The notes under the pieces are model-generated. The model was not told where the DNA came from and did no database searches. It saw nothing but the letters and a program-made list of their open reading frames with translations. The translations under genes and the position numbers were made by a program. From contig CAJNDT010004879.1 in NCBI GenBank assembly GCA_905221615.1, positions 186,001-250,000 on the forward strand: DNA of 64,000 nucleotides. The letters are read 5' to 3'. This DNA comes from Symbiodinium sp. CCMP2592 (lineage: Eukaryota; Sar; Dinophyceae; Suessiales; Symbiodiniaceae). Within the stretch, counting starts at the first letter, position 1. Every line of letters starts with the position of its first letter. This document shows positions 1-64,000 of this stretch, in pieces.

Positions 1-684
1 TCTGTGAAAAGCGCGTCACAGAGTTACTAGGGCAGACCCTCGGTTTCAACAGTTTGATGAGCGTTCACCAAAGTACTCTGCCCGAGGCGAGGTGGCATCA
101 AAGGCGGGTCTGGGCACCAGCAGAAGTACGAACAGTCCTTGGACGCCGTTGCACTGTCTGTGATGCACTCGATGCACGATTGCGGACAGGCACACAGAGG
201 AGACGACCACGCCGCAGAGTGCGTCCTGAGCTGAGTTTTTAGCCGATGTATACATGTTCCCTGCGGAACAGTCTGACGCTGAGGCCCGGGTCACATCGAA
301 TTAGCAGTCGCTTCGCCTGCTTCTGAATATCTTTGCTTGTTTTTAGGCCATCCGTCTGCGGGTTTATAAAATCTGTAAGCCCTCACAGCCCTGCAACCTT
401 GGAACCCAAAACACAGTTTAAACACACTGAAACCTGCCGAAAATCCAAACACTTGAATCACGAGTGCTTTGATCGACCCAGTGAGTCGGGAGCTCGAATC
501 GCAATGTTTGCTTCTCGGCCACGGGCTCGAATGTAAACGTCAGACTCATCAGATGAAGCTTCGTTCGGTACGTTGGAGCTTGTAGGGTTCAGATCTGTTT
601 CATAGAGGCGTTAAAGGGCTTTCGGTTGTTGGGTTGTTTAGGGTTTGAGGCCTTAGGGCTGCGGGCGAAAATATTCTTTGGGTT
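1..684. other. No gene recognised
   Basis: I see no convincing exon, RNA gene or element here. The short open frames on both strands have no recognisable motif. The last part (about 620-660) contains TTTAGGG-like words just outside the inverted repeat that begins near 685. Confidence 0.5.
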
Positions 685-2585
685 TAGCGCGTTTCAGATA
701 GCGCCGTTAGCGGGGTGGGGGGGGGTTCGTCCTCCGGGAGTATTGAGGGGGGGAGGGGGGGTTTATAATTCCTACTCCCTGAGTATGGAGGGGGGGGGTT
801 CATACTCCTTGAGTATGGAGGGGGTTCCTACCTGAGTAAGGGGGGGGAGGGGAGGGGGGGGTAATGGCATCGACATTTGATTGGAGCGGGGGTTGAACTT
901 GTGTTTTGGAAAGGACTTTTTTATTCAGTTCTCCACGGCTGAAAAGAGCACAGGAGTTTGCAGTTTCAACAATGCGGGAGGTTGCAAAGCCTTCAAATCA
1001 ATCATGGTTAATCTCATACTTAGTGGTACAAGTGGCTTCCGAGAGCGGGGAGTTTGCATTTAAAAAGCGAAGGGGTTGGGGGGGGCGCAGCTCCCCCATT
1101 TGCAAAGCTTTCCAAGCACTCATGAACTGATTGCATTTTCTTCGCTTTAAACCCCTGAAACGTCTTCGTATCGCTTTCTCCTCTGGGAACGGGGAGTTTG
1201 CAGTCAAAGAAAGCGGGTCGAAAGGCGCAGCTCCCGCCACCGCCCATTTGCAATGTTATTTTCTGCGCTATCAACCCCCCGGCTTTCCCTTTTGTGTGTG
1301 TCGTAAAAGACGTTACCCGGCGATCAGCACTCATGATGAATTTTATCTTCTTCGCTTTTGACCCACCTGAAGCGTTTTCGCGTGGCTTCCTCTTTGTTAG
1401 TGTGTTGGCGAACACGTTTCTATTCATTGCTTCGCGGCTTAAGAGAGCGGAGAGTTTGGTCTAAAAGAGCGGGGCGGTTGGGGGGGTGCAGTCCCCCCAT
1501 TCGCCAACCTGTCAGATGGTGCATGCGCTTCGTGGTACTAGTGCCTAAAGAGAGCTACCACTAAGTATGACATAAACCATGAATGATTTGAAGGCTTTGC
1601 AACCTACCGCATTTTTGGACTGCAAACTCCTGTGCTCTCTTAAGCCGCCTTCCGACCCGCTTTTTGTGACTGCAAACTTCCCTCTCCCAAAGGAGAAAGC
1701 CACACAAAGATGTTGCAGGGGGTTAAAAGCGAAGAAAATACAATCAATCATGAGTGCTTGGACAGCTTTGCAAATGGGGGGGGGACTGCACCCCCCCAAC
1801 CGCCCCGCTCTTTTAGACCAAACTCTCCGCTCTCTTAAGCCGCGAAGCAATGACTAGAAACGTGTTCGCCAACACACTAATAAAGAGGAAGCCACACGAA
1901 AACGCTTCAGGGGGGTCAAAAGCGAAGAAGATAAAATTCATCATGAGTGCTGATCGCCGGGTAACGTCTTTTCCGACACACACAAAGGAGGAAAGCCGGG
2001 GGGTTCATACGACCCGCTTTCTTTGACTGCAAACTCCCCGCCCCCAAAGGAGAAAGCCACACGAAGACGTTTCAGGGGTTAAAGCGAAGAAAATGCAATC
2101 AATTCATGAGTGCTTGGAAAGCTTTGCAAATGGGGGGGCTGCCCCCCCCCCCCCCCAACCCCTTCGCTTTTTGAATGCAAACTACCCGCTCTCGTGAGCC
2201 GTACCACCTAATCGCCGGGAAACGTTTTCTCCAACACACACAAAGCAAACGGCAGGAAAACACTTCAGGTGGTTTAAAACAACGAAGAAAATGAGATTTT
2301 CCATGTATGATTTGAATGCTTTGCAACCTCCTGCATTTCTTAAACTGCAAACTCCTGTGCTCTCTTAAGCCCCGGAGAACTGAATAAAAACGTCCTTTCC
2401 AAGACACAAGTGCAACCCCGCTCCAATGAAATGTCGATGACATTACCAACCCCGAGCCCCGCAGACTACGATGAAGCCCCCCTCCCACTCTTCCCCCCCC
2501 TCCCGCCTCGGGGGTGGGTGTGTCCATACTCCGGAAGAATAAACCCCCCCCACCCCTGCGCTAGCGGCTTGGTCTCGCGCGTTTA
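685..2585. repeat. Large imperfect inverted repeat (foldback)
   Basis: The arms at about 868-1508 and 1785-2449 are reverse complements of each other over most of their length, with scattered indels. Matching landmarks are the CATCGACATTTGATTGGAGCG region (868-895) against 2425-2449, and the ACGTTACCCGGCGATCAGCA region (1310-1330) against about 1950-1970. G-rich outer tracts (about 690-867 and 2450-2585) also mirror each other. The central 1509-1784 holds a further diverged copy of the same sub-unit, which starts with TTTGCAAAGC and contains an ATTTTCTTCGCTTT core. No coding potential was recognised. It may be a foldback or MITE-type element or a palindromic satellite. The arms are visible directly; the class is inference. 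Confidence 0.8.
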
Positions 2586-5500
2586 GGGTTTGTGTCTGTT
2601 GGTTGCAGGGCTCCGGGTCGTCCGTGGGCGAAGTTTCCGGTGCAAGAATCAGGCTGTACGTGAATCAGCCGATGCGCATGCCCGAATCTGCTGTCCAGAG
2701 TTCGGCACGTTGCACGAATCGCTGCTGAGAACGCGATGCCAGAGCGTAAATCGGTCTTATATTCTCATGACCTCTTCAGCGCTTCCGGAAGTCCTTGCCG
2801 GTGTCTGTGTGTGTGTGTGTGTGTGCGGAAGTGTTGAGTGGCAGCTGAAATTTAACCGTGTGTATCTGTGTATTGGTGTGTCAGCGGCTGCAGAAACAAG
2901 TATCATCAGACCCTTCCAGTGTGACTTAGGTCGCATGTGTTCTGCGAGATCTGGGAGTCTGCAGGCACGGCGGATTGTTGTTATCGCAATCAAGTTTTTA
3001 GGAGCATGTAAAGGTTCAAAGGTCGGCATGGAGACCAAGCCGCTGGCCAAGAATACCAAATTGTGTCGATATTCATACTTTCCAAGCTGGACGTCTGGTG
3101 CTGCTGCTTTTCAGGTGTTTTCGGGTGCATATGCAACCTTTACGTCCTAAGCTTCGAATCACACCTCGTTGCACAGCTTGTGCTCTGGGCTCTTTCATGG
3201 CGGTAATTGTGGCTGGAATCATGCTGACGACGCGGCTGGAGCATTTCTCAGTAGCTCTTCGAGGTGTCAGGAGGCGGCTTGGAGAAACGGATGTGTCGAG
3301 AAGGGAGTTTAGTTCCCCCAGCAGTGCGGTACAGTGTCCGGAGGAAAGAGAATGTGCGCGGGAAAGTTTTTCTCCGACGGGCGGCTCCCACTGTGGCACG
3401 CTGCAAGTTTTGCGCTCGCGGCGTCCTATGATTTACAGGCGATCCTGGTGGACACTGGTCACGGAAAGGCCGGATTCATTGTAAATTACATGGACCAGGT
3501 TTTGGCCGAAAAAGCAGCAGTCCTGGGGCTTCCTCCTGAATTTCGACAGTTGGCGAATCCCGCCCGTACTTGGGTGCAAGCTTTTGGCATCTTTTGGCCG
3601 TGGCTGTGGATCTGCCACCACTCAGGGAAAGGCATCTCGGTCGCGCTCCCGAATCCTCTTGAATCCCATCGTCGTTGTCGTACTTGCAGCTTCCCTTTCC
3701 CTGCTGTGCTGGTTGGTGTTTCGCGAGTTCGGCTTTTAAGTGCTTTCTATGGTTTTCGTGACAAGTCTGGTTCCATTCCTTGAGTGTACCGAGCGCTTTA
3801 GTGCAATACTTCATGCCATTTATGCAGTTTGCTACTTCCTCTCTTTCTGCTACTCCGGTGCAGCCGACTATTCTCCAGCGGGCTTAGCTGAACCGGGCAC
3901 GGGGTGTGCCTATAGAGGCCGCCGGACAGAGGTCCCTGGCGACTGGTCGCCAAGAGCTCAGTGTTTTAGCCTTCAGCGCACGTTCTCTCCGACAGTCGCG
4001 CCGCGGTCAGGTCATTCCTCGTTCAGGCTGTGAAGGCTTGAGCTTGAGCCAACTGCGCCAGCTGGCCCGCTCGACCGCTCGACTCGCTTCTTTGAGAGGC
4101 CGGAGCTGGATCGGAGGAGGCTCCGAGGACGACCTGTCCGGTGCATTGTGCTCGCCTCGAACACCTGCTGTCACGACATCCGTTGCGACGACTCGATAAG
4201 GTCCGATTCTGTCGCAGCAGCAGCTGCTGCGGAAGAGGCGGCAGCCTTCGAAAATATGGGAGTATGAGCGCGCGACGCCGGCGATGCAGAGCCAGGACGG
4301 CAGTTCACCATCTGTAATGGATGAGGCCTTGGCCAGACTCGAGAAGAGCTTGCTTGTATGGGATTGGGAGATTGGCACAGTACTTCTGGCCTTCCGTTTC
4401 CACAGGTCTGTGCTAGGGCCGCTGGGGTGTTAGAACAGGCGTCTGACAAGTTGCCAACCACTTGAAGCTTTGTGGAACAGAGCTTGTGAAAACATAGCTG
4501 CTCCATGCCGAGTTGCCGTTGTCGATCCCTAGAGTCCGAGAGTCTAGACAGCTGGTTGGGGCACATCTTGCTCCAGTCAAAGGGGGAAGGTTGGCCGGAG
4601 AGCGTTGCACCGAAATCAGCGGGTATTCAGGACATCCTTCGTCTCGAGAGCTATCCACGTGTGCGACCCAAATTCGGCTACTGGCGAAGAGAAGACATGA
4701 GCCCGTGCATGGCCACGTCGCATGATCAGAAGATCTCAAACGCATTTTCCATTGCGACACTTCTGTCAACAAATATGAGGCTCAGCCATGGTACGGTTCA
4801 TATTGTCGTGTGCAGTCAATGTGCAAGTGTAGTGCACTGGAGATGTGAGACATTTCTCTCGGTGGTCGTGACGGCGTTTTGACTGTCGACTCGGCAGATG
4901 TTGCCTTCTCCGAACTACGCTTGAGGCAGAACGCTGGCCTGCCAGTATTCCTATCTTTCCGGCTGGCAGGTGGTGGCATTCAGCAGTCGAGACGCGTGGA
5001 GATCACTTCTGACACAGTTCGGAACTGAGCAGTGAAGTTCTTGTTTCTGGACGTCATCTGTGGCCGCCCTGCCGCTGAGGAACCACATTTGGTATTTATT
5101 GTCGCAAGGTCGCTCGTTGCATGCCGTAGACTGAGTCGGCATTGCAGATGCTTGAGCCCCTGAGCTGTGAAAACACCATGCGCCGTGTCGAGGTGCTGCT
5201 GCTTAGCCAGTCGCCTGTCCGTGTTGTCACCAACTTGCTCATTTTCGAGAACCGAACAAAGGACTGCACATGTCCTGCATTGCATAGAATGGGCTGTACC
5301 GAAGCCCGTGTCAGATCAATCGAAGTACTTGTAACTCTGCTTAGCTGGGCTTGCACAGGCTGCGGCGCTCTGTGCACTGAATGGCTGGGATGCGAAGCCG
5401 CGAGCCGTAGTTGGTTGTTGAAACTTGCCGTTTGCAGAGAATTGAACAGAGACCTATGTGCTTTTTTTCCAAGCTCAGGCAGTTGCCATTGCTCTGGACT

Positions 5501-7737
5501 TAGCACGGCGTGTGGGCTTCGTGATTGTTTACCTGCCAAAGAGCCTGAGGCTCACTCTGTTTCTCGGCTTACGCTTCAGAGAGCTGGATGAGCCCTGGAG
5601 CCAAGAAACACTTGTGACAGATCATGACATGCCCTGACATATCATGCGATGACATCTCAACGGCCACGCCGTGATAACCTTGCTTGAGTTTTTGAGGATC
5701 CGTCAAAGCCTGGGCTTGCTGCGGCCCGACCAGGACAGAGCTTCCCTTCGCTCTCGCGGAATCTCGCAGATACCGATTCGTGTCGAGGGACGGACAGCCT
5801 CTTTTGCGGCTTAATTCTCGGTCTCTCATAGTTAACGCTCAGCGCGACAGCCTGCCGGTAAAGCTGAAATTGGCAGAATTCAGGCACGTGTAGTTCCAGA
5901 CGGTTGTTTGCTTTTGTAGGGCTTAGGTTTTGCGGCTTGTCGGTGTTGAGGGTTCAAGGTTTTCATCGTGTGGTTTGCACCGGGAGCTATGCAATGCAGA
6001 AAGCAATGAAACCTGAAGGCCTGCGCGTCTGTTCGCAAGAGGCGTTTTGTGTGGTTGTGCTCCGTGTGCTGGGCAGTAGGAACACATTTGGGTATGTTTT
6101 GGGTGGGCATATACACACTGCTAGTGTTTGGTTCTAGGATCCGTTTTGTTCTTTTTTTTAAACGCCTAACGGTGTTCGTCTCCAAGGTTCAGGGCATTTA
6201 GGGGTTAGGGTTGAGGGATTTTCTAGTTCCCGTATGCAATCCCGTGCGACTGGGCGGGTGTTTGAACAATACGGGCTCCGTCAGCGAACATGCATGTCTT
6301 TGAATCTCACGACGCGTCATTGAATCCACCATCCAGTGTGCGAATCCGCGTCGTCGGTGCGTGAATTCGATGCGGTTTTGGTGGCATGCCTTGCTGGCGA
6401 TGCAAGCATTTTCTTCGCAAGCTCTACGAACTCTGCGGAGGTGTTTCGAATGCTTGAAGAAACCGGTCAGCATGAGGAAATTCAATGAAGTTTCGCCAGA
6501 ATGAATAAGACGCAAGGCTTCACAAGTTGAGCTCCAGTGTCTGCCTTGGCAAAGTTGATTGTCTGTGTTGTTGTTGAATGCTTCGGTCAAGGAGATGCAG
6601 GGCTGTCAGATGGCACGATCCTTGGGACGAGCATGAACAGTGTTCACAGTCAGACAGACAAGTTTCATGACTCAGTAGTCGGGGAGAGCAGCAGCCGCCG
6701 AGGTCATGGACTTTATCCATTCTGGGTATTCGTGCGCGACGATGGTTTGTTTCCCAGCATCTTCGCAGTTACAGTTGGAAAATCCAGGGTGCTACTCGTG
6801 CTGGTGGTCGTAGGGGTTGTGACCTTTGGGACGAAAGGTGTTGTGTCAATGCCAGTAGAGCACACAGCACTTCCGACAAGGTGCCCTCTTTCTCGCCGCC
6901 TCAACGGGAAAGAGCGTCGCTAGCAATTCCAACGCTGACGGAGCCTCCGGCAGTCGCCACAGCCCCAGAGTCCCAGAGTCCAAGAGTTCAGAAATTCCAA
7001 GACGGCCATCGAGTCACCGCCTTGCGGCCTTGCAAGGCTGATGTTCCGCCTATCTGCCTTGTTGCATTCCATAAAATCCATAAACTTCTGCAAGTCCGAA
7101 GTGTTCTTTGTAGCTTTGCTTCGTGTCGCCAGGCAGCTGCCATCGGATCGAAGCTTCGTTTCCAGACTGCTCGCAGTGTGCCCAGCACTTGTCATGCCGG
7201 GACATCCAACGTTATTTCTTGGCTATTCCTGGCCAAAGTTGTACTGCCTGCTGGGCCCTGCCAGGCAAGAGCGGTTCCATCTGCCGCTGCATTTGTATCG
7301 ACATACAAAAATGTCTCAGGAACAAGCCATGCAGTTCGTCACCAGATTGGTGCTCGCACTCAGCATCCGTTCAAGGAAGGCGTGCTGAAAACTGGTCTTT
7401 GCATCTGGCAGCAGTTTCGGCAGCACTAGATAGTCTGGATAGTCGCCTCCGGCAATCGGCCCTCCGCCATGATCGACGCGAGTGAAGCCCCTGCAGCACC
7501 TGAGCTAGAGGCCGTGTTCACCGGGGGGGAAGTGAGTGCCAGAAGAACTTGTTTTGCCTGAGCAGTTTGTTCTCGTTCCATGCTCGTTGACTTGCTGCGA
7601 GCTTAGAGATCAAGCAGAGGCCTAGTAGGCGTTCCATGCTCAATCACCATTAAAAACTACAGGGGCATTCGCAAGAGGACTTAAGTGAAAGCCACCACGA
7701 ATCGACGAAGTCCCAAGTCGCCTTCGTCGCGTTTCGC
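2586..7737. other. No reliable gene; one weak candidate exon
   Basis: Most of this stretch reads like intron or intergenic DNA. The best protein-like stretch is + strand 3352-3600. It translates to a smooth sequence containing LPLWHAASFALAASYDLQAI followed by GHGKAGFIVNYMDQVL, but matches no family I recognise. A (GT)n tract lies at about 2801-2825. TTTAGGG-like words occur at about 6190-6215. Confidence 0.35.
2801..2825. repeat. (GT)n microsatellite
   Basis: A run of GT dinucleotides flanked by degenerate GTGTCT and GTGCGG units. Confidence 0.85.
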
Positions 7738-7865
7738 ATGTGGCTCTGGCCATGGTGGAGTCGATGCTGGCTGCTTGCGCTGCTTGCAGCTTCTCTGGTC
7801 GCAGCGCAGCGGTCAAAAGCCCAGGAGATTGACAGCCTCATGAGCCAGACCTCAGCCAGCTTCAT
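7738..7865 (+). CDS. First exon with signal peptide
   Basis: The ATG at 7738 opens a classical secretory signal: MWLWPWWSRC, then a hydrophobic core WLLALLAASLVAA, then a polar stretch QRSKAQEIDSLMSQ. A cleavage site around ALAA/LVAA-Q is plausible. A GTACGC donor-like site at 7866 would end the exon with two bases left over; reading on gives a stop at 7945. The product is unknown. The exon is on the same strand as, and 3 kb upstream of, TPR exons, so it may begin the gene to which they belong, but no connecting exons can be placed with confidence. The signal peptide is seen in the sequence; membership of a larger gene is inference. Confidence 0.5.
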
Positions 7866-10800
7866 GTACGCAACTTTTTCGCGTTCCCGTGTTCTGCACG
7901 TAAGCATGATATATCATGCAGTCATGCAGCAGAAGTGCCAGGTGTAGACAGTCTGTTTCTGGCTGCAGGAGGGCCCTTCTGACTGTGATGCGGCCACTTC
8001 ACGGCAGAATGCGGCCGCTTCGAATGAGTTTGGCCACCCAAGCTTTCTTCCAACAAGAATCGCAAAGCGAGACCAGGTTGAGAACTTTGACTTCTCCCGC
8101 GCCAGCTTTGCGCAGCCGGTAGCAGAAGGAGATGACTTTGAGGATGCGTTCTATCCGGCTGCTTGAACGGCGACGTAGTATTTCCTGGCCTTCCTTGACC
8201 GTCCTTGACCTCGCAGGTTGACCACCCTTGACCCTAATGGCCCTAATGCAAGGATGTCGGCTCCTACGAAGATTTGCCTGAGAATTCAGAGGCCTCCCGC
8301 CGTTGTTTGTGGAGGGTGCAAGTTGACTGTTCCGAGCAGCAGCTACGTGTCATTCAAATCACGCCCTCTTTTGAAACCCGCTTTTGACACATGCATGCCG
8401 AAGCCCTCCGATGACAACATGAGTCTGGGCATAACGGGCACAGTACAAGTAGAGGGGGCTGTGCGTGGGGCGCATGGGGAGCTTTGGGGTCCCAAAATCC
8501 CGACAGCGACATACTTGGAGCCGATTATTGGCACACGCTGATTGTCGTTGCATGCTTGAGATTCTGATGCGAGTGATCTTGTTGATCAACATGTTGATTC
8601 AGAAAGCTGCACCAATCCGAACTGGTCAGGCAGCTGTCGATGGAGATGTAGCTCCAGGTCCCAATGAATCTTGCTGCCGTCTTCAAAGCGACGCAGCATT
8701 AAGACTATGCCAAGCCCTTACAGCCAAGATGTAATTGGGAACGGAGACGCAGCGTGCAGCCAGCCATAGCCAGCCTGAGGTGCCAACAAGACGTCACCTC
8801 TTGTAAAAGCAGGAGATCCGCCGTTGCTCATGTGCAGAGCAGATGATATGTGCTCGACAGCGGGCTTTGTGCCCTTCGTCGTCTGCCCGGTCTGGGATCC
8901 AAGGCTGGCCTTGGTCGTGTCCCATGCGCCGAAAAAGCTTCGAAACGGAGCTTTGACGGGCGCTATCAATGCGATGTGGTGTGCTGAACAAGGACTGCAG
9001 ACGGTGTCGGTAGCTGAGACGGTTCTGACAAGTCGCCTCAGCCTCTTCAGGATACCCGTTCGTCCTGGACCAGCGCAACGTGGAGCCAGCGTCAACGAAG
9101 TCCCAGGCCTGGGTGCTCGGACTTGTGTTGGCAGGTCTTGGCAGCAGGTAACCAGGTAGCATCGCACCTCACGCGCTGTGTCACTGGGTTTTTGTATGGG
9201 CCGGGTGGAAATAACCCAAGCGCCGTGCCGCGCTGCTACACTGCTCAGCACTGCCTCACTGCCTTCTCACTTTGCACTCCAAGATCGCTTTTGGAACAGC
9301 TATTGCTGACTGCCCAAGCCTTGCCACGTAGATTCAGATGGTGGCATGGTGGCACAGGGGCCGGTGAGCCTACTCCGCCGGCATTGAGTCCTTTGCAGGT
9401 TGAAAGTCGGGCAGTAGGGAATCACCTCAAATGGGTGACTGTCACTCTTTAAATGCTTTCCATCTGCTGTCGACCGACGACGGGGATCAGAATCATCGGC
9501 TTTCAGGTGATCCCTCACTGGCTGGAGACCTGCCAGCGGGAAGGCATCAAGTGGATGCTGTGGCTCGTGGCTCGGCACAGTATAGCTTTTTCTATGCGAT
9601 ATGGGAAGACGGTGGCTGCAAAGGACAGTGACACCATCTTGGTGGGGCAAGACGCCAGCCTTGATTTTGTCGCCGATGCCGACCCCCGAGTTATGTCATG
9701 CGGAGCACATGCTGGTGTTTTGCAGCAGCACACGCGGTTTGCGTTGCAGCGTGTAAGGTCGCAGGGAAGTTTAACGGCAGTGATGCCCAGATCATTCTTA
9801 CCAGCATCCAGAACTCTTCCGTCAGATCCCCGGGGGCGGTCACGAGCTGCTGGCCCTGGCCCCAACCAGCGCAACACTTGTTCGCCGAGGACAGGCAGCA
9901 GTCAAGTGCTGCAGCCACAGCCAGCTTTGGTATAATCTTTCTGCGATGTGCTGCGCTTGGTCGTCGTTGGGGTCATCAGGGCATCAGAAGTGGTGATCAT
10001 GCAGATCAACTTGAGAGTTTGCCTCTCAGGTAGTAACTGGACGAGATCTTTGATGCAGAGAGTGGGGAACGAGAGCTTGGATCAGGGAATACCTGATGAT
10101 GAAGCCCTGAGAGAAGTGTTTCTCTCCGGCGATTTGGAGGCCAGCATGCTTTTCGTCCCACTGTGTTGGTGTGGTGGCAGACATGTCCGTGCACCACAGC
10201 CATTTTGAACCAGAACGGCTCAGCTATCTACTGCAAAGCGCCAGGAGAAGCGGCAGTTCATCCAGCTGCTGCCACAGGCAACGAATCCTGCATCTCTGCT
10301 GTCACCAATGGCTGAGCCACAGCCAGTAGCTTGGCTGACTTGCACTTGCACTGTGCATGGGGTCAGACTTAGCCTGAGTTGCGAATGTGGAAGCGCGCGA
10401 TAGGAGCTCTGGCAGCGATGAAATCGCGATCCAAGCACGTACGTTTGAAGCTCTCACACTTGAATCGCATGCGAGTCACGAGGGTGGCTGTGTTTCAAGG
10501 TTGAGGGTTTCTGCGTCCTGGCGCGACTCCCCTGGCGTCAGCAAGCGAGTGCGCACCCCTGCGGTACGCGAATGCGCTTGGAACCTCCGGTGACCAGCCG
10601 AGGTGCTGCAGCTTGCGGAGCTTCCCGCCTCAATCCAGAACCACACCTTCTCTGCTGCACTCAGAGCGCGCTGCGACCAGGCCATGCTAGGCATGGCCTG
10701 GAATTCGAGCGACGCTAGACTGAGAGTGGATTTACGGCATGCGCGCAGTGCAGTGCGCATCGTGCCCGCTTCTGAGCCGAGTTGGTGCAGCATGCCTACG

Positions 10801-10933
10801 AAAACAGCTTGTTCCTGGCGGCAAGCAAAGACTTCCGAGAAGCTGGGACTTCCAGGCTCTTCGCCGTGCAAGTTTCTGTTTCACGAGATTTTGCAGCAAC
10901 TTTCCGTAAGTTTGCAAGTGTCAAACTGACCAG
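7866..10933. other. Intron-like DNA with unassigned candidate exons
   Basis: No named domain is visible. On the + strand, about 10048-10180 encodes an amphipathic stretch (NESLDQGIPDDEALREVFLS) and about 9480-9690 another protein-like stretch (GQDASLDFVADADP). Either could be an exon of the same gene as the neighbouring TPR exons. No family was recognised. Confidence 0.3.
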
Positions 10934-11034
10934 GTATGCTTTTCTTCTGGCCAAGCGACTTAAAGAGCAAGGACGCACACAAGAGGCGGAAGACCTTCTG
11001 CGCTGGGCAGTAGACGGACTTCATGCGGAGCTCG
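10934..11034 (+). CDS. TPR exon (kinesin-light-chain type)
   Basis: The exon encodes YAFLLAKRLKEQGRTQEAED followed by LLRWAVDGLHAELG. This is one helix-turn-helix of the kinesin-light-chain / TPR_12 type, with the small residue and EAE pattern at the usual positions, and it ends where such repeats usually read LGxxHP. The boundaries fit splicing: GACCAG precedes G at 10934 (CAG|G acceptor) and GTGAGC starts at 11035. TPR domains are protein-protein interaction scaffolds. The protein is not identified. It is the first of several TPR exons on this strand. Confidence 0.55.
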
Positions 11035-11258
11035 GTGAGCACAAGATTGCAACTCGCCAGCCGTCGAACTGCTTCGGCATGCCAGACGATTTCTTCTGAT
11101 GGATGTTCCCGTGAAGCCTAGGACACACTCTTCGGAAAGGTAGTACTGGCGATGCGTGGAAGCAAGTGCGTGACATGCCTAGTCATGAAACGTGAGCAGA
11201 TGACAGCTGTCACGAAGTGAGTTCTGCATCCCAACAAAGGAAATTCTTGGCAGATCAG

Positions 11259-11336
11259 GATCGAGTAGCTGAAGCTCGACCGCTTTTGCAAGATGCAGTG
11301 ACTGCTGGACTGAAGTCTCTCGGAGCTCACAACCCC
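11259..11336 (+). CDS. TPR exon (kinesin-light-chain type)
   Basis: The exon encodes DRVAEARPLLQDAVTAGLKS followed by LGAHNP, the second half of a KLC-type TPR ending in the LG-x-H-x-P motif. It is preceded by a GATCAG|G acceptor. At 11337 it is followed by GCACCTCGCC, a candidate GC donor very similar to the GCACCTTGCC that starts an intron at 40691. It is 26 whole codons long. Its phase does not join directly to the exon ending at 11034, so at least one small exon between them is missing from this annotation or one boundary is slightly off. Confidence 0.5.
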
Positions 11337-11514
11337 GCACCTCGCCTGGAAAGGCTCCTGCAGTTAGATCCCAATACCCAACCTTTAAGCTTTTTGGGTT
11401 CTTATGGTTTGGTAGGAACCGGAAAGTTTACCCTTTTATTTCTGTGCCCTATTGAGAAGTAAGTCCAACCTCTGAGCAAGTCGTTGTTGTATTGTGTTTG
11501 AGGTGATGCTTGAC

Positions 11515-11587
11515 TGGCAAGAGCGTCTCGTGGCTCTGCTGCGACAGGAAGGTCTTCACCAGGAAGCTGCAGGCCTGCTTCGGCCTA
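11515..11587 (+). CDS. TPR exon (kinesin-light-chain type)
   Basis: The exon encodes WQERLVALLRQEGLHQEAAG followed by LLRP, matching the first helix pair of a KLC-type TPR (LA-x-LLR-x-QGR-x-x-EAE-x-LLR). The 5' boundary is uncertain. A GTGACT donor-like site follows at 11588, before an in-frame stop. It is probably an exon of the same gene as its neighbours at 10934 and 11259. Confidence 0.4.
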
Positions 11588-12232
11588 GTGACTAGTGGTG
11601 GCAGGGGCAAGGCAGCACAAGGCATGGCCAACACAGAATGCATGTCGTCTGCACGGAGGCGTGCTGCGGCAAGTCATCCGTGGTCGCCGAAGGTGGCGCG
11701 AGGAGGCAGGGTTTGTCAGGCCGTAACTTCATCTTGTGTTTGGTAGGTAGGTTCGCAGACAGCTGCCATGCGACTCACGTTGCGGCCGCCAGGCAAAAGT
11801 GAAGGCTGCGGCGCTGCAGCTGCACAAGATCCTTCTCCTCGCCAGCAGCTAGGAGCAACTAACTACTAATGAGGGGATTGTCATGTGCACTCGGGTGGTT
11901 CGTGTACACTCAGCAACTAAGTTTAGTAGCTGTCTTGCAGCAAACCGCGGATTCCGGAGCCACATGAGGTGCGAACGCTCCATCCCCCGAGCAGCTGATC
12001 GAAGAGATCATGTCGAAGCTCGTCTGCGGACATTTGCGGACGTTTCCGTTCAAGGGAGAGCTTGGGCTGCGCTTGGCTGCTGCGCTTGGGCTTGGGCAGC
12101 TCGCAAGGAGTTTCCCCGATGCCGCGGACAGCATTGCACGTCAAAGGCTCATCAAAGCCAACGAGTCTCCCGGTAGCAGCCATGCTGCTTCACCATCTCA
12201 TCGTCTCCCAAACTCGCTGTCGGTTGTTGTGC

Positions 12233-12325
12233 GCCTGGCTGAGGAAATCGTCGAAGCTTTCGGGCGAGGGGAATCTCAACCAAGCAGAATGGGTTCTCAA
12301 GCGAGCTCTTGAGAAGTCTACCCTG
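12233..12325 (+). CDS. Possible TPR exon
   Basis: The region encodes AWLRKSSKLSGEGNLNQAEW followed by VLKRALEKSTL. The EGNLNQAEWVLKRALE core fits a KLC-type TPR helix pair. The frame is open well upstream of the part shown, so the 5' boundary is not fixed. A GTGCTG donor-like site follows at 12326. This is weaker than the exon at 10934. Confidence 0.35.
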
Positions 12326-13589
12326 GTGCTGGCCTCATGTCATGCAGCACTTTTCCATACTTTTCCCCACGTCCTGGTGGCACCACCTTGCGTATGATCG
12401 CAAAAAAGCTCAAGTCCCGCTGGCTGAGGTTCTGCCTGTGGCCGATCCCGACTTGCTCGTGAGCCGGCTCAACTTAGGAGCCACTCCGCGCTTTGCTGTG
12501 ACAGCATGCAGCAACCTCTTGTAACGGATAACTTGGACATCAAACGCGCTTGCGGTTTGTGCTTTGCTGCAAGCTTGCAAATTCACAAACACAATGGCTT
12601 TGCAAGTTTGACCGTTCAAGTCCCGTGGATGCTCGTGGTGGGATCTAAGCTTCATGACATCGTGCGTATTGCAGCTAGCAGCGTTTCTTGAATCACGCGA
12701 TGCCGACACCTCAGTCGATCTATATCGTGCACAAGGCTCTGTTCCAAAGAATTACCCACGAGTCAAGTTTTTCAGCGGTCGTGGACTTTGCTCGTCCGTT
12801 GTGCTGCCGCGGTCACTGCCTGTATTTTGTTCCTCGCCGTCATACTCTAACTTGGGCATGTCACTACAGTGAAACATGTCGTGAAGAAGGAGGCGCGCCG
12901 AGGCCCTGTGTACTATTGCCCTCGAGTTTCGACTCCAGTGCTCGCATCCTGACCTCCAACTGACCACGACATCCGAAGACACCAGAAAAATGCGCCTTCC
13001 TGAGAAATCGCTCCCGAACTGCGAAGCTGCAGGTACAGTGGTGAAAGGGCGAATCCAGAGCACAGCTCACCAGCAGCAGGGCCTTCAAAGGTCACATCAC
13101 AGGAAAACAGTGTAGCTCATCATCATCATCACAAAGATCAGCTGCAACAAGAGCGTCCGCATGCTGGAAATGACCCACAACTGTGAGCCGCGCCGGGCGG
13201 AGGCGGCAGACAGAGAGCAGAGAGCAGTGGGGGTGACGGTGACGAGAAACCGGAGGCCGAAACAAACGGCAGTTTAGGGAAAAGCGCGGGATCCGCCGTG
13301 GGCCAAGCGCAAGTCCCGTCTGCCGGCACCTCTTTTCGGCCGGCTCTTTTCGCAGTTTGATAATCAGATGGTTCTACAACTTTCAACAAGAACGGCAGAC
13401 TTCTCTCGGCCTCACTTCCGACCACTACATTCGCATCGACACGGGAGGCAAGTGAGGTTGCCGCTGGCCAACCTGTCAGTCCGACCACACGAACAGAGCC
13501 GGCGAGTCGTGGTGACCAAGCTGACCCTCCATCGGTGAAACGCCGGGGGCTCGTCACGGAGTTTCCTACGTTCCGTCACCCTCTCGAGC
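12326..13589. other. No gene recognised
   Basis: No recognisable motif. A short CAT repeat lies at about 13117-13133. Long minus-strand open frames in this stretch have no family features. Confidence 0.4.
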
Positions 13590-13729
13590 ATGGTCCACCC
13601 GTTAGCTTTTGCAGGGCTTTGTAGGCCTGTCGGCGAAAAAGGATTGGGGGTCGACTTGAGAGGTAGAAGCCTTCTTCCTCAACTTCGCGCGGTTCCGACA
13701 ACCAAGATTCTGTCAACTGCGCTTCCTTC

Positions 13730-14165
13730 TACCCTGTTCGCCGCGTCCCTCAACCCAGAAAGTGCGGATTCAGTCAACCCCCATCGCCCGCTCCCATCAA
13801 CGCAGACTGTGCTGATTCCGTCAACTGGTGCTTGTGCTAGTCGCAGTGCGGTGAGGGTGGTTAGGGTAGCGGGCGAGGGCGGGGCACAAGAATCCGCGTG
13901 TCCGTGGTTGAGTGAGTCCTTGTGGTTGGGGTAGCACGCGTGTCCGTAGTTGGAGCGACTCTTTGTGTATGGGTTGAACGAAGCAGTTGTTTGGGTTGAA
14001 GGAATCACTCCCGGGGCCATGGTTGAGTGAATCTGCGTGCCGGGGTTGAAAGAAGCAGGTTTTAGGGTGGAATGCATCCGCTTTTTCGGGTTGACAGAAT
14101 CCGCGGGCACTGGTTGAATGAATAATTGGCGAAAAGTTGAAGGAATCCGCGTGCGACCCGACTTG
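13730..14165. repeat. Degenerate dispersed 12-mer repeats in two orientations
   Basis: The left part (about 13750-13830) carries GATTCAGTCAAC / GATTCCGTCAAC words. The right part (about 13905-14165) carries the inverse, GTTGA-x-x-GAATC, at least six times at irregular spacing of about 30-40 bases. Together they form a loose inverted arrangement immediately upstream of element 1. No protein is implied; the long minus-strand open frame across it reflects the repeat. Confidence 0.55.
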
Positions 14166-14193
14166 AGAAGGTACGGCTGTTTGGGCCAGTTCT

Positions 14194-14260
14194 CTTGATA
14201 CACGCTTCGTGAGTTAGGAATGTGCCGAAATGTTTCGGCTCTGTAGCTCTGCTTTCTGTG
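14194..14260 (+). repeat. Terminal repeat A1 of element 1
   Basis: These 67 bases beginning CTTGATACACGCTTCGTGAG recur at 21050-21116 without a visible mismatch. This is the left end of the element; the ORF1 start codon lies 12 bases beyond its right edge. Confidence 0.9.
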
Positions 14261-14271
14261 GTCCGTAGGGA

Positions 14272-14850
14272 ATGGCCGGGCCCTTGGTTTGCTCTTCCTG
14301 CAATCGTTGGTGGAGTACTTCAGGGGCACCAGTTTGTGGTATTTGCAGAATTGCACGGGCCATTGCGGTTCTACCACTTGATTCCCGGGTCAATAACACA
14401 AACTACGATTTGGCTACTTCTATTCTGGAACGCGCGCTGGGGGAAGTGAATTCTTGGCTGGCTGTCCCACTAGCAGAGGCCCCAGAGATTGTGGAACACC
14501 CTATTTCCCATCCTCCTGAATCGGGAGTGGCGGAGAAAGATTGTGATTGGGGAGAGAAATCTCCTAAATCTAGGGATTCTGGAAAGGACAAACGTTCCGA
14601 TCGTCATCTAGAGAAGCGGAGCGAAAGGCGAGAGGAGAAGCGACAGCCACCTCCGCCTCCACCTGCACGTTCAAGAAGTGCTAGGGCTTATTCGCCATCG
14701 CTTGCTAATCAGTCTGGTTCTGTGGAGGGGCCCATTGGACAGGAGCCTTCAGGATCTGATCGTGTCGGTCGGTGCCACAAGAAGAACAAGGGTAGGAAAC
14801 ATCGTGAACGAGGCGAAGCGTACAAGGCTTGGAGAAGAGGTGAAGAGTGA
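14272..14850 (+). CDS. ORF1, zinc-knuckle-like plus charged protein of element 1
   Basis: This 192-codon ORF opens with ATG just inside repeat A1. The first 25 residues contain two Cys pairs, CSSC and CGIC, spaced about 13 residues apart, resembling a small zinc ribbon. The middle is acidic. Residues 95-192 are highly charged with many Arg, Lys, Glu and Ser, plus a run of prolines, typical of disordered nucleic-acid-binding regions. It ends at 14850, a few bases before the gag-like ORF, in a different frame. The function is unknown; a nucleocapsid-like or accessory role in the retrotransposon particle is an inference. It could equally be the N-terminal part of gag joined by frameshifting. Confidence 0.6.
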   Translation: MAGPLVCSSCNRWWSTSGAPVCGICRIARAIAVLPLDSRVNNTNYDLATSILERALGEVNSWLAVPLAEAPEIVEHPISHPPESGVAEKDCDWGEKSPKSRDSGKDKRSDRHLEKRSERREEKRQPPPPPPARSRSARAYSPSLANQSGSVEGPIGQEPSGSDRVGRCHKKNKGRKHRERGEAYKAWRRGEE

Positions 14851-14870
14851 ACGGCTCCGCCAACAACCCC

Positions 14871-16289
14871 ATGCCACCCAGAATTCGTCCAGCAGCTTCC
14901 AGGAGATCAATCCCGAAACCCAAGTCAAAGGGTAAAGCTACCCCCGGTGGGAGACGGCAGACGCCCCGACGGCCAAGCAAAGCGCCCAAGGGGGCAGATC
15001 TATCTGCCGGCTGGATTTCCTTAGAGAACTTCAAGGCCAAGATCGGTGAACAAATCCATTTGCGGGGAACTTATCAGGGGAAGCCAGCAGAATGCATTGG
15101 TCAAGTGGAAGCTTTGATTCACGACGCCGAGGGTTCATGGATGCGCCTTTCTCTCACAGGGAGTCCCAACCCAGAGATTCAACAGTGGAGACAAGCTCAC
15201 ACCGGAGAGTTTTTTGCGAATCACAAGCCCCTTGCGAAACCTTTGAGTGCCGAGGTCGAGGGGTTGTTTTGTGTTCAAGACGTGAGAGAAGTAGACCCGT
15301 CATTAGGGTGGAAGTCAAATCTGATAGATCTCATACGGCAAGGAGCAGGATTGCAAGGTCTCGAAGCGCTAGCCCAGGACATGGGATACGGAGCGGGAGG
15401 AGTAGGCCCCAATCCTCCTCCTGCCCTAGAAGCTCCGACTCCCGCAAAGGTTCCACCCAAACGGTTGAGAGGAGCCGCTCGAGTGAAAGCAATGTTGCAA
15501 CAGAGTCGTTGGTCTTGGACAAACTCATCTCTAGACCCCCAGTTCAAAAGGCCCAAGATCAGTTTGAAAAGGAAGCGAGAGGCCAGCTCCAGCAGCTCCA
15601 ATTCAAAGCTGAGCCTCTCAGATGCGGATTCCGATCAGGAAGACTTGTTTCCCGAGGAGGCTCAGGCGAAACACATCGCGCGCAAGTGTCCCGGCTTGCT
15701 CGCCCGATATGCAATGCGAACAGCTCAGAAAAGGCTATGCATGGGAGTGGGAGAGGATGCCAAGAACAGCGAGGTGCAACCGGTGTTTGTCAAGTATTTT
15801 CGTCAGGTGTTCCTTCCGTCGTGCAATTCGGCCCCCATGAGACGAGAGTACCTTACATTAGCGACGTGCGTGGATTCTATTGTCGAGGGCAGTGTTTTGA
15901 AGATGGTGGATTACGCCGTCCAGCGTATGAAAGCCCTAGAGCAAATAGCCCAGGGATCTGCACCCCACCTCGCCAATCGCTTGGAATTAATCCCCACCGA
16001 AGTCTCAGCCTTGGCATCCACCGAAGAAGCACGCTCAGCCGCACAGGAACAAAGGCGAGAGGACAAAGCCAAGGCCTCTTGGACACCACGCGGAAAGGGG
16101 AAGTGGGATCAGTCATGGGCAAACCGAAATTGGGAAGAAGCCAACCCCAAAGGCGGCAAAGAAATCAGGTTCGGGAAGGGGAAGGAGACCGGGAAGGAGA
16201 CGAAAGGAAAGGGGTGGTCGAAATTTCGTCCTCCGAATCCGAAGGGAGCACATGCGTTATCAACGGAAGTGGTGCAGGTCAGGGAGTGA
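14871..16289 (+). CDS. Gag-like protein of element 1
   Basis: Starting at the ATG at 14871 (the frame also allows a GTG at 14847), this encodes about 472 residues. The N-terminus is very basic (PKPKSKGKATPGGRRQTPRR). A folded-looking stretch follows at about residues 45-170. A Ser-rich acidic linker (SSSSNSKLSLSDADSDQED) then leads to a helical domain (about 265-400), and the tail is Lys/Gly-rich. This matches the general design of a gag: assembly domain, then a basic nucleic-acid-binding tail. There is no detectable sequence match to a named gag family. Its 3' part overlaps the pol frame by more than 1.3 kb. Since pol lies in the -1 frame relative to gag, pol may be made by frameshifting, but no slippery site was identified. 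Confidence 0.65.
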   Translation: MPPRIRPAASRRSIPKPKSKGKATPGGRRQTPRRPSKAPKGADLSAGWISLENFKAKIGEQIHLRGTYQGKPAECIGQVEALIHDAEGSWMRLSLTGSPNPEIQQWRQAHTGEFFANHKPLAKPLSAEVEGLFCVQDVREVDPSLGWKSNLIDLIRQGAGLQGLEALAQDMGYGAGGVGPNPPPALEAPTPAKVPPKRLRGAARVKAMLQQSRWSWTNSSLDPQFKRPKISLKRKREASSSSSNSKLSLSDADSDQEDLFPEEAQAKHIARKCPGLLARYAMRTAQKRLCMGVGEDAKNSEVQPVFVKYFRQVFLPSCNSAPMRREYLTLATCVDSIVEGSVLKMVDYAVQRMKALEQIAQGSAPHLANRLELIPTEVSALASTEEARSAAQEQRREDKAKASWTPRGKGKWDQSWANRNWEEANPKGGKEIRFGKGKETGKETKGKGWSKFRPPNPKGAHALSTEVVQVRE

Positions 16290-19200
16290 GTGATTTTTTG
16301 ATCGCGGCGGCACCCAGCCGAGTCGGACCCACCATCCCAAATTCGGAAGTGATTTCAACACCAGGGGGGATCGTAGGGCAAGCTCGCGCTTCGGCTGTCC
16401 AAGGGTGTAACACTCCTGCCCCACGGGAGGGAACCCCCTCAGCTTTGCCTTTTGACTTAGTGGGTCCTCTGAGTCAGTTAGGGAAACTGTTGAATGAGTG
16501 GGTTGACTCTGTAAGCTCAAAGGATTTGGAGCGAGATGGTATAGGCCCAGGCAAGCATTCACTCTCGGCAGAGGTTTTTCCTCTGCCTGTGCCGGAGAGG
16601 GATGCCCTCTCAGAGCACTCTGAATGGCTGCGGATCGCTGTGAAAGCATTGAACTGGTTGTCAGTTGGGAGGTTCGATCAGACCAAACGAAGCCTAAGTG
16701 AGCGCCAATCCTCCTTGTTGCAAATCTTAAGCTCAAATCTTGAACATGTGACACATTGGCGCGTGCAGAACTTCGATAAAACTCCGATCGAGGATTATTG
16801 GAAAGGCCGCAGTGTGAACGGCTATGGTGAAGAAATTCACTGCGCGTCATCTTTTGCATGGGCCAACATAAAGCATAGCCTGCCCAGCAAGGATGTGGCA
16901 GGTGTTCTTGATGGAGTGGAGATTGCCAAAGGAGGGGTCAAGGATTTCCTAAAGCATCCTGAAAAGTATCTCAAACCTGATTGCGCCAGAACTTGGATGA
17001 AGTGTCCAAGAGTCATGGTTAAGGATGATCAGTGGGAGGAGGTTTCCAATGGCCTCGTGGAGAGAGGCATTTGTGATGTGATTCCTCTCAGCAAGGTTCT
17101 GCATGTGGATGGCAAACCCATCCTTGGCGGCCTTTTCGGCGTTCCCAAAATGGAGGAGGCAGAGGGCATTCCAGTGTTGCGTCTCATCATGGATCTTCGA
17201 CCCATCAACCAGTGCTTTGAATCGATTGCGGGCGATTTGGGAACTCTTCCTATGTTGAGTCAGCTGTTTCCGCTAGAAATCTTTACTGATGAGAATGTCC
17301 TACTGTCATCGGAGGATATAAAGGCAATGTTCTACATTGTAGGGTTGCCCGATGTGTGGCGCCCCCTCCTAGCATTCGGGAGGGAGGTCCCACAAAATCT
17401 TGCCATTCCAGGCGCGGGGCCGTGCGTGCTGTGTAGCAGAGTTCTTCCAATGGGGTTCATCAACTCTGTTGCCATCGCTCAAGCATTGCACCGAGAGATC
17501 GTGAACTGTGCGGTTGATAGGTTCGGGATAAGCCGAGACGCCGAAATTCGCCGAGATCAACCTCTGCCTTCCAGTGCAACTGCTTATCGTGTCTATTTAG
17601 ACAATTTCGACGTACTTGCAAGAACCAATCGGGAGGCCTCGCACCTCCTGGAGGGTCAGCTGGGTCCCTTGGCTTCTGAGCTTAGACAGGTGTATGAAGA
17701 GCTAAAAATTCCCGTCAACGAGAAGAAATCGGTGAAATCGGGGTTATGTGGTGAGATGCAGGGTGCTTTGGTGGATGGTGTGAAAGGTACTATTTCACCA
17801 AAGCCGGATAAGATAGCACGCTACCTCCGAGGCGCGTGGTACCTCTTGCAATCTCGCCGAACAGACCTCAAAAGAATTCAGACCGTAGCTGGTGGTTTGG
17901 TTTATCTTTTCAGTTACCGTAGATGTTTGATGAGTTGCCTAAACGAAGTTTGGAAATTTATCGCGGACTTCAAAGGTTGCCTCCACCAGTGGAAGGAGAT
18001 TCCACAGGCTGTAAAACGCGAGATTTTTTGCAGCATGTCGTTAGCGCCTTTGGCAGTGATGAACCTACGAGCTCCCTATGACGCAATGGCTACCGCCAGC
18101 GATGCATCAGAGTCCGGTGGCGGTTTGTCATACACGGTGGGTTTGACACACTTTGGAGCAGCAGCTGCTTCAAAGCCAATTCGGGGAGTCGCTGAGCGAA
18201 TGCCGGATGATGAGCATGTCCTGGTTGTATCTCTTTTTGATGGGATTGCAGCGTGCCGAGTCGCTCTAGATGTCGTGGGCGCTCAGGTGGCCGGTTACAT
18301 ATCGGTCGAGCCTGATGTTGACGCCAGGCGCGTGGTGGAATCGGCTTTTGGATCCACTGATTTTATTGAGTGCATACGGGATGTTTCTGAAGATGTGGTG
18401 ACTGGTTGGGCATGCAAGTTCTCGAGGGCGGGGCTTGTCCTGTTAACGGGAGGCCCCCCTTGCCAAACTAGTGCCTGTTTAAGCTCCGAGGATGTGTCAC
18501 ATTTCAGCTTGCACCAGGATTTCAACCGGATTCGTGAGTTGCTTGTGAAACAGTTTTCGTGGGCAAGAGTTCATATCATGATGGAGTGTGTTGCCTCAGC
18601 GTCAGATGATGATAGAGCATGCATTACCAAGTCCATCGGATTGCTCCCGTATGAGGTGGATGCCGTAGGTATAACACCTTGTCGCAGGACACGGCTGTTT
18701 TGGTTCGATTGGGTTGTTCAGGCGGAATCGGGAGTCACAATCACAACTCCAGCATCCACGTCATCCTGGGATTATGGCAAGGTGGATTTTGATTTAGATT
18801 GCAGTGCTCAGGACTTTCTTTCTCCAGGTTGTAAGCTGGCAGGAGGTTCCCAGCAAAAACTTCCCACATTCACCACGTCTCAGCCCAAAAAGAGCCCAGG
18901 GTCGACATCAGCAGGCCTTGAATCGTGCAGTGTTCGAGATCTAACCTATTGGGAGAGTGATCGGTTCCGTTTCCCCCCATATCAATACCGATATCAACAT
19001 GGGGTACTGGACCCAAAGCACGGGTGGCGCCTTGCAAACGTCAACGAGAGGGAAGCCATGTTGGGGTTTCCTCTTGACTATACACTGCAGTGCTGGTCCA
19101 AATCCAAACGGAAACTCAATCCTCTAGGTCATGAAGACACTCGCATGTCCCTTTTAGGAAACTCGTTGTCTGTTCCTGTAGTGGCTTTCCTTCTCGCTCA

Positions 19201-19834
19201 GCTGTTGGGGCCTTTCAAGCTTTGTGAGCCGCTCTCTGCGCAGGCTATCCAGCAGCGGTGCATGCCGGGCCGAGGCCCCGAATTGGGAAGTTACCTCACC
19301 CGCCCACCTTGGATGCGGACACAAACGGCAAAGGTGGTTGAGAATGACAGGTTGTTGATTTGTAAGCTTGGCTCCCTTATGTCTACGAGGGGCACAGATG
19401 TGTTAATCCAAGCACCCAGTGAACCCTTGAAGTCCTATGACAGATTGCGTACTTCAGTACCGTCAAAGCTCTGGAAATGGCGAACGGCCTGCAGCTGGCG
19501 TTGGAAGCCACCTAGAGAAGGCCAGGGCGAGGAACACATAAACAAACTGGAGCTTCGGGCAACCCTCACAGCGATTAAGTGGAGGATCATGAAAACGAAG
19601 CTGACAAACTCCAGGTTTCTACATCTGGTGGACAGTTTAGTTTCACTCCACATCGTGAATAAAGGGCGCAGCTCCAGCCACAAGCTGAGGAGCATTATGA
19701 GGAAAATTAGCGCATGGTTGTTGTTGTCGGGTAATTCTTGTATTTTGGGGTACGTCGACACAGGTCAAAACCCAGCAGATGCCCCCTCGCGCCGAGGGGT
19801 AAAGAGAAAATGGTCCAACGCAAGCGTGGGGTAG
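15092..19834 (+). CDS. Pol of element 1: RT, RNase H and embedded C5 DNA methyltransferase
   Basis: The first ATG is at 15092; residues are numbered from it. The frame is open from 14936, so about 1.35 kb overlaps gag in another frame and residues 1-399 (Ser/Arg-rich) may not be translated as such. RT spans about 640-960: LRLIMDLRPIN (D701), the motif A region near D742, and YLDNFD at 835-840, where the second Asp of YxDD is Asn. RNase H begins with ASDASESGGG (D1004) and resumes with NKLELRA (E1487), LVDSLV (D1514) and NPADAPSR (D1563). Between these lies a cytosine-5 methyltransferase (about 1045-1380): SLFDGIAA (motif I), GGPPCQ with catalytic C1124, MMECV with E1165 (motif VI), RRTRLFWFDW (motif VIII), and GFP with LLGNSLSVPV (motifs IX-X). 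The role is reverse transcription plus likely CpG methylation of element DNA. The family-level arrangement is reported for dinoflagellates; the activity is inferred. Confidence 0.9.
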   Translation: MHWSSGSFDSRRRGFMDAPFSHRESQPRDSTVETSSHRRVFCESQAPCETFECRGRGVVLCSRRERSRPVIRVEVKSDRSHTARSRIARSRSASPGHGIRSGRSRPQSSSCPRSSDSRKGSTQTVERSRSSESNVATESLVLDKLISRPPVQKAQDQFEKEARGQLQQLQFKAEPLRCGFRSGRLVSRGGSGETHRAQVSRLARPICNANSSEKAMHGSGRGCQEQRGATGVCQVFSSGVPSVVQFGPHETRVPYISDVRGFYCRGQCFEDGGLRRPAYESPRANSPGICTPPRQSLGINPHRSLSLGIHRRSTLSRTGTKARGQSQGLLDTTRKGEVGSVMGKPKLGRSQPQRRQRNQVREGEGDREGDERKGVVEISSSESEGSTCVINGSGAGQGVSDFLIAAAPSRVGPTIPNSEVISTPGGIVGQARASAVQGCNTPAPREGTPSALPFDLVGPLSQLGKLLNEWVDSVSSKDLERDGIGPGKHSLSAEVFPLPVPERDALSEHSEWLRIAVKALNWLSVGRFDQTKRSLSERQSSLLQILSSNLEHVTHWRVQNFDKTPIEDYWKGRSVNGYGEEIHCASSFAWANIKHSLPSKDVAGVLDGVEIAKGGVKDFLKHPEKYLKPDCARTWMKCPRVMVKDDQWEEVSNGLVERGICDVIPLSKVLHVDGKPILGGLFGVPKMEEAEGIPVLRLIMDLRPINQCFESIAGDLGTLPMLSQLFPLEIFTDENVLLSSEDIKAMFYIVGLPDVWRPLLAFGREVPQNLAIPGAGPCVLCSRVLPMGFINSVAIAQALHREIVNCAVDRFGISRDAEIRRDQPLPSSATAYRVYLDNFDVLARTNREASHLLEGQLGPLASELRQVYEELKIPVNEKKSVKSGLCGEMQGALVDGVKGTISPKPDKIARYLRGAWYLLQSRRTDLKRIQTVAGGLVYLFSYRRCLMSCLNEVWKFIADFKGCLHQWKEIPQAVKREIFCSMSLAPLAVMNLRAPYDAMATASDASESGGGLSYTVGLTHFGAAAASKPIRGVAERMPDDEHVLVVSLFDGIAACRVALDVVGAQVAGYISVEPDVDARRVVESAFGSTDFIECIRDVSEDVVTGWACKFSRAGLVLLTGGPPCQTSACLSSEDVSHFSLHQDFNRIRELLVKQFSWARVHIMMECVASASDDDRACITKSIGLLPYEVDAVGITPCRRTRLFWFDWVVQAESGVTITTPASTSSWDYGKVDFDLDCSAQDFLSPGCKLAGGSQQKLPTFTTSQPKKSPGSTSAGLESCSVRDLTYWESDRFRFPPYQYRYQHGVLDPKHGWRLANVNEREAMLGFPLDYTLQCWSKSKRKLNPLGHEDTRMSLLGNSLSVPVVAFLLAQLLGPFKLCEPLSAQAIQQRCMPGRGPELGSYLTRPPWMRTQTAKVVENDRLLICKLGSLMSTRGTDVLIQAPSEPLKSYDRLRTSVPSKLWKWRTACSWRWKPPREGQGEEHINKLELRATLTAIKWRIMKTKLTNSRFLHLVDSLVSLHIVNKGRSSSHKLRSIMRKISAWLLLSGNSCILGYVDTGQNPADAPSRRGVKRKWSNASVG

Positions 19835-20808
19835 TTGAAGGTCGTACCCGAAATATCAGGAAAACCCGTCGACAACAACTAGGCAAACTCAAAGACTTAG
19901 TGATTCAACCAGCCACAAAGAACCGCTATGAATCTGCCATGCGATTATTCTTCGAATTCCTCAGGTGGAACCGGCTACCGATGCCCACCGATGCCACTCA
20001 AGTCGATCGAGTGGCAGCGCAGTACATACAAGAATGTTGGGAGGAAGGGGAGTCCAAATACGTTGCACAGGATACTTTGTCTGCATTGCAGCATTTCGAA
20101 CCCCAGCTTAAACGTAGATTACTCGAAAGTTGGCGGTTAATCCGTGCATGGCAACAACATGAGATTCCCACTCGAGCACCGCCTTTGACACCTGTTACGC
20201 TTGCCCTGCTGGCAGGCTGGTTTCAGCAGCATTTTCCTGAGCTGGCCCTTGGCCTCTTAGTGGCTTTCCACGGTCTCCTGCGAACGGGAGAGCTTTTCAG
20301 CATTCAGGCTAAACACATTGTTTGTACGGGTGATATGTGCTTGTTGCATCTTGGTCAAACGAAGATGGGAGCCCGTAATGCTAGTACTGAAACCACGTCT
20401 TTCAGGCATCGACAAATTTCGTTGTTGTTGCAAGCTTGGAAGGCTGTACATCGTCCTGATGCCCTTCTGGTCTCCATTTCCCCAACATCATTTCGACAAT
20501 GGTTTGCGCGAGCGTTGACTGCCACGGGATTGCATCATGTTCCGTACAAGCCGTATAGTTTGCGGCGGGGAGGGGCCACTCAGGTCTTTCTAGAAACACA
20601 GTCGTACGCTACTGTATGCCAGAGAGGACGTTGGTCTTCCGAGAGGACCACTCGGGTCTATATCCAAGATTCGGTGGCCCTCTTGACTGAGCTTTCATTC
20701 AAGCCAACTGTAAAACAACAAGCTTTGCTGCAATTTTGGACAGCAACTTTGAGCAGGCTTGAGCCTACCCGCGTAACGCGAAGTAGAGGGGGACGTGGAA
20801 GGAGGTAA
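19810..20808 (+). CDS. Tyrosine recombinase of element 1
   Basis: The chosen start is the ATG at 19810, which overlaps the end of pol by 25 bases in another frame; the frame is open further upstream. The protein is 332 residues. An N-terminal SAM-like DNA-binding region (about 25-140) contains NRYESAMRLFFEFLR. The catalytic domain follows: HGLLRTGELF with Arg158, a Lys-bearing hairpin (GQTKMG), LRRGGAT with Arg252/253, GRWSSERTTRVYI with Trp in place of the second His, and nucleophile Tyr284. The box II histidine is not obvious (YSLRR), as in other eukaryotic YR elements. It would integrate a circular DNA intermediate at the A/B junction without making target-site duplications. The Arg/Gly-rich tail is encoded partly within repeat B1. 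Confidence 0.88.
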   Translation: MVQRKRGVVEGRTRNIRKTRRQQLGKLKDLVIQPATKNRYESAMRLFFEFLRWNRLPMPTDATQVDRVAAQYIQECWEEGESKYVAQDTLSALQHFEPQLKRRLLESWRLIRAWQQHEIPTRAPPLTPVTLALLAGWFQQHFPELALGLLVAFHGLLRTGELFSIQAKHIVCTGDMCLLHLGQTKMGARNASTETTSFRHRQISLLLQAWKAVHRPDALLVSISPTSFRQWFARALTATGLHHVPYKPYSLRRGGATQVFLETQSYATVCQRGRWSSERTTRVYIQDSVALLTELSFKPTVKQQALLQFWTATLSRLEPTRVTRSRGGRGRR

Positions 20809-21051
20809 TCTGTTCGTAAAGTTTCACATTTCAGATCAAGGAATCGTGCACTTGTTATCCTGTGAACAGTGAAACTCGATTTGTAAAGCTCGCGGTGGAG
20901 CTCGATTTGTAAAGCTCTCTTGAAGGAGCTCGATTTGTAAAGCTTCCGCTGAGGAGCTGGATTTCGATTATGGATTTTACCTCTCTTCAGCTCTCTTTTG
21001 CTACAAGAACAATGCTTGCCATGGGCGGAAAACGATTGAGTGCAGATTCCT
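20797..21051 (+). repeat. Internal repeat B1 of element 1
   Basis: These 255 bases recur at 21190-21444 with no visible difference. The repeat starts within the last codons of the recombinase gene and ends at the B1/A2 junction, sharing the bases CT with A2. It includes three and a half copies of a 26-28 base unit, CTCGATTTGTAAAGCT plus a variable tail (20875-20970). Confidence 0.9.
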
Positions 21052-21116
21052 TGATACACGCTTCGTGAGTTAGGAATGTGCCGAAATGTTTCGGCTCTGT
21101 AGCTCTGCTTTCTGTG
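21050..21116 (+). repeat. Internal repeat A2 of element 1
   Basis: A copy of the 67-base left terminal repeat, directly abutting B1. The B1/A2 junction reproduces the joint expected in a circular intermediate (right end of B to left end of A). It is followed by 73 bases of spacer holding one more CTCGATTTGTAAAGCT unit at 21161. Confidence 0.9.
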
Positions 21117-21189
21117 CCCACCCTCTCCGCCCGGGAAGCTGAGCTACCTGCGTGAGGGGACTCGATTTGTAAAGCTCGCGGTGGAGCTC

Positions 21190-21444
21190 GGAAGGAGGTA
21201 ATCTGTTCGTAAAGTTTCACATTTCAGATCAAGGAATCGTGCACTTGTTATCCTGTGAACAGTGAAACTCGATTTGTAAAGCTCGCGGTGGAGCTCGATT
21301 TGTAAAGCTCTCTTGAAGGAGCTCGATTTGTAAAGCTTCCGCTGAGGAGCTGGATTTCGATTATGGATTTTACCTCTCTTCAGCTCTCTTTTGCTACAAG
21401 AACAATGCTTGCCATGGGCGGAAAACGATTGAGTGCAGATTCCT
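21190..21444 (+). repeat. Terminal repeat B2 of element 1
   Basis: The right end of the element and the second copy of the 255-base B repeat. Flanking DNA begins with AATTTAAGAAAAG at 21445. Confidence 0.9.
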
Positions 21445-22726
21445 AATTTAAGAAAAGTTGGGTTGGCTAGTGATCCGCTCCGCCACCTCACAAAAATGCG
21501 TGCGTCTGATGGTTGTTAGGCACTTTGTTCAGTTGCAATTTTGGGAGCTCCGGTGCAACGGCCCCCCATAAAGGTCAGCTGTTGACGTTTTGAGGGAACT
21601 TTAGCTGTGTCCCCTGACCCCCCGAGACCAAAGGATTGCACAAACCATGAGATTTCTGCGTGCTCTGTTCTTTTATTGCATGCAGTGTACTGTTGAAATT
21701 GTCGAGTTCGAGTATGCAGAGCTTGATGCCATCATTTGATGCGGGGAATTATCACAAAATCCTGCCGTTGAGCTATCGTGCCTTTGCATCAAGCTCGGCT
21801 CGAGTCTTCTGTGTTTCACCGTCCCATCGTGGCGGTGAGGACGTCGTGGCCGTATCACCTACCGTGTGTGTCTGTTTGTCTGTTGGCGCTCCTTCCCTCC
21901 GTCCTTTGCCTTTGCCGCCGAATGCTCGGCTCTCTTCGTCTGCAGGCTATTGCGGCTCAGGGTCGGTATGCAGTCGTTCCTTCTCGTGATCCCTGACCTG
22001 CTGTCGCTAGATACAGCGTAACCTTCCAACCACCGGTCGAATACACGGTTTCAACGTTTTCGCATGTAGCTGTCGGCTATTTGAGTGGACGGCGGATGGG
22101 TAAACATTTGTTGGGCAAGTGAGCTGACCTGCGCATGTCAGTGCTCGTAGCTTTTACATTTAACAAATTCATTCATTTGACACGTTCTTTGTGACTTTGC
22201 AGTTTGTCTGCTGTAGCTTGTGTCGGTGCTGCTGGCTCGTTTGGTCTTAAGTTCGAAGCCTTGGAACTTTGGCCGTTCTGCAGGAGCTCTCCGCCAGAGG
22301 ATGTCCAAGCCGGAGGCCTTGCTGGACCTGGAGGTGGCTCGGCGGCCATGCCTATGCCCCCCCCTCTCTTCGCTTCGGGCTCAACCCGTCGCAGAAATCC
22401 AGCGGAAATGCAGCACCCAGCAGACTGCTCGGAAGTTGCCATCCTAGGCTCGTGCTCAGATGGGGTTTAGTTCGAAGGACAGTTTGGGGGTGAAAAATCC
22501 TGTAGATGACAGCCACAGCGTAGCAAGAAGCAAAGAAAAAAGCAACATCGTCACACAGTTGGCGCTTTGCGGCCCAGTGCTGTGCTTGCTCTGCCTCCTA
22601 TCGGCATTGCTGTGTATTTTGGCTGAAGTTTAGTTTTGCAGGTTTTTTCCTCACCGCTGCAGCCCGTGAAAGCTGTCAGCATTCCTTGTTGAAGTGAACG
22701 TCGCTTGAACATCGGAGTGCTTGTCT
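21445..22726. other. No gene recognised
   Basis: Intron-like sequence follows element 1. Pyrimidine-rich tracts ending in CAG (for example near 22200) resemble acceptors, but the following sequence shows no recognisable domain. Confidence 0.4.
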
Positions 22727-22894
22727 CAACACTTCTGCGGACATGCATATGCGGATGCTGAGGAAGTATTTCAGGCACAAGTATCGATGATGGGACCAGA
22801 CCACCCGGACACCCAGGCGACCATCCAAGCAATCAATGGCCTTGAAGGATGGGAAGGACAGCAGCGAAGCGCTGCAAAGTTGCCCGAGGATTAG
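22727..22894 (+). CDS. TPR exon, possible C-terminus
   Basis: The region encodes HAYADAEEVFQAQVSMMGPD followed by HPDTQATIQAINGLEG, a canonical kinesin-light-chain-type TPR with the MGPDHPDT signature. The frame ends with a stop at 22892-22894 after about 18 further residues, so this may be the 3' end of a TPR gene; alternatively an intron begins within the last codons. The 5' boundary is not fixed. It is the same strand and repeat type as the exons at 10.9-12.3 kb, with element 1 in between. Confidence 0.6.
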   Translation, partial: QHFCGHAYADAEEVFQAQVSMMGPDHPDTQATIQAINGLEGWEGQQRSAAKLPED

Positions 22895-23335
22895 TTTCTG
22901 AGTCTGCTAGTCTGCGAGGACAGTACAACTTGCATGCCCGGTATCAGGGAGCACTGAGCAAGCTTGCTTCTGCCAACAATCGAGCCTCGGCGGATCTCGG
23001 CACCATGCGTTTAACAAATTCCGTCTCGTTTGGCGTCGGTCACTTGGCATTCATTCCTTCCTTGCTAAAGGCTTTGCAAAGCGGACAAAGGCGACGCACC
23101 GCAACAGCGATAGAACGGCCCCGTGGCATGTGTTGAAGAGTTCTTATTTGCGTTCTTGGTTTTACTTTATCTTTGCGCCTGAAATGGTCTTCCAGGTCTC
23201 GTCATTTCACTTTTGTCATTCTTTGTTTAAGTGTTATTATTCCTCTTCTGCTTCTTGTTTTCCTGGAAGAAACAACAAGAGAAAGCCTGAAAGCCTGATC
23301 ATCATATAAATCACAATAATAATTAACAACGATAG
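22895..23335. other. No gene recognised
   Basis: Nothing recognisable before the trinucleotide tract. Confidence 0.4.
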
Positions 23336-23359
23336 TGATCGCAATAACAGCAGCAGCAA

Positions 23360-23390
<31 letters not shown>

Positions 23391-23765
23391 CGCAGCAACA
23401 GCAACGACACAAACATCAAGAACAGCAACGACCACAGCAACGACAACTGCTACAACTGCAACAACAACACCAACAGCACCACCACTGTCGCTGCCGCCGC
23501 AGCCGACAACAGCAACAGCATCAGCAACAACAATAACAACAGCATCAGCAACTACAATAACAACCATAGCAACAGCAACAGCAGCAAGAGCAACATCACC
23601 AAGAAGAGCACAAGCAGCAATAGCATCAACAGCATCAGCCGCATCGACAGCATCAACAGCATCAACGGCATCAGCAGCAACATCAGCAACGGCAACTGCA
23701 TTAGTAACAGCAACAGCACCAATAATAGTAGATGTACTCAAAATAGTTAGTAATAGCAAACAGTC
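23336..23765. repeat. Imperfect (CAA/CAG)n microsatellite
   Basis: About 430 bases of AAC, CAG, CAT and CAA triplets. The long Thr/Ala-rich or Val-rich translations across it are products of the repeat and are not taken as genes. Confidence 0.9.
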
Positions 23766-24369
23766 ATAGCATTAATCGTACTACCTGTAGGACTGTTAAT
23801 ACCGATGATTCCAATAATACGAGCACTGTGAGTTAGCTAAGCTACTAAGAATACCCACAGTAATAATCATAATTCATAACAATGCTATTCAATTCATTGT
23901 TGTCATTACTTCGTATGTTTATATGAAAAGTAGTATGGGCAACCTTGATCACATCAATAGTTTTCACAATGCTGATATTGTATAGTCATATATAAATAGT
24001 TTGAACAATATGACAGTATCAGAGACATGAAATCTGTTCATCATTCACAATATTCGTGATATGCACGATCCACGTGCTGTTCATAGTATGAAAAAAGCTA
24101 ACTGCGCTTTCGGCCAAGATATAGTACATACCAATCATAGTATTAAGTATTTGTATTGTTTTTAGAAGCAGTGTTCTTAGTACTCGCAATATGGTTAGTA
24201 TTAGTAATGATGATGATAATGATAACTTTTGGCTAATCATAGTCGTGATCGTTCGAAAGTGTTAATCATGATAGAACTTGTGATAATGTTGAAGGGAATA
24301 TTCATATCAACAACATTAGGGTATTCATCATCATCGTCTTCAAAATGGTGTCAGTAGTCATAAGAGCAA
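23766..24369. other. AT-rich stretch without a gene
   Basis: Base composition changes to AT-rich between two microsatellites. No exon or element was recognised. Confidence 0.5.
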
Positions 24370-24639
24370 AAATAAGAATAAGACGACTAAGAACAATCAT
24401 CGTACGAGTACTAGTACTAGTACGAGTACTGGTACTGGTACTACTCCTATCACTTCTGCTCCTGCTCCTACGCCGACTCCCAGTCCAACTCCCACTCCTA
24501 CTCAAAGTCCCACTCCTAGTACTGGTACTAGTACTAGGACCGGTACTAGTGCTACTACTACAACTACTGCTGCTACTACGGCTACTACTCCTGCTACTAC
24601 TGCTGCTACTACTCCTGCTACTACTACTACTACTACTAA

Positions 24640-24690
<51 letters not shown>

Positions 24691-24737
24691 GACTACTGCT
24701 GCTGCCACTGCAACTGCTACTGCTCATCATACTCTTA

Positions 24738-24776
<39 letters not shown>

Positions 24777-24873
24777 GCTACCAGTACTACGACTACGACT
24801 ACTACTACTACTACTGCTACTACTACTACTACTACTGCTACTACTACTACTACTACTACTACTACGGGATTTG
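24370..24873. repeat. Imperfect (ACT)n / (CTA)n microsatellite
   Basis: Runs of ACT triplets interspersed with TAGTAC- and CCTACTCC-type variants. Open frames in all directions are repeat products. Confidence 0.9.
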
Positions 24874-24900
24874 GCCTTATTTGACGCCATGTTTTCCTGT

Positions 24901-25104
24901 TTTTAGGACTTCCACGACTTTGTTTGAGGGCCTGGATGTGTTGGTATTTACAGTATTTCCGTGTTTATGCGTCTTTATCTCTTTAAACAGGGACCATGCA
25001 GACCCGAGCGCCTTAACGACCTAAAATACAGTCATAGCACCTGTCTTTAGGACTTGCACGACTTTGTTTGCCGGTCTGAATGTGCTGGTATTTACAGTAT
25101 TTCC
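24901..25104. repeat. Direct repeat pair of 60 bases
   Basis: 24901-24960 and 25045-25104 are near-identical. Both start with (C/T)TTTAGGACTT and end with GGTATTTACAGTATTTCC, with a few substitutions in the middle. Confidence 0.8.
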
Positions 25105-25127
25105 TTTGCCGCGAAAACATGGGTGAC

Positions 25128-25500
25128 CTGGGGGTGGGTGGGGGGGTGGGGGGGGGGGGCGGCGTGGCTAATCGCGAGCATGTTCATCAACATCATCATA
25201 CTCATCAACGTCATCATACTCATCAACATCATCATTGACCTGGGGTGGGGGGTGGGGGGGCTAATCGCGAGCATGTTCAACAACATCATCATACTCATCA
25301 ACATAATCATAACAGCAGCACTCAAGATCATCTTACTCATCAACATCATCATCACAACAGTACCACTCAAGATCAATGTACTCAACATCATCGTCATCAT
25401 AACACTCACCATCATCATCATAGCAGTAACAATCAAAATCATCATATTCATGAACATCATCATCACAGTGATACAAAATGTCATCATAGCCTTGAGATCA
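25128..25500. repeat. G-rich tract and CAT/CAA repeat, duplicated unit
   Basis: A unit running from GACCTGGGG through a poly-G-like stretch and GGCTAATCGCGAGCATGTTC into CATCATCATACTCATCAAC occurs twice (about 25126-25230 and 25236-25320). It continues as an imperfect CAT/CAA tract to about 25500. The G runs could form quadruplexes. Confidence 0.75.
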
Positions 25501-25705
25501 CGGACACGTCTCCTGACGGTGTCCCGTCTGACCGCACAGCCGGCAAGCATGCTTCGCTTGAGGCATGACTTCCACTCGAACCAAAAAAACCACGTGTCAG
25601 GGCGCTCGGCTCGGAGCAGTGTGTGAATGCTGAAATGTCGTCCCTGCCGTGCTTTTCTGCATGTGAATGCACAAAAAGCACGGCGTCAAATTCGCGCAGG
25701 GCGCG

Positions 25706-25707
<2 letters not shown>

Positions 25708-25747
<40 letters not shown>

Positions 25748-25751
25748 CACA

Positions 25752-25795
<44 letters not shown>

Positions 25796-26024
25796 TACTA
25801 CTAGTACTACTACTACTTCTGCTACCACTACTGCTACTACTACTACTACAACTACTACTACGACTACTACGACTACTACGACTACTACGACTACTACGAC
25901 TACGACTACGACTACGACTACGACTACGACTACGACTACGACTATGACTACGACTACTACTACTGCTGCTACTGCTACTACTTCTACTACTACTACTACT
26001 ATACTGCTAATGCTACTGCTACTG

Positions 26025-26067
<43 letters not shown>

Positions 26068-26110
26068 GACTGCAACGACGACGACTACTACTACGTCTAC
26101 TATGACTACT
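25708..26110. repeat. (ACT)n microsatellite, left flank of element 2
   Basis: Long runs of ACT and ACG-ACT triplets ending about 25 bases before repeat A1 of element 2. The comparable tract on the far side (34799-35058) suggests that element 2 inserted into one (ACT)n array. Confidence 0.9.
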
Positions 26111-26133
26111 GGAACCACCATTCCGGGCATGTC

Positions 26134-26228
26134 GTGAAGCACACTTGTGTGCGTAGTAACAACCGTGAACGGCGTAGCTGCCTTCAGCACTCTGGCTCGA
26201 CGCGACCTTTCGCCAAAAGCTTTTCTCC
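26134..26228 (+). repeat. Terminal repeat A1 of element 2
   Basis: These 95 bases beginning GTGAAGCACACTTGTGTGCG are repeated without visible mismatch at 34467-34561. This is the left end of the element. Confidence 0.9.
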
Positions 26229-26324
26229 TAGATCCTTTCGTGCCTTCGGCGGTCATGGCTCTCCCTCCAGCGACGGCTGCCGAGATGGGCCCAGGCCCTG
26301 GCGGCGGCTCGACGCACCGGTTGG

Positions 26325-28430
26325 GTGCCGGTCATTGGTCTTTTGTCGACGGACCAAATGACCGATCTGATCGACGCCGGCCACGCGGCGAGCCAGCTGA
26401 TGGTTGGCATGGTACAAGGATCGACGATGGAGACTGCGGCGGAGGTCGCGGCGGAAGCAGCGGGGGGCACCGGCGGCACTGACAGCATGCCCTTTGTGCC
26501 GACGCCCATCCCTGAGGGCGACGAAGATGCCGACGACGAGGTGCTCATGTCCCAGCCTGTGGTGGTCGACACGGCGGGGGTTGGGTCCCCGCCCGTGGGT
26601 TCCCCTGTGGCGGCGGTTCCCACCCCGATGGCTACAGCACCGACGCCTTCAGGCAGATCGACGCCAGCGATCGTGAAGGCGACGCCTCCGCAAGATTTGG
26701 CCCCACTGCCATCGGCGCCACCCTCAGTACCGGCATCGGGCACGGCGACCCCGGCGCCACAGGACTACTTCATCGACGTCGCCACCAAGGCCAAGGCGGC
26801 GTCCCTGTTGGCATCCCGGGCTGACACATGGCAGGTGGCGGCGCTGACTTCGATGCCATCCTCTGGGACGGCGACACCCGCGCACTCGGCGCGACGGGGG
26901 CCCCCCAACGCCAGGGAGATTGTGGCGGTGTTGAATGTGCAGGCGACGCAGGCTCGCCCTGACTCCTCCTCGGCGTCGGGTGGTCGACGCCCATTCTTTA
27001 CTGGCCTCGGCAGAGAACCTGGAGACGGCGGAGCCGCCGACGCCCAACCCCTACGACGGACCGGCCTCGAGCACCTCGGCGAGTCACATGGCAGCCGCGG
27101 CTTCTGCGGCGGAGGTTCCTATCACCCAGCCCCCGGCGAGGGCCAGGAAGGGCAGAGGCAGCCTCGACGTCAGCGAGTTCCTGGATCAACTCGGCGTCAG
27201 CATCGGCGGGCGTGGCCCCCGCTACGGGTGCGGCCCCCGCCCAGGCCGACTGGGGCGACGTCCCCTGGGAAAACCCGCTCCACGACCAGGCCATGGCCAG
27301 GATTGCGGCGGCGGCGGGCAACCAGGAGTTCCCCTACATCCGCCGGCCGCCTGCCGACGCCCGCCACGGTCCTCTGTACCGACGGAGGCCATGCGGGCAG
27401 AGAGGCGGCGAAGGGAGGCATCGGCCCATGAGCGGCGCCAGTATGAGGCATATGATCCGCGGCGGTGGGGCAGCACCCCGTGGACGGCGGAGGAAGTCGG
27501 CCACATTTCCCCGGCGTACTTCGAGTACAAACGGCTGATGGAGTCAGCCAAAAAGAGACGGCGGTGCCGCCACATCTTCGGCGCTTCGCCTACGCCTCCC
27601 GGGCCAGCTCCGAGCGGCGCCCTGCCCAGGCCCGCGACGCCACGGCGTGGCGAAGACCCGCCAGAGGCGGACTATACCCGTTCCTCCGACGCTTGCCTGC
27701 GGGCGTGGCCGGAGCACGCATCACGGTGCGGCACGGCAAGGAGGAACGACTTGGCTGGTGCACGCACCCATGTGCCGCACCGCGACGGCCTATCGCCCTC
27801 GGCGCAGCCGCGGCGCCCACGGCGCCTCCGGCAGCCACAAATGCCCGGCGTGCGAAGGCCTCAAGGGCACAGGGCGGCGCTGAAACCGCCCCCCCGACGC
27901 TGGGCAGCTATGCTCCGACGGGGTTTTCTTTGGATCCGGCGTTGGTCGGAGACGACGACACCCTGACGACAGAGCTCCCGGCGGTGATCAGCCAGAGTTT
28001 TTGTCACCTTTGCGGCGTTCGACGAAGATCGACGCCCGCCACAGACCTTGCTCGGAGTCGCGCCACCGCCACGGCGCCAAAAAAGAGTGAATGCATCGGC
28101 CGGCGGCGCATGTTTCTGCTTGCACCTCTCTCTCTCTTTGGTTGTCCGGCGCTCGACCCTAACCCGCAGCCATTTTTTGCCCGAACGCTGTCGCCAGCCC
28201 GGCGCTCAAGTAGGATCACGGCTAAGCTCCCGCGGCGGAGCCTGCTCCAGGCACCTTCGCAGCCTTCCTGGCAGAGGTGGAGACGGCCGGCGGTGGAGCA
28301 CACATGTCCTGGGGCGGCGGTGGGACCAGCCGGGCCGGCCTTGGCAGCAGCCGGCGTCCCCGAACAGGTCATCCTGACACTGGCCACGGCGACCCCACCA
28401 GGACCGGCTAGGAGGCCGACGTCGGCCATG
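26325..28430 (+). pseudogene. N-terminal Ala/Pro-rich region upstream of the element 2 recombinase, frameshifted
   Basis: The frame starting near 26325 encodes a low-complexity Pro/Ala/Thr/Val protein to about 26990, then the sense frame appears to move to +1, +2 and back (about 26990, 27220, 27330). Later islands such as ERRRREASAHERRQYEAYDP (27390-27450) and WTAEEVGHISPAYFEYKRLM look like real protein. After about 27570 the correct frame is uncertain. I do not recognise a domain. It may be the N-terminal extension of the recombinase ORF or a separate ORF1. It sits where ORF1 sits in element 1. Confidence 0.45.
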
Positions 28431-29617
28431 TCGGCGCAGCTCTACCTCGACGCCGCCATCTATCACCATGAGCACGTCCTGCAGCTCGACGTGCCCCCGG
28501 CCCTGAAGAAGGCCGCCCGACGATTCGCCCGGGCGGCGGTTCGGGGCATGCCAGGGTCTAAGCTGAAGCAGGCCTTCGACCTCGGCGTTCTGGCAGCCTT
28601 GGTCAAATTCCAGGCGGCACCGGAGCCCCTGGACTGTCGACGGCCACACCACGCCGTCGACGTGGTGATCATAGCATGCTGGTTCATGCTCAGGGAGGTC
28701 GAAATCGCCGGCGCCCGGGTACAAGACCTCACGCTGTCTTCGGCGACCTTCGGCGGGGGTATCACCCTGGACCTGCCTCTGCATAAGACGGCGCTGACGC
28801 GGCGATCCCTCCGCTGCGTCTGCACGGCGGTGATCCACCCGCTCTGCCCGGCGTGTGCCGCAAGGAGACACCTGGCTAGGCTACATGCCGACGGGGCCCC
28901 ACCTCGACCACCGAGCCCCGGACGAAGGCAGCGTCCATCGAGATGTTCCTCCTGGTCTTGGCGGCGTGCGGGGTGGAGACGCACATGGACCACCCCGATG
29001 GGCGGCGAGTACCTATCTTCGGGGGCCACGCCGCGAGGGTGTCCGGCGCCACCTTCTTGGCGGCCCTGGGGGTGGCCATCGCCATCATCCAGCTGCTCGG
29101 CCGATGGGCCAGCGCGGCGGTCGAACGGTATACACAGGCAGCACCCCTGACATACGCAGCGGCGGCCATACCGGCGCAAGCCCTGGCCATTCGGCCAGTG
29201 GAGGCGACCGGTAGTGCGGCGGCGAGCTCATCGCACAGCCCACTAGCCCTGCCGGCGCCAGACGAAGATGCAGAGAAGAGGCCGGCGGGGAACAGCCCGG
29301 CCAGGTCCCCCGACGCTATGCCGGAGGTTGACTTCGTACCGGCCCCCCTTAGACCGGCGGCAGTTGCACAGGTGGTTGGTGAGAACACGACGAAGTTCAT
29401 CATGAACGCCCGGTCCAAGGTCGTGCACCTCCCCGGCGCCGACGAGGCGGCGACCGAAAAGCACGAATGGGCGGCGAAGTGCGGTTGGCCGTACGGCAGA
29501 GGTGCTTCCCCGTGGTGGCGATTGACACGGCGACGGAGGTGGGGTCTTCCGACGGAAGCTCCTCCTCCTCGTCCGGGGGGTCGACATCTGATAGCGACTG
29601 AGCTGCGACGGGGTTGA
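28431..29617 (+). pseudogene. Tyrosine recombinase of element 2, one frameshift
   Basis: The N-terminal helical domain (ALKKAARRFARAAVRGM) leads to CWFMLREVEIAGARV, the first Arg box (Arg at 28692), then LPLHKTALTRRSLRC and a Cys pair cluster (CVC, PLCPAC). A frame change between about 28870 and 28940 is needed to reach GGHAARVSGATFLAALG (His 29027, Arg 29036), LLGRWASAAVERYTQ and nucleophile Tyr at 29129. Unlike element 1, the His of H-x-x-R is present. A Cys-Gly-Trp-bearing tail follows (KHEWAAKCGWPYG). The role is the same as in element 1: integrating circular element DNA. The catalytic set is complete if the frame is joined. The frameshift makes this copy defective unless it is a sequence error. 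Confidence 0.75.
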
Positions 29618-29635
29618 AAGAATGCCCCTTCTCCT

Positions 29636-31020
29636 TTGCACACTCGACGGTCGGCTGCCGAGCTCGCGCTTGGTACTCTTACCGACGCAGTTTTGGGATC
29701 ACCCGACGCCCCCCCTACTACCCCTGCCATGGCTGGCGCGCCGGCGGCTGCTTTCCCAACGGTGGCGGCGGCCATGCCGTCCCTGGACGACCTCATCGTG
29801 TCGGCCGGCGCGGCGCCGGCGATCAAGGACTATATCGCGGCACGGGGGATATCATCTACACCGACGCTCGCACTCGTGGCCGAGGACACGGCGAACTTCG
29901 TGGCGAAGTTCGTTCAGCCATTCCTGTCCGGCGTGAACCTGGCCGGCACCGAGCACAAGGCGGCGCCCGGCAGCGAGGATGTGACTCAGGCGGTGCTGGT
30001 ACACCTCTTCACAGAGGCCCAGCGGCAATGGAAAGCGGCGACGGCACTGCCGATCGCCACTCCGGCGCCCCCGCCCGCGGCCGCACCTGGGGGGCTTGCA
30101 CCGGCGGCCACATCGATGGCCGACGAGCGCCCTCCCAAGCACTTCGCGCAATGGTCGGCGCAAGTCAATGCCTATGAGGCCAAGACCATCGACGGGGTGA
30201 AGCGCCGCTTCCCGGCGGAACGCCTCCTCGGCGCTGAAGAGGTGCTGGCCCGCCTCCGGCACGAGCACACCAAGACCAAGGACTACAAACCCCTGGGCCT
30301 CGGCGAGATTGTCTCGCGACGCACTTGGACGTCAGGGATGGACCTGAACACCATCTCGGCGAACAAGGCGACGAGCTCGGGCAAGGCCCTTCGCCTGGTC
30401 GACGGCGCCCTGGTCACCGAGGAGTCCGACGAGTGGACCCCCAAGGGCATCATGCTCACGCTCGACGGGATCGAGGCGGCGAAGTGGGCCTGGATCATAT
30501 GCGGCTGTGATGAAGAACGGCGCGTGGAGCGCTTCACGAGAAGGCTCGGTCGCGACAGGCGACCATGCCGGCGATACACTCCTTCTGGGCCGACTCCATG
30601 TGGAAACTCTGCGCCGCCATGCGGCGCGGCCTCACCTTTGGTGCAGCAGCCGCGGCGATAATGGACGACGCGGCCTCGTGGAACGAGCACGCCATCGCCC
30701 ACTCCACGGCGGCCGCCATGAAGAAGCAGGTCCAGATGACCAGGGAGACCGGCGCGCCGAATCCGACGGTGACCGAGACACACCAGGAGATCGACGACGA
30801 GGCGGCGGACAGAGCTGGAACACCTGGAGCGGCGCCAAGCGCAACCAGCATTGGGATGAGCCCCAACAGCACGGCGGTTGGAAACAGTCCGGCTCCCAAG
30901 GGTCCACCGGCGGCGCTGGAGGTTGGAAGAAGCAGCGCTAGGGACAGCACGGGGCCCCGCCCTCCGACGCACCCGAGGGTGGGGTACCCGACCCGGCGCA
31001 GAAGCGCCCCCGCCTCCAGC
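29636..31020 (+). pseudogene. Gag-like protein of element 2, frameshifted near 30520
   Basis: The frame from about 29636 encodes a Pro/Ala-rich start, a helical region (PSLDDLIVSAGAAPAIKDYI; ALVAEDTANFVAKFV), a Pro-rich hinge and a charged helical domain (MADERPPKHFAQWSAQVNAY ... KTKDYKPLGLGEIV) to about 30510. The sense frame then shifts and continues as MWKLCAAMRRGLTFGAAAAA and EIDDEAADRAG to about 30960. No named gag family is recognised. The position before the methyltransferase and RT, together with this composition, supports a gag-like role. Confidence 0.5.
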
Positions 31021-31040
31021 ACCGGCGACCGGCGGGCTCA

Positions 31041-32085
31041 AAGGTCATACTTCTGTCCTTCTTCGATGGCGTCGCTGGCTGGTGTGGGACCTGGTCGGGC
31101 AGCCGGCGGCCATCCTTTCTTGGGAACTGGACCGCACAGCCAAGGCGGTGGCAGACTACCAGGTGCCGGGCATCAGGCACCGCGGCGACCTCAACCAGCA
31201 CGACCCGGAAGGTCGCGGAGCTCGTCGAACGCATCGACCCCAACGGCGAATGCGATATCATCGCGGCGGCCGCCCCACCCTGTCAGGATTTCTCCAGAGT
31301 GGCCGACGGCCAGGGCCATGACGGCGTCCGCGGAGGCCTGTTCCTACAGTCGGTCGAGTTCGTGCTCGAGGTGCGGCGGCTGGTGGCTCCACGACGCTTC
31401 GGCTACCTCTTCGAGAATGTGGAGATGTCCACGGCGGATGCCAAGCAGATTTCGGCGGCCTTAGGGACACAGCCCGTACTCGCCGACGCGGCAGACTTCG
31501 GCTGGATTGGAAGGCCCCCTCTGGTGGTTATCGGCGGACTGGGGCCAAGTGCGGCTGGATCCCGGGAACGGCGAGCCGCTCCAGTGGGCGCGGAAAGGCC
31601 CCTGGGATCGCCTCCGGCTCGAAGAAGCCCGGCGGGCGGCGGACAGCATGATCCTCGACGGCCTCACCTTCGACGACAGTGTGCTCTCCGGCAGACGGCG
31701 CCTTCCATGCGCCACGACGCCAGCAGCCGACGAGAACGGCCGAGCGGCGCCCAGAGGTTGTCGGGGGAAGATCCCAGCCGACGCACAACAGCGATGGCTG
31801 ACAGACCGACGACAGTTCGCGCCATGGCACTACATCCGCGAAGCTATGATGGTCGGCGCCGACGGGAAGCTCCAGGTTATTCCACCCAAGGTGAAGGAGC
31901 AGCTCCACCATATGCCGGCGGACTACACCCTCAAGGCCGGCGACGCCACCCTCGACGACCGGACCCGCCACCGCTTGATCGGCAACGGGTGGCACAGGGG
32001 GGTGGCGCTGCGCTTGCTGCTGATCCTCTGGTGGCCACCAACATGGGGACGGCGGCCTCCCAGCCGACGGGGCCACCCCGTCAGT
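31041..32085 (+). pseudogene. C5 DNA methyltransferase domain of element 2, frameshifted
   Basis: Motifs are in canonical order. Motif I is VILLSFFDGVAG (31044 on). An acidic-loop stretch, AAILSWELDRTAKAVADYQV, needs a frame change at about 31090 and a return at about 31205. DIIAAAAPPCQDFS carries the catalytic Cys at 31281 (motif IV) and YLFENVEMS is motif VI (31404-31425). ADFGWIGRP followed, after another shift, by WWLSADWG gives motif VIII. A target-recognition region (about 31600-31930) precedes RHRLIGNGWHRGVALRLLL (motif X, about 31965-32020). The domain would transfer a methyl group from S-adenosylmethionine to cytosine C5. It lies upstream of RT, whereas in element 1 it lies downstream of RT and inside RNase H. 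It is recognised with confidence as a C5-MTase; whether an unbroken master copy is active cannot be told here. Confidence 0.8.
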
Positions 32086-32110
32086 CGACCATCTCCTGGG
32101 TAGCGGCGCT

Positions 32111-33600
32111 GTGGCGCCATGGATCATGGGACCAGCGCCCGAACAGCCGACGGGACCCGACGCACTGGAGCACCTAGACGAGGAGTCACACTGGAAGGCG
32201 TCGGCGGTCTTGCCACACCCACTCCAGACGGATCCGGTCTTGGAGCCGGCGTGGGCGGAAGGCATCACACTACGCCGGCGTTGGAGACACGACCTGGCGC
32301 GCATCAGGCGCGAGGTGATCGACGAGGTGCGGCAGCTCATTGAGGACTTCGCCGACGAGACGGCGGCATGGATGGCAGCGCGCACCCCGGCGGTCCGAGC
32401 GACCTACTCGACGCCGGACAAGCCGGCGGTCACCCAGATCCCGGTCTTCTTGGAGCTCCTCCGGCGCCTAAACTACCCCGACGTGTCGAACCTCGAGAAG
32501 GACCTCACCGACGGCTTCGACATGGTCGGCGCCCTTCGCTCAGGACCAGGTTGGCGAAAGAGGACCGACGCAGGTTCCCGTCGTCCATGGAGTCCCTGCG
32601 CCAAGTCAACGCTGACTATGTCCGGCGCAAGGTGGCGGCGCCACACACCGGCGAGCACACCGACACCCTGCTGCAGGAGCTGGTCGACGAAGTCCGCCTG
32701 GGGCGGGTCATAGGCCCGGCGCGCCCACCAAAGTGGCTCCAGCGGTGGCGCTCCCGTGGGTCGACGCCGCGGCGACGCTGGTCGAGCCCCCGCCCGGCGA
32801 GGAATTCTTGGCGGTCTCCTTTGCGATAGTCCAGATCGACGAGAACGGTGACCCCAAGATCCGACGAGGAGAAGATTGGAGACGATCAGGTCACAACTCG
32901 ACGGTCAGTGCCGACGACGTCCCAACACACCACTTCATCGGCGCCTTTGTCGAGCTCGCCCGCAGCATGGCTGACGACGGCGTGATCCTGGTGTTCGGGC
33001 ATGACTTGCTCAACGCCTACCGACAGTGGCCGGTGAAGCACCCGGCGCAGTGCGGCACCTTCTTGGCCACGGCGGAAGGATGGACCTTTTGGTACCACCT
33101 GGCCATGAATTTCGGCGCCACGGCCTCGGTCTGGAATTTTAATCGCGGCGGCGACGCTCTTCAGCAACTGCTGCGAGGACTGCTGCTGCTGGCGACGGGA
33201 CACTACGTCGACGACTTTAACGGCCTGGAGTTCGAGGAGCTCGGCGAGTCGGCGAGTCCTTCAAGGAGCTCTTTGCGGCGCTCGGCTTCCGCATCAAGGC
33301 CTCCAAGTCCCAACCGGCGGCAGCCCAGCACGTGGTTCAAGGCGTCACCTTTGCCATTTCCCGACGGGGGGTCACAGTCAGCCCGACACCTGAGAGAGTG
33401 CGGCGCATTTTGGCACAGATTCGGAAGGCGCTCGACGAGGACCAGCTCAAGCCCCACAACGCGCAGAAGCTCGCGGGCAGACTCTCCTTCCTCACGCAGG
33501 CGGTCTTCGGCGGAGTGGGAAAGGCACCCACCAAGGCGGTGTACGCCCGTGCGGCAGATACGGCGGCACACTCGGCCGACGGTCTTACGACGGGACTGCG
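32111..33600 (+). pseudogene. Reverse transcriptase of element 2, frameshifted
   Basis: An N-terminal linker (32111-32560) reads smoothly in one frame, then the frame moves twice before the RT core at 32733. The core includes VILVFGHDLLNAYRQWPV (catalytic Asp region, about 32985-33040), FWYHLAMNFGATASVWNF (motif B region) and GHYVDDFNGLEF, with the intact YVDD at 33204-33215. A further shift near 33250 leads to the thumb/connection (VQGVTFAISRRGVTVSPTPE; NAQKLAGRLSFLTQAVFGG) at 33332-33580. The catalytic aspartates are complete, unlike the YLDN of element 1. Confidence 0.8.
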
Positions 33601-33614
33601 GGCGGCGCTGTTAA

Positions 33615-34190
33615 TTGTCCCTGGAGCACATCCTGCCGACGGTCCGACCCCGCTTCATACCGTTCGCCACCGACGGGTTAGACACGGCGGTTCTCTACGC
33701 CGACGCCTTCTTCCTGGATGGAGAACGGATCCACAAGGCGGGGCATGTGCCAGTGACGGCGGACGCCTCACGGCCCAACTGTGCCAACAACGGCTGGGGA
33801 TTCGTTCTGCGCCTCGGCGCTGTGTTCTACGACCACGGCGTCGTCCCGGCATGGTTCCTGCAGAAGTTCCAGGGGCGGCGGGCCTTCATCTACATGCTCG
33901 AGATCTTCGCGCAGGTGGTAGCCATTGCGGCGTTCTCCGCCCACATGCCCGGCGCCATCACAGCCTTTATTGACAACTCCGCAGGCCAGGCGGCGTTGTC
34001 CAAAGGATACGGGAAAGACCCGGCGGTGAACGGGCTGCTGGCGGCCTTTTGGGCCCTGGCGGCGAGGAAAGGAACCTTGATCCAGTTCCGGCGGGTACCG
34101 TCGAAGGCCAATGTGGCCGACGCGGTGTCTCGCGACGACTTCTCCCGGGCACGACGCGAGGGGTGGACGAGGGTCCACACCCCGGCGTAG
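33615..34190 (+). pseudogene. RNase H domain of element 2
   Basis: A single open frame carries the four expected acidic positions: VLYADAFFLDG, YMLEIFAQVVAI, AFIDNSAGQAAL and VPSKANVADAVSR. The last is the DIRS/gypsy-type tail motif, parallel to NPADAPSR of element 1. Here the first Asp and the Glu are about 65 residues apart with no inserted methyltransferase. The frame closes at 34190, 140 bases before repeat B1. It is intact by itself, but the polyprotein feeding into it is frameshifted. Confidence 0.75.
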
Positions 34191-34329
34191 ACGATCATGC
34201 ACATCCTGGCGAAGGCGGTCGACGACATCGTCGATGCCTATGCGGTGGATGCGGCGGCGGCCGACTTGGACTCCTGCTCTACCTCCTGGTTCTCTGAGCC
34301 GGCGCGTGGTGGGGCAGGGTGCGCCGGAT

Positions 34330-34466
34330 GGTGCTGAACTGCGCGCCCGGCGCCGGCTGTAGGACTTGAACCTGCACGCCGAGCGGCACTTTCAGCGCTA
34401 CACATCCACACGACGAAAAAGTATGTCGTCCGTTTTGGCGTCAGAGCTAAGAGTGCGACGGTTGTT
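34330..34466 (+). repeat. Internal repeat B1 of element 2
   Basis: 137 bases, repeated at 34612-34748 with three visible substitutions (about 98 percent identity by eye). It abuts A2 exactly at 34466/34467. Confidence 0.88.
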
Positions 34467-34561
34467 GTGAAGCACACTTGTGTGCGTAGTAACAACCGTG
34501 AACGGCGTAGCTGCCTTCAGCACTCTGGCTCGACGCGACCTTTCGCCAAAAGCTTTTCTCC
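34467..34561 (+). repeat. Internal repeat A2 of element 2
   Basis: A copy of the left terminal repeat (26134-26228), identical by eye. It is separated from B2 by a 50-base spacer. Confidence 0.9.
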
Positions 34562-34611
34562 CACCCACGCCACCCTTTATGGGTTCGGCGGCGGTCAGTC
34601 CGCAGCGGGCC

Positions 34612-34748
34612 GGTGCTGAACTGCGCACCCGGCGCCGGCTGTAGGACTTGAACCTGCACGCCGAGCGGCGCTTTCAGCGCTACACATCCACACGACGAAA
34701 AAGTATGTTGTCCGTTTTGGCGTCAGAGCTAAGAGTGCGACGGTTGTT
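34612..34748 (+). repeat. Terminal repeat B2 of element 2
   Basis: The right end of the element. Flanking DNA resumes with CTACCAATGCTGCTGCTGCT, which grades into the (ACT)n tract. Confidence 0.88.
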
Positions 34749-34798
34749 CTACCAATGCTGCTGCTGCTGCTCCTGCTGCCACTACCACTTCCACTACC

Positions 34799-35058
<260 letters not shown>

Positions 35059-35282
35059 CCTGAACTGCCCGTACAGTCTCAGCGCCGTACATCCCGGCCA
35101 CGGGCATGCGCCACCACCCCTTCCTAATCTTGTTGCCACAACCTGTTGCTCCCCGAACGAAAGCAAAAGACCGTGTCCGGCTAACTGCCTCGGAGGTAAT
35201 CGTGACCCTCTGCAATGATGGTACGCCGGTTTCAGGGCAATGAAGCACTCAAGCAAGCCTGGCAAGCCGCCCCCCTCCTCCA

Positions 35283-37020
35283 GTGCTTCGAGAACATCGT
35301 TCAGTGGGGCTTGTTAGGCAGCTGTGGGCATTGCGTCAGGTTCATAGACAGGCCATGGCTACACATTCCTTGATGAGTGGGTGGTTACTGGCTGCCCGTA
35401 TATCCCGGACACGGCGCCTCCTCAAACAGGCGTGCGGAGCCAAGAAGTGCGAGCGCATCGAAGACCTTGTTCAGGAGGCCGAAAACTCCCTGCACTTATC
35501 GGCGATCTTCAGTGTTGTACGGAGATTAGCACCTATGAGAGCACTGCTTAGAGACAAAACGGGTCGGCTACTCTCGGGCTCTGCAGAGACGGAACACATG
35601 GCTCAGTTCCTTCGTCGGGTGTTTCACAGTGAGCGCGGGACGAGTCCTCCAAACTCAGCCCCCATCAATGGAGCCCTGTTCAGTCAGGCGGACCTTCGCA
35701 GTGCACTTGCTCGTATGGCGGGCGGAAAGGCCCTGCCCTCGTCCTTTGCTCCGGCTCGGTTGTGGAAACTCGTCCCGGACGTAGTGGTCTCTACCCTGCT
35801 TCCCGCCATGAACCTTCAAGCTGCCGAGCTTGAGCCTGACTGGCTTGAAAAGTCTGGCTACATATGATCCCGAAGGTACCTGTCGTTCGTGAACCCAAAT
35901 CTCTCCGACCCATTGCCTCACAGAACCCTGCAAACAAACTGGTAGCCACCATGATCGAAGACCGGGTCCAGCACCTTGCCGCAGTGCGACAATGGGCGTA
36001 CCTGCTCGGTAGATCAACGGCCGACGCTCTTGAATCTGTCTGCTCCCATCGCCACGTCCGCCACATGTTGCAAACCAATGCCCAGACGCTACCATATCCA
36101 TCAGCCTGGACATCAAAAAGGCTTGCGACAGCCTTTCTCATACCTTCCTAGAGGAGGCTCAGTTCGAAATATCTCGCATCCTTCACCTGCATTCTCATGC
36201 CTGCCTGCAAGTAGGCTCCGGCCCCTCTTCTGCATCAGTCTATTTGGGGACGGGAGTCAGACAGGGTTGCTCCCTCTCACCGGTGTTATAGGCTCAGGCA
36301 ACAGGAAGCGTGTACCGGCTTTAAATTGAAGAGTTGAGAACCCATTCCCTCCCTGAGGGTCTTACCAACATGTTTGCCAATGACTTTTTTGGTAGCTGGG
36401 TGTTCCAAAGCCCTGATGCCTTTCGCCAGGCAATCCGAGCCATTGGCACCCTGGTGCACGCGATTCAGCGTGCTGGCTTGGCCCTGAGTATAGAAAAGAC
36501 AGTGCTACTACTGGCATCCTCGGGCACGAGCGCTTCCTCCGTCATTGGCGTTACAAACGGGTAATCGATGGGGAAACCTTCCTGCGAATTCCGCAGGGCA
36601 GGCCAGGATCCTCTTCAAGGTCGTCCGCGCGCGCAAGTACTTAGGGGCTCATCTCTCGTATCAAGGGTTTGAGGCACTGAACCTCCGTCATCGACTTGCC
36701 ACTGGTTGGGGCAGCTATTGGCGGCTCCACTCCATCCTCATAAATCGAGCTCTGCACTTGAGAACGAAAGTTCGCTTATGGCATGCCTGTGTGATGAGAG
36801 TGTTGAGGTACTCGCTTCACCATGTAGGACTCCCCAGCAACGGCCCCAAGCTCATTCGTCAAGCGGTGCACAGGCAACTCAGGATGATGGCATGCTCCCC
36901 GGCTCATCTCTGGCATGTCACCTCCGTAGATATACTGGCAAGGGTGCAGGTGGAAGGGGCCCAAAGCTTCCCCTGCAAGCATGGCGTGCTCTACTCTCGG
37001 CCTCTTACTCCAGCGTCCCC
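35283..37020 (+). pseudogene. Non-LTR reverse transcriptase, disrupted
   Basis: An N-terminal part (35283-35867) with SAIFSVVRRLAPM and LARMAGGKALPSSFAPARLW leads to the RT core: VVREPKSLRPIASQNPANKL and VRQWAYLLGRSTADALESVC (35880-36050), SISLDIKKACDSL at about 36100-36130 (catalytic Asp), VYLGTGVRQGCSLSPV (36240-36285, the classical LINE motif) and NMFANDFFGSW (36367-36400), where the FADD box is changed to FAND. The thumb region includes ARKYLGAHLSYQGFEALNLR (36630-36690) and LRMMACSPAHLWHVTSVDIL. Stops and frame changes lie near 35870, 36125, 36290 and 36545. The family is clear; the clade is not assigned. Confidence 0.85.
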
Positions 37021-37550
37021 CTAGCAACAAATCACTGGAGTGTCCTCACTGCATGCAGAAGTTTGAGTCCTTGGGAGCCCTCAAAGTACACGAAGCTACC
37101 AACCAGGATGATTGCATGCAGCAAGGCTTCCCTCCCTGCCTCGCATCGGCAAGCCCCAAACCCGTTTCTCATGGCTGCACGCGCCGCAAGGACTGTGTAT
37201 ATGCCGGCACTGTGGCCACGAGTGTGCTCGATGGGAGGACTTGCCAGCAGCTGTTCCCAAACGCTCAACATCTAGTCCGAGCCCAGCTAGTCCCGACAGC
37301 CTTAGTCCGTAGTGGTATTGGTTGCCACGCTCTGTGCAATGCATTGGGAAAAGCTGCTCAGCCTCGTGAAAGGTCAAAACCCCTAATGCTGTCAGTATTG
37401 CCCGATATGCGGGCAATGGCTCATTCGCGCCCGTGGCATCCTGGGCCCAAGAAGCCCTCGCACTTGCCAGAGTTTGCAAATTCCACCGCAAGGGTTTGGC
37501 TCTAAGCTCACCATGCAGATGCTGTGGGCTCTCCTTCAAGGGTGATCTGG
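37021..37550 (+). pseudogene. LINE Cys/His-finger region
   Basis: A frame from about 36981 encodes LECPHCMQKFESLGALKVHE, a C2H2-like finger. Another frame at 37195 encodes CRHCGHECARWEDLP, a second Cys cluster. Such fingers often follow LINE RT domains and bind nucleic acid. The reading frame is broken between them. Confidence 0.5.
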
Positions 37551-38228
37551 CATGATAGTCTGGGTTAAGCTTCTACGGTCACTTCACCATCCTGCCTCCC
37601 TGAAGGATCCGCGGCAGAAGAGTTGCAGGAGGCGGCAGCAGAGCTCACGCGTCTGCAAACCATGGCAATGCAGGGGCAGACGATCTTCAGCTCCCACGAC
37701 CCCGGCTCCTGCCCTTGCCCGGAGCCCAACCTTCTCCCTCTTTTACTTCGTCACACCGATGGCCTGGCCCTGAACGGCCCCGAATAATCGACCTTGTGGA
37801 TCATGTTTCAAGGCACGCGTTGGAGCAGAATGGCAGACATGGGCCTCGGAGCTGGTCAAAAAGACTCCTAGCCTTAACCACGGACCAGACTCAGCGCCAG
37901 GAAGCTCTCCGCATGAGGATTCTCACAGAGCCGGATTGTTTCAAGTGTGTGAAGTGGAGTCCGGCACAGGGCATCTTGGAACCGATCGAGGACATTGCCC
38001 CTCTCACTCTGAAAGAGATAGTGGACATGCTTCAAGACACCATCGTGCTGTGCAAGGAAGACGGCGTGTTGATCAATTATCATACAACCAGAAGCTGATT
38101 CCCAACATGGCCTGCTCGGCGGTCACGTTCGCCTTGATCCTCGGGCTCCGGGAGGCTCGCGCCTAGCGTTTCTGGGCCATAGTCGAGTCTCTGGCGGGCA
38201 GCTCGGCTTTGCAGTTGGTCGCGACGAC

Positions 38229-39044
38229 CCCTCGTCGCGAGAGGCGAGGCCGATCTCCACTAGCGCAGGCGAGCGAGCAGGAACTGCGTCGGCTGTAGCT
38301 CTGCAGCAAGTTCAGCGTCTAGCCTTGCAAAGCCGAGCTAACGATTGTTATGCCAACTCAAATCTGTTAGCCACCGTCTGGGTGTCGATCCAACATACTG
38401 GCCCAAACGAGGTCTGCCAGATCCCTCGCGCGCAAGAAGACTTGAGCCAGCTTCTTGCCTCAACTGCCCACCCAGGTAGCCCAATCCATGTGTGGTCCCG
38501 ACCCGCATGGCGCAGGCAGCTCCGCCATTGGCCCGACACAGGGCGGCAGCAGGATGCAGCCGAATTTCTCGGCTTCTTCAATCACGCTTGCCGTTTAGCT
38601 TCGTTTCAGAGCACATGGGCCGTACTAGGACACGTTCGCCGTGTTGACAACGGTAATGTTAGCCCCACGCCACTTAACAGTGATTTAGAATCACTGCCAC
38701 ACTCACGAGGCGTGTGCTCCCTGCACCGTGCAATCAATGCATCGCACCAACTGCCCGGTAACCCCACGTTTACCTCTGGGACGACATATGTGTGGGTAGC
38801 TTTTCAGTCTCGTGTTGTGTGCCTGCCGCGTTCCGTGACCCTCCCCAGCTGGGTAGGAGGTTGTGTCACACACAAAAGATACCTCCTGAGTGACGTCGTG
38901 ATCCTTTTGGGGTCCACACCCAAGCAGGGTCACTACAGAACTCTCCGCATAGAGGACCAAGGATGGGCCTGGATCACCGACGACGGTGCTGCTTTTAAAT
39001 CCCCTAGCAAGTCCATGGCTAGGTTGTCCAGGAGAACGCTTTGA
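38229..39044 (+). pseudogene. Ubiquitin-specific-protease-like (C19) domain of the LINE
   Basis: The frame is open from well before 38325 without an ATG, consistent with the downstream part of a longer polyprotein. The Cys box is NDCYANSNLLATVW (Cys codon at 38346), corresponding to the N-x-CY-x-NS of USPs. RQQDAAEFLGFFNHA (about 38545-38590) matches the QQDAHEFL box. The His box is GHYRTLRIEDQGWAWITDD (His codon at 38931) with the following Trp and Asp-Asp. These are the three hallmark blocks of C19 deubiquitinases, in order and about 195 residues from Cys to His. It may release ubiquitin from a host or element protein. Its position after the LINE RT suggests that it belongs to the LINE rather than to a host gene. 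Activity of this degenerate copy is doubtful. Confidence 0.6.
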
Positions 39045-39230
39045 TTTTGTAGGCGCCGGGGCTTCTGCTCAATCAGTTTATGACCTGGTGCTTGTAGGCC
39101 CCTGGGGGCTAGGTCTAGGATGGGTGGCAAAACGCCATGCAGCTCAGCTGCCACACAAAACGTGTGCCAACTTCGCTAAGCGGACGGACATTCATGCTGC
39201 GAGTGTGATTGAGTGAGTGAGTTCTATCAC

Positions 39231-39242
39231 CACCATTACTAT

Positions 39243-39273
<31 letters not shown>

Positions 39274-39360
39274 GCTGCTCCTGCTGCTACTGCTACTCTT
39301 CCTGCTTCTACTCCTACTACTGCTGCTGCTGCTGTTGTGCCGCCTGCTGCTACGACGACT
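39231..39360. repeat. (ACT)n microsatellite, right flank of the LINE
   Basis: ACT triplets grading into GCT/CCT variants. The tract includes a GCTACTCTTCCTG sequence resembling the end of the tract at 35058. Confidence 0.9.
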
Positions 39361-39381
39361 GCTGGTTTGGGTTGAACGGGT

Positions 39382-39870
39382 TTGTTGCCGGTTGGACGAT
39401 GCAGCCGCATGCGTGCTTTGTTGCCTAGTGGCACCCGTGAATGGCAGCCTCAGCTTACAGCAAGGGTTGCGTGCCGCATCGTTCATGAGCTGCTTGGCGA
39501 GCGCGCGAAGGTCCAAAGCTTCGAAGCAACTATACGCCGTGGAGAGCGCAAGCTGGGGAAGCAGAATCATGGAGTAATGAAGGCCAAGTTCAACTTGGCC
39601 GTGAGCTGGGCGTTGCAGGCGGGCATTTCAGATCTGTCAAATCATTTGTCTGAAAATTTGATGCTGCTGCATTGCAGTTCGTGTTGCGAGGACCGATCAG
39701 CTGAAGCATTTGCGCTTTGGCGTGGAGTTCTTCAGGACCAGCTGCGGCAGCTTGTCAGCCTTGTCATGCAGTACAGAGTTCTGCAAATGCGCCAGCTTTG
39801 CCATGGCTCTGCTTTCGAGCTTTCTGCCTTCCAAGGAACGTGGGCCCCTTCAATTCCGACACGCTTGTGA
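39382..39870 (+). CDS. Unassigned open frame upstream of the ADP-ribosyltransferase
   Basis: A 162-codon frame, parts of which read like real protein (VACRIVHELLGERAKVQSFE; MKAKFNLAVSWALQAGISDL). No family is recognised. It lies 0.6 kb upstream of the first ADP-ribosyltransferase exon on the same strand and could contain 5' exons of that gene, or be chance. Confidence 0.25.
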   Translation: MLPVGRCSRMRALLPSGTREWQPQLTARVACRIVHELLGERAKVQSFEATIRRGERKLGKQNHGVMKAKFNLAVSWALQAGISDLSNHLSENLMLLHCSSCCEDRSAEAFALWRGVLQDQLRQLVSLVMQYRVLQMRQLCHGSAFELSAFQGTWAPSIPTRL

Positions 39871-40519
39871 CGCAGCGACACATCTTGAGCTGGGTCTACC
39901 AGGACGACTGAGGACGACCGAGATCGACTGAGCACAGCCAGGTGCCGCCAACCCGAAGCACTTCTGTTTTTTTGCAGACTGCAAAGGTGTCTTCGGCATC
40001 AGCTTTCATCCGTGTTTCGTCTCGCTTGCGAAGCTGGTGCAACTCTTCGGACAGGTGCCATTCTCCGAGTCGCACGAAGGACGCGGTGACGGCCAAGCTG
40101 GAATACTCGCCCCAAACAGTGAGCGTTCGGTGCTTTCGTGCTGATCAGCGTTTCTCGCGCAAACGTTGAACAATGCAGGCCAGCGCTGGCCTGCTCATGT
40201 ACTACTGTACATATGGTAGAGAACAAGGCTGAAGACGCCCGTCTTGCAAGGATCTTGCAGGCTTGTGCGAATCCGACAAATCAAGCGCTCTAAAAGTAGC
40301 CCTGCCGCTTCTAGCACATGTAGCAGCTTCAATCTGGCACAGCCACGACTGTGAGAAACGGTTTGAGGGCACTTAATGAAAGGTGAATGTGCGAGCCTTC
40401 GAGCTTCTGGACAAGTGGAAGAACTGCGACAGGCGCGAACCCTTTAGATTCAGGCACCTTGGAAGATGCGAAGCTGCTACCGTGACGCCAGTGCTGTGGG
40501 GCCAAGCCTGGTCTATGCG

Positions 40520-40690
40520 CAGACCAAGCTCCGTGCAGAGAACGAAGGCTTTCCTTCCATCATGGAGGCCTGCGCTTTGGCAGACGCAGACGCCGGTCGG
40601 ATGCGGTCGGCTCCAGCTGCACCCGAGGTCGGCAAGAGTATGGGCTTAACGCAGCACGAAGTTGCGGCAGTTCTTGGTTGGACAACCGGG
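40520..40690 (+). CDS. ADP-ribosyltransferase exon A
   Basis: The exon encodes TKLRAENEGFPSIMEACALA, continues through GKSMGLTQHEVAAVLGWTTG and ends in phase 0. The segment LTQHEVAAVLGWTTG joined to DFRLINPIARG of the next exon corresponds to the helical region before the NAD-binding core of R-S-E ADP-ribosyltransferases (A-x-x-x-Y-T ... iN-x-x-x-R). The exon ends before GCACCTTGCC at 40691, a GC donor. The 5' boundary is not certain; the frame is open back to about 40466. Confidence 0.6.
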
Positions 40691-40773
40691 GCACCTTGCC
40701 GACAGCAAGATTGTGCTTTCATATGTTGTCTCAGGACTGTGACTTTTCTGACTCATCCAAAGCGTTGTGTCAG

Positions 40774-40925
40774 GACTTCAGGTTGATTAATCCCATCGCG
40801 AGGGGGCAGGAGGAGGTCGAGTGCGGGTCTCGAGCTGGGCTGGGCTCTGGACTCTTTCAAGCTATTCAATCCAACATAGCCAGAACCCCAGGTTTGAAGA
40901 CTTCCCTCGTGGTCAACGCACGATG
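40774..40925 (+). CDS. ADP-ribosyltransferase exon B
   Basis: It follows the acceptor TTGTGTCAG|G at 40771-40773; the inferred intron 40691-40773 is 83 bases, GC-AG. It encodes DFRLINPIARGQEEVECGSR followed by AGLGSGLFQAIQSN. The first 11 residues continue exon A in phase. The exact 3' end is uncertain; the frame stays open to 40948. Confidence 0.55.
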
Positions 40926-41011
40926 TGCCGGCTTTCTAGAATCGACGTGATGCCGTATGTCCAGGCACGTCATTTTGGGCGGCTGGCTTTCAACAAGATT
41001 GTTCTGCAAAG

Positions 41012-41139
41012 ACATGGTCCATGCTGTTGAAGGTCCTTCATGGTGCGGTGCAGAAGCTTCCAGCACTATCTTCGACACAGCCACTGTATCGCGGCCATCG
41101 CCGCGAGATTGATTTGCCAGTTGGGTCCGTGGTCTTGCT
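41012..41139 (+). CDS. ADP-ribosyltransferase exon C with catalytic Arg motif
   Basis: The exon encodes TWSMLLKVLHGAVQKLPALS followed by STQPLYRGHRREIDLPVGSVVLL. LYRGHR is the R motif that positions NAD in R-S-E enzymes, preceded by the usual LL-x-x-LH-x-x-x-x-LP helix. The 5' edge is probably the AAAG at 41008-41011. The 3' edge is chosen at 41139 because the GC donor at 41140 and the CAG|G acceptor at 41213-41215 restore the sequence GSVVLL-PGFTSTS exactly in phase. Confidence 0.65.
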
Positions 41140-41215
41140 GCCGCCTGACTGCCATTGTCGCCAGAGCCCAGAGAAGGGCTCTCCGAGGCTGACTTGTGCT
41201 CACCACTCAAACCAG

Positions 41216-41295
41216 GCCCGGGTTTACCAGCACATCCTATGACATGGATGGTGCCGTGGCCTTTGCCAAGCAAGCCAACCAGGGCAGGCCCTACG
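41216..41295 (+). CDS. ADP-ribosyltransferase exon D with STS motif
   Basis: The exon encodes PGFTSTSYDMDGAVAFAKQA followed by NQGRPYG. FTSTS is the S-T-S motif of R-S-E ADP-ribosyltransferases, and the following A-x-x-FA is typical. The acceptor is AAACCAG|G and the donor is GTAGTT at 41296. Without splicing, this frame would hit a stop just after the donor. Confidence 0.7.
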
Positions 41296-41364
41296 GTAGT
41301 TGATGACATGGCTGGGCTCCATTCGGTGATATGTGCTGTGATTTCGTGGTGCTGGCGAGGTCAG

Positions 41365-41580
41365 CAAAGAGGACACTACTGGTGATCCAGGAGAAAGCGA
41401 CCCGCCTGTCCAGCAATGTCCAGCAATGTCGACTTGTGAAACGGGAGGAATCCTTCAGCGGGCGCTTGATTGCCAAGCTGAGCGCACGCAAGTACGAGGC
41501 GGAGGTCCTCTTCCCCATCGACAGCACCTTCAAGGCGCTGCTGTACAACACTGCATCTTCCCCAGCTGCCATGGTGCAGC
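41365..41580 (+). CDS. ADP-ribosyltransferase exon E with E-x-E motif
   Basis: It follows the acceptor GAGGTCAG at 41357-41364; intron 41296-41364 is 69 bases, GT-AG, and phase is preserved. It encodes AKRTLLVIQEKATRLSSNVQ, then GRLIAKLSARKYEAEVLFPI and DSTFKALLYN. KYEAEVLFP carries the E-x-E motif (Glu-Ala-Glu), whose second Glu is catalytic, and the following LFP with an F-x-V-like stretch is standard. With exons C and D this completes the R-S-E triad. The enzyme transfers ADP-ribose from NAD to protein side chains. E-x-E with residue Ala in the middle fits an arginine-directed enzyme, but the specificity is inference. The 3' boundary is uncertain. Confidence 0.72.
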
Positions 41581-44059
41581 CAGGTCGTGGAAACCTCCGC
41601 ATCTCCTGCTACGGAGGCAGCTGCAGAGGCCACAGAGGAATTGCGGCGAAGCATGAGTGAGGCAGGGTATGCAGTTAGAACCTCCCGCAGCCTGATGCAT
41701 ACAGAGTGCGTCGATGCTCATGTCTGCGCAGGCAGAAATACGAGTTGTTTGCCTTTGCGAAGTCGAGAAGCCTCAGGCCACCTGTTGCCAGCGGGTGAGA
41801 ATTCGACTTCAATCCGAAAATCCTTATAATCACTGCAACTCAGCAGGATGCAATTGTTCTTCGTCTCTGACCTGGCACATCTGGCACCCCTCCTCCACAT
41901 GCGGATGTGCATTCGACGCCAGAGGAGATTTGAAGCTGCGGTAGCTGTTCCGTGTTCGCGATCTCAGAGGTGCTCCTGCAAGTTGAGTCTTCAACCTCAC
42001 GATGGGGCATCTGAATCTCGTTCAACCCTCGACGGCGCCGGCTCGACTGGTCTGTGATGATGGCCCGATGGCCACCTTCGAGTGTGCCCCTGCCCGTCCC
42101 TTTCTGTGAAGAACGGCCTCGGTGGTGGGCCTTGTCGGAGCAGCTCGCTGTGAGGAAGAACGCGTCCACAAGATGCACAGACGTGTTTTTTGACTGCCAA
42201 GCACTGAAGCCAAAGCGTCCAGGCTGCTGTGTGCTGTGCAACCTGAAAGCTATGCGCCTTGTAACACCCTCTGTTTTTCAAGGTCGCTTTGCATCCAGGA
42301 ACTGGCATCAGCGTAACTAGTAATGTGAGAGAAACACAACGGCATTGCTATGCTCCCAAGGACCAGGGAGCTTGCTAGCTGCACTGATTTGCAGAACACG
42401 CTACACTACGACCTTTCACGCCATGCCAGTTCTCGTTACCAGCCGGAGTCATTTCAGAGGCAGGGTGCTGTGCAAACTGGCAAGACGTGAACTGTCCGTG
42501 CCTCAAGTTTTGGACAAGCTAGGTCATGTTTCGAAGTCTCCGCCTGAAAGTGGCATCCGGGATTGCGAGCCTGCGGGATTTGTATGCAACTTGTCCGCAT
42601 GAAGAGCGTGAAGCACTGGGTACTCAGAATGATGGTCAGTCACGACAAAAGTTCTTATCAATGCCAGGTCTTACCGCCAACACTCTGGATCGCGTTTGCC
42701 ATCTACTTCCCTCTGGGGTTCATCAACGTGCTACATCCAGATTTCTTAGGTGTGGAGACTTTCACTGTGCGATTGCTGCTGTTGGAATTGATGTGGCCCG
42801 GTCTCTTGCCCAGGTGTCCAGCATCAAGCTCTACCTGCCACTCCTTCGAAGCCTGGTCGCTTGTGATGTGCCGGTTAGCGCCATGACTGCACTCTATTGC
42901 CAGCCAAAGCGGCAAGAGGTGTGGAACACGGATACCACGCACAGTGCTTTCTCGCTTGCCCTGATGCCGATCGAGTCCAGGTGACGGGGAGTACTCGGGT
43001 TCGCTTCATTGTGGCGACCGGAACCTCGTCATCTCTGTGGCACTTCAGCAGGAGGCGTGGCTAGTCGCGCTGAAGCTGCTCTGCCGGATGCTCTCTGGAC
43101 CGCTCTTGGGTGCACTCTGCGACACGCATGGCCGCACCGTGGTTTGCACAAGTATTCTAAGATGCGCGCAGACAATCTACCGGGATCATAACTTGCAGAT
43201 GCACTATCCCATATATCCTCAGTTTGTTTGCATGTCCTGCGAATCCCTGTGGCCTGCGGCAACCAGGCACCAGCTAACTTTCGGGCTCTTGAATGAAACC
43301 TCAGAAGTGCGACTAGGAAGCTGTTGGATGAAGGTTTCAGGCTGTTGAAATCATGGGCCTTCGGACTTCTGCAACAGTCTGAGGCAAGCCTGTGTTAATG
43401 TTGAGTATCGGCGGCATCACGATGGCATCCTGGCTGATGATGATGGCGTGCATGCAGACAGCGATCCCGCCGATCATGTTGCTTGGCACTTACTGTACCA
43501 CTCTAAGCCTTGAAGTCTGGGTTGAGACCCTCGCGGCGATGGCCCTTTACAGCTTGACTTGAAGTCCTAGCACAAGTCCTTTTGGAGCACTGCACATTGG
43601 TGGGGTTGTTGGATGGCAGCAACTTTCTGACTAGAGTGTCTAGCCATAAGCTGGGCTTACGCCCTGCTCTCCAGGAGCAGGTCCGAAACTTTCTTGCAAT
43701 GCTGGACGCACCCTGTCTCCAAAGCCGACTCCAGTACTAGAGACGCCCCCCCTCGACCATGTCGACAAAGTGCTTGCGGTCGAGACTTCAGCCTGCCCCA
43801 GACATCATCCACGCAGCTGTCTCGCAGCACATGCACCAGAGCACAGCCCCCGATACCTCTGCAACAGACAGTTCCGATGCCGATTGAAAAATGGCATGAC
43901 GGTCCAGGTTAGGTCTGGCTAACAAAGTCTTGATGCCACGAGCACAATCACCCAGACACTCGCTTGGTGCGGCGGGTTGCCTGTGCAGCGACCTGTAGCA
44001 GGACCCACTCACCTCCTGATGTGTTTGAAGAGGTGGGGCTGGCACGAGGGTCCTTGGGA
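41581..44059. other. No named gene; one candidate open frame
   Basis: A frame at + 42526-42984 (152 codons; KVASGIASLRDLYATCPHEE, then FLSMPGLTANTLDRVCHLLP) is protein-like but unrecognised. The rest is intron-like. The 3' part of the ADP-ribosyltransferase gene may lie here. Confidence 0.3.
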
Positions 44060-44215
44060 AGCCCTGCTGCCCAGCTGAGCTCAGTCTTCCCTCGACCCTC
44101 ATCCTTGTCTCTCAACCCTCGCTCTCACTCCTGAAACTCACACTGAAGCCAAACCTGTGAAACCTCAACTCTCAGCCCTCAGCCCTCACTCTAGCCCTGA
44201 AACCTTTTTACTGTT
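44060..44215. repeat. Degenerate CCCTCA/CCCTGAA-type repeat
   Basis: Repeated words such as AACCCTC, AGCCCTCAG and GAAACCT, loosely like the CCCTAAA strand of the TTTAGGG telomere repeat. Units are irregular. Confidence 0.4.
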
Positions 44216-44849
44216 GTGCCAAGGATTCTGACCTGCGCTCTGGCTCTGCAAGGCTGCACAACCGCCTTCAGCCTATGCTTTAAGGCCATCATTGCGGATC
44301 AACTGGAAACTGGTCAGCGCGCGAAGGGCTTCGTCGTTTTGAATCATGTGGATGTTGCTTGCTTTCAGCCTGACACGATGCGAGTTGGGTTTGAGTGGGG
44401 GTCTGGCACACTGCGGAATTGCCACCCGTTGCTAGGTTCTCAGTCGTGGCTTGACCCTGTGCTTCGTTATTTGGATCCAGAAGATGCCCAGCTGCAGCAC
44501 GGCTCCTCTAAACCAGCACAGAACAGGACAGTAGCAGCATGCCATTCCTGCCGGCATGCGTTGAATAGCGGCTCAGGATACAGTTTATGCACTTCGACGT
44601 GCTCTGCTTGCTTGCTGGAATGCTTGGCCTCGTGATCCTTCTGGTGTGTTATTTCCAGCTCGAAGAGACTCTGCCGAACCAGGGCAAGCTTCTGGACACA
44701 TCAGTTTCAGGCCTTGCTTTCAAGATTTGCAGAGCACCTTAGGGCTTAGGGGTTGGTCGGGACGTATTCCTTCGGCTCATGAACCGGCACAAGCAACAAT
44801 TGTGAAAGAAATTGAAAGGAATGGCTGTAATGGCTGAAGGGGGAATTGT

Positions 44850-45395
44850 TTAGCGACGCGCGAAGCGTAGGTAAAGGCGTAAGTGATCAGTGATCAGCCA
44901 GCCGAAGCTATCGCGGCCTGATCGCCTTTTCGGCTTCTCCTCTGGCAGCGCCTCATCCTCGGGCGCTGGGACCTGGATGCGCCCACACTCAAACTCCCCC
45001 AGCCTTTGAAGCTTGGGGTGTATTCGAATTCCGATCTCGACGCCCGTCCTGGGCACGTTGCCGTCGACGAATGCAATCGTCTGGGCCGGGTTTTGCTCCG
45101 TGGCGTTTGGAGCCTTCGTTGTTGAGTTGTCCCCGGCGTAGCACGCCAGCTTTACATCTCTACGTCGGCGAGTACGCGGCCGTTTCGTCTTTCGAACATT
45201 TCCAGCAGCAGCAGTAGCGCCACCAGCGATGCCGACGTTGGCCCTGCTGGCAAGGCAGCCAAGGACAGGCCAGAGAGCCTCGAGCTGGATAAGGAAGAAA
45301 GGCAACGACCGGGGGAAGGCCAATGCCAAAGCCTCGATTGACAAGACAGGGAGGGATGCGCGTCCTGCGATGCACAGCCTATCTGCACCGCACAC
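44850..45395 (-). CDS. Unassigned minus-strand open frame
   Basis: A 181-codon frame with a basic patch (NVRKTKRPRTRRRRDVKLAC) and a mixed-composition C-terminal half (GVEIGIRIHPKLQRLGEFEC). No family is recognised. It would be the only minus-strand gene in the window, and comparable open frames arise by chance at this base composition, so confidence is low. Confidence 0.2.
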   Translation of the reverse strand: MCGADRLCIAGRASLPVLSIEALALAFPRSLPFFLIQLEALWPVLGCLASRANVGIAGGATAAAGNVRKTKRPRTRRRRDVKLACYAGDNSTTKAPNATEQNPAQTIAFVDGNVPRTGVEIGIRIHPKLQRLGEFECGRIQVPAPEDEALPEEKPKRRSGRDSFGWLITDHLRLYLRFARR

Positions 45396-48300
45396 GACGG
45401 AATTAAGTGAGATGGACGGACAGTGCCAGCAAAGGCTTGTACAAAACCAGACGGAGGGGCACCACCTGACAAGAGAGCGCAGCCGAGCTCATCTCAGGTG
45501 ATGTCGCCCATGATAACTAAGGCCGTTGAGCGATCTCTCGATTTGGTGACGGGCCGGTGCCGTGTGGGGTGGGTGTGCCCGGCGCAGAAGTGCACACTCG
45601 GTGGGCGGTGTGTCCGGCCGGGCACAGCTTCTCTTTGTGACCAAAATCGGACACTATGACTATGCGTGCAGCTTGAAACTACCATGTTGTTAGCATACCT
45701 GTCGCAACTCTTACTTGTCGTCTGACAAACGTTTTGGTGCAATTTACGTTCGGAGAATGAATGCGGAAGCAAACCTGTGAGCCTGAACGTAACTTCGCTG
45801 GGACAGTTCTTGCGCGATTAAAGCGCCATTTGCAAAGCACCCTTTTCACCCGCTTTGCAGGTCTGCTGAGGAGCAGCTTCAAGGAGCTGACCTCTCCCTT
45901 CGAGCTGCTGCGAAGCTCCAGATTCTTGCAGATTCGCCTCGCCCAGATGTTGCTTCTACAGCTGGGCAACGGCTGGGAATCGGTCCTGGATTCTTTCATG
46001 ATCTCCACACTTGGTGCTTGCCTTACGAACAGGTTTCGATGATCCCGCAGATGCGGTTCCAAGAGCTTTTGTAAATGCACGTACGTATGTATGTGTGTTT
46101 GTGTGTGTTTCCGCGTGTCTGTCGGTCGGTTGGTCGGTCGGTCTGTCTGTCTGCCTGCATGGATGTACGCATGTACATGCATGTACGGAGACGGAGGTAG
46201 GTGGGAGGATAGGGGGTGTGAGGGAGGCAAGTAGGTAGTGTAGGTGGGACAGAGTTCGGAACCAAGTTTGCTTTTTGGGATCCTCAGAACGCCGAATCCA
46301 CGAAACAGGCTTCGGAAGTGTCCCAGTTGCAACAGTCCAATGCTTCCTGTCGGAGTTTGATATTTTATGGAGTTTATTGCAGACATTACTTTCGGAATTT
46401 TTGGAGTTTTGGATTCTGCAAAGCAATTCATTGGCAGACTGTTGTCAAGTTTTACAGAGTTATAAACCTTGTGAAGCAAGCACAGCTAGATAGTTTTAGT
46501 TACGAAACAGTTGAAAGATAAGCCGGTCCATCAATGCTAGCAAGTGTGTGTGTGTGTGCGTGCAGAATTTGTGTATACACATACCATACATCTACACATA
46601 TCTCCGTACATACGTATCTATATGTATGCGGCTGTATGTGTTTGTATATCTATATTATATTTGTATGATGGATATATCTATGTATCCATCTTCTTATCTG
46701 TCTGTCTATCTATCTACCTATCTATCAATACATACATGCATTTGTATATGTACAGGTATATTCTACGAAGACAGTGTCGCATGTGTGGCATCTATGAGAT
46801 CGAATAAATGCGTACGAGTCATCCAGACATCGCAGGTATACTCACTTTTCTGATAGGCACTTTTTCACGGACTTGATATGTTAGCCAAGCACACTCAAAT
46901 CAAGCCCGTATCTATAAATGCATGCGCTGGGCTACGTTCGGCAAGATCACATCTCCAGACGTGCGAAAGGAGGCGAACTTTACATTATACACGTATGCAT
47001 GATTGAGGGGCTGCAGTCATGCATCAGTCTGGGTTCTTCCTCTTCGTGCTTTTCGATAGAAGCCGGAACCGCAGGCAATAGAACGTTTTTGATCGCACCC
47101 TTCTCCGCAAGCAGCCTTGGGCTTGAACCGAATCGCATACCCACATTGATAGGGTGGTTACATGAAGTGCTTGCCGAACAGCCGTAGGAATTGCAGTGGC
47201 ATGGGAGTGGTGGTGGTCGTGGTGGTGGTGGCGCTGCTGGTATTGTAGTGGAGGTGGGGCTAAGGCTTTCGCAACATGACGCAAGCCAGCCCCCAGTGGT
47301 AGCTGCCCATCTTTTCCCAACATGAATCAGTTTCTGAACAGTGGCTCTTTTATAGACAGTGCACCGGGCCACCTTTTGCAAAGAGCTTCCAGTGATACGC
47401 GCAACTTCCGCAACAGTCAAAGACAAAGCCCCTGTGTACACTTGAAGCAAGCGTGCTGTGCAGCACCAAGGCTGGGGACCTGGAGATTGGGACCTGGTGA
47501 ACGTGCCAATCAGTAGTTTTCGTGAGTTCTGGGGCATGGTGACGAGCGGCTTGATGGTCCAATGGGCCAAAAATCCGAGAAACAGCTTCTGGTACCAACA
47601 AGCAAGCCTCGGCTTCGGATCCACCATGCTGCCCGGCCAAAATGCTGAGATCTTAGAGGCTTCTTAGTTCCGAGTTTGAAGCTTCTAAGGCTGCTGATTC
47701 AGACTTTCGCGCCGTTCGGTGCTGTGTTTCTCTTGGTGCCGAGGTGCGAGCATGTGTGAAGGAATCTAATTGCTTGGTTCGAGGATCGGACAGGTTGCGG
47801 GTTGTGACCAAAAGGCATAAGCCTTTCGCTCTTGCTTCTGCGAAGGGGGTCAGTCGCTCGTCAGCTCGAGAGTAGAGGCTCGCAGTGCTTCGCATGCAGA
47901 TGACAGAGGCCCGTTCAGCATTTGTGGAAGCCCAGTTCGCAACCCTCGGGGAAGGTTCGTGCTGCTGTTGGTGAAGGAAAATGGCTTGCTGCTGTTTTGT
48001 CCGGAAGTGCACTTTTGATTCAGAGAAGAAGATGCTCTGATCGACTCTGAATGGCACTTCGATTGCCCATCCACACCACCCCGAGACGTGAGTGGATCGG
48101 TCAAACTAGGAATGAGGCTTTGCACGTTTTGGACAGTCACTGTGAAGTAGCCAGACCTGTATGTCACCCCGTTGTCTGGCGTTGTTCGGTGTGCCGATCC
48201 TTGCTTGTCCACGCGCCGCCTGACCATGCCTGACTTACGACCCGACCGACCGACCGACCAGTTGACTTCGAATGACTTCGATCCGATGGGTCACCGTCCC

Positions 48301-51300
48301 TTTCCGGCTGAAAGACGGCATGGATAGGGACCCCGATCAAACTCGTACGTGTTGGTGTGGGGCCGAAAGTGATGGTGACACTGGCAGAAGTTTCTGGATG
48401 GCCTCATCTTGTGATGTGTTTGGAGGTGCCTTTTGGCTTTCTGCCCGGGAGATGGTGGATCCGATGCAGCTTTTTTCAGCTCCCAGTTTCCTCCACAGGC
48501 CATGCTAGACTGCTAGATATTCTGATGGTGTTGGTTCCTTGTTGTCCACTGGCTCGTGGTCAGGCGCAGGCATCTGCAAACGGTCTGCTTACAGTGGGAG
48601 CCCTGTTGCGATGCGGCTTCTGCTCTTGATCTCAGACCTGTTCTGCCGAAAAAGGCCGTTGACAACATCGTCTCCGGCGTCGCTCGCTGGCTCTTTGCGT
48701 GCCTGGGTCGCAAAACTGCTTGCCCGGCTTTAGTGCCCTGAAACTGGCATCTTGCGCATAAGTAGAATGCCGACACTGCAAACAGGATGGGTTTCACTAT
48801 TCGGATTGAGCTTCCTTCACAGACTTTCTGCGAGGCGCCAACAACACCAAGTTTCAACAAGTGGGGGGTTGGGGACCTTTGTGAGGGGCGGGAGGATGCT
48901 TGGGTTTCTAGGACGAGACTTGTCGGTCTGACGTTGCGATTTCTCATGTGCTGCTTAGTGGCTCACTGAGGCGCTTCTTCTTCGATCCATCTACGAAAGG
49001 ATGGCCAGCCATGCTACCTCTCGGTGTGAGGACCAACCAGAGTCACAGTTTTGCAGGGTGAACTTGATCATGGCCAGGACTGTTTGCACTCTGCTTTCCA
49101 ATGCGCTGGCTTTGTATGCCTGGTGGATTTACGGCCGGCCCGGGCGCAGGTCATGCGCAACACTTGCAAACTGTAACTGCAAAACGTTTCAGACGTTTAG
49201 CAGAGCCTTGCAGGAAGACGGACTAGGATGACTAGGTGCAGGACAGCGACCTGAAGCACCTCCCATCGTCTAAGTCTCCAAGGCCGTGGCCGTGGGCCGC
49301 AATGCCGAAGTGTTCGAACCGTTGAGTCTCTGTGTCGCACAGGGATCACCAGCTCGTCGTGGCCACTTTGCGTTGCGGAGATGCAAGCGGCGGATTCTAC
49401 CGACGTGAGCTTCGGCACCAGGTGACCTCGGGCAGGGCCAGGCACTGCAGGCACTGCAGGCACCTCAAGGATCCCAAGGTGAGAAGATGCTGATTGGATT
49501 TCGAGCATCAGGCCAGCATCAGAGAACAAAAGAATTTCGCCGCAGTGCTGCGAGAACTACGGAAAGTCTGTCTTGGCTAACTCCATACGAAGGTCCAGAC
49601 CAGAGTTGTCCAGATCCGCGAGCGGAACGCTTAAGCCAAAACCGACGGAGCGACATGTGCACTGGAGGTTTTGTATATTGGCAGATCTGGCGTGTCACGC
49701 TGCCTTGCTAGGTGTAATGGTGCGCGCGGTCCTTACACGACCTTGCTGTTGTACTCTGGCCTCCAGCCGCCTCAGCTCGCATTGGTGCAGGTGCCGTGCC
49801 CTGACCTACCTGCAGCCCGCCCACGCGTCTGCAGAGCCGGAGAGGCGGGCTCTCGCAGGCAGCTGCTGGTAGCTCTCATGTTTCCCCGCTTTCGTAGGTA
49901 TGCCCTGATGGTGTACGAGCTTTCGCAGCTTACAGTCTTTGCCTTGGCTTGTACAAGGGTGTTGCATTCCGTGCAGAAGATGTTTCTGTGTCCGTCCAGG
50001 TCTTCATGCAGTCCCTCCGGAACATCCAGCAGCAGCTGGTACGGCCTGTACGTACATCCTGAGTCTGCACTGGGTGTTGGGAACAAACTCGCCCCAGGTT
50101 CGATCGTTCGGTGAAGAAGCTGCATGTAACAGTGGCATCGTGGTGTAGCTGCCTCAGATATCGTAACCTTGTCGGGCAGAGCTTGTGCCAGAACGTCATG
50201 GCAGGCGGTGTCCAGGTCGACGCCATGATGACCTTGGACGCCTAAACCTGAGCTAAGCTCTTGACAGCTTTTGAGCCAATGCTCGAAGCACGGACGGTAC
50301 GAAAATCGAGTCCAAGAGAGCTCCGGGGGCGCAGTCGGAGAGTCACAAATCATATCCGTGACGCTCGCCAGTTTGCCGCCCCGGCTCTGCTAAAGCTTGT
50401 CGGACGTAACGTGCCCTCGAACTCTCGAATCTCCTTTTAGCCTCCGCAGCCTGGTTTTGTCTAGAACGCTCCCCCGGATCGCGTCCGTCACGGCCCATCA
50501 TCGTCTTTTCCTTGTCTCCGGCGCAGGGCCTTACAGCCCTCGCCATCTCTTCGAAACTTCATGGGCCCGGCCTCCAGTAGCATTGTGATGTCATGGACTC
50601 CAGCGGCGCTGTAGTTTGTCTTTCTGGTTTCCGAAAGTCTTGCGGGTCCGAAATCTGTCAGTACAGCGCACAACATCAGCCATGCTCATCCATGGTTTAG
50701 GTGCTTTGCTTTGACTCTTTCAACGTTGAGCCTTCTCTCCCTTTCTCTTATGAACTGCTCAAGAAGTGCAAGCATCTCAGGTTCGAAGACAGGGGTGGCT
50801 GCGGATGCAAGTTTGTCGCCTTGAGCTTATCGTACGCAGTGTGCTGACAGCTTGACTGCAGAAACACAGCGTCGCCGGTGTGAGGCTCACCCCAAAGCTC
50901 CAGGGTGCACGGTGGCCACGTTTTCGGGAGAACTGTCAAATTAAATACAAGCAGCTGGGAGCCAGGATCGTCCATCCTTGCCTTTGACGCAGTTGCGTAC
51001 CACTGAGGGCACGGAGGCACGACAGACAACGAAGTGATACTGAAAAAGGCTCACCACCCTCCCCTGCCAAGAAGTCAGCACAACTCACGAGTCAGAGGGT
51101 ACAGGACAACCGCAGGCATGATGGGAGCTCTCATGTTTGTTGGTCCGAGTGTAGCCAGAGTCAGAGTGTCCGCTGGCCTGGCGCCTGGCTTGCTTGCTCC
51201 TTTTGCCATTGCAGGCCATCGTGCGAAGTGCCTTGATGAGCGGACGCGGCTTGCTCAGAAGGCTCAGAAGGTGCAAGCCTCCTTCGGCTCCCGGGTCTCG

Positions 51301-51326
51301 GGTCATCCTAAGGCATCTCTTCGGCG
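45396..51326. other. No gene recognised; microsatellites
   Basis: Tracts: GTAT/GTGT then GTCG-GTCT repeats at about 46080-46160, (GT)n at 46538-46560, TATC/TATG-rich DNA at about 46600-46750, GGT repeats at 47205-47240, and GACC repeats at 48240-48262. The open frames carry no recognisable motif. Confidence 0.4.
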
Positions 51327-51660
51327 TTGAACTTGTTCCACGAGCTGAAGGAAACGGATGCAGGGTCAGGTCGGTACGGCCATTTCTTGCCCGGGCAATT
51401 CGTTGATTTCTTAAGTGAAGGCAGCGTCTTCGAGGAGTTCCGGGTAACAGCCGGAAGGCCACACATGCAACCGTTGCTGCAAGAAGCTGTGGTCTGCCGT
51501 GTATATTCGTCTTTATCGCGTGAAGTTGTGTTCGGCAAATTGCAGTTCCGGCGCTGTTTTCGAGCATTTTGCAGCAGCTTCTGGAGGGGTGTCTCCCAAG
51601 TTTCCCGCCTTTGCCAGGCTGGCATACCAGCTGGTCTGCAACCAGCAGCAGGGGCCTGAT
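51327..51660 (+). CDS. Possible exon, unassigned
   Basis: A 110-codon open frame with smooth composition (GHFLPGQFVDFLSEGSVFEE, MQPLLQEAVVCRVYSSLSRE). No family is recognised. It precedes the spatacsin-like exons on the same strand and could be part of that gene or a neighbour. Confidence 0.25.
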
Positions 51661-54600
51661 CCGAACACTTGACACATCGCCAGTCTTCGATCCTCTCCAA
51701 TATTCACAAAGAGAAGCGATTGTTGGGGTGCGAGAGGGTGCTGCTGAAGTGCATGCTGGAACGTTTCCTGCGGAATCGTCACACAGCTTAGGCTGGACTT
51801 CCTGTTTGTTGCAATGCACATGCTTCGCAACGTAGGCCTTGTTGCTCCAACTGCTTCACATGTTCGATTGCTTGGGCTTTTGCATGCTCTTGGCCAGGAG
51901 AGAATGTGAATCGGTTTTTCAAGGCTCGTCCTTCGGTTGGACTCATTTCACAGGTCGCCTCCGATGTGTCCAGCGGCAGCTGTATCTGTATGTCAAGCCG
52001 TTTTGGGATCGAGAACTGGAGTTTCTTCCCGAGAGAAACAGTGGCACTCTCAACTTCGAGAGAATCCAGGATGGACACAATTTGGCTGATGCAATTGGAT
52101 TGTTAATGTTTGCTCTGCAGATGTCCCAGAGGAATAGCAAGTGCTGCTGAGATGCTGTCCAGACGATTGTCGCGGGCTTAGGTGAAGCTTCCGAGAGGGA
52201 AATCATCAAGACTCAGATGTCTCAAATTTCGGTTGCGACAAAGCTCCTGCCAAGGGCTGCGGCTGCCATAAGTCGGCACAGTTTTGGCATGAGCCGGGTG
52301 CAGCAGGTCGCACATCAGGCCGCGCCCTGCCAGAAGAAGTGCAGAAGAACAATCCATTGGCACAGCCTGGCTAGTGACTAGGAAGTCGGAGGAAGACCTG
52401 GAAGCATTGGAACGTGCATGCCACTTGAATCTTTCTGGCAGGCAGCGGCCAGCATACACAGACCGACAGTGACGGTGGGACCGACAAGTTCTGCAGTGGA
52501 TGCTCGGATCTGGGCTCAGTGATGGCACAGCAAGTCGCAATGCCCAGATAAAGTCCTCCCTGTGCATGTGTTCTGGGGGCTCAGGCCTCCGGCCCTCACC
52601 AACAACCAGAACCAGAATGACATGTGCAAAAGCGGCTGCGACTGCCCTGCACGGACGAGGTGCCACACCGACTGCTCATCACATCTTGCGAGCTGGCGAT
52701 TGAATTGCTGACAAGCCATTCTGAAGCAAAGAGTGGAGCACATGCATGCCAACAAGGCCATCCCCTCTTCGCTGTTGCTCTGGCTGCATTGGAATATGGG
52801 ATGCTGCATACCGTCGGAAGTTTACTCATTGGGCCTTCTTGCACGTGTGTCTAACACGTGGGCATCTTGTGGCCGGTATGATGGATGCACCGTTCGAAAA
52901 ATGATTCTAGGTGGAAATTGCGAATGCTACATGCCAGTGACCTCTGCGGCTGCCTCAGCTGTGCTTGCGTGCTGGGCGAGGGTGTTGCAGTGTTTTGTTG
53001 CAGGTCTTGCACGGTTGCATTGGCCGACCCAAGATTCATACAAACTCTGAGATAGCAAGTGAGTCGGAAAACGGATAAAGATAGTAAAGAGCAGTAGTTC
53101 CGAGAAGAAGTTATGGCAGGAAGCGGCAGTAACAGAAACCCTACTGTCCCTGAAAACTTTTCACGAGCGAGCAGAAGGCTCCGAGTCCGAGGCTATTCCT
53201 CAAGATGCTACTGCTGTGTGTAGCTGCCTGTGGTGAGGCGAGCCTGCTGCCGATGTCCTTGAGCATTTGGAACATGATCCTGTATGGCCCTGGCATAGCG
53301 CAGCTTGCCACATCTTGATGTGGTTGCCCACAGTTTTGTCGGTTGTGGGGGGACCGTCTGTGCAACGACGAGAGTGGAATCCATGCCTGAACTGAGGAGC
53401 TTCAGTTGAGGGGTTTTGATCAGGCTAGCAAGCGGTCCTTGGTTCATGCACAGCACTCGTGCAAAATCTGGGGTTTCTTCAAACCCGTGGCGGCTGCCAC
53501 ACCTTCAAACGAGAACCGTTGTTGTGGTCAGTTTCCTTTGCTTCGTGCATGTGTTCGACCATGTCGACGACGTTCTGATGTTGGGATGGGGGATGGATCC
53601 TGAAACATTGAAGCAGTTTTTGCAGCTTCTGGAAGCTAAGCTGGCTTCGCTTTGCTACATGCTTGTCGAATCCTGAGCAGCGTAAGCCTGTCGATGCGAC
53701 ACCGAGGACGGAAGCAGCTGATCTCAATCCGCTGCTGTGAGATTGAGCAGGTGATGCGAGGAGGGATATTGTGAAACTGCGTTAGCGAATGCCTGCAGTG
53801 CGAAATTGTGCACGCTGGCAGCTCGAGCGTAAGATCAGTTGCCTGAACAGAACTCGGCACAGGAGTTCTCTTTTCGGGAAGTGTATAGACTGAATGTTAC
53901 TGAAGATTTGTTCATTTTAGACAGGGCCTGTGTGAGGGTGCATGGATCGATGCGCCCTCTTTGCAGCGCCTTTGTCTCCGGATGACATCCCTGCAGCTGC
54001 ACAAATTGACCCAAAGCCAACGTTGAACGCTTGTTTGGAGCGGCGCAAAGCGGTGGTTGTCCGGTGAATCGGCCCAAGGCAATTCAACTGTGGCAGAGAA
54101 GCGACGGGGGGGCTCTCGGGATGTTGAGACTTCCTAGTCGCGTGTGAGCTATTAGTAGCTCCAAATCCATTTCGACCTTCTCCACAACATTGCTTGCATG
54201 TTGTGTTTGTGATCCTAGGAGATCTTGTGATCTTGTTCGCGCAGGAAATTATCTGCGCCCGATGTAGCAAGCGCGAAGCACAAGTCCCAGTGCCGGTTCT
54301 GTAAAGGGATCTCAGTGATTTGAGATGATGGCACGCACAGTGCGAACTCCTGGCCTCCTATGAACATCCGAGAATGCATTCTTTTGCGCAGACGAGCGAC
54401 CTTGAATGACCGCACATTGGTGACCTGCTGTCCTGGCCGATTCGCAATGCATTTATCTTCTGACCTGCCACAGGCAAGAAGTTATTGAATTCTGGTGGCT
54501 CATGGGGCGCAACGTGCATGTCAGACAGAGCATAGCTCAGATTATATAAAGTTAGTCAAATGTACAGGTGACAGATGGTCTGGAGCATTGGCTGAGAAAA

Positions 54601-56640
54601 GCAGTGTTCCTCAGGTTGGCTTCGACTGCTTGTGAGATGCTACAGTGCTTGTTGCGGCCGGCAGTTTGTGTCGTCTGGAGGCTGTTGCTTTTCACACCTC
54701 CAAGCGCTTGGTGCGTCGACGTCTCTTGCGGCATGTCGGGCACATGCGTGGGCCCTGAATTCATGTGTTTTGTGTGTCTTGGGGTGCTGCGAGAAGCTCA
54801 TCGAGGCGGAGACTCTCGAAAGAGGAGCAAGCACTCATTTCTTTGGTGAATCTGCTGGAGAGGCGCCGGCTGCGTGGGACTTTAAATTGGTGTTAACTCC
54901 TTGGCGCGTTGCTCCCTCGGTGCCAGGCTTTACACCAACCCCTGTTACACCACGGAGTTCAACAGAATGCCGCTTGCTCGAAGTTTGGCAAGCAGTCACG
55001 CAGTCTGCCTCTTGAGCATAGTTGAGCCACGCTGCGCCCACGAGCCCAGGACTACTGGCCTAACCACGGGTCAGTACCCACAGCGTGCTCACAGCGGGCA
55101 GCTGCCCGAGTGTGCCAGCTTGGAATCAGCTTTTGGTATTGCTTGACCAGGTCTGTGCCGCCTTTCTGCTCTTGGCCGGCAGGTGGTCAGCCCATGTTGC
55201 TTGTGGGCTTGGATCCCGGTCCCCGGGCACCTTGCACTCCTTGCCATTGCGGGAGAGACCGGAGTCTCTGAGGACTTGTGTGTGATGGTGCCATCGGCGG
55301 CCACATTGCTGTCCGAAGCTCGATATAGCCGAGTGTTTCACGCTATCGCCAGCGTTGCAAAAGGCCCGCCGTCCGGACGAAAAAAATCTTCTCGGCGAGG
55401 CTGCTGCTGCTCATTTCGAGCAAAAGTAGACCAGCAATCATCCTGAACGCTGAAGGCCGGAAGGGAAGTTGCACAGGGTGCGGCGGCACTTCAGCACTGG
55501 GCCACTTGGATGCTGATGTGAGATTGTTTTCATGCAAGCAAAGTGATCGATTCCCCCGTTGCCTGAATGAAGCGCAGGTGGACACCCGTGGCGGTGGACC
55601 GCAGTACTTCGAGCAACAGACGAGCTTGCGGGTGCGGCTGGGCACAGGGGAAAGGTTGTGACCACTGGACAGCGACACATAAGTAGTGCTCAAGTTTCTC
55701 CCAACTCGTCAACTCGTCGATGTGCCATGTGGATCAACGTGCATGCCTTGTCCCAGCCGACCGACATAGTAAGTGGTTAGGTGGTCATGTGGTCCTGACC
55801 ATGGGTCTGCTTGGGCACAATGCCAGTGTTGTCTAGGTTCAGCAATCAACAGTTTTACTTGGTTTCTGGGCGATACTCGCGACAGGAACTGCCGATGGCA
55901 CAGCGCATGCCCTTGGAGCTCTATGACATGTGGTCTGGATACCAGACGTCGCACCGGCCGAGTCTTGATGAGGTCACAGTCGTTGGAGAGCCAGTCTCTA
56001 TCATGATTCTATCATGTCTAGGCCAGCAATGGCCGCAATGCTCGAGATGTCACCCAGAGCACGAAAGGGATGGGCCAGCATGCCTTGCGGCGATGCTCGA
56101 ACCCAAGCGCCGAGACCTCGCCAACCCTGCATCCTGCATTCATGTGGCCAGCCGAAGGTCGAAGACTTAGACGCAACACCTGTCCTGGGTGCTGATCTCG
56201 GTTTTTACAGACGATTCAGGCGATTGCAGTTGTGTCGACTGCCAAAGACAGCTGCAAGGCTTGTCGAACTTTCACAAAGGATCCAACCTTGCGCAGGCAA
56301 GGCGAATCAGAGTCAGATGCGACAGAAGATTAGCTGCATTGTCCTGTGTCGTACAGGATGTGCATGGGGACGATATCGCCGATATGCGCGAACAAGCAGA
56401 TGAAGGTGACACAGTCCAGGTCCTCAGTTTTGCGTTCAGTGCTGCTGGCCTGTCCAGCAAATCTGTCGCTGATGTACACAAATGCATGGCGAATAGCTGC
56501 ACATAGCTCCACTAAAAGACGGTTGACACAGGTAGCTTTCGGCACCGTGTAAGGAGATGCTGAACAGCCTGGAGTCAGCGCCGCTTGCTCGGGCCAGTCG
56601 AGTCCTTAATGCTGCCGCAGCAAAATTAACAAGCAACGTC
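51661..56640. other. Intron-like DNA with weak candidate exons
   Basis: Protein-like + strand islands occur at about 51792-51898 (LDFLFVAMHMLRNVGLVAPT), about 52635-52830 (LLITSCELAIELLTSHSEAK; PLFAVALAALEYGMLHTVGS) and about 56205-56290. They may be N-terminal exons of the spatacsin-like gene, whose middle and C-terminal exons begin near 56.65 kb. None can be named on its own. Confidence 0.3.
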
Positions 56641-56654
56641 ACACCTGTCCTTCC

Positions 56655-56760
56655 ACGCTGACAGAAGGCAGTTCATCCTGGAGAGAGCATTTGCCGAGGC
56701 TGCCGTCGCTGCCGACTGGAGGGGCTTGGCGCACGGTTTTCGCAGCTCGTGCGCACCTTT
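56655..56760 (+). CDS. Possible spatacsin-like exon
   Basis: The region encodes DRRQFILERAFAEAAVAADW followed by RGLAHGFRSS. The helical pattern and the DWRGLA phrase resemble the following exon (HQDWRGLAAWVRSLP). Boundaries are not fixed. Confidence 0.3.
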
Positions 56761-57011
56761 GTTTGTCTTCTGGCAGGCCGCAGGATGAGGACACCCCTCT
56801 GAGTGCTGTGCGGGCCTTTGCTGAATCGGGTTTCGGAGTGGCGAGACAAGCTCGCGCGTCCAAGGATCTCTCGCACTCAGAAGGATTCCTGGAGGCAAGT
56901 CAACAGCGATTTGCGGCCCTGTTGCGGACAAGTGCATTTTTGCACTCGGCCGCTTCGTTTGGAGGCACTGGGTTTGGATGAGGGTGGGCCCAAGAGCCAG
57001 GGCCTCGTGAA

Positions 57012-57775
57012 TTGAATTATCGAAGCATGATCTTTGAGCCCGGACAAGCCGCAAGGCCACACCATGGGATATCTCCATGTGACGCTGGCTTGGATGCGGC
57101 AGTGGAGCGCACTGCGGGGCTGCTGTTTGGGGGGCCGGCGCCGCTCAGGCTCAGCAGGGGAAGCGTTGATCTGTCTTGCAGGAGTTGGGAGACGCGGGCG
57201 CGGATCGTGATGGAGAAGACCCACTTCTGGCCCCGCTTGGTTGAGCCACTCCCCTGGTTGCAGCCACCTGGTGAAGCCGGGCCGCCAGCCAAAGCGTGGC
57301 AACACTGCTGGCTGGACTTCCTCGTTGCCCACCAGGATTGGCGAGGCCTTGCTGCATGGGTGAGATCGCTTCCCTTTTCGGCCTCGGACTGTGTGGACGC
57401 ACACGGCAAGAGCTGCGTGGACTTGGAGAAGCTCGAGCAACGTGGTCTCCGGTTCTGCACTTCTTATTCGCGAGAGGTTCTTCTGCAGCAGCTGGGCCGC
57501 CGGGGCATCTTTTGTAGCGGTGACACACAGGACTTCCATGCGCTTCTGTGCCGTCTGACACTTTGTGGCAAGCTATTCGGCGACGGAATGAGCCTAGAGC
57601 CACCAAAGGGACGTGAAGTTACGCTGGCTTCCAAGCTGCCTAGCTCTGAGAGCGATGAGGGATCATTACCACTGGACCATCTGCTGCCGGTGGGAACAGT
57701 GAGTCCTTTCCACTGCTTCTTCATCAACTATTGCATCGACAACGACCTTCGGCGGCAGATAAGGCATGTCATGTC
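57012..57775 (+). CDS. SPG11: Spatacsin-like exon, middle region
   Basis: The frame is open from 57012 to 58085; the conserved-looking part is about 57280-57770. It includes CWLDFLVAHQDWRGLAAWVR, LEQRGLRFCTSYSREVLLQQ, DFHALLCRLTLCGKLFG and, near the end, FHCFFINYCIDNDLRRQI. The last matches the spatacsin signature in which a FHxxFIxYC stretch is followed by a helical region. Beyond about 57770 the translation loses this character, and a donor is likely there. Spatacsin acts with spastizin and AP-5 in lysosome reformation and endolysosomal trafficking in animals, and the family is widespread in eukaryotes. Start and end are approximate. Confidence 0.6.
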
Positions 57776-60639
57776 GTTGCAAAAACCTACCCAGAACCAC
57801 AAATTCACATTCATTGCAGTGCCGTGCAGACTCTCGACCCCTAGGACCTGCCTGCGCTTCTGCTGCCTCGGCCTTGACACAGCCGCCCCAGGCTGCTCAG
57901 CCCTGATCGTAGCCCCTGGGGCGTCGAGGCTGTACCTCCAGCGCTACAACTTGGCCACGACCATGAGCACCCTCAAGGCCTTCAGGTGCCGACTCGAAAT
58001 CACGTGCCTGCCAATTGTGGGAGGAGCTCCACATTCAACAATCGCAGCGGTCCTGGGTCGTGCCTTCAGATTCCAGCAAACCTAATGAGGTTTATGCCGT
58101 TCAGGCTTTGACTCGTGTTGTTGGGGAGCTGGACCTACGCAAGGCTCCGCTACTCCTCGTCGGACGCCTCGGCAATCCCCATCTCTTCGCTGCATCTTTG
58201 CACCACGCCGCTTCCGTGCTGGTCTCGGAATGTCTTAGATAGCTGTCCGCAAGGGTAGCAGGCATCTGCTCATCTCCACACGACATTCATCGGTCAGAGC
58301 AGCACAATGCCGGGTGAGGTTTGTCCATCTTCAGATGCTTCCGTCATCAGATTTGTGAAGGAAGATGCAGAGGGAGCTGCTGCCTCGGAGTGCCGCAAAG
58401 CTTAGGAACATAATATGCCCATTTTGGTCTGGTGTGCAGCTCATTGTGGTTTGTGGACCAATCCTGCTTCCATCGTAGCCATGCGTCGCACCGTTGCAAG
58501 CAGCAGGCGTGTGCACAAGTCTCTTGCAAACTCAGGTGCCGTTTATGCCACTGGGGGCTTTGGCAGACTCCAGGCAACAAGCCCTGAATTGCCCTGTCAG
58601 ACGCCGGATGGGCGGAACCCCGCCGATGCTGTTCGCCAGCGCACGTAGCCGAAAGGACGACTGAAACGATGTTGATTTGACCCGTTACCGTGACCAACAT
58701 AGAGCTTGCCAACACCCGAGCAGGCCAATCGCATTCCTCGCGACGTTGATGTTTGCGCTCCGCGCTCAAGGATGCATCATGTTAGGTTGAAAGAGATGCC
58801 CAAGTTATATTGAGGCCAGTTGCATGTGCCCTCGAGCTCCTCAAGCTGGACAAGGAGCAGCTTGCCTCTCTGTCATTGCAGGCAAGACTTTCACTGTCCA
58901 TTGTCACAGGACTGCCCATGGGCGGTTAGCAAGAAAACACTCCAAAAGGCAAGTTCAGTGTCAAGTCAGTGAGGCATCGCGAGGACTGCCTGTTGCTCTT
59001 TCTGTCTATCCCAGGCTGTAGCGGCATATCCTGCTCTCAGCGAAGCATTTCTGTCGAATAGCGTCGAGGCACGGCCCTGAATGACCTCGTCTTCCAGCAC
59101 CACGAAGATGTGTGTTCTCCGGGGGCATTGGGATGCTTTGCGTATCTTTGTAGTCTTTATGCTTTTCCTTTTGGTGCTTTTCTGCCCTGAGCGGCAGTCC
59201 GAAGCCTCCGTGACGCTTCTGATTGCGGCTGTATGCTCTGCGTTTCAGACCAGCAAATACTTGTTGCGGTTCCTCCCGTACACGTTTCAAGGCATCAGTC
59301 TAGTGGATGAACATGTCGAAGGCAAAGCGAGATCACACAAGAAGCATTGCAAGGATGAGACGAAGGAGACACCGGCAGGAAGCGACAAGTATGGCCGGTC
59401 CCTTGTTAAACCAGCTTGAGCTTGCGAGACTGGCGTTATTTCCCATCCGAGGCAGAAGCCTCGTGGAGGCAGTGGCCGAGGCTTGCTCCTGCCAAGGTGG
59501 CCCTTGCTGAGATCACCATGGACCATGGTCATGTGCACGCGACATCGTCACGGGCGTGTCACGGCGATAGGCAAGATGGAGAATCGGATGATTCCCAAGG
59601 AGTCATGGATATGCGCGAGTGTTGGAGACGAAGCTTCTTTGTTCAAGTCATGCTTTTTGGAGTTTGCCACGTACACGAGCGTCCTGTGCATCAGAATGTG
59701 CGCAGGAAATCGTGCCTCAGCTTGAGATGCAAGGAGACCTGCCGATGCCGCCAAGCTGTACACGAAGACTAGGGTCAGGTTAAAGTTGGAGCTACAGTGC
59801 GAGAGTCGCAGGAGCAGGCATCGGCGGCGGAGAGAGGCCTTTGGCCTTGGCATCCGAGTGCCCAAGTGTCCCAAGTCCGGAGACGAGGCAGACGGTCGAG
59901 GAAATGGCAACCTTCAAGGGCGATGTCAGTACCTTAGCGGCAGCTTGACCAAGCCTGACAGTCGCAACAGCCCAGATCACGTTGTCGACGCTCCTGAGCG
60001 ATGTCGCGTCTTTTGACGTTGTGAGCACCTCAGATTTCTAAAAAGTTCTAAAGCCTTGCCGGTGGGGAGCATGTCTCCAAAGGAAAAGCTGTCGTTGCAA
60101 CTCCGCTTGAAAGCCTGGAGCTTCGAATTGAAGGGGCAGCTGTGTCAGTTTTGAGCGCAGGCCTGAGATGGTTAGCAGTCCCGTAGTGTGGGACTTGAAA
60201 AGCATGAGCTAGCACACTTGACACGTCAGGTTGTTTGGTCATTAACATCACCACGAAGTCTTGCCCGTAGTCGTCAGCCTGGACATCTGTTACCTTCTTT
60301 TCTCACTGTTCCTTTGGACTTTCCGCCAAGCGTGCACAGCACCAGTCTGCGTGCAGGCTGTGCTGCATGTAAAGCCGAACTTATTCGAGTTAGAACCCCC
60401 GAAGCCGGAGCTACCGGTTGTGCGGATGTCTGTTCTTATGGGTCGGGCTCGCCGGCTGACAGGCTGACAGGCTGACAGGCTAGTTGCAATAAGCCTCGCA
60501 TTGATTCAAGGGCGGCACAGCATGCCGTCCTGTATTGGTTAGTGCTCTTTCGTCCATACCCTCCATGCTTCAGGTCCAAGTCCTGGATCGCCTCTGCATT
60601 TTTGAAGCTGCAAGCTTGGTACCATTGGGAAATGTACGG

Positions 60640-60770
60640 GGATATCTTGTGAACTGCATGAGCTTGCCCTCTGCCAGCTTTTCGAGGAATGCGAGATACT
60701 GAACCTGGCACAGTTGGCGGAGGGCGCCTCAGTAAACCTTGGATTGGAGCACGGAGCCGGCTTGCTCGAG
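60640..60770 (+). CDS. SPG11: Spatacsin-like exon
   Basis: The region encodes ELHELALCQLFEECEILNLA followed by QLAEGASVNLGLEHGAGLLE, before GTGAGTTTCG, a strong donor. The helical, Leu-rich pattern fits the alpha-solenoid of spatacsin, and it lies between two better-supported spatacsin exons on the same strand. It is too short for the assignment to stand without its neighbours. Confidence 0.45.
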
Positions 60771-61287
60771 TGAGTTTCGTGTGTCCACAGGATACGGACG
60801 AGCACTTTCCCGATGAGCTGGAGGAAAGTCCCGCCGGCTTGGATTGGCTTGGTTGAGTTTGGTTTGGTCATGTTGGGACCTTTGCCCGCTACTCTCCAGT
60901 CTTCCAGGGTTTAGCTAGCGCTTTGAAAACTTTTCATGTGCAGAACAGATGAGATGCTAAGCCTGGCAAGTAGTTGCCGTTGTGACCTCGTTAGATGAGA
61001 TTGCGCGATTGCTCGAATGTTGATTGAGAGCCTCCAAAAACTGCAGGTTACTTCTTGTCCCAGGGAAGAGCTGGGGCCTCTGATGCTACGACTCATCCGC
61101 GCAGCCTTGGGTCTTGCATAGGTTTGCGTTCTGCTCGTTGCAGCCTGAGGCCATGATGGCGTATCACGTCTTGATGACGAACTGCAAGCGGCAGTTGAAG
61201 CCGTGTCCCTACAAGTAGGCGCCTGTTCAATCTTGAGACTGCCTTTCAGCTCCGAGGGCAGGGGAGGAACTCCGATTTCCGCTGGCC

Positions 61288-62316
61288 TTGGCTGCAGAGG
61301 ACGTCTCTTTCAGACCTTTCAGACAGATGTGCCATGGGATTTTGCAGGATGCCCGCCGTCTGCGGAAAGCAGCAAAATCGGTCGCATTGCACAATCTGCT
61401 GAACGAGGGTGTCGTCTCCAGTGCAGTTTGCCTTTTGGAGCTCTGTGGTTTGGAGACGGAGAAGTTGCGAGTGGACGTGGAAGCAGCGAAGCGAATCTAT
61501 TCCCACACTGTCCATCAAAGTCGCTCAAGCGCGGGTGAAGACCGTCAGCGAGCCGGAGCTGCTAGCGTGATTCAGTTGTTCATGTCCTTCCCCGACACAG
61601 AAGATGCATCGGCGAGTGCTGCTGCCGAGGCGGCAATTAGCTCTCCCCATTTGTTGAATGCTCTGCGAATGCTGGAAGAATCCACCTGGGCCCTGGATCC
61701 TCATCCATCGGCTCCAACAGCATCTTCCATCCAGGCTTTGGGTTATGATCTGCCTTGGCACCTCGTGGCACTGTTCTGCCGAGTACACTCCTTGCCGCGG
61801 TCACTCACTCTTCTTCACGAACTCGCACGCAACAATGACTGGGTCATGTTCCTCTATGAGAGCGACTTGCAGCAGTGCCCTGCAGAGACGGTTCTTGACA
61901 TTGTGGGCGGCTATTTTACCGAGGTGCCTCTGCAGAACCATCTGCAAATTCTTGCCAACTCGATTGCTGCACAAGAGCAAGGACAGCAAGAACAGCAAGG
62001 GCAGCAAGGGCAGCCAGGGCAGCCAGGGCAGCCAGGGCAGCCAGGACGACGTGAAGAGAGAGGTCGGAGTGGCAAAGTGGAGGACCCAAGTGTGCCGGCC
62101 GATGCCATCAGCTTCTTGGAAAGAAGCCGCTCAACCGGCAGCTCCATGAGTTTAGGACTTTTGGGCCATGCGCTCCTCCACAGAAAGGCAAGGCTCGCGG
62201 TTGTGGCTTCGGCCTTCAGTGATGTGACCTACCTTCAGTGTCCCGGTCTCAGCATCTGCAGCGCTCGCAGAGAAGCAAACCCGGGTGTCAGCGCGATTGC
62301 GAGCTCCGCGTCATAG
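61288..62316 (+). CDS. SPG11: Spatacsin-like exon, C-terminal half
   Basis: A long exon. HELARNNDWVMFLYESDLQQ followed by CPAETVLDIVGGYFTEVPLQ matches the spatacsin block in which a D/EW-x-x-FL-x-EAQ helix is followed by V-x-x-I-x-x-x-F-x-D-x-x-L. LGHALLHRKARLAVVASAFS followed by DVTYLQCPGLSIC matches the block reading LLAVIASCF-x-DV-x-x-x-x-CL-x-x-W in homologues. A Gln/Gly/Pro-rich insert (61970-62050) separates the two. The first residues (61288-61350) may be intronic, since the frame has no upstream stop close by. The spatacsin C-terminal domain is not seen and should lie downstream, partly beyond the window. Confidence 0.72.
   Translation: MAAEDVSFRPFRQMCHGILQDARRLRKAAKSVALHNLLNEGVVSSAVCLLELCGLETEKLRVDVEAAKRIYSHTVHQSRSSAGEDRQRAGAASVIQLFMSFPDTEDASASAAAEAAISSPHLLNALRMLEESTWALDPHPSAPTASSIQALGYDLPWHLVALFCRVHSLPRSLTLLHELARNNDWVMFLYESDLQQCPAETVLDIVGGYFTEVPLQNHLQILANSIAAQEQGQQEQQGQQGQPGQPGQPGQPGRREERGRSGKVEDPSVPADAISFLERSRSTGSSMSLGLLGHALLHRKARLAVVASAFSDVTYLQCPGLSICSARREANPGVSAIASSAS
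61975..62048. repeat. Coding minisatellite, CAGCAAGGG / CAGCCAGGG units
   Basis: Nine-base units repeated about seven times, encoding Gln-Gln-Gly then Gln-Pro-Gly triplets inside the spatacsin-like exon. Length is a multiple of three, so the frame is kept. Confidence 0.8.
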
Positions 62317-64000
62317 TGAGGCATGGCAGTGTGGCTCTCCGTGAATGCAGAACGACTTCGCGACAATCAGGTGCCCACTGGCGCGTTCCAGCTTGTTTAG
62401 GATCCTAAAACAGGTGTCGTGAGGATCCCAGGATGCGTTTTCTGGACGTCCCTGTGAGTTTCAGACCTCAAGAGTGGAATCCTGATGTTCGGATGCTTTC
62501 TTGTATGCCTGATTCACTGATGTTATGATCCTGTCTGAAGCCCACGGCGCTACAGTACCAAGTTGAAAACTCTTCTGCTTGAGCATCAGCAGAGCTTCTC
62601 TCACCCGCTACAAGAAGCACATGGTCGACAATGCTTCCTGTCGCAAGGTGCCAGATGCTGTTGTTGGGCCCTTGCCATCACCAGCGGCAAGTCCTGGCGA
62701 GGTCCAGCTTTAGGCCGAAGAGACCATGCTTCCATTCCAGATCCTGGGAGGTAGCCGCGCAGATTGCCAGCCTCTGTCGACAGCGTCTGGTGCTCTGCAG
62801 CGAATGGCTGCTTCCGTCTCTCTTGTCCTTTCCCACGCTTGCCAACAAGCTTTCTTGCTTGGTTGAGGTCATGCATTCTCCTTGGTTCTTCGAGCCCTCA
62901 AGGCACGTCTGCTTTCATTGTAGGCTGAAGTCGCTGCTGTTGCGCTGAGTTTTGCATGTGCCCATCGCAACGGTGGCAGATCTTTGATCCGGAGAATCCG
63001 CTCATCGATTTTGTTTGCTTTCATCGGGCATTCGTGTGTTCGGCCCAGCAGGGGGAATTGCAATACACGGACTGAGGGAGCTGCAGGCAGCCTCTGGTGA
63101 GCCAAGGCAGTGTCGGTTCAAGAGCTGCCGAGAGCATCTGCGTCGCTTCGTTGGGCGACGCCAGGAGTCTGTCCTGTGGCTGAAATTGGCGTTCTTCGAA
63201 CGAGTGTCGTCGAGACAGAGTTGGACGGAGAGATCATACAATGAAGCCTTGCCCAGGGAACATCGTGCGCACTGGACTTCTCGTGGCCAGAACGCAATGG
63301 TGAGAAAGTCTGCACAATACAAGGGCAGTGAACACTGCGCAGCAGAAGCTGGTGGTTGTGTGTACCGAGGCCACATGTTGAACGACTCAGCGAGGACATG
63401 GTATGGTAGGATCAACCAGCATGCCCTGTCCGGTTCCAACAGCATGTTGGTTAATCATCGTCTTTGCCAGGTACCTCCTGGATGGTTTTCCCAGGTCTCG
63501 CATGATGTTGCTATCAGTGCCGGCCACTCAGTTTCGGCACCGCAACCCTGATCGTAGTCGTACAGTAGGGTCTTATCTCGGAAACCCAATGCAAGTTGCA
63601 TCACACAACCCCCCGCACCATAGAGTACGTGGTGCCCATGTGACATCCGATTCCAGAATCAAATCTGAGTATGGAGCTCGTGCACAAGTACGGACATGCC
63701 CTCCATGATCCAACTACAGAATTGCGCGGTAGTCCTGTGTATTCTGCATGCATGCATCACTTGGAGTTCGTGTCGCTGTTGGTGCAGAGAGCGATTTGTT
63801 GCTTGACATTGAAAAGCGAGGCTTGATGAAGCTGGCTTTTCCCCGCGCTTCTCGCTGCTTTTCAGCGCCTACAGGCGAAAAGTCAGAACTGCAGCTTGTT
63901 GCTACATGTTGCTTCTGTGCGGAGTGGATGTCGCGGTCACACCCAGACTCAATGAAAGGCTGATCCAACAGCTGGGGCCACGGATTTTTGAACAAAGCTA
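62317..64000. other. No exon assigned; probable 3' part of the spatacsin-like gene
   Basis: Downstream exons for the spatacsin C-terminal domain are expected. Candidate + strand islands include about 62830-62920 (TLANKLSCLVEVMHSPWFFE) and about 63090-63220 (CREHLRRFVGRRQESVLWLK). Neither is assigned. Confidence 0.3.

Follow-up and report, generated by a model that had tools for sequence, protein, structure and literature searches.

The window, a 64,000-nucleotide stretch of the genome of Symbiodinium sp. CCMP2592, contains two YR retrotransposons, element 2 at positions 26130-34748 and element 1 at positions 14187-21444 (Table 1). Element 2 has the layout A1-[YR, gag, C5-MTase, RT, RNase H]-B1-A2-B2, and element 1 the layout A1-[gag, RT, RNase H split by the MTase, YR]-B1-A2-B2. 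A YR and an RT are combined with A1..B1-A2-B2 repeats in both, and the label DIRS-like, given to them in an earlier note on this DNA, is appropriate. Element 2 and its relatives are referred to as type 2, element 1 and its relatives as type 1.

Table 1 Features of the two YR retrotransposons (positions within the window).
Feature	Position	Strand	Evidence
Element 1 repeat A1	14187..14260	+	96% to 21043-21116
Element 1 gag-like ORF	14844..16289	+	by position; no Pfam match
Element 1 RT	16850..18050	+	RVT_1 E 0.0056, under Pfam cut-off; at least 96 genome matches
Element 1 first RNase H motif (SDAS...)	18096..18190	+	motif
Element 1 C5-MTase nested in RNase H	18203..19324	+	PF00145 E 3.5e-4, 20.5 bits (cut-off 22)
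Element 1 remaining RNase H (HINKLEL, VDS, NPADAPSR)	19325..19831	+	motifs
Element 1 YR	19735..20805	+	Phage_integrase E 1.1e-4, under Pfam cut-off; phrog_1 integrase E 3e-11
Element 1 repeat B1	20797..21051	+	100% to 21190-21444
Element 1 repeat A2	21043..21116	+	96% to A1
Element 1 repeat B2	21190..21444	+	100% to B1
Element 2 repeat A1 (split direct repeat, left end)	26130..26228	+	99% identity to 34463-34561
Element 2 YR, N-terminal part	28314..28899	+	frame of ORF 27456-29150; matches single YR frames of L021-L023
Element 2 YR, catalytic C-terminal part (HAARVSGA...GRWASAAVERY)	28898..29573	+	frame differs from N-terminal part; aligned to relatives
Element 2 gag-like region	29702..30938	+	several frames in window copy; matches relatives' gag frames
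Element 2 in-frame amber codon, gag / MTase-RT-RNase H boundary	30939..30941	+	TAG
Element 2 8-nt spacer GGACAGCA, proposed readthrough signal	30942..30949	+	conserved among relatives
Element 2 hairpin: 4 outer pairs, one bulged A, 11-pair inner helix	30950..30990	+	predicted
Element 2 C5-MTase motifs I-VIII (frame a; PPCQ, ENV)	30942..31524	+	PF00145 E 4.8e-5
Element 2 C5-MTase target domain and motifs IX-X (frame b)	31519..32028	+	91% to L021, there in frame with motifs I-VIII
Element 2 RT	32123..33630	+	several frames in window copy; alignment; YVDD in relatives
Element 2 RNase H, uninterrupted	33615..34187	+	95% to L021; conserved acidic motifs
Element 2 repeat B1	34323..34466	+	96% to B2
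Element 2 repeat A2	34463..34561	+	99% to A1
Element 2 repeat B2 (right end)	34605..34748	+	96% to B1; terminus ...GACGGTTGTT

The module order proposed for element 2 in the earlier note, with the YR first and the MTase between gag and RT, is confirmed by the split direct repeats at its ends and by its recurrence in relatives. All five modules lie on one strand in this YR-first order in L021-L023, and the order recurs at about 35-61% identity in L037, L039 and L040; the loci of L041 and L042 are too short to show the YR. The copy in the window is decayed, with YR, gag, MTase and RT each split over at least two frames and a frame change inside the MTase, whereas DNMT and RT share one frame in L021, L041 and L042, and MTase, RT and RNase H of L021 form a single 1142-aa frame. 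Pfam placed the MTase of element 2 above cut-off in the window and detected neither its RT nor its YR there; these two were assigned by alignment to relatives and by motifs read from the sequence. For the YR of L021, weak matches were obtained (Pfam Phage_integrase, E 0.14; PHROGs, E 0.007). That the RNase H is uninterrupted, as the same note held, is borne out by the distance from its first-Asp to its Glu motif, 71 residues in L042, and by a similar proximity of these motifs in L021 and L041. Repeats B1, A2 and B2 were present in 15 type-2 relatives, the 5' ends of which lie mostly outside the examined stretches, and the terminus ...GACGGTTGTT is common to repeat B2 of element 2 and the 15 relatives inspected.

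A YR upstream of RT, as in element 2, is also the order of VIPER; unlike in the VIPER-like elements, gag comes after the YR in element 2. Split direct repeats are shared with the kinetoplastid VIPER-like elements, and a hepadnavirus-like RNase H has been reported for VIPER (PMC6681497). The corresponding profile, PF00336, reached only E 0.19 for the RNase H of element 2 in the window and was not listed for L021, L041 or L042.

The window copy of element 2 is inserted among trinucleotide repeats, with a period-3 score of 0.81 over 150 nt of 3' flank, and in one of the 15 relatives (L038) a TGTA repeat lies beyond the element end. A simple-repeat target preference was considered and is not claimed, because the 15 relatives lack high period-3 scores (0.07-0.34; background maximum, 0.40).

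For element 1, the order RT, MTase inside RNase H and YR last, likewise proposed earlier, is substantiated by motifs and by an open frame of 1594 aa, in which the DNMT is in frame with RT and which runs from RT through the first RNase H motif and the MTase to the remaining RNase H motifs, 479 residues separating the first of these motifs from the others. The YR also lies downstream of Pol in L044 and L045, and the MTase is nested at one RNase H site in all four type-1 frames examined. Assignment of the type-1 RNase H is based on ordered acidic motifs and a weak in-register profile alignment (1% probability); the Pfam RNase_H profile matched one of four members at E 0.26, and the PDB search returned nothing relevant. 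No clean MTase-free, empty RNase H site was found among three RT relatives without a listed MTase: one (L046) carries a degenerate MTase, and in L047 and L057, which belong to one family, a different insert occupies the site. A programmed gag-pol frameshift is not claimed for element 1, where the search of positions 15901-16300 gave only two in-phase AAAGGGG heptamers. Ngaro elements carry the YR after Pol, as element 1 does. PAT-like and Ngaro-like retrotransposons share the split direct repeats A1..B1-A2-B2 (PMC6681497), and element 1 differs from them in having a C5-MTase within its RNase H.

C5-MTase motifs I, IV (PC), VI (ENV), VIII and X are present in the retrotransposon enzymes. PF00145 was matched above cut-off by element 2 in the window and by L021, L041, L042, L044 and L045, below cut-off by element 1, and not by L043. 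Motifs are lost or changed in the type-1 MTases of L046 and L055, where catalytic residues have disappeared, and are doubtful in L054. The MTases of the two types align along their full length. All 29 PDB matches of the element 1 MTase at E 0.0012 or better are DNMT3, and DNMT3 also provides the best PDB matches of the retrotransposon MTases; phage enzymes match DNMT3 more strongly still, and three groups cannot place a root. A viral origin of the MTase was also considered; two scans of viral_contigs, which reach close relatives only, gave no relative.

The MTase phylogeny called for in the earlier note was run on the retrotransposon MTases with three mammalian DNMT3 and six phage enzymes as the only other sequences, and gave one retrotransposon grouping. 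In five trees, built without the target-domain columns, a single branch separated the retrotransposon MTases from these outgroups (93/89, 96/92, 95/94, 96/87 and 98/92), with long branches for the type-1 rows and a row of 170 residues for phage HTVC309P. Rival groupings in which one type was joined with DNMT3 received AU p values of 0.037 and 0.031. A target-domain block is also common to both types, its Trp being found in nine of nine type-1 and type-2 MTases and replaced by Phe in L056. For this block, the alignment of which is uncertain, the comparison covered only DNMT3B and five phage enzymes, because the DNMT3A and DNMT3C rows are incomplete and the HTVC309P row is short.

The backbones behave differently from the MTase. 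Between the types, the best BLAST match was 24.6 bits (E 0.08) for RT and 23.1 bits (E 0.22) for YR, and profile comparison gave probabilities of 51% for RT (E 1.6e-4), 1% for YR and 99.9% for the MTase; given the weak profile match, the RTs of the two types are distant rather than unrelated. Within types, RT pairs scored 94.7-518 bits, and RT outscored the MTase in nine of nine pairs, the RT stretches being somewhat longer, whereas between types the MTase scored higher (37.0-85.9 bits) in 12 of 12 pairs, RT never exceeding 24.6, all in one search space. Phage and retrotransposon MTases score about as high against each other as type 1 does against type 2, reflecting a slow MTase core.

Since RT and YR are barely or not related between the types, descent of the MTase from an ancestor shared by both elements is disfavoured. 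A single capture in such an ancestor, followed by rearrangement of the domain order, would account for the grouping of the MTases, for MTase identity tracking RT identity inside each type and for the residual RT profile match, but BLAST misses RT and YR between types where the MTases are clear in every pair, and the profile probabilities diverge in the same way; we regard this history as very improbable. Clustering of the MTases apart from the sampled DNMT3 and phage enzymes, on discordant backbones, disfavours two unrelated MTases as well. Sequence comparison thereby leaves a reading in which two backbones would have acquired one MTase lineage, either through transfer or because it was captured twice from a single donor.

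The earlier note had offered a double capture and a relocation of the domain as alternatives, and had named a single MTase clade nested as in the RT and YR trees as the sign of one capture with later rearrangement. The MTases do group together, which goes against wholly separate origins, and the corresponding nesting does not hold, because the backbones lack the ancestry that the MTases share; with common-ancestor capture disfavoured, one MTase lineage appears to have been placed twice, in partial support of that proposal. The idea of two architectures is not new, being already present in de Mendoza 2018 (PMC5890265), where two SymbioDIRS-Dnmt3 architectures with shuffled order are described and two independent acquisitions inferred. 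As there, two YR retrotransposon architectures occur in one genome with A-coding-B-A-B repeats, a DNMT in the Pol frame with RT, and integrase and Pol in shuffled order. What is added here is the shared MTase lineage on discordant backbones, the nesting in RNase H and the UAG cassette of type 2; the main text of the 2018 account mentions neither readthrough nor insertion inside RNase H.

Between the two routes, independent capture of the same or a closely related host Dnmt3 by the two elements, with the target-domain block as a feature of dinoflagellate Dnmt3, stands at a little under even odds. It agrees with the different MTase insertion sites, with the tree grouping, and with the 2018 observations that the architectures are distantly related by RT and that two Dnmt3 transcripts of dinoflagellates fall in a cluster with the SymbioDIRS DNMTs (PMC5890265), but it requires two events from one gene lineage, and the present data fit transfer between elements as well. 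Such a transfer, in which the MTase moved at least once between retrotransposon types through template switching or recombination of co-packaged RNAs, rather than coming twice from the host, is a tentative possibility suggested by a single MTase grouping that spans very distant backbones. In the best trees, moreover, the type-1 MTases are not a clade, L044 falling outside, and the MTase of L056 (C3279) falls within the retrotransposon group although its contig is absent among the listed RT matches of both types. Against this, the deep forks are weak and type-1 monophyly was not rejected (AU p 0.134 and 0.301).

In type 2, gag and MTase-RT-RNase H constitute one frame interrupted by UAG. The TAG is found at the junction in the window copy and in 20 of the 22 type-2 loci (L021-L042), and is preceded by an in-frame gag ORF of 365-531 aa in L021, L022, L023, L025, L027, L030, L034-L037 and L040. 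The 8-nt spacer after it is nearly fixed across type 2, and, of the 22 sources having TAGGGACAG, 20 have a hairpin predicted at a matching position. This hairpin covaries, with both-sided pair changes between subfamilies and a single bulged A, in a pair count that omits L028, which lacks TAGGGACAG, and L029 and L032, where the hairpin is missing from this position; in L031 one pair is lost and the subsequent pairs are offset by one. Genome-wide, the 14-mer of the cassette occurs 185 times, compared with 6 for its control. Among sets of 1000 synonymous-codon shuffles, 217, 132 and 50 folded no less well than the genuine cassette, so hairpin stability alone is not decisive.

The junction combines the in-frame gag UAG, the 8-nt spacer and a 3' structure, as does the gammaretroviral gag-pol readthrough signal of murine leukaemia virus (MuLV), whose compact fold leaves one base unpaired (PMC4178896). 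Type 2 differs in that only a bulged hairpin is predicted, in place of a pseudoknot. The type-2 MTase seems to be made by readthrough of this stop codon. Alternatively, the UAG would not be read through: Pol would depend on codon editing, on splicing or on a separate transcript, and the hairpin would serve a different purpose; a precedent is Candida Tca2, where the flanks of a stop codon with an 8-nt spacer and bulged pseudoknot were insufficient for readthrough (PMC2194720). We consider this unlikely in view of the near fixation of UAG and spacer over deep subfamilies, the both-sided pair changes, and the Pol frames of L021, L041 and L042, in which no Met precedes MTase motif I.

We favour readthrough as part of a joint explanation, to which we assign a probability of about 0.6, in which one MTase lineage sits in two old YR types. 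Anatomy, repeats, MTase grouping, RT/YR discordance and the conserved UAG-spacer-hairpin were observed directly; readthrough, packaging, cDNA methylation and benefit are what we infer from them. Elements 1 and 2, each carrying split direct repeats, would be members of two anciently diverged YR retrotransposon types in a dinoflagellate-like genome, and one C5-MTase lineage, with DNMT3 as its nearest solved structures, would have become fixed in both after RT and YR had diverged, within RNase H in type 1 and between gag and RT in type 2. At the gag UAG of type 2, most ribosomes would terminate and a minority would read through, aided by the 8-nt spacer and the bulged hairpin. The product would be gag-MTase-RT-RNase H, and the MTase would therefore be co-packaged with RT. 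The packaged enzyme could then methylate CpG in new cDNA before the YR inserts it via the A/B repeats, so that a new copy may arrive bearing host-like marks; the report that SymbioDIRS DNMTs methylate CG also describes purifying selection (PMC5890265). A bolder version, which we think rather unlikely, is that one MTase lineage was passed between at least two, possibly three (L056), distant backbones instead of being recruited from the host on every occasion, and that a type-2 signal of UAG, 8-nt spacer and bulged hairpin, evolved independently of gammaretroviruses, ties MTase dose to RT in the particle.

The reading of convergent capture left open earlier is replaced by a sharper one, in which the MTase lineage is common and the backbones are not, and domain transfer between selfish elements becomes testable using host Dnmt3 sequences. 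That the MTase is nested in RNase H, and that some open frames keep it with a degraded catalytic site, suggests that such a domain is not easily shed even as its chemistry decays. Finally, the conserved UAG cassette offers a concrete, cheap experiment on the dosing of a self-methylating enzyme, and may represent convergence with retroviruses.

The order YR, gag, C5 cytosine methyltransferase (MTase), RT and RNase H that the earlier note assigned to element 2, a type-2 tyrosine recombinase (YR) retrotransposon, was borne out: these domains follow one another on the plus strand between split direct repeats that bound the element in the window, and the order recurs in relatives from the same genome. 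Three of these are near relatives (L021-L023; the MTase is 91% identical in its second half and RNase H 95%), and three others (L037, L039 and L040) keep it at about 35-61% identity. In L021, a single frame of 1142 aa spans MTase, RT and RNase H. The window copy has frame changes within YR, gag, MTase and RT, and is either decayed or affected by indel errors in its sequence. Its terminal repeats are 96-99% identical despite the many frame changes in the coding part, which may reflect either a young copy carrying indels or indels introduced by sequencing.

Coordinates of element 1 and of the repeats of element 2 in the window
Feature	Position	Strand	Description
Element 1	14187-21444		repeat A1 from 14187, B2 to 21444; open frame with RT and MTase, YR last
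Element 2, A1	26130-26228	+	split direct repeat, A copies 99% identical
Element 2, B1	34323-34466	+	split direct repeat, B copies 96% identical
Element 2, A2	34463-34561	+	split direct repeat, A copies 99% identical
Element 2, B2	34605-34748	+	split direct repeat, B copies 96% identical

The surroundings of element 2 were also inspected. G+C content of window 26001-34000 is 67% with a CpG observed/expected ratio of 1.05, and the two outer window stretches measured have about 54-55% and 0.75-0.83. Long trinucleotide repeat tracts (24300-26130 and 34750-35060) flank the element; such flanks were not found in 15 relatives, one of which is followed by a TGTA repeat. Elsewhere in the window, at 889-2419, are several long pairs of inverted repeats that reach 224 nt and are 95% complementary.

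In type-1 elements, motif spacing, distal E, D and D motifs and in-register alignment to type-2 RNase H lead us to infer that the MTase is nested within RNase H, in all four frames examined (element 1 and its relatives L043, L044 and L045, with RTs 27-57% identical). From the first RNase H motif, SDAS, to the next, HINxLEL, there are 479, 474, 467 and 465 residues, respectively, with the MTase in between, versus 71 in the type-2 relative L042, where RNase H is uninterrupted. The distal half in element 1 retains the E, D and D motifs, and the type-1 distal half aligns in register with type-2 RNase H at a profile probability of just 1%. The order previously read for element 1 (RT, MTase inside RNase H, YR last) stands, with RNase H motifs flanking the MTase in a 1594-aa frame. 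This MTase retains PPC and, in motif VI, the Glu, with ECV in place of ENV. The catalytic site is lost or altered in two further type-1 frames (L046 and L055) and the catalytic motifs are doubtful in a third (L054); these eroded or doubtful MTases sit inside long open frames. Two type-1-like RT relatives, L047 (C5375:257850-260150) and L057 (C4534:230110-230420), have another insert after the first RNase H motif, a cysteine-rich finger at the same place as the MTase of element 1, followed in L047 by a frame that weakly matches DUF4620 (E 0.0033, below the cut-off). Accessory domains may have entered repeatedly at this RNase H junction.

Pairwise scores and trees point to one MTase lineage common to two very distant backbones, discordant with RT and YR. 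Four type-1 and three type-2 elements were compared by BLAST with one search space, giving 9 within-type and 12 between-type pairs having both domains. RT outscored MTase in 9/9 within-type pairs, the RT stretches being somewhat longer. Between types, MTase reached 37.0-85.9 bits in all 12 pairs, RT at most 24.6 bits (E 0.08; 0.036 under the default search space) and YR at most 23.1 bits (E at least 0.22); phage MTases score against retrotransposon MTases about as the two types do against each other, mostly over the core. Profile comparison of the types gave a probability of 99.9% for MTase (E 1.7e-35), against 51% for RT (E 1.6e-4) and 1% for YR. Given the RT profile match, the RTs appear very distant, not unrelated.

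MTase trees were built without target-domain columns, with a few animal DNMT3 and phage MTases as outgroups and no dinoflagellate host DNMT. One branch sets all retrotransposon MTases apart from these outgroups (93/89 with 18 rows, without the further MTase locus L056; 96/92 with 19 rows; 95/94 without L054 and L055; 96/87 from motifs I-VIII only; 98/92 under LG+G4); branches are long, and with three groups the tree does not give the relative nearness of retrotransposon MTases to DNMT3 versus phage. Alternative trees joining one type's MTase with DNMT3 had AU p values of 0.037 and 0.031. Type-1 MTases do not form a clade in the best 18-row and 19-row trees, and their monophyly was not rejected (AU p 0.134 and 0.301). 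Nine aligned MTases of both types share a target-domain block, RWxxD..R(F/Y)...Y (Trp in 9/9, the preceding Arg in 8/9; single positions vary, most in L044 and L041), which is absent from DNMT3B and the five phage enzymes aligned there, where alignment is uncertain. L056 (C3279:740840-741900), a retrotransposon-group MTase in a 1285-aa frame, has RF in place of RW; its contig is absent among the type-1 and type-2 RT matches listed, and it is possibly a third backbone.

Type-2 gag and Pol (MTase-RT-RNase H) share one frame, parted by TAG, in the window and 20 of 22 loci (L021-L042). The next 8 nt, GGACAGCA (GGACAGCG in L021), are conserved between the window copy and relatives as remote as L042 (RTs of L042 and L021 36% identical). 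Directly after this spacer, 20 of the 22 sources with TAGGGACAG (23 examined) have a predicted hairpin at exactly the same place: 4 pairs, then one 3'-side bulged base (A in each of five sources inspected), then another 8-11 pairs. Pairs 4, 5 and 7-11 vary between subfamilies yet stay paired, most by both-sided changes. In three Pol frames, the stability of the 40-nt hairpin stretch ranked 1st of 1129, 2nd of 1115 and 3rd of 1119; when the first 60 nt were shuffled synonymously, 217, 132 and 50 of 1000 shuffles folded equally well, so the case for a signal rests on fixed spacing, fixed bulge and covariation, observed across four subfamilies. In the 1.1-Gb genome, the 14-mer TAGGGACAGCACGG was counted 185 times and its reversed control 6 times; of 100 sites listed, 64 are accompanied, among the matches listed, by an MTase within 300 nt or by a type-2 RT within 3 kb downstream, and 36 by neither. 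A UAG, an 8-nt spacer and a structure containing a single-base loop likewise make up the signal of murine leukaemia virus in the available text of its description (PMC4178896). According to the accessible part of a study of Tca2, a similar arrangement was insufficient for readthrough there (PMC2194720), and the type-2 cassette is therefore termed a candidate readthrough signal.

Most likely, a type-2 element would make gag, with UAG readthrough yielding a smaller amount of a gag-MTase-RT-RNase H fusion. Reverse transcription would take place in the particle, the MTase would methylate CpG in the resulting DNA, and the YR would insert the methylated DNA via the A/B repeats. Support in this analysis is anatomy and conservation. 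In the available text of De Mendoza 2018 (PMC5890265), MTases of this class are reported to methylate CG and to be under purifying selection, cDNA methylation is proposed, and two architectures with shuffled order are already described. The available text of a 2025 DNMT survey repeats this report and places these enzymes among DNMT3 (PMC12344493). The titles and abstract openings listed in searches of mainly non-subscription literature, among them a paper on accessory domains of retrotransposon polyproteins (PMC6338049), mention neither readthrough in, nor RNase H insertion by, these elements. Relative to the main text of 2018, what is new here is the MTase position inside RNase H, the conserved UAG cassette, and an MTase lineage shared between very distant backbones and discordant with them.
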